This document shows positions 1 to 33,318 of a stretch of DNA of 33,318 nt, one piece after another. A program made the position numbers and the translations under genes. Below the pieces are notes generated by a model that ran no database searches, was not told the DNA's origin, and saw only the letters and a list, made by a program, of their open reading frames with translations. Position 1 is the stretch's first letter, and each line of letters opens with the position of its first letter. Source of the DNA: a virus; the IMG/VR virus record IMGVR_UViG_3300021185_002032, positions 1-33,318 of that record; one strand, written 5' to 3'.

Positions 1-1431
1 ATACAGGACATAGGACAAAAGAATTTAGAAATGATGTTACTCGCTAAGCATGGCGGTGGAGTTGGCATTGGAGTTAACATGATTAGACCCGCCGGTGCTA
101 AAATTACAGGAAATGGAACATCAGACGGAGTCGTACCCTTTTGCAAAATATATGACTCAACAATACTTGCCACAAATCAAGGATCAGTTAGACGAGGAGC
201 TGCTAGTGTTAATATTAACATCGATCACCCCGATTTTGAAGAGTGGCTTGAAATTAGAGAACCTAAAGGGGATGTCAACAGACAGTCGCTTAACTTACAT
301 CAATGCGCAATTGTGGGTGACAAATTTATGCGTAAACTTGAACAAGGAGATGCAGAGGCAAGGACTAGATGGAGTAAACTACTTAGAAAGCGAAAAGCAA
401 CTGGAGAGCCGTATATTATGTTTAAAGGAAACGTTAACAAAGCGAATCCACCAGCATATAAAGATAATGGATTAAAAGTTCACATGACTAATATATGTAG
501 TGAAATAACATTACACACCGATGAAAGCCATAGCTTTGTTTGTTGCTTATCATCATTAAATTTAGCTAAATATGAAGAATGGAAGGATACTAACCTTATC
601 TATGACGCTACGTTCTTTCTTGACGGAGTTATGGAGGAATTTATTCAAAGAGCCAAGGGGTTACGCGGGTTCGAAAATGCTGTTCGATCTGCGCAGAAAG
701 GGAGAGCATTGGGCTTGGGAGTCCTTGGATGGCATACATATCTCCAAGAGAAAGGTATTCCTTTCGAAGGCTTACTCTCTCAGTTTGAAACTAGGAAAAT
801 ATTTTCGCAAATTAAAATCGAAAGCGAAAGAGCATCTATGGACCTTGCAGAGATTTACGGAGAGCCTCTGTGGTGTGCTGGAACTGGTATGCGTAATACT
901 CATTTACGTGCTGTTGCTCCTACTGTTAGCAATAGCAAGCTTAGTGGGAATGTGTCGCCAGGTATTGAGCCGTGGGCTGCAAATGTTTTTACGGATCAAA
1001 GTGCAAAAGGTACTTTCATTAGGAAGAATCCGACTCTTGTTAAAGTTTTAACTAAACATAACTTAAATAATGAAGAAACGTGGAATAAAATACTGGATGA
1101 CAATGGTTCAATTCAGAATATTAACGGGCTGGATAATATTACCGTGGGTGATCATAACATACCTGCCAAAGAAGTTTTTAAAACATTTAAAGAGATCAAT
1201 CAGCTGGAATTGGTTACCCAGGCCGGATTAAGACAACAGTATATAGATCAATCTGTTAGTTTGAATTTAGCGTTTCCTGCGATAGCAACTCCTAAATGGC
1301 TTAATAAAGTTCATATAGAAGCATGGAAGAAAGGTGTTAAAACTTTATACTATACGCGTACTGAATCCGTGCTGCGCGGTGACATTGCCGCTAAAGCAAT
1401 GGATGAAGACTGTCTCGCGTGTGACGGTTAA
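1..1431 (+). CDS. nrdA: Ribonucleoside-diphosphate reductase, class I large (alpha) subunit, 5'-truncated by the window edge
   Basis: This enzyme makes deoxyribonucleotides for phage DNA synthesis and needs a radical-generating beta subunit, which is not in this window. The frame is open from base 1, so the start lies outside. Using codon 1 = bases 1-3, I see the N-x-C-x-E active-site motif NICSEI with the probable thiyl-radical Cys166 (E. coli C439), the partner Cys181 in CCLSSLN (E. coli C462), the SGNVSPGIEP stretch, and the radical-transfer pair Tyr450-Tyr451 in KTLYYTRT. The C-terminus carries the redox pair Cys471-x-x-Cys474. The first active-site cysteine (E. coli C225) and any ATP-cone would lie upstream of the edge. 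About 230 or more N-terminal residues are missing by comparison with E. coli NrdA. It is the only + strand gene and converges on the late operon. Family assignment is very secure. Confidence 0.97.
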   Translation: MQDIGQKNLEMMLLAKHGGGVGIGVNMIRPAGAKITGNGTSDGVVPFCKIYDSTILATNQGSVRRGAASVNINIDHPDFEEWLEIREPKGDVNRQSLNLHQCAIVGDKFMRKLEQGDAEARTRWSKLLRKRKATGEPYIMFKGNVNKANPPAYKDNGLKVHMTNICSEITLHTDESHSFVCCLSSLNLAKYEEWKDTNLIYDATFFLDGVMEEFIQRAKGLRGFENAVRSAQKGRALGLGVLGWHTYLQEKGIPFEGLLSQFETRKIFSQIKIESERASMDLAEIYGEPLWCAGTGMRNTHLRAVAPTVSNSKLSGNVSPGIEPWAANVFTDQSAKGTFIRKNPTLVKVLTKHNLNNEETWNKILDDNGSIQNINGLDNITVGDHNIPAKEVFKTFKEINQLELVTQAGLRQQYIDQSVSLNLAFPAIATPKWLNKVHIEAWKKGVKTLYYTRTESVLRGDIAAKAMDEDCLACDG

Positions 1432-1437
1432 AAAATT

Positions 1438-1468
1438 AAGGGGCTTCTATACGAAACCCCTTTTTTTT
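1438..1468. terminator. Bidirectional intrinsic terminator between convergent nrdA and the late operon
   Basis: A stem AAGGGG-c-TTC (1438-1447) pairs with GAA-a-CCCCTT (1453-1462) around a TATAC loop, with one C/A mismatch. It is followed on the + strand by eight T's (1461-1468). On the minus strand the bases after the same stem are AATTTTT, so it can also stop late-operon transcripts. It lies 7 bases after the nrdA stop and about 70 bases beyond the last minus-strand gene. A weaker hairpin without a T-run, ATAAGC/GCTTAT, lies between the two at 1489-1510. Confidence 0.85.
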
Positions 1469-1531
1469 ATTCATTATAATTCTTAAACATAAGCCAATAC
1501 ATTAGCTTATTCCAATAGCTTTTTAGTTTTT

Positions 1532-1978
1532 TCATATATTATGTTTTTTTCTAAGCTTATCGCCTAATTTTCTAAGTTTTCTTAATTTTTCATTTTTGGG
1601 CGAAGGAGTATAAAAATCTTTCTTTGCTTTAAGGCCTTCCTTGGTGCTGGTATCAAATGTTGGCAAATGATGCTGATCAGTCCTAGGTAATTTCCTAAGA
1701 CTATCATTTTGCTTTTTCATGTCGCGTATATAAAGCTCTTTATTATTCATTTTTCTTAAGCCTTTACCGTCTTCCCTCTTTTCAGTAGGCGCAATATCTC
1801 TTTGATTTAATTGTTTAGCTGGAGATACATCCGCTCGAGTATGTTTGAAGGCAGGTTTTCTGCCATAGGTTGGGGCATTAGCCTCGTTCACCTTTACGCT
1901 GTGTGCTTTTCTTAATTTTTTAAGTGGACTAGTCCCTAATCCCCTAGGACCTATTCCTTTGAATCCATTGTATGCCAT
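1532..1978 (-). CDS. Small basic protein with GIGP tag and SPxK motifs (paralog 1)
   Basis: A 148-residue, Lys/Arg-rich protein and the last gene of the late operon. I know no function. It opens with MAYNGFKGIGPRGLG, shared with the proteins starting at 2371, 2940 and 3499. It has SP-x-K motifs at residues 17-20 (SPLK) and 52-55 (SPAK), and a further SPKN near residue 125. The middle is rich in K, R, N and D without clear hydrophobic segments, so it is probably largely disordered. Its start ATG follows the stop of the preceding gene by three bases (TAA-ATT-ATG), which implies translational coupling. Abundance of positive charge suggests nucleic-acid binding or packing inside the head, but this is inference. 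It could equally be a minor decoration protein. Confidence 0.8.
   Translation of the reverse strand: MAYNGFKGIGPRGLGTSPLKKLRKAHSVKVNEANAPTYGRKPAFKHTRADVSPAKQLNQRDIAPTEKREDGKGLRKMNNKELYIRDMKKQNDSLRKLPRTDQHHLPTFDTSTKEGLKAKKDFYTPSPKNEKLRKLRKLGDKLRKKHNI
1935..1978 (-). repeat. Dispersed repeat, copy 1 (5' end of a GIGP-tag gene)
   Basis: The first about 44 bases of this gene recur at 2328-2371 and 2900-2940. Against the 2900 copy, the stretch starting CCTAATCCCCTAGG (+ strand) is identical except for about three substitutions and a short indel. Against the 2328 copy, the final 17 bases up to the start codon are identical. Similarity stops soon after the tag. Confidence 0.75.
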
Positions 1979-1981
1979 AAT

Positions 1982-2371
1982 TTATTTGTTATATTTTTTG
2001 TTATAAATATTAGTATAATTCCAAGCATTAGTCAGTGCTTTCTTTTGAGCCGAAGTTCTTTGAGTAGGTCTACCGGTATTATTTTTTTTATCTTGTTGGC
2101 TTTCAAGTTTTTTCATTTCTTTCCACCCTTTAAAGTCGTTGTCTTTAGAGAACTTTTGCCCTCTAGCTCTACCTTCAGGCGAATTATCTGTTGTTGTCAC
2201 AAATGGATTATCTATCCTCCCTTTGGGGTTTTTATACACAGTGTTTCTAAAAATTCTATCTACTTTTATAGAATCTCTTTTAATTCTGCCTTTATTGCTG
2301 TTTTTAAGTTGTTTAAAAGGGCTGGCGCCTAACTTATTGGGTCCTATCCCCTTAAATCCATTGTATGCCAT
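1982..2371 (-). CDS. Small basic protein with GIGP tag and SPxK motif (paralog 2)
   Basis: A 129-residue, Lys/Arg/Asn-rich protein of unknown function. Residues 1-20 read MAYNGFKGIGPNKLGASPFK, nearly the same as the next gene downstream (start at 1978). After that point the two sequences diverge. The remainder contains NPKGR, NSPEGR and a Lys/Asn-rich C-terminus (NIYNKKYNK), with no membrane segment and no cysteine. Composition suggests an extended or disordered basic protein. It sits between a membrane/coiled-coil gene (start 2590) and paralog 1, in the tail of the late operon. A virion-internal or accessory role is a guess based on position and charge. Confidence 0.78.
   Translation of the reverse strand: MAYNGFKGIGPNKLGASPFKQLKNSNKGRIKRDSIKVDRIFRNTVYKNPKGRIDNPFVTTTDNSPEGRARGQKFSKDNDFKGWKEMKKLESQQDKKNNTGRPTQRTSAQKKALTNAWNYTNIYNKKYNK
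2328..2371 (-). repeat. Dispersed repeat, copy 2 (5' end of a GIGP-tag gene)
   Basis: Second copy of the tag-coding repeat. The last 17 bases before and including the start codon (+ strand AATCCATTGTATGCCAT) match the copy at 1935-1978 exactly. The part coding for GPNKLG has diverged more. Confidence 0.7.
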
Positions 2372-2383
2372 TTTTTTTAGTTT

Positions 2384-2590
2384 TTATTTTTTTTTAATAA
2401 ATTCAAGAATAATATTCAGCTTTTCTTTTACCTCATTCATTTGTTCTCTTAAGGATTCGTGTCGCTTTTCAAATCCTACTTTAACTTCTTTTATGCTAAA
2501 AAAAGTAAATTTATATAGAACATACAAAGCGCCTATTAATAAAACAACAGACAAACCGTAACTTTCTATTAGCTGAAATATTTTTTCCAT
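2384..2590 (-). CDS. Small membrane protein with coiled coil (candidate accessory holin or spanin-like)
   Basis: A 68-residue protein with one clear membrane helix at about residues 11-31 (LSVVLLIGALYVLYKFTFF). It is followed by a charged, heptad-like helix (about 34-66) ending in KKK. This plan, an N-terminal transmembrane helix followed by a short cytoplasmic or periplasmic coiled coil, is that of BhlA/UviB-type holins. It is also like a very short inner-membrane spanin. It lies within a few genes of the endolysin and a second small membrane protein (3880-4035), so a role in lysis is reasonable. The topology, and so the choice between holin and spanin, cannot be read from the sequence. No lipobox-bearing outer-membrane spanin was found nearby. 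Confidence 0.75.
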   Translation of the reverse strand: MEKIFQLIESYGLSVVLLIGALYVLYKFTFFSIKEVKVGFEKRHESLREQMNEVKEKLNIILEFIKKK

Positions 2591-2592
2591 GT

Positions 2593-2940
2593 TTATGATT
2601 TTTTATGTTTACTACAAAAACTAGATGCAGCGCCTACGCTACCAAATCCCCATTTTTTTAACGCCATTGCTTTCCTTGTTGGCTCACCTTTTTCGTCTTT
2701 CATGGCTCCTTTCATGCCCGCAAATCTGCATGCAAATGAAACTCTTCTAGGGCTAGTGCCTGATAAATGTCTTCTACCTAATGTCTTTCCTGTTTCTTTA
2801 GTATATTTAGACCTCATTTTACGATTTGACTTTTCGTAAGCAGCGTCCTTGATTTTAGCAGGTGAATCGCAGTCATGACAACCTTCTTCTTTGCCGCCGC
2901 CTAATCCCCTAGGCCCTATTCCTTTAAATCCGTTGTACAT
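2593..2940 (-). CDS. Small Cys-containing protein: GIGP tag fused to a conserved phage domain (paralog 3)
   Basis: A 115-residue basic protein. The N-terminus (MYNGFKGIGPRGLG) is the shared tag and is followed by CHDCDSPAK (21-29). The C-terminal part, about 60-101, contains SPRR then SFACRFAGMKGAMKDEKG and PTRKAMALKKW. I know this as a small conserved domain of uncharacterised phage proteins (consensus like SFCARMxGMKGPMKDxKGxPTRKAxALRxW, I believe DUF6321, number to be confirmed). Cysteines at 21, 24, 71 and 109, with histidines at 22, 58 and 112, could bind a metal, but no standard zinc motif is clear. The junction of a paralog-wide tag with an otherwise independent domain is the notable point. 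Function unknown. Confidence 0.8.
   Translation of the reverse strand: MYNGFKGIGPRGLGGGKEEGCHDCDSPAKIKDAAYEKSNRKMRSKYTKETGKTLGRRHLSGTSPRRVSFACRFAGMKGAMKDEKGEPTRKAMALKKWGFGSVGAASSFCSKHKKS
2900..2940 (-). repeat. Dispersed repeat, copy 3 (5' end of a GIGP-tag gene)
   Basis: Third copy of the tag-coding repeat, nearly identical to 1935-1978 apart from about three substitutions and loss of the second (Ala) codon. It contains the same CCTAATCCCCTAGG block. Confidence 0.75.
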
Positions 2941-2946
2941 ATTAGT

Positions 2947-3180
2947 TTATTTTTTATATTTACTTACTCTTCCTTTTGTGTTCTTTTCTCTTTTAGCTGC
3001 GGCTTTTTGAGCAGGTGTTAACTCACTCCAGGTAGCCGGTGTATTTTTTGAAACTTTTTTAGTGGGTCTAAATGTATTTTCACCGCCTTTATAATCCTTC
3101 TTGCCGCTTGGCGTTTCCCATTCTTCTTTAAACCAGCGATTTAGATTTTTAAGAGGGGAAGGTTTCATCTTAAAAGCCAT
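2947..3180 (-). CDS. Small basic protein with SPLK motif
   Basis: A 77-residue Lys-rich protein starting MAFKMKPSPLKNLNRWF, with the SPLK motif at residues 8-11. It lacks the GIGP tag of its neighbours. The next part, WFKEEWETPSGKKDY followed by RPTKKVSKNTPATWSEL, resembles a set of short uncharacterised phage proteins I have seen with WFxExW and a 'xPTKRVSKxTPxTW' stretch. I cannot name the family securely. The C-terminal half is a run of Lys/Ala/Arg. It is packed between two GIGP-tag genes, with 1 and 6 base gaps, so it is surely co-transcribed. No function can be assigned; DNA binding or a head-internal role would fit the charge. Confidence 0.75.
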   Translation of the reverse strand: MAFKMKPSPLKNLNRWFKEEWETPSGKKDYKGGENTFRPTKKVSKNTPATWSELTPAQKAAAKREKNTKGRVSKYKK

Positions 3181-3181
3181 A

Positions 3182-3499
3182 CTATTTAGATTTGTTTCCC
3201 CAGTTAGCAGCCCCTACTTTTCTACACTTAACCATAGCTCCGCTTCTATACGCTGAGTTTCCTCCTTTGTATCTTGCAGCTACTTTAGTATAACAAGCAT
3301 CTTTTTTCTTAGCGGGACTAGGTGTATGTCCATAGCCTTTTTCCTTTAAATCTAAGTGCTCTTGTTTAGTATTAGCCATTACTGTTTTACCAGATTTGCT
3401 GTGCATTTTATGTGCCTTAAATTTAGCTGGAGATCCTATACTGTATCCATTATTACCCTTTATGCCTAGACCCTGAGGCCCTATACCTTTTGTTCTCAT
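3182..3499 (-). CDS. Small Cys-containing protein: GIGP tag fused to a CYxKVxxRYK domain (paralog 4)
   Basis: A 105-residue basic protein. The N-terminus carries a shortened tag (MRTKGIGPQGLG) and SPAK at 23-26. A second SPAK (61-64) introduces a C-terminal domain with DACYTKVAARYK, SAYRSGAMVKCRKVGA and NWGNKSK (67-105). That domain is familiar to me as a conserved tail of many marine phage proteins (xACYxKVKxRYKxxPSAYASGALVxCRKxGAxNWGN), with two conserved cysteines, here Cys69 and Cys92. Its function is unknown. The start ATG follows the endolysin stop as TAA-ATT-ATG, suggesting coupled translation. As in paralog 3, a common N-terminal tag is joined to an unrelated conserved domain. Confidence 0.8.
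   Translation of the reverse strand: MRTKGIGPQGLGIKGNNGYSIGSPAKFKAHKMHSKSGKTVMANTKQEHLDLKEKGYGHTPSPAKKKDACYTKVAARYKGGNSAYRSGAMVKCRKVGAANWGNKSK
3465..3499 (-). repeat. Dispersed repeat, diverged copy 4 (5' end of a GIGP-tag gene)
   Basis: A diverged copy of the tag-coding repeat: CCTAGACCCTGAGGCCCTAT (+ strand) aligns with CCTAATCCCCTAGGCCCTAT at 2900. The start-proximal part is replaced, giving MRTKGIGP in place of MYNGFKGIGP. Confidence 0.55.
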
Positions 3500-3502
3500 A
3501 AT

Positions 3503-3883
3503 TTATTTTTTAGTGTTATCCCATCTTGCTTTGCTATCTCGGATGTCTACATGGGTAAACGTATTGTATCTACCTAAGCCACCGAACTTTACCACATTAT
3601 TATCTATGTCTTCTTCTATAACATCCGCTAGCTCATTAGGTGTTAATTCTGCGGTTATGTCTGCGGCCTTGCCTAATACATGCTGACTTGTAGAATTACT
3701 ACCGATGCTTCCGTTGTGGCTTTCACATCTATACGCACTGTTAATATGTATAGATCCATATATATCCCTTAAGACTTGTAATTGATCTGACAGCTTAAAT
3801 ATGTTTTCTATTACATTGCGGGGCATTTCACAGCCACACTTGCATTGGAACTCTTCTAATTTAAAGTTATCAGTTAATATCAT
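3503..3883 (-). CDS. Endolysin, peptidase M15-type (D-Ala-D-Ala carboxypeptidase / L-Ala-D-Glu-like)
   Basis: A Zn-dependent murein peptidase expected to cut peptide cross-bridges during lysis. Numbered from Met at 3883 (126 aa), the M15 motifs are SAYRC (49-53), SQHVLGKAADI with Zn ligands His68 and Asp75, and FTHVD with the third ligand His111. The start MILTDNFKLEEFQC is typical of the M15_3 subgroup, and CKCGC (14-18) is usual there. The frame is open up to 3958, but the added 25 residues are not family-like. They are covered by an upstream small gene (3880-4035) whose TGA overlaps this ATG as ATGA, so I place the start at 3883. There is no signal peptide, so export should depend on a holin, which that neighbour could supply. 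Confidence 0.92.
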   Translation of the reverse strand: MILTDNFKLEEFQCKCGCEMPRNVIENIFKLSDQLQVLRDIYGSIHINSAYRCESHNGSIGSNSTSQHVLGKAADITAELTPNELADVIEEDIDNNVVKFGGLGRYNTFTHVDIRDSKARWDNTKK

Positions 3884-4035
3884 TTTTTCTTTTTTAAGGT
3901 TGCCCACTTTGAAATAGTATATCCTATGGTTATTAATAGCAATATAATTTTTAACCAATCCTCTATACCCATAAAAGTAGTTACTCCTAATGTGCTGCCG
4001 TTTATTATGTATAGTTTTATTTCACTTATGCTCAT
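3880..4035 (-). CDS. Holin-like small membrane protein
   Basis: A 51-residue gene found by translating the gap upstream of the endolysin. It begins MSISEIKLYIINGSTLG and continues through IEDWLKIILLLITIGYTI to a basic end (KWATLKKKK). Residues 26-45 form a strong membrane helix; residues 7-23 are mildly hydrophobic and could be a second or amphipathic segment. The positive C-terminal tail suits a cytoplasmic end. The pattern, an N-terminal segment then 'IExxLKIxLLxxTIGYTxxKW', is one I associate with small holins of marine phages. Its TGA overlaps the endolysin ATG (ATGA), the classic coupled holin-endolysin arrangement. The upstream leader is A-rich (AAATAAAAAT-ATG), as elsewhere here. It was missed by length cut-offs rather than being doubtful. 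Confidence 0.8.
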   Translation of the reverse strand: MSISEIKLYIINGSTLGVTTFMGIEDWLKIILLLITIGYTISKWATLKKKK

Positions 4036-4045
4036 ATTTTTATTT

Positions 4046-4393
4046 TTATGCTATTCCGTCGCGAGACATGTTGTTAAAACCTCTTCTTTTTAAATCGTAG
4101 TCCTCTTCCCTTTCTTCTATATTTATAGAGCGGTTTTCTTGTCTAGCAGCTCTTTTTAATAAACGTGTAGCTTTTTTATTTCTGCCCTCGTCAACAGCTT
4201 TTCGGCCTTTAGCCGCTGTTCTTTCTGATTTAGCCCTTACTTTTTCAGACCTTTTTAGTTGTTTAGCAGGTGATGGATTACGCTCAGGCACAGCGCCTCC
4301 GCTGCCATCTGCATTCATAGATATTTCCATACCCTTAGGGGCTTTTACGCCGCACCTTGCTTTAGATACTCTAGTTGTTATTGGTAAGTTCAT
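4046..4393 (-). CDS. Small Arg/Lys-rich protein with SPAKQL motif
   Basis: A 115-residue, strongly basic protein of unknown function. Residues 36-48 (PERNPSPAKQLKR) contain the SPxK motif common to the small proteins of this region. It is followed by a long Lys/Arg/Ala/Glu helix (about 48-105), likely a single charged helix or coiled coil, and a short C-terminus MSRDGIA. The N-terminal 35 residues (KARCGVKAPKGMEISMNADGS) have no GIGP tag. The start is two bases after the stop of the giant protein gene (TAA-CT-ATG), so translation is likely coupled to it. Head-internal or DNA-binding roles are guesses from charge and position. Confidence 0.75.
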   Translation of the reverse strand: MNLPITTRVSKARCGVKAPKGMEISMNADGSGGAVPERNPSPAKQLKRSEKVRAKSERTAAKGRKAVDEGRNKKATRLLKRAARQENRSINIEEREEDYDLKRRGFNNMSRDGIA

Positions 4394-4395
4394 AG

Positions 4396-7300
4396 TTATT
4401 TGTTTGCGCGAGCTTCAGCTTTCATTTCTTCAAGCTTTTCTTTCGCTTTTTCTTTTCTTCTTTTTTCCTTATTATCTAATTTTTTTCTATATTTAGCTAC
4501 AACTTTAATCAAATCGTTTTCTTCGTTCTTAGCCCCAACAGCCCAAGACTTCCATCCTAATGCTAAAGCTATTCTTTGGTACACTGTATTTCTAGAATCT
4601 AATGCCTCAACTATAGAATTTACTTCGTCAACTACACGGGCTAGTGGTATATTTATTGCGCCCTCAACTAAATTTCCTGCAGCATTCCAGGCTGGACTTA
4701 AATTAAATTTCCCGTCTATGGTTACGTCAAATCCTCTTTCGTCTATAACGCCTTCCTCGTACCTTAAAGTTTTAATACCGCTTACTATTTTTCGCCCTTT
4801 AGATCCTACTGCAGGCGATAGGTTAAGAAATGCTAATAGGGTTTTAGAATCATCCGCCATAAATCCTCGGTCATTCTGCTTCTTCCATTCTATTATAACA
4901 TTTTTTATAGTAGAAACAACTGCTCCGGGTATACCAAATCCACCTTTAAGAGTGGTGTCTATCATAGAGTTTAATGTATACATCCACTTGTTATCTTTTT
5001 CAGCCTGTAGTTGTTCTTCAGTTTTTTCTTCGTCATCATCGTTAAATCCAGGTATAAGAGCAAATAGACCCGCTTGAAGTGTAGAAAATATTGCGTTTTG
5101 TATAAAACCGTAATATATCATTTTGCTAACATTAGAAAAATCACTTTGAGCTTGTGTCATGCCTGGTGTCCTTCTTCTATTCACTAGATCAAGAAATGAT
5201 TTTTTTATGGTTCTATTAAGCTGTATAGGTGTATTCATAAAGTTTAACACAACCCTACCTAGCGTACCTGCTTGATCTGAAGATATTAAAGCCGGATCTC
5301 CTGATTGCTGTATTGGGTCTGATGTTTCACTAAAGTCTTCCCAAGCTTTTTCTTCAGCTTGTTTTTCTGTGTAAACTTTTTTACCGTCCGCGTCAACTTC
5401 GCCTAAGTAAGTATTTAATCTATTCCTATAAAACGTAGCGCCTCCAGCGGCTATAGCAAAACTATCAACCATTTGGGTAGGCGTAAAACCTATTTTAAGC
5501 AAATAACTAAGAGCTGCTGTAGCTTTATCTTTCGCTCCTGTAACAGCACTAGCTATTTCCGCGGCATTTACATCGGTATTTAGTCCTGATCTTCTTTGCT
5601 TAAGCTTTGGTGAATTAAATATCATTGCAAAATCTGCCCAGAATTGTTTTTGATTAGCAAATGCGGCAGCAGCTTTCATAGGATTATTGTCGCTCCAGTT
5701 TACAAAGTTAACAGTAGAAAGCAATTGTAGTAATGCTGATCTCCTATTGAAAAACATTATAGCACCAATAGAATTGTTTAGCCATGTATTAAAAGCATTT
5801 TCATTTTTATTAGCAGAAGATCTCTGAGTTCTATTTACGCCAGATTTCATTCTTTCTATTATATTTTCTAATGCCTGTCTATGGTCTTTACCGTATATAG
5901 CCTCTATTTTATTTAAATTGTTTTCGCTAAATATTAAGTCAACATTCTGTATAAATTCTTGTATGTATTCTTTTCTACCGGCTTTTTCTGTAAAGTTATT
6001 AAGATCAGAAAGTATTGTTTGAGCATTCCAGTAATCGTCAGGTTTTGACCATTGCTTTCTTTGTGATACTCTTAATGCTCCATTAGCATAAGCCAGCAAA
6101 TCGGCATCGTTTTCTATAAATTTAACTAATTGTCTTTCCTGTTTTCTAGTAAGACCGGGAATCTCGTAACCTGCTTTATTCCATAAGTATATACGCAATG
6201 CTTGATCATGAGTATATGCCATGCCCGGTATTTTCTTACCTAGCTTTTTTAACACAGGTTTGAATTGCTTGTTAAGCGCAGTGAATCCGTTTTTAAGTGA
6301 TTGTTTGGCCCTCTCTATGTTTCCTACTCCTCTAAAGTATGGTTTTATTAAAAAGTCTTCAAAAAACTTTTGATCAGCATCTCCTTGTCTTCCTTTACCT
6401 GCAAACGTAAAAGAAGTAAGCCCTCTAAAATCATCAAGTGTAGACGGCATCCAAAGCTTAAATCTACCTTTTCTTTTACCTAGCTCCGATGCTTCAACTC
6501 TAGTTAATCGTTTTCTAGATGGAATACCGGAAGCTCTCTCTAACATGTCGTTCATGGTTTTGTTCATGGAGTTACTAAACTTAACTCTAGACCTTTGCGT
6601 TTTACCTTTAACATCAAACGTGTTAAGTATATCTCTTACAGCTTTAGGTTGATTTTTAAAATCTACTATAGACAATTCCGTTTGTCCTTTAACGCCTTTG
6701 CCTTTAAGCGCTTTACCTACAGCTTTAACGTTACCTAAGTGATCATCAGCAAAGTAAAAATCATTATAACCTTCGGCTATTTTGCCAACCATCCAGTCAG
6801 CTTTAGCTTTAGGTGATCCGTTGCCTAGACCAGTTATATTTTTCAAGGGTATGTTTAAGCCCTCAGACTTTAAAAATTCATGTATTGCCTTAGCAGAATT
6901 TGCCGGTCTTGCGGTTAAAACAAATATATCTTTATTAGTATACTTGCCTTCTTTCTTTTGTGCTTCGCTAAACAGCGGGCCTAACTCCCCTTTCATTACC
7001 TTGCTAAATTCGCTGAAGTCAAACTCAGCTCCTTGCTCAAGCATAGCTTCGGACTTAGCGGCAAATTGAGCTGCGTTTAGCTTGCCTTGTTTTACAGCTA
7101 CCGCAGATCCTTGTACGATTCCTTCATTACGTTGATTATAATCCGCAGACCCTATTAATTTTTTTGTGCTATTAAAAGGAATAACAGCTTCTGCCATTAG
7201 ACTCTTCTTGCCAGGATTATAACTAGGCCCCTCTTTATAAATTATGGAATCAAACCCTTCGCTTTTTAAGATGTTTAAATACTCTTTATTTCTTTCAGAA

Positions 7301-10300
7301 ATAGATATATCTTTATTTTTAACAGTACTTTTAATGTCATTTAAAAGATCCTGGTAGGTCTTAAATTGCTTAGGATTATTAGCAGATATAGATACAGCTG
7401 CAACTGTTCCCGTGTTATCTTCTCTGTTTCTATGATCTATAAAAGACTTTGCATTATCTAAACTTTTTGTATAATGCTTGCCCAGCCCTTGCATTTGAAC
7501 ACTAAATGAGGATGCTCCTTCTGGAAAATCTTTAACTATTTCTTTATTTACAAATTTTTGGTCTACTACCGCAGAGGTACCGTGATAGTATACTTTTTCT
7601 TGCTTGGATAAATTACTAAATTCTTTTTCTGTAACTTTAGACGGGCCGCCAGGCATAACGTATAGCACATTACTTTTCGTGCGAGCTAGCGTGTCGTCAA
7701 AGTCAAATACACTAATACCTTTAGGTGTAGTGGAATAACTATAGCTTTTTCCGTTTTCTATGGCTTTTTGTGCATTTATGTTTCTAGTATAAGACGGAGA
7801 CGCTAGGCTTTTTGAAAGCTGCTTATCTACTTTTAGGATGTTTACTTTTGAATTTGTATATTTTTTTTGCAGGTTTATTAAGCTTTCACTTGTAAAACCT
7901 TTATATAAATTGCTAACATAATCATTAAAGTACCTATCAAAACCTGGGTTTGTTTTAGCTAGTGAATCTGCGTTAGGAAACTTATATTGATAAAGAAAGT
8001 CTATAGCTTTAGCTATATTTTTAGGCAAGATTGTTATATTGCTTTTTTCAACAATGCTTTTTAATTGCTTTTCCGTGACACCATAACCATTTATATAAGC
8101 AGCGGCAGCCATTAAAAGTTGCTTGGTAGGCGTCCCGTGCTCAAAAGTATAATCTGCAGCTGTTTGCCCGTCTCCTCTATAAAAAAACATTATCTTGCCA
8201 AGAGTTTTGGCGGCAGAGCGCATTGATTTTGATTGAGAATTTAGTATAACAGTTGCTGCTAAAGGACTAATTCCTCCTTTAGGCTTATTGGTTAATTTTT
8301 TCAGCTGATCAACTAGGCCTAAAAAAGTTTCTGCGCTATCTTCGCTTAGTTTATTTCTTTCTTTAATTTTTACGTCAAATATTAATTTTTCTATTAAGCT
8401 TTTAATGTCAGGGGCATTAGCCTCTTGGACTAAAATAGATGTTGTTTTGCCTTCCTTAGAATAAAAAGTAAATCCTTTTTTGTTTTTGTTTTCCTTAAGG
8501 GTTAAGCCGGCTTCTTCAATAGCTGATTTTATTAATTTTGCGTTATCAGTATTTCCTTTAGCTAACTTATTTAAAAAAGCGTTAAAGCCTTTGTTGTTGC
8601 CGTAAATACTCTGTCCAGTGCCCGCGGCCATACCAGGCTGTACCATACGAATAAAAGAATTTATGCCTTCTGCTTTACCTTTTTGTTCTATTAAAGATAC
8701 TAAAAGATTTTCAAGACCTCTATCAACTTCTGTAATAAGATTTGAAGACGGGTTTCTAAAAGAAATATCTTTAGGGTTTACACCGAACATGTTAGCAATA
8801 TCTCCTGCAGCATTAGTTACTCTGTTATTTAAATATGTACCAAGATCCTCGTTTCCAGCAAGCTTAAATTTTTCTGCTTTTTTCTTAGAATCATCTGTTT
8901 TAGTCTTATTGATAAATGCTTCGTCAATGAATAATCCCTCTAAGGTAGCAAGCATGCCATCAACGTTTTTATCTCTAGTACGTAAGGCTTGTAGATTTAG
9001 CTGCCCATAAAAAAGATCTTTTACCAATAGAGTTGGATATTTTTGTTTAAGATATTTTTCCAGTGACAATCCTACTCTGTTTATAGCCGGATTACCGGAT
9101 GTAATAGAGTACTTTACACTACCTCTTTCTGAGTCTCTAGCTATTTGTTCTACAAGATTTTCAGCAAGTAGAACACTTTTTGCTTTTTGGTTATTTTTAA
9201 AAGCTTCGCTTATTTCACTGTCAGGATCTACTAGTTTTGCGTTAAATATTTCAATACTCATTTCCGCAGCCATAGCTTTAGCTAGCGCTTCTTTTCTACC
9301 TCTTATAGGGTTGCCTGTTTCTGTTAAGAATTGCGATAAGTATGTGTCGTCATCAATAACTTCGTCTACTTTAAAGTAATTAACTATGTTTGGATGTCTT
9401 CTTACAAGAAGCTTCCCATCAGTTCTGCCCGCTAGGTTTGTGCTTGTTTTTTCTCTGTCCACCTCTTTACCAACCCAGTCTGGATAAGAAAGCCATTTGC
9501 CATCTACTTTCTTGTCTATAGCTTGAGGTATTCCTCCTTCACCATCTTTACCCATTAGCCATGTGGTTGTCATGTTTTGCAATACGGCTTTTTTAGTTTT
9601 AAGTAAAAATTTTCTAAGCTTTAAATCTTTTTTGCCTCCCATGGCTGTCTTAAGATCTATATCGGCTTGCGTACCCATTTCAGCTATTATCTCTCCTATG
9701 ACTGGAGTTACAGTACGATTGCCGGTAATAGGCGCATCCATTCTAGCCTTTAATGTACGAAGTATTATTTTTAACTTAGCCTCTATAGCGTCAACAACTT
9801 CGCCAGGCACTACATTGGCTTCTACTAAGCTTCTGTATTTAGGCTTTTCTTTTACTTCGTTTGAACTTTCTTCTGCGGCAATGCCTTTAGTAGTGGAAAC
9901 ATCGCTAGCTTCATTTAATTCTCTACCTTTCTTTAGCTCGGCGAGGGCCTCTTTAATTCTATTGTTTAAACCAAAACTGCTACCTATAATATATCCTGCA
10001 AAATCATTATTACCCTGCGGATTGTCTTTTGTTTTAGGCTTAAAGTTAAGTATGTTCTTAATAAACTGAACCCCTATAGTGGTATCGTAAAATTCTTGAA
10101 CAGTATTACCATAAATATTATCTGCTACAATACCCATTTTAGCAATCTGTTTCCTAAACAAAGGCAGTAGCATTCCTTTTTGAAAAGCCTCAACAATTTT
10201 ACCAGCAACACTAGGCCATTCAGCTAACGTCATGTTTTCAGGTATCATTTTATTTATAGCGTCACCTATTAAAACTTTTTCTTTTTTTAGATCTGCCTCT

Positions 10301-13300
10301 TTTGTATTAGGCGATTTAGCTTTACGTTTAACTTTAGGCTTTGGCTCGGCTTCTACCTTAGGTGGATTTTCGATGTTTTCGTATTCCTCTTCGAGCTTTG
10401 CAATTCTTTTGTCATGAGTATCCTGATCTATAAAGCCCTGCATTAGCTCATCGCTTATTTCGCCAATCTCCTCGTCAATAGCTTCCATTCTATCCTCTTC
10501 AGCTTCAGTAAGCTTTCTGGATTTAGATAATTTTGTACCTGTAGAGCTTGTTTTTTCACCTCTTTTTAATCTTATTGAGCTTTTCCTGGATATTTTTCCA
10601 GACTTTATGCTTGACTGATAGTCTCTAATAAAATCAAAAACATCTTGACCTGTTTTAAATTCTATTTTTGTAAATCCTTTGCCTTTAAATACGTCAACTA
10701 TTGCTCTACCTATTTTAACCCAATTAGATTCACCTATACTATCAAAGTCAACTTCACCTTTTGCCACCATATCAGAAAAAGCTGTAAGCCACTCGTCTGG
10801 ATTCTGTTCTATATAGCCCTTTGGATACCCAGCTAGCCTGGCTTCTATTGCCTCTAATACATACACTGTTTTACCCGTCTTGCTGTTGGCGTAAACTGTT
10901 CTTGTGTCTTTTAGTATAGTTTTAAACTCTTCAACGATTTTTAATATTTCATCATTAGATGTAAATTCTGCGCTTAGTATTTTATGAAGTAGTTCGTGAG
11001 AAGCTGCTGATACCGCTTGGGTTTTAGCAGCGCGTTCTAAATTTATAACTATTTGACCAGTAGCAGCGTCAAAGTATGCGTCCGCCTTAAGATTTGCATT
11101 TTTATCTGCTTTTTTTAATTCTGCTGTAGTATTAAAAACCACTACTCTTTGATTATTCCCGTCTATTCCATTTTCTACTTTGGTTCCTTTCTTGTCAAGT
11201 ATTTTTTTAACAATAGCAGCTTCTTTTTCTATAACTATTTTGGCCGCCGCGTCAGTTAAAGTTTGAATTTCTTTTTGTTTTGCCTTTATCTGCTCATCAA
11301 TGCCCGAAGCAAACGAATCTAAATAGTTTTTCTTTTTATTTTTTAAATTATTTAATTCTTTTTGAGCTCTCGCTATTTCTACAAATTTTTCTGGGGTTTG
11401 TTGTATAATCCAGGGTGGCATTTTACTTTCTGACTCTACAGCAGCTTCGGCGTCAAAAATAATAGCGTCAACTTGCTCTTGAGTAGCAACGCCTGATTTT
11501 ACCATTTCCGCATATCTTTTCTTTGAACCTTCTATATCTTGCCCAACGTAAAATAAACTTTCTAACCTTTTGTAAGGATTTTGTTTAAACCCTGTTTTAA
11601 CAGTAGTTGTACCGCCTAAAAGACCACCAGCCGCAAAAGAAAGCACAGTAGTGTCAATAATGTCTTTCATGCTATACGTGTTCTTCATTAAATCGAAACC
11701 CACTTCTTTATTAATGCCTTCGTTTACCAACAAGTATTCTCCGGCTTGCTGTATGTTTTCTTGTATAACCTCCTTAAACCCTTCTTCACCAAAAGCTATA
11801 CCAAATGATTTAGCTCCTCTAGCTACATTAGCAAGACTTTCTTTAAATCCTTTTGCAGCTTCTTTGCGAACGCCGTTTTTAGCGTAGTCATTTACCAGCT
11901 TGCCTATAACACCTGATTTAGACACTAGCTTGTCTAGCGCTTTCATTGCGTTTACACGGGGGTTGATAGGGCCTGTAACTGCGTACAATAAAGCCATATC
12001 CGATTGTGCAATTGTAGCTAAGTCTTCTGCCTCAGCATCACTTAGCCCTGCTTTTTTAGCAGCTCTTATGGTGTTTTCATAACCAACCGATGCTCCATAA
12101 AGAGATTGAAAAACCGCAGCATTAACTCTTTCTGGCGTTAAAACTTTAGCAACAGCCTTAGGGACACCCCCATAAAAATAATTAAAACTAGATAAGCGGT
12201 AAGCTTTTGCGGATTGAGCAACAGTCTTGTAGCCCCTAGCTGTAGCGAGGCCTTTGGCTAACAGCTTGCCCCCTTGCTTCATACCTACCCCTACTCCTTT
12301 TTGGCCAAATAGTTGGAATATTATATTACCAATAACGCCCGCTGTCATTCTAACGCCGCCCCTTAGATTCCAATCCTTCATTTCAGTGCCGTCTTGGTCT
12401 ATTTTCTTACTAATAGCCTCTACTTGAGCGGCAGGCATGGTGTCATATATATTAAAGCCATCGGTTATGTTAGATATATTGCCTTTTGCATCTTTTATAT
12501 ATGTTTTTCCGTCTACCTCTAAACCTAAGCCCTCTACAGATAAGTAATCCAACGCGCCTAATTCGTCTCCCATTTCCGCTAAGCGCATACTATTTCTACC
12601 TCTTTTGGCAAAAGTGTCATACCCAGCTAAATCAGCTACCCAGTACAATGAATCTAAAGCTGCGTCGGCAGCCCCTATAAATGTTTTTTCGGCTATGTCG
12701 TATATTATATTGTCTTTTGCTAAATTAGTAGGTACAACGCCGATTCTTTTATTTTTTTCTTCAAGGCGCTTCGCTTTGTCTTTATCGTTTTTAGCTTTTA
12801 AATTATAAAAGTTGTTGTTTTCGTAAGCCTGTAATTTTTTATAATCAAAGTTAGTAACCTTATGGGGCTCTTTTAGGGCCTCAATGGTTTTGTTACCTTT
12901 TATTATTTCTGAAAGGTCTAATCTTTTGTTTGTTCTTTCATCTTGCTGGTACATGTAGGCATTTAACATATCCGACAAAGCAAGCTCTTTAGATATTGAG
13001 GCATCCGAAGATGAGTCTCCTGAATATACCCCCTCTTTTAAATCGTTTTCAAAATCTTTTGAGAATTCGTTTACGTTTAAAAAACCCTGAAAGTCAGATA
13101 CATTTACGCCTAATTCATTTAGTTCCGCGGTGTTGTAATAAGAATCTACAAAGCTATTGTCTTCAAGGCTGTTATAGCGCATGTTTTGGAATTCCTCTTC
13201 TAACTCCTCGTCTATTATTATGTTTTCGGCTATTTCTTTATCTGTAGTACCGTAGTATTTATAATCTTCCCCTGAAGCTAATGAGACCTGCTTACCTGAT

Positions 13301-13812
13301 TTATCTACTGTATAACCTCTTTTTGCTTCTAGTTTTCTGTCAGCATATTCTTCAGGGTTATCTCCAGGCATGGGTGCACCTTCTCTTCTGTTATTTTCAG
13401 CGGCCATTATACCTTCGAAAAATCCAAGATCTTCTTGTTCTTGAAATTCAGTATATAAAGGATCTAACGTATTAGCTATTCTTTCTTGGTAAGCCTCGTC
13501 TGTTTCTCTAGGGCGTTGTTCTCTAGGGTTATTTTTATAGAAGTTATAATCCCTACCTTCTTTTATTCTTCTAGCTCTGGCGTCGTCATACGAGTTTACT
13601 CCATCCGATAAACCATCTTCCGAGATTGAATCCCCATTTGATGCTGGGTTGTTTACTGGAGTTGCAGACGCATCGGTCCCCGCAGCTCCGTTCTGAAAAT
13701 CATAGTTTAAATCTATGTTATCTGTATTATCAAAAAGCCAATTGTTTTCTTCCTCTTCTGAAAAGTTAGAGGTGTCAATTACTTCCCCACTATTTAATTT
13801 ATATTTAGGCAT
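4396..13812 (-). CDS. Giant polyvalent virion protein (3138 aa): zincin-like, HAD-like and ADP-ribosyltransferase-like domains; probable ejected core protein
   Basis: It is the third gene of a trio laid out like T7 gp14-gp15-gp16, so I infer it is carried in the head and ejected. Visible parts: acidic N-terminus; hydrophobic stretches about 375-400 and 485-510; a Lys/Glu coiled coil about 810-885; a zincin-like site SHELLH (H939-E940-L-L-H943) with a possible third ligand E1007 in DEWLTAF. A HAD-like domain follows: motif I VFDFDDTLA (D2037, D2039), motif II LTARP (T2300), acidic motif FADDHLGN (D2356, D2357). An ART-like segment lies between HAD motifs I and II, with YHGT (H2077), GLGKHYT (Y2114) and MAEAVIPF (E2208). 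Residues about 2460-3138 are helical with a hydrophobic stretch near 2900-2920 and a charged C-tail, like the large-polyvalent-protein-associated regions. Activities are unproven; the reading frame is intact. Confidence 0.9.
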   Translation of the reverse strand: MPKYKLNSGEVIDTSNFSEEEENNWLFDNTDNIDLNYDFQNGAAGTDASATPVNNPASNGDSISEDGLSDGVNSYDDARARRIKEGRDYNFYKNNPREQRPRETDEAYQERIANTLDPLYTEFQEQEDLGFFEGIMAAENNRREGAPMPGDNPEEYADRKLEAKRGYTVDKSGKQVSLASGEDYKYYGTTDKEIAENIIIDEELEEEFQNMRYNSLEDNSFVDSYYNTAELNELGVNVSDFQGFLNVNEFSKDFENDLKEGVYSGDSSSDASISKELALSDMLNAYMYQQDERTNKRLDLSEIIKGNKTIEALKEPHKVTNFDYKKLQAYENNNFYNLKAKNDKDKAKRLEEKNKRIGVVPTNLAKDNIIYDIAEKTFIGAADAALDSLYWVADLAGYDTFAKRGRNSMRLAEMGDELGALDYLSVEGLGLEVDGKTYIKDAKGNISNITDGFNIYDTMPAAQVEAISKKIDQDGTEMKDWNLRGGVRMTAGVIGNIIFQLFGQKGVGVGMKQGGKLLAKGLATARGYKTVAQSAKAYRLSSFNYFYGGVPKAVAKVLTPERVNAAVFQSLYGASVGYENTIRAAKKAGLSDAEAEDLATIAQSDMALLYAVTGPINPRVNAMKALDKLVSKSGVIGKLVNDYAKNGVRKEAAKGFKESLANVARGAKSFGIAFGEEGFKEVIQENIQQAGEYLLVNEGINKEVGFDLMKNTYSMKDIIDTTVLSFAAGGLLGGTTTVKTGFKQNPYKRLESLFYVGQDIEGSKKRYAEMVKSGVATQEQVDAIIFDAEAAVESESKMPPWIIQQTPEKFVEIARAQKELNNLKNKKKNYLDSFASGIDEQIKAKQKEIQTLTDAAAKIVIEKEAAIVKKILDKKGTKVENGIDGNNQRVVVFNTTAELKKADKNANLKADAYFDAATGQIVINLERAAKTQAVSAASHELLHKILSAEFTSNDEILKIVEEFKTILKDTRTVYANSKTGKTVYVLEAIEARLAGYPKGYIEQNPDEWLTAFSDMVAKGEVDFDSIGESNWVKIGRAIVDVFKGKGFTKIEFKTGQDVFDFIRDYQSSIKSGKISRKSSIRLKRGEKTSSTGTKLSKSRKLTEAEEDRMEAIDEEIGEISDELMQGFIDQDTHDKRIAKLEEEYENIENPPKVEAEPKPKVKRKAKSPNTKEADLKKEKVLIGDAINKMIPENMTLAEWPSVAGKIVEAFQKGMLLPLFRKQIAKMGIVADNIYGNTVQEFYDTTIGVQFIKNILNFKPKTKDNPQGNNDFAGYIIGSSFGLNNRIKEALAELKKGRELNEASDVSTTKGIAAEESSNEVKEKPKYRSLVEANVVPGEVVDAIEAKLKIILRTLKARMDAPITGNRTVTPVIGEIIAEMGTQADIDLKTAMGGKKDLKLRKFLLKTKKAVLQNMTTTWLMGKDGEGGIPQAIDKKVDGKWLSYPDWVGKEVDREKTSTNLAGRTDGKLLVRRHPNIVNYFKVDEVIDDDTYLSQFLTETGNPIRGRKEALAKAMAAEMSIEIFNAKLVDPDSEISEAFKNNQKAKSVLLAENLVEQIARDSERGSVKYSITSGNPAINRVGLSLEKYLKQKYPTLLVKDLFYGQLNLQALRTRDKNVDGMLATLEGLFIDEAFINKTKTDDSKKKAEKFKLAGNEDLGTYLNNRVTNAAGDIANMFGVNPKDISFRNPSSNLITEVDRGLENLLVSLIEQKGKAEGINSFIRMVQPGMAAGTGQSIYGNNKGFNAFLNKLAKGNTDNAKLIKSAIEEAGLTLKENKNKKGFTFYSKEGKTTSILVQEANAPDIKSLIEKLIFDVKIKERNKLSEDSAETFLGLVDQLKKLTNKPKGGISPLAATVILNSQSKSMRSAAKTLGKIMFFYRGDGQTAADYTFEHGTPTKQLLMAAAAYINGYGVTEKQLKSIVEKSNITILPKNIAKAIDFLYQYKFPNADSLAKTNPGFDRYFNDYVSNLYKGFTSESLINLQKKYTNSKVNILKVDKQLSKSLASPSYTRNINAQKAIENGKSYSYSTTPKGISVFDFDDTLARTKSNVLYVMPGGPSKVTEKEFSNLSKQEKVYYHGTSAVVDQKFVNKEIVKDFPEGASSFSVQMQGLGKHYTKSLDNAKSFIDHRNREDNTGTVAAVSISANNPKQFKTYQDLLNDIKSTVKNKDISISERNKEYLNILKSEGFDSIIYKEGPSYNPGKKSLMAEAVIPFNSTKKLIGSADYNQRNEGIVQGSAVAVKQGKLNAAQFAAKSEAMLEQGAEFDFSEFSKVMKGELGPLFSEAQKKEGKYTNKDIFVLTARPANSAKAIHEFLKSEGLNIPLKNITGLGNGSPKAKADWMVGKIAEGYNDFYFADDHLGNVKAVGKALKGKGVKGQTELSIVDFKNQPKAVRDILNTFDVKGKTQRSRVKFSNSMNKTMNDMLERASGIPSRKRLTRVEASELGKRKGRFKLWMPSTLDDFRGLTSFTFAGKGRQGDADQKFFEDFLIKPYFRGVGNIERAKQSLKNGFTALNKQFKPVLKKLGKKIPGMAYTHDQALRIYLWNKAGYEIPGLTRKQERQLVKFIENDADLLAYANGALRVSQRKQWSKPDDYWNAQTILSDLNNFTEKAGRKEYIQEFIQNVDLIFSENNLNKIEAIYGKDHRQALENIIERMKSGVNRTQRSSANKNENAFNTWLNNSIGAIMFFNRRSALLQLLSTVNFVNWSDNNPMKAAAAFANQKQFWADFAMIFNSPKLKQRRSGLNTDVNAAEIASAVTGAKDKATAALSYLLKIGFTPTQMVDSFAIAAGGATFYRNRLNTYLGEVDADGKKVYTEKQAEEKAWEDFSETSDPIQQSGDPALISSDQAGTLGRVVLNFMNTPIQLNRTIKKSFLDLVNRRRTPGMTQAQSDFSNVSKMIYYGFIQNAIFSTLQAGLFALIPGFNDDDEEKTEEQLQAEKDNKWMYTLNSMIDTTLKGGFGIPGAVVSTIKNVIIEWKKQNDRGFMADDSKTLLAFLNLSPAVGSKGRKIVSGIKTLRYEEGVIDERGFDVTIDGKFNLSPAWNAAGNLVEGAINIPLARVVDEVNSIVEALDSRNTVYQRIALALGWKSWAVGAKNEENDLIKVVAKYRKKLDNKEKRRKEKAKEKLEEMKAEARANK

Positions 13813-13813
13813 A

Positions 13814-15118
13814 CTATATTCCTTTAAGTATTTTATTTGTTTCCGCTATTACTTCTTCTTTTGAAAAATTTGGATTTTTATTTTTAACAGCCTTCATTAT
13901 TGCCGCTTTGTCTTTCTCGTCTTTAGCTGGATCCATAGCTCTTTCGTTTCTTACATTGTCAGGTAGTCCGGAATCATTTGTTTCTGTGCCGTCACCTGTT
14001 TGTTGAGGTAAATTATTATCCTCTAAGCCAGCTACTCTTTTTATAAACCTATATATATTAGGTCTTGATGGATCTGGATTAACATATACTTGGTACTCTC
14101 CAGCGCCTTCTGTGGCGTTTTCATTTGTAGCAGGCAGCATAACAGTGCCTGATTTAGAGTAGCCCCTATATGCACTTCCAGATGATTGTCTTTGTGCATA
14201 GCCCGCTTGTCCCGCTTGTATTCTAGAATTAACCAATCTGTTTATAACCTCACTACGTATTTGATTAATAACATCGCCATTGTTTGGATTTTCCTCCCAT
14301 AGCTTACCTAAATCTTCTGTAGGGAATTCATCTTCAAAATCATATATAAATGATCTCAGTGAATCTTGGTTTGCAAAAGCTGTTTGTAATTGCAATCTAT
14401 ACATTTTTTCTGCATCGGCATTAACTAGCTCTCCTGATTTACGCACTGTTTCATTTTGCTTTAATAAATTAACACCTAACTCGTAATCTTTTAATAAAGG
14501 TAAGTTTGTATCTTTATAAGATACGGTTTGACCGTCTATATTAAATCCTATGTTTCCTCCGTCCATTATGCTAAATGGAGCATTCAATTTGCTATCACTT
14601 CTACCGTCACCATCTTCATCTACAAAGCCATATATAGTTGCATTAATTTTAGAGTTTTCTAAATCGTTTCCGTCTGAGTATGTACCGCTAAGCATACCTT
14701 CAGCATATTCAACTTTACCTTTCTTATATGCTTTAAGCTGATCAGCTAAATTTGTAAAGCTATTATTTACACCATTCATTATATCAACCTGCTCCATGTA
14801 TTCAGATGAAGTAGCATCTGTCATATTAGCAACTGCTTTAGCCGCGTCCGCATACTTTTGCCGTTCATTAACCAAAAACGTTCGCATAGCCGCTGTCTCT
14901 TCAGGCGAAAACGACGTGAAGTCCATGTCTGTTTTCATTTTACCCATCAAAGAATTAACCCTGTTTTGATATTCTTGATTTTTTGTAACGGTATTAGGTC
15001 TATTAAAACCTCTAGCAGATTGTGTTGCCGCTACAAAGCCTTTACCTACTTCCGCAGCCGCATCTACAAATTTCTTTGCCGCTACTCCCGCCCCTGTTAT
15101 TAATTGGTTGTTTGCCAT
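13814..15118 (-). CDS. Internal virion protein candidate (gp15-like position) with a calcium-type loop
   Basis: A 434-residue protein between the Ala/Gln-rich protein and the giant. By position it is the middle member of a podovirus ejection-core trio; sequence similarity to T7 gp15 is not evident. The N-terminus (about 5-35) is an Ala/Gly-rich amphipathic helix and residues about 45-155 are helical. An EF-hand/dockerin-like loop DEDGDGRSD spans residues 167-175 (Asp167, 169, 171, 175). The C-terminal about 60 residues are polar and acidic, ending with a short helix (NPNFSKEEVIAETNKILKGI). Its stop is one base before the giant's start (TAG-T-ATG), implying coupled synthesis. Function inferred from order only. 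Confidence 0.75.
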   Translation of the reverse strand: MANNQLITGAGVAAKKFVDAAAEVGKGFVAATQSARGFNRPNTVTKNQEYQNRVNSLMGKMKTDMDFTSFSPEETAAMRTFLVNERQKYADAAKAVANMTDATSSEYMEQVDIMNGVNNSFTNLADQLKAYKKGKVEYAEGMLSGTYSDGNDLENSKINATIYGFVDEDGDGRSDSKLNAPFSIMDGGNIGFNIDGQTVSYKDTNLPLLKDYELGVNLLKQNETVRKSGELVNADAEKMYRLQLQTAFANQDSLRSFIYDFEDEFPTEDLGKLWEENPNNGDVINQIRSEVINRLVNSRIQAGQAGYAQRQSSGSAYRGYSKSGTVMLPATNENATEGAGEYQVYVNPDPSRPNIYRFIKRVAGLEDNNLPQQTGDGTETNDSGLPDNVRNERAMDPAKDEKDKAAIMKAVKNKNPNFSKEEVIAETNKILKGI

Positions 15119-15134
15119 AGTTTTTTAATTTTGT

Positions 15135-15773
15135 CTAGGGGTTCATAAAATTCTTTACCCCGTCTCCAAGCATTCCCGCTGCTCCTGCTGAAGCCGCGCC
15201 TCCTACCATGCTTCCAACACCACCTAATATAGATTTAGTTGCCGCATCTCTAGCTGCATTAGCTGCACCTAGTCTTTGTTGCGACATACCGAGCATTGTA
15301 TCTACTTTATCTTTTTCCGCTGCTCTGGAGGCATACTCACCTTGTAATTCTTGTTGTTGAAGTTGGCCCGCCATTTGACGTTCAGCCGCTTGGTTACTAG
15401 CTTCCTGTCTACCTATATCTGCTGAGCTTTGTATAGCCGCGTTGCTTTGCGCCCCTGCTAATGATTGGGCTAAAGCCGCAATGCCAGATCCTCCAGCTGC
15501 GCCGGATAAATTATCCATTGTATTAGCAAATCCACCTGCTTGCTGCTGAGCTTGAAATTCTGCCGCTTGCGTATTCACCGTTAAGTCTTCCATGGTATTT
15601 TCCATGTTTTTTGCAAGGTTAGAGGTGTCTGCCCCTTCCATTCTAGCTTTGTTTCTATTAAACTCCGCTTGCGCCGCCTTTTGTTCTCTTTTTCTTTTGC
15701 CGCTGCCTATCATTCCTCCTACAATTCCTGTAAGACCCTGTACAGCGCCACTTATGGCCCCTATTGGTATCAT
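15135..15773 (-). CDS. Internal virion protein candidate (gp14-like), Ala/Gln-rich
   Basis: A 212-residue protein with a Gly-rich hydrophobic N-terminus (residues 3-24, IGAISGAVQGLTGIVGGMIG). A long Ala/Gln/Glu helix follows (about 30-180, with stretches such as AQQQAGGF and AAERQMAGQLQQQELQ), then a second Gly/Ala-rich hydrophobic patch at 184-205. This plan, with hydrophobic ends flanking an Ala/Gln-rich helix, is typical of the smallest ejected core protein of podoviruses (T7 gp14, P22 gp7/gp20-like). Being first in a trio with 434- and 3138-residue proteins supports that. I expect it to help form the channel across the outer membrane. No catalytic motif. Confidence 0.75.
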   Translation of the reverse strand: MIPIGAISGAVQGLTGIVGGMIGSGKRKREQKAAQAEFNRNKARMEGADTSNLAKNMENTMEDLTVNTQAAEFQAQQQAGGFANTMDNLSGAAGGSGIAALAQSLAGAQSNAAIQSSADIGRQEASNQAAERQMAGQLQQQELQGEYASRAAEKDKVDTMLGMSQQRLGAANAARDAATKSILGGVGSMVGGAASAGAAGMLGDGVKNFMNP

Positions 15774-15811
15774 ATACTTTTATTTTATTATTATACTTTT
15801 ATTATTACGTG

Positions 15812-16159
15812 TTATTTGCTGCTTTCAAATATTTCAGATCCTACTAAGAATAGCTCAGCGTAGTCTGTTGAATCATTTTTAAACTGTGCTTCGGCATAAT
15901 AGCCTTTTAATCCACTTGTGTTTACCAATGCCGTTTTGCTAAATAGTATAAAACTACTTGTTGTTAATTCAGTGTCGACTGTGCCTACTAGTACTGGTTC
16001 TACGTCAACTGTTATTTTATTAATGGATCTAAGTATTCCCTCTATAGTGCCCAGCCTTATTAAATTTGTACCGTTTGGGTCATTAGTGTAATAAGCGGTG
16101 TCGCCAACTTGAACTGAGTCGTTTAGTGGGTTTGGAAATTGTAAAGTTATTGTTGACAT
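15812..16159 (-). CDS. Conserved small virion protein, beta-rich, function unknown
   Basis: A 115-residue protein without charged tails, predicted beta-rich. It starts MSTITLQFPNPLNDSVQVGD, has a central FILFSK stretch and ends YYAEAQFKNDSTDYAELFLV then GSEIFESSK. I recognise this layout (VGDTAYY, FILFSK, GYYAEVxFxNxS, SEIFESSK) from uncultured marine phage contigs, where it accompanies tail-hub genes. To my knowledge it has no assigned function. It lies between an Ig-like tail protein (TAA-CT-ATG junction) and the ejection-core genes, which suggests a small tail or appendage component. Confidence 0.8.
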   Translation of the reverse strand: MSTITLQFPNPLNDSVQVGDTAYYTNDPNGTNLIRLGTIEGILRSINKITVDVEPVLVGTVDTELTTSSFILFSKTALVNTSGLKGYYAEAQFKNDSTDYAELFLVGSEIFESSK

Positions 16160-16161
16160 AG

Positions 16162-17787
16162 TTATTGGTTTTGGTTATTACAGATTGTGCAATTAGCAAA
16201 CGTACTTACTTGATTTTGGAATCCTTCGTCTATATAGTATGTAGGCGTTTCCCCACTTACGAAAGAATTTATTGTAACACAATACTTTGCTCCTGTTGCG
16301 GAATTTTTTATTTGAACCACGTTGCTAGCCGCATAAGGAACATTAACTAAACTGCCTAATATGCTTTGGTTTGTACCTCCAGACCAACCGTCAGCATCAC
16401 TAACGTAATACTGAGTGGAGCCGTTACATAATGTAGCTAGCCACGCACCGCCATTAGAAACATGCTGATCTAAATCTAAAGTACTTTGCGTATTAGAGGT
16501 CCCCACGGTATTTATATTTACCGACAACTCAGATGTTATTATGCTAGGCACTGTAGAATTATCTACCGTAAAATTAGATGTTATCACATTAAAAACATAA
16601 CTTCCTGGCGTAGATGAATTTTGATTTGTCCAATCTGATATAGCAGGAATAGAGTCTACGGCAAGTATGCTCGTTGAGCTACCTGTAACTATTACCTGGA
16701 AAGGAGCGGGAGAGGGAGTGCCTGGCAAAAGTGTAATTACTGTAGCGGCATCTGGAGTTATATTAGAATTTGCGCTAGTGAATGCAAAACTTAAATTACT
16801 ATAAAAATACTGATTTAGCGTAAATACAGAAGGTTGTCCTGTTAAGCAAGGCACATAAGGTGCTACGGTACAAAAAGTGCTAGCTAAATCGCCTGTTAAA
16901 GTTACTGTATAAGTAGCCGAAGCTGTTACCGCTGGAAATGTAATTGGAATTACAAAAGTGCCTGTACTGTCTAGCGTTCCTGAAGTATTTATTATTGTAG
17001 CCAAAGAATTAGACACCACGTTTAATGCCCAATTAGCTCCTTCAACCCCATTAACGGTAAAATTATCAGTCTGCCCACTGAAAGATATATTATTACCGCC
17101 TGCTCCGTTTGCGATAGGAAAAGAATAGGATGTTATTTTTACAGGGGGATTATATACTTGAACAGCATTAGCTGTTAAACATATTTTATCACCGGTAACA
17201 TCGTTCAATGGGAAGGTGTATGTTACGGTAAATACTACGTCTATTAAATTACCGGACGCATCATAAGTCTTTACGTCGGTAATAGTATAATTATTAGGAT
17301 CGCCTATGACAACAGCTAAAGTTGGTGCCGTTGGGTAATAGTATGTAGACTCTGCGGTAACTTGGTATGTCGATGTTATTGTACCAGTACTTCCAATAGT
17401 GCCGCATACGCTATAAGCTACGTCAGCTCCCCCGGGGACAGGTAGCTTTGTGTTACTTACATCGCATTGGGATATTACACCAGCAACACATATCCTTTTT
17501 TCTACTGCAGATCCTTGGATACAAAGTGATATAAGTACATTTGCACTAGGCATTACACTGGGCGTTATATAAGTGATAACGCAATCTATATTAGCACCAT
17601 TTTGAGTGAAAACAACACTATTAACATAGGTGGGTAAAGGCGTTATTGGTGAAAAATCAGCCGCAGTTACAGTATACCCTGTATTAGGTGTTATTATTAA
17701 AGAAACAGATGGTTGTGCTATTGTCCAGTCAACTCCAGCTGTTTCATTAAAGCTTACTACGCTTACTGTAAAATTATTAAATGCCAT
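16162..17787 (-). CDS. Multi-domain Ig-like / beta-sandwich tail protein
   Basis: A 541-residue protein rich in Thr, Ser, Val, Ile, Asn and Tyr and poor in charged residues, as expected for stacked beta-sandwich (Ig-like) domains of tail fibres or appendages. Repeating patterns include YTVTAADFSPITPLP, FTVTYTFP, TYTVTLTGDL and FVIPITFP. About 13 cysteines are spread through it, unusual for a cytoplasmically assembled phage protein. The C-terminal about 90 residues (GGAWLATLCNGSTQYYVSDAD ... ATGAKYCVTI ... TFANCTICNNQ) form a distinct module ending in a Cys-x-x-Cys. It follows the hub protein gene. Host-surface or polysaccharide binding is a reasonable inference; no catalytic site is seen. Confidence 0.75.
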   Translation of the reverse strand: MAFNNFTVSVVSFNETAGVDWTIAQPSVSLIITPNTGYTVTAADFSPITPLPTYVNSVVFTQNGANIDCVITYITPSVMPSANVLISLCIQGSAVEKRICVAGVISQCDVSNTKLPVPGGADVAYSVCGTIGSTGTITSTYQVTAESTYYYPTAPTLAVVIGDPNNYTITDVKTYDASGNLIDVVFTVTYTFPLNDVTGDKICLTANAVQVYNPPVKITSYSFPIANGAGGNNISFSGQTDNFTVNGVEGANWALNVVSNSLATIINTSGTLDSTGTFVIPITFPAVTASATYTVTLTGDLASTFCTVAPYVPCLTGQPSVFTLNQYFYSNLSFAFTSANSNITPDAATVITLLPGTPSPAPFQVIVTGSSTSILAVDSIPAISDWTNQNSSTPGSYVFNVITSNFTVDNSTVPSIITSELSVNINTVGTSNTQSTLDLDQHVSNGGAWLATLCNGSTQYYVSDADGWSGGTNQSILGSLVNVPYAASNVVQIKNSATGAKYCVTINSFVSGETPTYYIDEGFQNQVSTFANCTICNNQNQ

Positions 17788-17815
17788 AATATTTGTTTAA
17801 ATTTCTAATAAATTT

Positions 17816-20800
17816 TTACGGAGTTGAGCAATTCGGGTCTGCTTGATTTTTTACCGTAAATACTGTCTGAGGAGGAATTACTATAACAGAAGGATTACCT
17901 ATCCCCTGCACATTAAATTCTTTAGAGTCTACATTTGTATTACAAGAGCTTACATAAAAAGTGTCCATGCCTTTTATGTAATTAAACTTCTTACCTTCTT
18001 TGTCTAAAAATTCTTTTATCTGCCCTTCTTGCAAATCGGTTACTATAGAGTTAACATACCAGCCCTTTGTTTCTACAGAAGTATTAGGCGTTAGCCCCTT
18101 TGCCTGTACTTGGGCTAAAGTATATAATCTTTCGCTGCCGGTTAGTTTATACAAAAATTCTTTAGCGTCGGTACCGCTGTAGTTTAATGTTTTATATCCT
18201 TTTACTACAGCTGGATTTTCATTAAGAATAGTATTAAAAGAACTTTCATAATATGGGCCTACCGAAGCTGTGCCTGGACCAATGCCATAAAAAGTATTAT
18301 ATGCCGTGTTTAATCCATGCTCCCATATCCTACCGTTTTTAAATGTGTAGTATATATTATTAAGGTAAGCAGCTGCTTCGGGTATATATGTTTTTCTTGA
18401 AGTAAACCCATTGACTTGTTCTTTGAAAGAAATTGTTGTAGTAGTCGTAGGTAATGTATTTATAAACTGATTACACAGTGGATCTCTATTCAATCTATCA
18501 AATTCTCCTACACCTAAAGTTTGTTGCCAATAAGGCGTTAAAGATTTTAATGTTATATTATAGTTTCTTTTTTCAACATCCCAAGATCCTAATATTTTAG
18601 CATTTGCTGGCAAGTTGTCTGAAAAGAAAGAATGCATACCATAGTCCGATATGTCGGTAATGCCGTCGCCAGATAACCTTAATACTGCCCCTCGATTAGC
18701 GTCTGTGTAATACATTCTAAAACCAAATTCCGCAAATGATTCTGGATTAGTAGCTATGCCGAATTCACCTTGAAACGTTATAGTCTGTCCGAGTACCGCC
18801 GCATTAGAGGTTAAGTTAGTGCTTCCGTCAGCGTTAAATAGAGCGTCTTTCTTAGCTAATATCTTCATTGACTTGTTTTCGCACAAGGTAATTAAATCGG
18901 TGTCTCTGGTGTGTAATTTCTGTATGCTGCCGTACTCAGGATTTACGTCTTTTGTAATATTTTCTGCTTGAATAAACTGGTTAAGATTATTTGTACTTGA
19001 AGCAGAATTAAATATTTGCGAAAATATAAGTCCAGTTGATCTTCTTTCTTCCTCGTACGGCTCGTCTAATGTGGCAGAAGCTTTCACTCCGTCTCCTATT
19101 ACAGGCTGATTAAAATCGTCTCTAATTCGATCTGATTCAACGCCGTTGCCAAATGAATAACAATTAAACCAACTCAAATCCTGCAGTTGTCCAAAGCTAC
19201 TTATAGGGTAAAGATCCGGTGTTTCAAAATATATATCTAACTCAGCTGCTTCTTTAGGTTCTGTTTCAAATATTGCGGGGTTGCTAGTTGAAAAAGTGTC
19301 ATCATTTGTATCGCTAGCTAAAAATTCTATACCCACGTAGAAATTAGCGGATCCACTAAAGTTGTCGTTAAGATTATTTAAAGCGTACATTGGATTCCAG
19401 TCCATTTCTTTTGAGTTGTCCTCAAGCCTTTTAAATTCTATTGTCCATCTAGCATATTGATTTTCGGGTTCATCCCAATCATCGCCTCCGCTGAAAACAC
19501 CTGAGTTATTTGAGCCATCATAAGTTGCGCCTAAGTATCGAACAGAGTTTGTAATAACGTAAATCGTTCCATTAGGGTCTCCTTGATTGACGCCAAAATC
19601 AACAAATCTAAACATAGCGCCAACTGAATTAAGTTGCTCTAAAAGCCTAGGATTCCTGGTTACTATTCCGCTGGCATGTCCGCCTGATGTGTCAGTCCTA
19701 GCTGCTCCGTATCCCGTTGCGTCCGCTAACACCATAAATCCAGGCCCTAATCCCCCGTTGGCTACAGGTAAGTTTATTCCTTTACCGCTACCGCCACGGG
19801 CGTATGTACCTCTATCAATATATAATCTACTATAGTCTCCTAGTGCATCCGGCTCATCCCAGGTATGTTTCCAAAAATTTTCATTACGCTGAGACCCTGA
19901 ATTGTACAACCACAGCGGGGCAATAGCTTTTCTAATAAATGTGTTAGTATTGTTCCTAGCAGACTCTACTTTTTCCCTTAATATATTATCTGAGTTTACT
20001 TTAACAAAAAATCTACCTGTAAATTCTGCTTTATTGTCATCTGATAAATCAAATATTGATATACCAGTACCTCCAACAGGGGCTCCTTGCGCGTTTGTAA
20101 CAAAATCAACATCTGGCCCAAAAGTTTCACCTAAGGTTATCTTAACAAATGTGTTAGATACATCCAACGCAAAGGTGCTTATTTTATAATAATTACTAAC
20201 TTGCCCGCCTGAGCCCGTTATTCTTAATTCTAAACCAGATTTAGTGCGCGTTTCTACACCAAAAGTAGCATCAAATGTTGCTTTATCAACCTGTATTTCA
20301 TTAGCCCCCTCTACAGGAACAGCTCCTTGAGGTCCTTGAAAATCGGTAAACATGCTGCCCTTGCCTAATCGCCGCTCTTTTAAAAATAAAGGTGCTTCAT
20401 TTTCTATAGCTATTACCTTGTATCTGCTTTTTTCAAAAACGGGTATATTATTATCATGCTCCTTTTTGAGTATTAAAAAAGTGTCTTCATCCACTTTATT
20501 TCTTTCTGACGACGGAAATGAAAGCCACACGTTGCCATCTTCAGCGTCATAAAACCTGTCTAATGCTAAATTGTAATAGTCTCTTGACGTTTCTTTTATG
20601 TAATACTTGTAATGTGTAAAATCAGCAAAGCCAGTTAAAGTTTTATATTTAGGCGGGTTGCCATTTAGCGTTACTCTTATGTTGTTAGCGGAGGCAGAAG
20701 ATGCTTTTTCTACAACCAACGAAGCGCTATTGCTCGTAAATACGGGGGTGTTCCTGCCGTACTCGTCTATATAAACAACACCCACTTGATAAGTGCGTAA

Positions 20801-22369
20801 TGTTTTAATTGAAGGAAAAACGGCATTGCCATCCGTAGTAACAGCCCCTGTGGATGCAGGGTCAGTAGATATTGGTTTCGAATATAATCCTACAGACATA
20901 TCTGTCTTGTAAGGCACTTTTGTGAAAGGCGAGCTTAACGTAAAATTTTGTACGTAATTGCCGTATATCAACCTATTAGCAGTGATCTCTTGCGCTAAAA
21001 CCCTGCGAGGCACATTATCATAGGGTCTTAATAATTGATTACTTCGTATAACAGAAGTTATTATTTCAGTTTTTATTTCAAAGGTATTGTTTTGCCATGC
21101 TGTATCAGAAGGTTTGAAGCTATCAACAACGTATACATTAGGATTATTAGTCGCTTTGTAAAGCACCTCTACCTCGCTTACATCAGGCGGCAATGTGCTA
21201 GGTATAAAGTTAGATATTGTTAATTGTCTAGTATTATTAGTCATACCTAAATTATAACCTTCTTTGGGAGAATAATCAAATTTACCAGGCAAAAAAGCGG
21301 TGTTTGAAAAAGCAGAAAAAGCAGAAACTTGATTGTTATTGTATTTCCACCTAGTAGCAAATCTAGCAAACTTAAATTCAAACAGGGGCTCTTGTTGCTC
21401 TAATATTACATCATAAGTCTGAGGATTAGTGGTGGCGCCTCCCGTGGTGCTGGGCCCAACGCTTAATACAACTACATTAGCCCCGGTCTGCGAAGCTCCT
21501 TCATCGGGGGGTATTATACCGGCTACAGAGCACCTTATTTCAGCTACCTCAGCACCTACTTCCCCTTGAGCCTCAAGGGTTAATACAAGAGTATCTCCTT
21601 CTCTGTAAAAAGGGGGCGTTTGTCCTTGGGCCCAAGTTAATGTTTTTGCGGTACCTGTTGGAACCGGTACAACTAAGCCGGCAGAATCTGTTTCCATAAA
21701 GGCGGCGGTGGTGGTTGTGGCAATAACAACAGTGTTTCCTGCATCATCTTCTCTAGCAACGGAAGACATAGATATTGTAGGTGGGTTTAATGGATATTTC
21801 TTTATTACCGTAATATCTTGCTCAATAAAAGCCCTGCTATATACCTGGGAGTGTGTTAAAAAATCTGAGGTAGATCCTATCCAATCTTTTACGGTTATAC
21901 TTTTAGGCTCAGTCTGATTGTCTGTCCACATTAGTATACCTTCTAATATGTTTACACCAGTTATTAAGTAATCTTTACTGAAGTTTAGTATACTATTAGC
22001 GTCCACTATTAATGGCGCTACCACTTTTGTAACATCATTGTAGTAAGCAATAGCGCTAACTTCATCACTGGATATAAACCAATATATGTTATCTGTATTC
22101 CTATCAACTACGGAGCCTATACAGACAGCATTAGTTAGGTTAGATATATAAGCGCTACTCCATGATGTTCGGGCTCCCGTAACAGGGTTATATGTTTTGT
22201 ACGCTAATTCTAGGTTGCCTTTTATGTTTTGAAAAGTACCAACTTGAGAGCTATCCGAAGATGCAAGCTCTAAATTTAAGGCGTCTCTGTATTCTCCATT
22301 GGGAACAAGTCTCTCGTCAAGATCCTTATTCATTTTACCGCTGGTAAACGTGTGTATTAATTCCGCCAT
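17816..22369 (-). CDS. Tail hub / stabilisation-type protein (1517 aa)
   Basis: A very large, beta-rich protein with the N-terminal signature SGKMNKDLDERLVPNGEYRD followed by ALNLELASSDSSQVGT. I know this signature from 'stabilisation' proteins of Bacteroidota and marine podoviruses, compared with the P22 gp10 tail factor and the crAss-like tail hub. The first about 170 residues look like blades of a propeller (IYWFISSD, ILMWTDNQTEPKSI). The middle is mixed beta with Tyr/Asn-rich loops, and the region about 1150-1400 returns to blade-like sequence (MYYTDANRGAVLRLSGDG). The C-terminus (FYVSSCNTNVDS, PNCSTP) has two or three cysteines. It follows two ring-type genes. It probably closes the short tail and anchors fibres; exact fold inferred. 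Confidence 0.82.
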   Translation of the reverse strand: MAELIHTFTSGKMNKDLDERLVPNGEYRDALNLELASSDSSQVGTFQNIKGNLELAYKTYNPVTGARTSWSSAYISNLTNAVCIGSVVDRNTDNIYWFISSDEVSAIAYYNDVTKVVAPLIVDANSILNFSKDYLITGVNILEGILMWTDNQTEPKSITVKDWIGSTSDFLTHSQVYSRAFIEQDITVIKKYPLNPPTISMSSVAREDDAGNTVVIATTTTAAFMETDSAGLVVPVPTGTAKTLTWAQGQTPPFYREGDTLVLTLEAQGEVGAEVAEIRCSVAGIIPPDEGASQTGANVVVLSVGPSTTGGATTNPQTYDVILEQQEPLFEFKFARFATRWKYNNNQVSAFSAFSNTAFLPGKFDYSPKEGYNLGMTNNTRQLTISNFIPSTLPPDVSEVEVLYKATNNPNVYVVDSFKPSDTAWQNNTFEIKTEIITSVIRSNQLLRPYDNVPRRVLAQEITANRLIYGNYVQNFTLSSPFTKVPYKTDMSVGLYSKPISTDPASTGAVTTDGNAVFPSIKTLRTYQVGVVYIDEYGRNTPVFTSNSASLVVEKASSASANNIRVTLNGNPPKYKTLTGFADFTHYKYYIKETSRDYYNLALDRFYDAEDGNVWLSFPSSERNKVDEDTFLILKKEHDNNIPVFEKSRYKVIAIENEAPLFLKERRLGKGSMFTDFQGPQGAVPVEGANEIQVDKATFDATFGVETRTKSGLELRITGSGGQVSNYYKISTFALDVSNTFVKITLGETFGPDVDFVTNAQGAPVGGTGISIFDLSDDNKAEFTGRFFVKVNSDNILREKVESARNNTNTFIRKAIAPLWLYNSGSQRNENFWKHTWDEPDALGDYSRLYIDRGTYARGGSGKGINLPVANGGLGPGFMVLADATGYGAARTDTSGGHASGIVTRNPRLLEQLNSVGAMFRFVDFGVNQGDPNGTIYVITNSVRYLGATYDGSNNSGVFSGGDDWDEPENQYARWTIEFKRLEDNSKEMDWNPMYALNNLNDNFSGSANFYVGIEFLASDTNDDTFSTSNPAIFETEPKEAAELDIYFETPDLYPISSFGQLQDLSWFNCYSFGNGVESDRIRDDFNQPVIGDGVKASATLDEPYEEERRSTGLIFSQIFNSASSTNNLNQFIQAENITKDVNPEYGSIQKLHTRDTDLITLCENKSMKILAKKDALFNADGSTNLTSNAAVLGQTITFQGEFGIATNPESFAEFGFRMYYTDANRGAVLRLSGDGITDISDYGMHSFFSDNLPANAKILGSWDVEKRNYNITLKSLTPYWQQTLGVGEFDRLNRDPLCNQFINTLPTTTTTISFKEQVNGFTSRKTYIPEAAAYLNNIYYTFKNGRIWEHGLNTAYNTFYGIGPGTASVGPYYESSFNTILNENPAVVKGYKTLNYSGTDAKEFLYKLTGSERLYTLAQVQAKGLTPNTSVETKGWYVNSIVTDLQEGQIKEFLDKEGKKFNYIKGMDTFYVSSCNTNVDSKEFNVQGIGNPSVIVIPPQTVFTVKNQADPNCSTP

Positions 22370-22375
22370 ATAATT

Positions 22376-23296
22376 TTAATGTTTAATCCATTTTGATTGA
22401 TTTCTGAATACTTGAGACATTAAGTCCGCTTTTAATTCGGATAATCGTATCTTAGCATTTCTTCTAGCAGCCGAGGCCATCTTTTTAAATCTAGCCACTA
22501 TATATTCCTGTACGTTTGATCTTGTAGATAATATAGAATACGCTATATGTTTTACTATTGCATCCATTGCAAACTTATGCACTGTCATATCTTCTAAAGA
22601 ACCTAAGCCGTCACTTATATACTTTAGCGTAACTATTCTCCCTCTTATATCTGAGCTAAACCTAATCATACCGTTTACGTTATCAATATAAAAAGTACCA
22701 TTCGATTGAGCATTTTCAGGATCTATACCATATCTACCCCCGTAAGCATACAAAGAAAGTAAGTCAGGATTATTTGTTAAGTCAAAATTTCCTCCCCCAG
22801 GACCTCCTAACGGGAAAGCGCTTCTAGCATTCCATCGCGTTAATGTTTCTGACTGAGCATTGGTAATTAACTCAGTATTATTAAAAGTGTACTCACCTGC
22901 GGCATTTTGGGTAGGGGCTTCTGGGTTACTCGTTAAATTTGTTCTATATATTATTCTTTCTATACCCCCGTTGTCTACCCATGACAATTTAGTGTAATTT
23001 ACGTAATCTTGCGGCAACACCATATAAAGTCCAGGCGGTACTTCAATTTCTATAGATTTATCCTGAGGCAATACATCAAAACTAAATTCTTGTATAGCTC
23101 TTTGTGCCCAATAAGCAACGTCTGTTCTTCTTACCTTCGTTATAAGCTTATCCTGGCCAACATGCGAAATCATAAAATTATTTATAATATCAGCTATGCT
23201 GACAAACTGATAATTGCCATAACTTTCATCCCCACTGTCCCATACGCCGTCTGGCCCTAAGTAGTATTCTTCTGGTGTTTGATTTATCAATGCCAT
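22376..23296 (-). CDS. Head-tail connector / ring protein candidate
   Basis: A 306-residue protein starting MALINQTPEEYYLGPDGVWD. It has a helical N-terminal half with RRTDVAYWAQRAIQEFSFD, then VPPGLYMVLPQDYVNYTKLSW, a Gly/Asn-rich central loop (FPLGGPGGGNFDLTNNPD), and a beta strand pair (GMIRFSSDIRGRIVTLKYIS). A basic C-terminal helix bundle follows (about 255-306, RFKKMASAARRNAKIRLSEL). Adaptor/ring proteins below the portal in P22-like and crAss-like virions have this mix of a helical bundle, beta insertion and C-terminal arm. Position between another ring candidate and the hub supports this. I cannot tell which ring position it occupies. Confidence 0.75.
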   Translation of the reverse strand: MALINQTPEEYYLGPDGVWDSGDESYGNYQFVSIADIINNFMISHVGQDKLITKVRRTDVAYWAQRAIQEFSFDVLPQDKSIEIEVPPGLYMVLPQDYVNYTKLSWVDNGGIERIIYRTNLTSNPEAPTQNAAGEYTFNNTELITNAQSETLTRWNARSAFPLGGPGGGNFDLTNNPDLLSLYAYGGRYGIDPENAQSNGTFYIDNVNGMIRFSSDIRGRIVTLKYISDGLGSLEDMTVHKFAMDAIVKHIAYSILSTRSNVQEYIVARFKKMASAARRNAKIRLSELKADLMSQVFRNQSKWIKH

Positions 23297-23299
23297 ATA

Positions 23300-24046
23300 T
23301 TACGCTTTTTCTTGTTGGTTAGTTTGTGCATTTATTTGAGTTGCTATTCCGTAAATACTAAGATCCTTTACCACTAGCCCTGCAAATTCTAGTATTTTTA
23401 TTACTAATTCTGTTTCTTCAGAAGAATGCAGTTCAAAGTTGTTGGAATCATTTGCATTATAAAGTGCTTCTCCAAATACCATTTGGTAGGCCCACTCTAC
23501 TTGTGAAGGCTTTTTTATATAATTACACCTTACTCCAGTAGTTAAAGCAGTATCCCCGTATACTTGGTAGCCCGCAGTAGAGGCCACGAATACAGGCCTT
23601 GAATTTGTTGGTTTTGCAATAGGAGATTGGTTAATGTATAAGAATTCATTGTAGTTTATTCTCTCTACCTCAACTTGAGTAGTTGTGGTTACCACGGTAT
23701 TGGGAGCCGGGTATAAAGACTTGCTGGTTGTAACATTATCATATACTATAGTGCCTAGCCTGTATAAGTTAGCAGGTGTAGACCAATACGTTCCGCCATA
23801 AGTCATAGCGGCGTTTGTTTCAAATATATTTATTTTTTCATTAAGTATGTTAAGCATATCGGAAAATTCGGTATCGTTACCGGGTATTCTTCCGAACTGG
23901 TTAATATCGTAAAAGTATTGCTCAAATATATCTAGTTGTGCTTGATTGGCAAACAGATTAAATTCTTGGGGTGTTACATACCCTCTTTGTTCTTTATTAA
24001 GTATTGCTAGTACTCTCTGATAAACAGTATCTACGCTTACAGCCAT
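23300..24046 (-). CDS. Head-tail adaptor / ring protein candidate
   Basis: A 248-residue protein starting MAVSVDTVYQRVLAILNKEQ, with RGYVTPQEFNLFANQAQLDI and FEQYFYDINQFGR in its helical N-terminal part (1-80). A beta-rich centre follows, then a helical end around EETELVIKILEFAGLVVKDL. I know this N-terminal pattern from a conserved virion protein next to the hub gene in marine Bacteroidota phages. Gene order (after capsid, before the second ring and the hub) suggests it binds the portal as an adaptor. The leader is AAATAAATT-ATG. It follows a 63-base gap that holds two overlapping hairpins. No enzyme motif is seen. Confidence 0.75.
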   Translation of the reverse strand: MAVSVDTVYQRVLAILNKEQRGYVTPQEFNLFANQAQLDIFEQYFYDINQFGRIPGNDTEFSDMLNILNEKINIFETNAAMTYGGTYWSTPANLYRLGTIVYDNVTTSKSLYPAPNTVVTTTTQVEVERINYNEFLYINQSPIAKPTNSRPVFVASTAGYQVYGDTALTTGVRCNYIKKPSQVEWAYQMVFGEALYNANDSNNFELHSSEETELVIKILEFAGLVVKDLSIYGIATQINAQTNQQEKA

Positions 24047-24065
24047 AATTTATTTTTTATTTTAT

Positions 24066-24108
24066 ATAGTTATAGGCCACCTTTCAGCAGCCTATTACTA
24101 TAAAGGTG
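24066..24108 (-). promoter_or_regulatory. Two mutually exclusive hairpins in an operon gap
   Basis: Hairpin A pairs CACCTTT (24078-24084 on the + strand) with AAAGGTG (24102-24108). Hairpin B pairs ATAG-tt-ATAGGC (24066-24077) with GCCTAT-ta-CTAT (24090-24101). The strands overlap, so only one can form at a time. The gap lies just after the stop at 24110 and 20 bases before the next start. No long T-run follows on the minus strand, so this is not a plain terminator. Attenuation or RNA processing is possible. Confidence 0.45.
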
Positions 24109-24109
24109 A

Positions 24110-24958
24110 CTAGTTTAGTCTTTTTTCTATTGCCTTGTACACTTCCATGCCTTCGTCTGTTCTAAAGAAAGCAGATAAAGCAAAGTAAGGATGCTCATCA
24201 AACGGCACTGTCATTATTTTTCTACCGCTAGACCCGTAAGTAAATGTTCTTTGATCTTGTGATAAACTTAATATACCCATTTCAACAGCTTTCGCTCCGA
24301 AACTTCTTAATTGAGTGTTTTCATCTGTAGCTAATTGTAAGAATAAATTTGGATTCTTTTTAGCAAAAATAAGCACATCTCTTTTAATTTCAGAAGATGA
24401 AAGTTCTGTTACTGCAGCACCCATTTCAACACGTAAAATAGCCTCTGCTTCTTCAACAGATAGCGTTTTGGCTAGGTTTAATGCTTGTAATTCAAACTCA
24501 ATCCAATCAACCTCATTGCTTGCTTGCTGAGCTGGTTTGTATTCTTCGTATATATTAGATTTTAAAGCTGGGTGATATAAAGATAATAATTTTTGTAGCG
24601 CAACATTTTCTTTCGGCACTCTAAGTACGCCATCTCTAAACACGATGCGTCCCATAACTATTTGTCCTTTTTGTTCTTCCACAAAGCAAGATCGCTGATT
24701 AGTAGCGTATCTTAATTCTCTTTGGTAACCTAACTTTTCGTCGAAATATAATAAACTTTTTTTCCTACTATGTGCTGTAGGTAATGTGAAAACAAGGGGT
24801 TTTGTTCTTGTCAATTCATATAATCTATCCTTGATTACCCACTCATCTTTTTTTGGTGCCTCTTTTTTAGGCGTTTCTACTTTTGGTTGTACTACTGTTT
24901 CAACCACTTCCTGAGGCGCAACCTCAACTTTTTTTGCTGTAGCTTTCTTGTTAGCCAT
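24110..24958 (-). CDS. Conserved protein downstream of the capsid gene, function unknown
   Basis: A 282-residue protein. Residues 1-38 are a disordered Lys/Val/Pro/Glu tail (ANKKATAKKVEVAPQE). The core begins WVIKDRLYELTRTKPLVFTL and continues SRKKSLLYFDEKLGYQRELRYATNQ and FRDGVLRVPKENVALQKLL, then a helical region with AKTLSVEEAEAILRVEMG and SSEIKRDVLIFAKKNP (about 160-215). It ends with TYGSSGRKIMTVPFDEHPY. I recognise the RLYELT, YFDEExGYxRxLRY and LRVPKEN pattern as conserved in marine phages next to the major capsid gene, without a known function. Candidates are head completion or decoration. Flanked on both sides by the two structured gaps of the operon, it may be expressed at its own level. 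Confidence 0.8.
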   Translation of the reverse strand: MANKKATAKKVEVAPQEVVETVVQPKVETPKKEAPKKDEWVIKDRLYELTRTKPLVFTLPTAHSRKKSLLYFDEKLGYQRELRYATNQRSCFVEEQKGQIVMGRIVFRDGVLRVPKENVALQKLLSLYHPALKSNIYEEYKPAQQASNEVDWIEFELQALNLAKTLSVEEAEAILRVEMGAAVTELSSSEIKRDVLIFAKKNPNLFLQLATDENTQLRSFGAKAVEMGILSLSQDQRTFTYGSSGRKIMTVPFDEHPYFALSAFFRTDEGMEVYKAIEKRLN

Positions 24959-24989
24959 AATATAATATGATATAAATGTTAATAATGTA

Positions 24990-25031
24990 TGACGATAGCC
25001 TGTTACTATTAATTATAATAAGCTATTGTCA
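24990..25031. repeat. Long imperfect inverted repeat in the capsid-downstream gap
   Basis: TGACGATAGC (24990-24999) is the reverse complement of GCTATTGTCA (25022-25031) except for one position. The 22-base loop between them is AT-rich. It lies between the capsid gene and the next start (24958). It could be an RNA-processing site or an operator. No Bacteroidota promoter consensus (TTG ... TAnnTTTG) is evident here. Confidence 0.45.
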
Positions 25032-25050
25032 CTAATAAAAGTAATAACTA

Positions 25051-25071
25051 CCCCCGCAGATTCAGCAGGGG
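25051..25071 (-). terminator. GC-rich hairpin after the major capsid gene (leaky terminator or 3' stabiliser)
   Basis: On the minus strand, CCCCTGC (25071-25065) pairs with GCGGGGG (25057-25051), seven pairs with one T-G wobble around a TGAATCT loop, about 20 bases past the capsid stop. The following minus-strand sequence TAGTTATTACTTTTATTAG is T-rich but has no unbroken T-run. A partial terminator or a 3' mRNA-protecting stem that raises capsid mRNA is likely. Later genes in the operon presumably rely on read-through or on a promoter in this gap. Confidence 0.6.
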
Positions 25072-25091
25072 CAATCATTACAATAAGCTTA

Positions 25092-26546
25092 CTACGTTGT
25101 TCTTTTTAATAGTACAAAGTTGTTAGCTGCTTGAGTACACAAAGTTCTTTCCGATAGGAAGTGAACATTCATTGCATCCTCGTCACTTGTGTAGTTTCCA
25201 CCAACTGATCCAGTTACCCAAGATTTCAAACGTCTGTCATCAGCCTCTGAAGCTCTATAACGGATATGTAAGAATGGTCGTGAGATGTTCTGTCCTAATT
25301 GTTGGTCATATACAGTAGATGTTCCTGCTGGAACGATTACTCCAGATATATCTGTAATACCTCCACGAGTTGTAGAATCATTTAGATATTTCCAGTCAGT
25401 CTTATAGAAATCGTAAGATCCTCTACGGAATCCTGAGAAGCCTAAGTTCAACGCCATTTCTGCTGAATTTTCGAATACACCGTAAGATGTACCATCTGTT
25501 CCATAAGAATTTTGTTGTGCTAACATATTATCAATGCTCAATGCAGTTTCGCGATCTAAGAACATCATGTTCTCTTCAATTGCTCCTTGCTTGTCAAGCT
25601 CTTGTAATATAGTATCAAACGCTCCAAGTCCTGCTGTAGCAGAAGACGCACCGTCAAAGTCAGCATCGTTAAATACTAAACCTCTTGTTTCTAGTGCATC
25701 AAATAAACCTTGCATACCTGATATAGTTGCCCCAGAAGCATCAGCAATAGCGCCTGCTGCGTCAGTAGCTTCAACCATTGACATTTCTAAGTAATCTTCG
25801 AAACGAATACGAGACTCGTGCTCAGACTTTAGGTACCATAAGTATCCTCCAGTTCCAATTTCAGTAGTAACTTCAACCCATCCGATTTGAGCAACGTCTG
25901 ATCCGTTAACGGCATACTTGTCTCTTAGAATGATTGGCTTGTTACTGAATTGTGTGAAAGACGCATCAATTGAATTACCAGCTAAGCTAGATCCTTTTCC
26001 GTATTCAGAACCATATACAAATGTACTAACACCTGTTTGAGTATGTAAGCCAGTTGGCAATTGCCCATTGGCAGTATCATATACTACGATGTCGTATGTT
26101 ACATTAGTTCCAACTTGAGGTGTAACGATTGCTTTTACAAAAGCTTTTGCTGTTACATTACCCTTAGATAGTACTATTGTCATGTTAGGCCCTAGTAAAG
26201 GAGCTTTACCGTCTGGTGATGTTGTTGCATCTGGTAAAGATATTGTTTTGGTTGCTGCTGCTTGAGTTGTTACATTATCGTAAGCGATGTGTAATCTTCC
26301 TTGCTCTGACCAAACTACTTGATCCGACGCCATAGGCATCTCAGCTCCGACCATACGTAAAAATCCTGTGATTGTTCTGTTTCCATAACGCTCGATTTCT
26401 TTTTCGTATACCTCAGGTAAAAATTGTTGTGTAAAATCCATGTCCGCTAAAGATAGGTAGTTGTCTCCAAACAAACCTTTTACTGGACGTGGTGTTAAGT
26501 GCGCTAAATTGGCTAATGTAGCCGGCGCGGTTGCAAATCCTGCCAT
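25092..26546 (-). CDS. Major capsid protein
   Basis: A 484-residue protein that I take to be the HK97-fold capsid subunit. It lies directly after the scaffold gene, has the usual size, and has a balanced, globular composition rich in Ala, Gly and Thr. Recognisable segments are PVKGLFGDNYLSLADMDFTQ, ERYGNRTITGFLRMVGAEMP and SDQVVWSEQGRLHIAYD near the N-terminus, SRIRFEDYLEMSMVEATDAA in the middle, and RPFLHIRYRASEADDRRLKS near the end. These fit capsid proteins of crAss-like or related marine Bacteroidota podoviruses, though I cannot confirm the lineage. There is no cleavable N-terminal delta-domain of the long HK97 type. The start has the leader AAGAAAAATT-ATG, and a GC-rich hairpin follows the gene. 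Confidence 0.88.
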   Translation of the reverse strand: MAGFATAPATLANLAHLTPRPVKGLFGDNYLSLADMDFTQQFLPEVYEKEIERYGNRTITGFLRMVGAEMPMASDQVVWSEQGRLHIAYDNVTTQAAATKTISLPDATTSPDGKAPLLGPNMTIVLSKGNVTAKAFVKAIVTPQVGTNVTYDIVVYDTANGQLPTGLHTQTGVSTFVYGSEYGKGSSLAGNSIDASFTQFSNKPIILRDKYAVNGSDVAQIGWVEVTTEIGTGGYLWYLKSEHESRIRFEDYLEMSMVEATDAAGAIADASGATISGMQGLFDALETRGLVFNDADFDGASSATAGLGAFDTILQELDKQGAIEENMMFLDRETALSIDNMLAQQNSYGTDGTSYGVFENSAEMALNLGFSGFRRGSYDFYKTDWKYLNDSTTRGGITDISGVIVPAGTSTVYDQQLGQNISRPFLHIRYRASEADDRRLKSWVTGSVGGNYTSDEDAMNVHFLSERTLCTQAANNFVLLKRTT

Positions 26547-26554
26547 AATTTTTC

Positions 26555-27742
26555 TTATTTAATGTGTTTAAATGTTTTAATTTTCAATTTTGAATCACTT
26601 CCCCCAGAATCAACAGATCTTACCGCCCATCCATTCGATGTTTTAACGTCTTCGTGAACACCTCTAGCGCCCATTTGTACATTTTTCGAATTAGACATAC
26701 TTGTTTTCATTGCATCGGCTTTGCCTTGCTCATAAAAATGATTTGCAATAGAATCTGCATTCATAGCCGTAAACAATCCCTTATGGTACCCCGCTGCATC
26801 TGACATTTGATTATCTTTATCCAAGAACTTCTTGACAAAATTATTAATGTCGCTTTGGGTTTCCTTAATAGTAGGAGCGTCTTTAACTTTAAAACGGAAT
26901 TTTTTGTCTCCAACTTGATAATCAAAACCTTTGAAATCATTGTTAAAAACATTTTCTGTTTTCTTTAAAAACGTTTGTGATTGTTTTTCAGCTAATCGAG
27001 TTGCTGCTTCGTTTTCTTTTGTATAGCGATTGAAAAAGTCTACCGCTTTCTTTTGTTCAGGAGCTAGCCTTGAGCCACCTTTTATTTCCTGATAATATTT
27101 ATCCTTTAATCCAGTAAGATGATTTTTAGCTTTTGCTAATTCCTCTCTTCTGGCTAGTTTTTTTCTTCGTATATCTCTTTCCTCGTCTAAGTCTTCATCA
27201 TAAAGAAAGTTATCTTCCATCATAAAGTCTATATCTTCCTCATCTAAATGAGGCTTTGTATTAGCATAGTACTCTCTTAATAGCTGAGATTCATCTAAGT
27301 CCTCGTAATTTTTATTAAGCTTTACATAATCCTCAAGAGTTCCGCTGGTTTCATTCATAAAGTCTACAACTTTTTGAATATTTTCAGGTAGCTCAACGCC
27401 GGTTTCTCTTTGCTCTTCTATAGCCTCAACTATATTGTCTTGCAAATCGCCTGCTTGCTCCTGTACTTCTTCTTCTGTTATTTCTTCAAGAACAGATTGT
27501 TCTTCATTTTGAACGGGCTCCCGTACTTCTTGAACCACTTCCTCGCTGTTGCTTTCGTCTTTGGGTTGCTCGACAGGAACATCGCTTGCATTTGCTTCTT
27601 GTTCTGGAATGGCATCTTCTTTGGGTTTATTTAGTTCTCCTAAATTTACTTTAATAACACCGTCATCAAGCGACACTGGGCTTTCAACGACATTTTCTAC
27701 TACCTCTTCAGGTACATTTTGGTTTTCTGTTTGTTCTGACAT
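26555..27742 (-). CDS. Scaffolding protein candidate
   Basis: A 395-residue, charged, low-complexity protein immediately upstream of the capsid gene, the usual place for a scaffold. Residues 1-150 are very acidic (runs such as EEITEEEVQEQAGD). The middle (about 155-300) is helical and rich in Glu/Lys/Leu/Tyr with DLDEERDIRRKKLARREELA, fit for coiled-coil dimers. The last about 20 residues are basic (SKLKIKTFKHIK), like the capsid-binding end of P22 scaffold. No protease motif is visible, so it is a simple scaffold rather than a protease fusion. The 32-base gap to the portal gene and 8-base gap to the capsid gene suggest one transcript. Confidence 0.8.
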   Translation of the reverse strand: MSEQTENQNVPEEVVENVVESPVSLDDGVIKVNLGELNKPKEDAIPEQEANASDVPVEQPKDESNSEEVVQEVREPVQNEEQSVLEEITEEEVQEQAGDLQDNIVEAIEEQRETGVELPENIQKVVDFMNETSGTLEDYVKLNKNYEDLDESQLLREYYANTKPHLDEEDIDFMMEDNFLYDEDLDEERDIRRKKLARREELAKAKNHLTGLKDKYYQEIKGGSRLAPEQKKAVDFFNRYTKENEAATRLAEKQSQTFLKKTENVFNNDFKGFDYQVGDKKFRFKVKDAPTIKETQSDINNFVKKFLDKDNQMSDAAGYHKGLFTAMNADSIANHFYEQGKADAMKTSMSNSKNVQMGARGVHEDVKTSNGWAVRSVDSGGSDSKLKIKTFKHIK

Positions 27743-27774
27743 GATAAAATATTATATGATTGTTATTACTATTA

Positions 27775-30207
27775 TTACCTAGGATCGAACGCACCTAAGC
27801 CAAATCCTTGGCTCATTACGTCATTTCCTGCGGATTCAAAGTTTTTAGGCGGTAGATCGTTTTTTCTTTGAGCAATCATTTCGCTTTGCTGAGTACCTTG
27901 TATCCTAGTTCTTTGATCTTTACGATCTTCAATTTCTTTTTCTTTAGATTTAGCGCCGTCTACTTCTATGCCCTTTAATTGCATGTTGTATTGGAATTCT
28001 AATGCCATTAATTCTTTTTTAGCATTAACCTCAACACTTATTCTTTTTTCTTCCAGGCTGCCTTTGAGTTGTTCTAACTGAGACTTGGTTTGGAACATAG
28101 CTTGATCTTTTTGCACTTCTGCCTGGGCTGCCACTTGTTGCGCTTGAGCATTAGCCTGCGCTTGCGCTTGTATATTAGCTTGTTGTTCCGCTTGTAACCT
28201 TTCTTGTCTTTTCTTTTGTTTAACCTTAAGTAGCTGGTTGGCTAGTTTAAGATTTTTTACTTCGCGGATGTCTATAGCGTCGGAAAGATCTATGCTACCT
28301 TGTTGCAATGCAACTTGAATATTGTTTTCTAATGTGGTTTTTTCTTCTTCGTCAGGCATTAATTCTAGCATTATACCAAAGTCGTGCATATATAAATTAG
28401 ACATTTCTTCTAAAACGCCTACATTGAACTTGCCTATCTTGGTTATAAAAGCTTCCTTAGCTGGATGGTACTCTATTATATCTGATATTCTTAAAGATAA
28501 ACATTCGCAAAGTTCTCTTGTTAAATATAATCCCGAATCAAGTATGTGTCTAGTTGCGGTATTTGAGTTAGCTGCAGCTAGCTTTTGTACACCAACTAAT
28601 GCTCTAGAGTCCGGCGTAGATCCGTCTCTTGCTTCGTTTAGACCGGTTACATCCCTTATCATTTGTAGATAATAGTTGTAAGTTGCAATTAATGTTTGCA
28701 ATTTTGCACCGCCGCTTCCGGTTGGTACCTCTTGTATAGGAACTTTACCGGGATTCATATCCCCATCCTGTGTAAACGACCTACCTATTATAGAACCCGT
28801 TTGGAAAAACATATTTAATGCCTCTTGCGGATTGTAATTTGTTCCATTGCCTAAGTCAACTTCATTGATACCGTCAGCATCAAGGTATACTCCATCGGGT
28901 ATCATTCTTTGGAGCACTTGCTGTAATTTCAAGTGAGTTAGTTGTACCATATCAGCAAACCCTGTACACTTGCTTACTAACGATTCTATTCTGCCCTTGT
29001 ACATTCTGGGCGCAGTAATCGCGTAATTCATTTTAACTTTAGATACATCACTTTTAGGGCGCATCATATTCTTTGCCATTTCCCACTTAAGCATTATATC
29101 TGTGCCAACAATCATAACGCCTTCATAAAGCACTTCAAGAGATCTTGACATTTTGCCGAATTGTTCTTCTAGCATTTCTACTGGAGGATCAAATTGATCA
29201 TCTCGCACTATTATTTTACTAGCACCTGTTGCTGTTTCTTTAACCTTATATACCTCATTCATATAAGTCTTATAATTAAAATATAAAACTTGTATAACGT
29301 TTGAGTCCCTATTGTTGTTATATTGGTTGCTTACGCTTTGATCAAATACTCCGTAATTCTGCGTTCCTTGTTGCTTAATTTTTTCTAATTGATCTTGAGT
29401 TAATTCAGGAAATTGTTTTTTAATTTCATTTATTGGCACAAACTTAACTTCTCCAGCGTAATATATGTCCTGGAAATAAGGGTCCTCTGTATAAGAATAT
29501 ACTAAATAAGCTGGATCAACATAATCAACAGTTACTCCTTCTGACTCTGAAAAGTTATTTTTAACAGCACCTATACCTAGTGTTACTAAATCTAAGTAAG
29601 TTCTTCTTTTTGTTAAGTCGTACCTATTTTCGTCTAACAGCGTGTTAAGCGCGGTTTCTTCAGCTATTTCTATGCCTTGCTTGTAAGTAAGCTGCATGTG
29701 TATATCAAGCTCTTCCTGAGAATCTGGTAAAGTTTCCGGTGGATTTTCAAAAAGATTAATACCAAAATTTTCTTGAGCAAAGTTATTTAATTCCTCTGTT
29801 TGCTTGTCTCTTATAATAGACTCCATATAAGCAGTCCTCTTGCTTACGCCGTAAGGGTCCTGCGAATAAGTAGTAATATCAAAAGATCTGTCAGCAATAC
29901 CATTAACAACTATATCAACAAATTTTGATAATATTGGAACCGGTTTCCAGTCGAGGTTTAAATAAGATAAATCACCATTTATGGAAAGTTCATCTTTATA
30001 TTTCTGTACTGGCTGTTCACCCCTTGAATATAATCTTAATGTATGAAAAGAATTTTGATTACTTCTGAAGCGAGTTACACCCGAGTTGCTGCTGAACCAT
30101 TCATTTTGAATCGCTCTACCAACTCGCAATCCGTAATCCTGAGAAACTTTCTCCTGATCACTTACCACCTGGCTAGGGAAAAAACTATTTGTTACGCTAT
30201 TCGCCAT
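27775..30207 (-). CDS. Portal protein
   Basis: The 810-residue dodecameric ring through which DNA is packed and ejected. It follows TerL by one base (TAA-T-ATG). Portal-like segments include the N-terminal GLRVGRAIQNEW and LRLYSRGEQPVQKYKDEL, and the central YNYYLQMIRDVTGLNEARDG with SRALVGVQKLAAANSNTATR. The C-terminal region (about 655-770) is a long Gln/Ala-rich helix (QANIQAQAQANAQAQQVAAQ) followed by a Lys/Glu helix. This corresponds to the extended portal barrel seen in P22-like and crAss-like podoviruses. The C-terminus ends FGLGAFDPR. The size (about 800 aa) is above that of most siphovirus portals and fits that group. Confidence 0.93.
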   Translation of the reverse strand: MANSVTNSFFPSQVVSDQEKVSQDYGLRVGRAIQNEWFSSNSGVTRFRSNQNSFHTLRLYSRGEQPVQKYKDELSINGDLSYLNLDWKPVPILSKFVDIVVNGIADRSFDITTYSQDPYGVSKRTAYMESIIRDKQTEELNNFAQENFGINLFENPPETLPDSQEELDIHMQLTYKQGIEIAEETALNTLLDENRYDLTKRRTYLDLVTLGIGAVKNNFSESEGVTVDYVDPAYLVYSYTEDPYFQDIYYAGEVKFVPINEIKKQFPELTQDQLEKIKQQGTQNYGVFDQSVSNQYNNNRDSNVIQVLYFNYKTYMNEVYKVKETATGASKIIVRDDQFDPPVEMLEEQFGKMSRSLEVLYEGVMIVGTDIMLKWEMAKNMMRPKSDVSKVKMNYAITAPRMYKGRIESLVSKCTGFADMVQLTHLKLQQVLQRMIPDGVYLDADGINEVDLGNGTNYNPQEALNMFFQTGSIIGRSFTQDGDMNPGKVPIQEVPTGSGGAKLQTLIATYNYYLQMIRDVTGLNEARDGSTPDSRALVGVQKLAAANSNTATRHILDSGLYLTRELCECLSLRISDIIEYHPAKEAFITKIGKFNVGVLEEMSNLYMHDFGIMLELMPDEEEKTTLENNIQVALQQGSIDLSDAIDIREVKNLKLANQLLKVKQKKRQERLQAEQQANIQAQAQANAQAQQVAAQAEVQKDQAMFQTKSQLEQLKGSLEEKRISVEVNAKKELMALEFQYNMQLKGIEVDGAKSKEKEIEDRKDQRTRIQGTQQSEMIAQRKNDLPPKNFESAGNDVMSQGFGLGAFDPR

Positions 30208-30208
30208 A

Positions 30209-32422
30209 TTATTTTTTTATTATTTTTGATGTCGTACCCTCGTGAGAATATTTTGCAAATCTTAAATTAACGACCTGTCTTTGTATTTTATTATTTGGCC
30301 TATATAAATCTTTATTACAAGCCATTATAGCTAAACCAGAACTAATAGCAGCATCAAATTTTGTTCTGTTATTTATATCAAACTTAGACCAATCGTTTAG
30401 TGTTTCGTTAAAGTACATTGTGCCATACTGGCCTTCTTCATTTAAACCGACGTGTCTATCTATATACATTTCAATAGCCGCTGCGTGAGCTTGCTTTATA
30501 TCTTCACTTGAGTTTGGTATTCCGCCAATTTCTTTTTCTGTTACCGACAGCTTGTTCCAAAGCTTATCAGGTCTGTTCATTGAGTATCCGCGATAGCCTC
30601 TTCTTTTAAAATAATATAAAAGCCTCGGCTTATTGTTTTCACACAATAAAGGCATACCGTAAAATACACATGCCATTAGCACATCTTCAAAAAACATTTC
30701 TGCTGTTTGCGGTCTTGCTACATATTCCAGAAAGAAAGTACTCGGAGGAGCATCTTCCATACTAAACTTAGTTAATCCGTGTAAAGCTCCTTTAGATCCT
30801 CTTCCGTCTGTTGTTCCGGATATATCATAACTATCGCAGCCAAAAGCCCCCATGTGTTCGTTACCTGGATACTTTATACCATTACGTGTAGTTTGCCTAT
30901 TTTGAATATTATAACTAGGTGTCCAAGAAATTAAAAACCTACCTTGGGGGTTTGGATTAAATATTACTTTCGTATCTTTAACACCGTGTTCCCACTGAAA
31001 ACTTCCTCTTGTCAGCACATTACTGTTGCCTAAGTCTTCGTTATAATCTATTTGTTCGTATATTTTTGCTAAATTAAATATACTATTTTTTGTTTCATCT
31101 CTGAAAGCGTGTTCTTCTGTTCTAGGGAATTGTCTGTAAAACTCGTTTAGAGCGTCCTGGTCGCCTTTTAATCCTTCTACCTCATTATTCCAGTGCTCGA
31201 TGACTCCGACTTCTATAACGTCTCCGTGTGGCCCTACGGTGCCTTCTGGCGGTCTATTAAATACTGGTTGCCCGTATTCGTCAATAAACCCCTCGTAATT
31301 CCACTCCATGGGAATAAACAAAGAATACAGTCCAGACTTTGTTTGTCCGTTCGCATTTCTTTTTGTTACGTCAGAGCTGTTGTATAACTTCTTAAAGTTT
31401 TCTCCTCCTTTATCTAAAGCGTTTGAGGTTGATCCCATCATACACTTACCTATAATTCTACTACCTAGTCTTAAACAAGTTTTTGTTACTCGCCAGTTAT
31501 TAAGTATATTGTTTGGTCTTTCCCATTTACCGCTTTCGTCGTGTACTAATAATTTTAGTTTTTCACCATCGTATGCGTTGTCACCTGTGTTTTTCCAGTC
31601 GATTGTAGTGTCAAGCCCGACAATGTCTTCCGTTGCGGTGTTAGAGTCAAGTTTCTTTCTTGTAAACTTTGATGCAGGGACTCTGTAGGCGAGTTCTGTC
31701 TTGGGGCGGTCCATCCCATCCTGGATTGGTTTAAAGAAGAATGGATAGTTAATCGATATTGGTACAACTTTGTCTGTAAACATTTTCTTTGCATCACCCC
31801 CAGACTTGGACAGTATTCCAAATCGAGCATCTGAAGATATTGTTGCTTGGTTAACAGTCTCGCCGGAAGCCATAAAAGAAAATCCAGATCGTCTGTTTTT
31901 GAGGTAGGACATTCCATAACATCTTTTGTCTGCTTTGCAAGCTTCCCAGAATATGTAGAATAATCTGTTTGATTCTCTAAAGTCAGGTTGCCCAACGTCA
32001 ATCTTGGACCACTGCAGGTACATAAAGTGAGTACCAGTAATGTAAGTAGCCACACCTCTATTATTGAACCAATGACCTTCCTCTCTTTTTCTAAATTGCT
32101 CATCTATATATTTTTCCCAAGTTTCTTTAAATTCATCTGGATAATCTCGCCAATCAAATATACTATTAATACTTTTTAACTCTTTAGGATATTCCTCCGG
32201 TGTCCATTTGTTGGTTTCTTTACTTACCTTAGCAGGAACTGCTGGCAAAGCAATTTTTAAACCTTGTATATTGTATATTTCCCCTATCTTACCTGTTCTG
32301 CTTATAACAACAACGTCGTGTTCCTTGTTATAACCGTACTCCCATTTTCTGCTTCTATTTAATCTAGATATAGTATTTGGCTTAATAGGTGTTATTATAT
32401 TGTATAGATCCTGCGTATACAT
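30209..32422 (-). CDS. terL: Terminase large subunit (ATPase-nuclease)
   Basis: The packaging motor of 737 residues. The ATPase region has a deviant Walker A KNRRSGFS (residues 175-182), with the lysine at the front rather than before the last Ser, as in P22-like terminases (KARQLGFS). A Walker B LLVHDES follows with Asp295-Glu296. The RNase H-like nuclease begins at AFGCDSYDIS with Asp530 and Asp533, and a late acidic motif is likely around KFDAAISSG. The N-terminal 170 residues (GVATYITGTHFMYLQWSKID) are typical of large terminases. Its ATG shares one base with the stop of the upstream small gene (TAATG), implying coupled translation of the two terminase parts. Confidence 0.95.
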   Translation of the reverse strand: MYTQDLYNIITPIKPNTISRLNRSRKWEYGYNKEHDVVVISRTGKIGEIYNIQGLKIALPAVPAKVSKETNKWTPEEYPKELKSINSIFDWRDYPDEFKETWEKYIDEQFRKREEGHWFNNRGVATYITGTHFMYLQWSKIDVGQPDFRESNRLFYIFWEACKADKRCYGMSYLKNRRSGFSFMASGETVNQATISSDARFGILSKSGGDAKKMFTDKVVPISINYPFFFKPIQDGMDRPKTELAYRVPASKFTRKKLDSNTATEDIVGLDTTIDWKNTGDNAYDGEKLKLLVHDESGKWERPNNILNNWRVTKTCLRLGSRIIGKCMMGSTSNALDKGGENFKKLYNSSDVTKRNANGQTKSGLYSLFIPMEWNYEGFIDEYGQPVFNRPPEGTVGPHGDVIEVGVIEHWNNEVEGLKGDQDALNEFYRQFPRTEEHAFRDETKNSIFNLAKIYEQIDYNEDLGNSNVLTRGSFQWEHGVKDTKVIFNPNPQGRFLISWTPSYNIQNRQTTRNGIKYPGNEHMGAFGCDSYDISGTTDGRGSKGALHGLTKFSMEDAPPSTFFLEYVARPQTAEMFFEDVLMACVFYGMPLLCENNKPRLLYYFKRRGYRGYSMNRPDKLWNKLSVTEKEIGGIPNSSEDIKQAHAAAIEMYIDRHVGLNEEGQYGTMYFNETLNDWSKFDINNRTKFDAAISSGLAIMACNKDLYRPNNKIQRQVVNLRFAKYSHEGTTSKIIKK

Positions 32423-32697
32423 TACTTAGATCTTTTTTCAGCAAAGCCTTTGAAATCTTTTTTTTCAGCTTCCTCTTTTGGCCTACCATCTAAAGCTCTT
32501 TGCTCATCATTAATACGGTTTAGGATTTCGAAAGCATCGAATATAGCCAGCTTTTTTGTAGCCGCTGCATTCTTAAGCCTGTCTGCTGATATGTCGTCGT
32601 CCGAATCTACGATAGCTTCTTTAGCTACCTTTATTAATTCTTCAACTGCTTTCTGCCCAGCTAGGATTATATTCCTCTTCGTTTCCTTTATGTCCAT
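32422..32697 (-). CDS. Terminase small subunit candidate
   Basis: A 91-residue helical protein with segments NIILAGQKAVEELIKVAKEA and ADRLKNAAATKKLAIFDAFE, and a charged C-terminus ending FAEKRSK. Size, helix content and the position directly before terL (TAATG overlap) suggest TerS, which would choose the DNA to be packed. There is no clear helix-turn-helix, so this rests mainly on order. The only ATG in the frame is at 32697, inside the upstream gene, giving a 56-base overlap in another frame. Pfam-type comparison is needed to rule out another small packaging factor. Confidence 0.65.
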   Translation of the reverse strand: MDIKETKRNIILAGQKAVEELIKVAKEAIVDSDDDISADRLKNAAATKKLAIFDAFEILNRINDEQRALDGRPKEEAEKKDFKGFAEKRSK

Positions 32698-33235
32698 AAT
32701 TGATTGTAATTGAATTCGTGGGTACTCGGTATAACCTCTGCCCTTCTATAATAAACTCGTATTCTGATGTAGGTATAAACCCTACTATATTATCTACCTC
32801 TAAGCCGCAAGTACAATATTTAACCACGCCTATTAGTGGTTTTTCTTTTTCAATAGAAAACATTTTAGTTTCCTTAATGGGGGCAACAAAACAAAAGCCT
32901 TCCAAAGCTTTCCATTCACCGCCTCTTTTGTATGCGTATACTTGATCCGGCTGTGCCAAATAAGTTTCTTCTGTTAAATAGCTTTTACTATTTTTTTCTT
33001 CACCTCTTACATCTCTAAATCTTCTAAATACATTGTGATGCAATATCACTTCATCTCCTTCTCGAAGCTCTTGGTATTTTTTAGCTAGAGGTAAACTTAG
33101 TATAACCCCTATTCTATTTGAATACTCGTGGTTTTGTAACTCAGTGTTTAATAGTAATTCTTGTCCTTCAATTGTAGTCTGCCCTGTCGTTCTGCCTCCT
33201 TGCGGTGTTACAAGGTAGTTAAATACACTTTGCAT
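32642..33235 (-). CDS. GroES-like co-chaperonin with two predicted barrels
   Basis: A 197-residue protein. The first part (about 25-103) has the GroES pattern: RIGVILSLP (41-49), REGDEVILHHNVF (58-70) and DQVYAYK (97-103). These match 'GxVxxVG ... xVGDxVIFxxY ... ILA'. The second part (about 114-180) repeats the theme: FCFVAPI, PLIGVVKYC (133-141), VGFIPTSEYEF (151-161) and LYRVPTNSIT (168-177). So it looks like two GroES-like beta-barrels in tandem, where T4 gp31 has one. Such proteins help the host GroEL fold capsid protein; being in the packaging/capsid operon supports this. A clear GroEL-binding mobile loop is not evident. Alternative: a beta-barrel with no chaperonin link. Confidence 0.6.
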   Translation of the reverse strand: MQSVFNYLVTPQGGRTTGQTTIEGQELLLNTELQNHEYSNRIGVILSLPLAKKYQELREGDEVILHHNVFRRFRDVRGEEKNSKSYLTEETYLAQPDQVYAYKRGGEWKALEGFCFVAPIKETKMFSIEKEKPLIGVVKYCTCGLEVDNIVGFIPTSEYEFIIEGQRLYRVPTNSITINYGHKGNEEEYNPSWAESS

Positions 33236-33236
33236 T

Positions 33237-33318
33237 TTACCATGAAATGTTATATTCCACAGATATTGACATGTTCTTGTTGAAGTCTTTCCAAGGCATA
33301 AGAATCTCCCCCTTAGAT
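33237..33318 (-). CDS. C-terminal end of an upstream gene, cut by the window edge
   Basis: On the minus strand, a frame open to the edge reads SKGEILMPWKDFNKNMSISV and on to VEYNISW, then TAA, one base before the GroES-like ATG. This tight TAA-A-ATG junction is like others in the operon, so I read it as the 3' end of another late gene. Alternatively, the internal ATG at 33299 could start a 20-residue peptide. It is preceded at good spacing by AGGGGGAG, the only strong Shine-Dalgarno-like sequence I saw at a possible start here. Too short to assign a family. Confidence 0.5.
   Translation of the reverse strand, partial: SKGEILMPWKDFNKNMSISVEYNISW

What the first reader, a model, noticed from the sequence alone, without database searches (positions are those of the whole stretch)
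1532..3499. A shared N-terminal GIGPxxLG tag joined to four unrelated small basic proteins
Seen directly: the proteins starting at 1978, 2371, 2940 and 3499 begin with (M[A]YNGFK/MRTK)GIGP[R/N/Q][G/K]LG and then diverge completely. Two of them go on into separate conserved phage domains. Known: T4 internal proteins IPI-III and Alt share an N-terminal capsid-targeting sequence fixed to different cargo, and are ejected into the host where some block defences. Inference: the GIGP tag is an analogous short address, for head entry or for attachment to a virion part, that this phage family moves between cargo domains. That would be a modular effector-loading scheme at the end of the late operon.
Basis: partly seen in the sequence, partly recalled or inferred. 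Interest (0 to 1): 0.75.

Follow-up and report, generated by a model that had tools for sequence, protein, structure and literature searches.

The report
Swappable address tags on phage cargo
A group of marine bacterial viruses builds small positively charged proteins by joining a few short interchangeable front pieces to many unrelated folded pieces, always at the same four-letter joint, probably as an address that loads this cargo into the virus particle.

Summary
Four adjacent late genes of a Bacteroidetes-type podovirus begin with GxGPxxLG (4 of 24 genes; at most 1 in 20,000 shuffles). Each tag runs into SP[ALF]K, which is also in two neighbours with other N-termini, and the cargo changes there. 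In related IMG/VR contigs the same tag (28/29 residues identical) carries a different cargo, and the same cargo (80/86 identical) carries a different tag. SP[ALFIVM]K is about 19 times enriched in small genes behind the giant virion-type gene (56 versus 3.0 expected). It also recurs at the N-terminus of one upstream virion-type protein (16 of 58 homologues, 0.2 expected). The cargo modules occur untagged in T7-like phages beside scaffold and capsid genes, and in T4-like cyanophages as polyproteins. In cyanophage S-CREM2, two such proteins were found in purified virions (PMC10665884). Best reading: a modular virion-cargo loading scheme analogous to the T4 capsid-targeting sequence but unrelated to it. 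Virion location of the window proteins, the addressing role and any effector function are inferred, not shown.

The parts
1919..1978 (-). Tag module MAYNGFKGIGPRGLG + joint SPLK of ORF 1532-1978 (148 aa, net charge +24)
1532..1918 (-). Cargo of ORF 1532-1978, no database match; contains a second joint SPAK (residues 52-55)
2312..2371 (-). Tag module MAYNGFKGIGPNKLG + joint SPFK of ORF 1982-2371 (129 aa, net +21)
1982..2311 (-). Cargo of ORF 1982-2371, no database match
2854..2940 (-). Tag module MYNGFKGIGPRGLGGGKEEGCHDCD + joint SPAK of ORF 2593-2940 (115 aa, net +17); predicted disordered
   Evidence: AlphaFold pLDDT about 40
2650..2823 (-). Cargo module PF19846 (DUF6321), predicted helical fold, pLDDT 81-88 from about residue 61
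   Evidence: (40.0 bits, cut-off 28.5)
2977..3180 (-). Companion ORF 2947-3180: N-module MAFKMKP + joint SPLK (3148-3180) + cargo PF19197 (DUF5872), no GIGP tag
   Evidence: (46.2 bits, cut-off 27.5)
3422..3499 (-). Tag module MRTKGIGPQGLGIKGNNGYSIG + joint SPAK of ORF 3182-3499 (105 aa, net +19)
3308..3319 (-). Second joint SPAK of ORF 3182-3499; in L079 the cargo after this joint is a different module
3185..3307 (-). Cargo module CYTKVAARYK...CRKVGAANWGNKSK (phrog_727 type)
   Evidence: homologue in S-CREM2 virion protein ORF160
4262..4393 (-). Alternative N-module MNLPITTRV...MNADGSGGAVPERNP + joint SPAK of ORF 4046-4393; in L008, L017 and L022 this N-module is fused to DUF6321-type cargo
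4396..13812 (-). Giant 3138-aa late protein directly upstream of the cassette (syntenic with annotated structural proteins of elemovirus and phi38:1)
15135..15773 (-). p212, Gly/Ala-rich virion-type protein whose homologues carry an N-terminal SP-phi-K extension in 16 of 58 cases (the window copy does not)

Best explanation
The cassette 1532-4393 encodes small basic virion cargo proteins built from interchangeable parts: [short disordered N-module] - [SP-phi-K joint] - [small folded cargo module], sometimes - [SP-phi-K] - [second module]. Steps resting on evidence: the modules really are swapped, at the joint; the joint is strongly over-represented and also marks the N-terminus of one upstream late virion-type protein; homologues of the cargo modules were detected in virions of a cyanophage. 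Inferred steps: during head assembly the N-module plus joint is recognised by a common virion partner (scaffold, portal or ejection-protein core), which draws the cargo into the procapsid. There the basic modules lie against the packaged DNA and may leave with it at infection. Having several N-module types would allow several docking sites or stoichiometries.
For: (1) Exact swaps: window 2593-2940 and L009 share 28/29 residues up to SPAK and then 16/58; window 2593-2940 and L008 share 80/86 residues after SPAK but carry different N-modules; window 3182-3499 and L079 swap at the second SPAK. At least 7 N-module classes against 8 or more cargo classes. (2) SP[ALFIVM]K in the first 60 aa of 56 of 500 small ORFs downstream of the giant gene, 3.0 expected, maximum 9 in 300 shuffles; Ser codons at the joint are of both AGY and TCN type, so it is held at protein level. 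(3) The same motif at the N-terminus of p212 homologues, 16 of 58 (0.20 expected, maximum 2), none in the rest of those proteins, and about chance in the other tested families. (4) Conserved place: of 58 loci with at least 1.5 kb behind the giant gene, 43 have a cargo module, 26 an SP-phi-K ORF and 10 a GxGPxxLG ORF. (5) Cargo modules in virions elsewhere: S-CREM2 ORF160 (DUF5872-like, CWxGY and CRKV modules, 7 peptides) and ORF137 (DUF6321-type C-terminus, 4 peptides) are in the published virion proteome. In S-CBP4 and HTVC200P, stand-alone modules sit between scaffold and capsid genes. (6) AlphaFold: tag disordered (pLDDT about 40), cargo folded (81-88).
Against: No virion data for this phage or any tagged relative. 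SP-phi-K on p212 and SP-phi-K in the cassette do not co-occur across genomes (Fisher p 0.71), which weakens the idea of one shared receptor. The window's own p212, scaffold and capsid protein lack the motif. SP-phi-K also occurs between modules inside proteins, which fits a generic joint or a cleavage site as well as an address. The nearest sequenced isolates (elemovirus, phi38:1, phi46:3) have no such N-termini on annotated genes.
Confidence: 0.5

Rival explanations
1. SP-phi-K is a maturation cleavage site: the proteins are made as precursors, and a head protease removes the N-module and separates the modules, as T4 gp21 does with internal proteins and core proteins.
For: The joint recurs both after the N-module and between modules of one chain. 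In T4-like cyanophages the same modules are strung in one polyprotein. T4-type addresses are removed by a protease (PMC5694885).
Against: No protease gene was recognised between terminase and capsid genes in the window, though the contig is only 33 kb and probably incomplete. The giant protein contains a HELLH motif whose role is unknown. No cleavage data exist.
Confidence: 0.2
2. The proteins are packaged DNA-condensing proteins, and SP-phi-K is an SPKK-like DNA-contact motif rather than an address.
For: All tagged proteins are strongly basic (net +14 to +24). BFVD structure search shows DUF6321 also on a Ferritin/DPS-domain protein (weak hit).
Against: The enriched form is SP[A/L/F/V]K; SPKK occurs only twice. 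The motif is mostly single and N-terminal, not arrayed. It does not explain tag-cargo swapping.
Confidence: 0.15
3. The shared N-termini are leftovers of gene shuffling at a recombination hot spot and have no function of their own.
For: The region behind the giant gene is highly variable. Swaps are frequent and clean.
Against: Tag residues are held while codons diverge (with the caveat that only invariant positions were compared). Both Ser codon families are used at the joint. The motif was gained on otherwise different N-termini of p212 homologues.
Confidence: 0.1
4. The cassette serves lysis or late host takeover and is not in the virion; its proximity to the M15 endolysin-like gene is what matters.
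For: A phage endolysin-type M15 peptidase gene (3503-3958) and a small gene with a hydrophobic N-terminal stretch (2384-2590) are interleaved.
Against: Cargo homologues are in S-CREM2 virions and beside scaffold and capsid genes in T7-like phages.
Confidence: 0.05

Closest known systems
T4 internal proteins IPI-III and Alt with the capsid targeting sequence (CTS)
   Same: A short N-terminal sequence conserved on otherwise diverse small proteins of the late region; review PMC3012670 describes a highly diverse set with only the CTS conserved.
   Different: No sequence similarity to a CTS, no [LI]xE cleavage site in the tags, several alternative N-modules with a constant joint, different phage lineage, cargo function unknown.
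Propeptides of giant-phage head and ejection proteins (SPN3US, phiKZ)
   Same: N-terminal segments proposed to target ejection proteins to the prohead (PMC5694885).
   Different: Those are mostly over 100 residues and cleaved by a prohead protease; here the N-modules are short (about 7 to 47 residues with the joint) with no known cleavage.
Multi-module proteins of T4-like cyanophages (S-RIM8 098, P-SSM2 123, S-CREM2 ORF160)
   Same: Same cargo modules: DUF5872-like, CWxGY, CRKV, DUF6321.
   Different: There the modules sit in one long chain without GxGPxxLG or SP-phi-K; only 2 of 80 CRKV ORFs from a general viral sample have SP-phi-K before the module.
Podovirus ejection (pilot) proteins and the crAss001 cargo proteins
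   Same: Proteins carried inside the virion and encoded at the end of the structural operon (PMC10172136).
   Different: Those are large conserved proteins without a shared swappable tag.

Membership tests
T4 internal proteins with CTS | One short N-terminal sequence shared by otherwise unrelated late proteins | tested here: met
T4 internal proteins with CTS | T4-type head-protease cleavage site ([LI]xE) at the end of the N-terminal sequence | tested here: not met
   Read directly: none of the four tags up to SP-phi-K contains [LI]xE
T4 internal proteins with CTS | Proteins present inside the virion | tested here: inconclusive
   Only homologous cargo modules are shown in virions, in cyanophage S-CREM2
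T4 internal proteins with CTS | The N-terminal sequence directs a foreign protein into heads | not testable with these tools
   Needs tag-reporter fusions
T4 internal proteins with CTS | Ejected with DNA and acts on host defence | not testable with these tools
   No functional data
PF19846 (DUF6321) | Pfam gathering score | tested here: met
   ORF 2593-2940, 40.0 bits, cut-off 28.5
PF19197 (DUF5872) | Pfam gathering score | tested here: met
   ORF 2947-3180, 46.2 bits, cut-off 27.5
SPKK DNA-binding repeats | S/T-P-K/R-K/R, usually repeated | tested here: not met
   SPAK 39, SPLK 14, SPFK 6, SPVK 6, SPKK 2 among 500 ORFs
Pachyviridae / Pervagoviridae / Elemovirus-like podoviruses (the host phage) | Homologous terminase, portal and capsid genes in the same order | tested here: met
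   TerL 64% to MW202828, 46% to elemovirus, 38% to phi38:1 and phi46:3; portal, scaffold and capsid hits in synteny

The most novel reading that the evidence does not exclude
Marine tailed phages of unrelated lineages draw on one shared repertoire of small basic virion cargo modules, and each lineage loads them with its own short address: GxGPxxLG/PITTRV...SP-phi-K in these podoviruses and, in at least one T4-like cyanophage (S-CREM2 ORF160), a copy of the major capsid protein's N-terminal arm. That would be an exchangeable cargo library with lineage-specific loading codes.
Probability: 0.3. Interest if true: 0.82.

Novelty: new variant of a known kind. Interest (0 to 1): 0.64.

Why it matters
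Outside T4 and the giant phages, it is largely unknown how phages choose which small proteins go into the head. If the N-module/SP-phi-K unit is the address, it offers a peptide code readable from sequence for finding virion cargo in uncultured marine viruses. It would also link several widespread domains of unknown function (DUF6321, DUF5872, phrog_727 type) to the virion, and provide a short tag for loading proteins into a podovirus head. The swaps at a defined joint make the idea directly testable.

Tried and rejected
SPKK DNA-binding reading: the enriched motif is SP[ALFV]K, SPKK only twice. Tag as a cellular motif: MRTKGIGP hits in bacterial genomes are chance, read directly, e.g. RadC-like proteins and short frames. 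Co-occurrence of SP-phi-K on p212 and in the cassette: not found, p 0.71. Fold of the cargo: no PDB match by fold or sequence; the BFVD hits return DUF6321 itself. GIGP in the tail protein (GIGPGTASVG, 18276-18286) lacks the LG and is internal: coincidence. An out-of-frame ORF at 27478-27615 ending in SPFK looked like a small phage protein, but no phage record matches it: dropped. An MCP-arm-like motif as a general cyanophage tag on these modules: only S-CREM2 shows it among 82 CRKV proteins. L007, a pattern hit, gave no tagged ORF: taken as chance. Isolated relatives (elemovirus, phi38:1, phi46:3, Gundel_1) lack N-terminal SP-phi-K on annotated genes, so no virion proteomics of a tagged phage could be consulted.

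Full report
Observation. The four ORFs exist where stated and share GxGPxxLG within the first 15 residues. In 20,000 within-N-terminus shuffles of the 24 minus-strand genes no more than one gene ever matched; four do. The cargos after the tag show no significant mutual similarity by BLASTP. Codons at the invariant tag residues differ synonymously in 19 of 36 comparisons; positions were chosen for identical residues, so this shows only that the copies are not recent DNA duplicates.

Setting. The contig is a 33 kb virus record. Terminase, portal, scaffold and capsid genes place it with Flavobacterium elemoviruses and Cellulophaga phages phi38:1 and phi46:3; the nearest record is MW202828, 64% in the terminase. 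The cassette is the end of the late operon, directly behind a 3138-aa protein, interleaved with an M15 endolysin-type gene and facing a ribonucleotide reductase gene. MW202828 and an elemovirus have no such small genes behind the giant gene.

Module swapping. Pattern scans of IMG/VR for NGFKGIGP and MRTKGIGP, and a search for relatives of the giant protein's C-terminus, gave about 100 loci. In these, N-modules (NGFKG[IV]GPxxLG; MRTKG[IT]GPQGLG; PITTRV...NADGSGGAVPE; GCGPxxLG; AFKMK; NWLxRQK; AYxQKxNP) combine with cargo modules (DUF6321 type; DUF5872; CRKV; CWxGY; KGRKAVDEG; GLWDNIHAKRKR; GTGKKPKGSGRR; KVCLP) in many ways. The clearest pairs are numeric: window 2593-2940 against L009, 28/29 identical up to and including SPAK and 16/58 after it; against L008, 80/86 identical after SPAK with a different N-module before it; window 3182-3499 against L079, the same through two joints and then CRKV against CWxGY. 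L103 carries remnants of two N-modules in tandem before one cargo.

How special is the joint? In 500 distinct small ORFs within 6 kb behind the giant gene, 56 have SP[ALFIVM]K in the first 60 residues against 3.0 expected and at most 9 in 300 shuffles. Sequences are dereplicated but not phylogenetically independent, so the excess is not a formal probability. Ser is coded by both AGY and TCN at the joints. The same motif stands at the N-terminus of 16 of 58 distinct homologues of p212 (window 15135-15773), in different sequence contexts, against 0.2 expected, with none in the rest of those proteins. The giant protein (1 of 87), p434, p115, tail proteins, portal, capsid and terminase families show none or about chance; for portal, capsid and terminase only 5-6 homologues were available. 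p212 is Gly/Ala-rich, precedes p434 and the giant gene, and by gene order and composition resembles a podovirus ejection protein; that is inference, as no PHROG or Pfam family matched it. Motif presence on p212 does not correlate with presence in the cassette.

Where do the cargo modules go elsewhere? In general viral samples the CRKV and DUF6321 modules are usually untagged: either whole small proteins or parts of long chains; only 2 of 80 CRKV ORFs have SP-phi-K before the module, and one of those carries GIGPQGLG too. In the T7-like phages S-CBP4 and HTVC200P, stand-alone DUF6321 and related small genes sit between the scaffold and major capsid genes. In T4-like cyanophages the same four modules form one chain (S-RIM8 098, P-SSM2 123). 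The published virion proteome of S-CREM2 (PMC10665884, Table 3) lists ORF160 with 7 unique peptides and ORF137 with 4. Translating OR473000 shows that ORF160 consists of the DUF5872-like, CWxGY and CRKV modules, and that ORF137 ends in a DUF6321-type module. This is the only direct experimental link to virions found, and it concerns homologous modules in another phage type. The module assignments in S-CREM2 rest on shared sequence signatures read from the translations, not on a profile score.

Mechanism. Best supported is a loading scheme: disordered N-module plus joint as address, small folded basic domain as cargo (pLDDT about 40 in the tag, 81-88 in the cargo; the second model is weaker but has the same trend). 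Shown: swapping, motif enrichment, conserved genome place, virion homologues. Inferred: packaging of the window proteins, recognition of the tag by a head component, position against DNA, ejection. The chief rival is that SP-phi-K is a processing site; virion peptides across the joint would decide.

Comparison. It works like the T4 CTS system, where a conserved short N-terminus is attached to diverse internal proteins (PMC3012670) and is removed by the head protease (PMC5694885). It is not filed as a member: the tags have no [LI]xE site and no CTS similarity was evident. It differs in having a set of alternative N-modules and a constant joint. The cargo function is unknown; neither an effector nor a counter-defence role was shown. 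The literature search for DUF5872 and DUF6321 found one paper that merely lists DUF5872 in an algal virus, so no published function or tag description was found in the library searched.

Noticed in passing
L115:28343-29236 and L115:18482-19852 (S-CREM2 OR473000, 128342-129235 and 118481-119851): Cargo polyprotein ORF160 carries FTGAAAPEGPVAGYDPLM near its N-terminus, nearly matching FTGAAAPGGPNAGFDPVM in the N-terminal arm of the major capsid protein; these are the only two proteins of that genome with the motif, and both are in the virion proteome. Possibly a capsid address copied from the capsid protein.
   Followed up: partly
window 4396-13812: The 3138-aa giant protein has a HELLH motif, a DFDDTLA (HAD-like) stretch and a YHGT...-type stretch resembling ADP-ribosyltransferase starts, read by eye; no Pfam or PHROG family matched the whole protein.
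   Followed up: no
P-SSM2 (L114), S-CREM2 ORF155 (L115:25492-26013), several IMG/VR loci: A recurring short motif [YN]xWR[ED][ED][FLY] (YSWREEL, SNWRDEF) in cyanophage proteins, sometimes directly after a cargo module; ORF155 is in the S-CREM2 virion proteome. It may be another lineage-specific short address.
   Followed up: partly
window 27478-27615 (-): Out-of-frame ORF MPFQNKKQMQAMFLSSNPKTKATARKWFKKYGSPFKMKNNLFLKK inside the scaffold-like gene 26555-27742, ending in SPFK; no phage record matched it, probably chance.
   Followed up: yes
L192:747-1016: MNLKGIGPQGLG...SPMK...SPMK-CRKV protein on a contig found through the cargo module alone; host phage type not examined.
   Followed up: no
window 2384-2590 (-): Untagged 68-aa protein with an N-terminal hydrophobic stretch and a charged coiled-coil-like tail within the cassette; possibly a lysis-related or membrane protein.
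   Followed up: no
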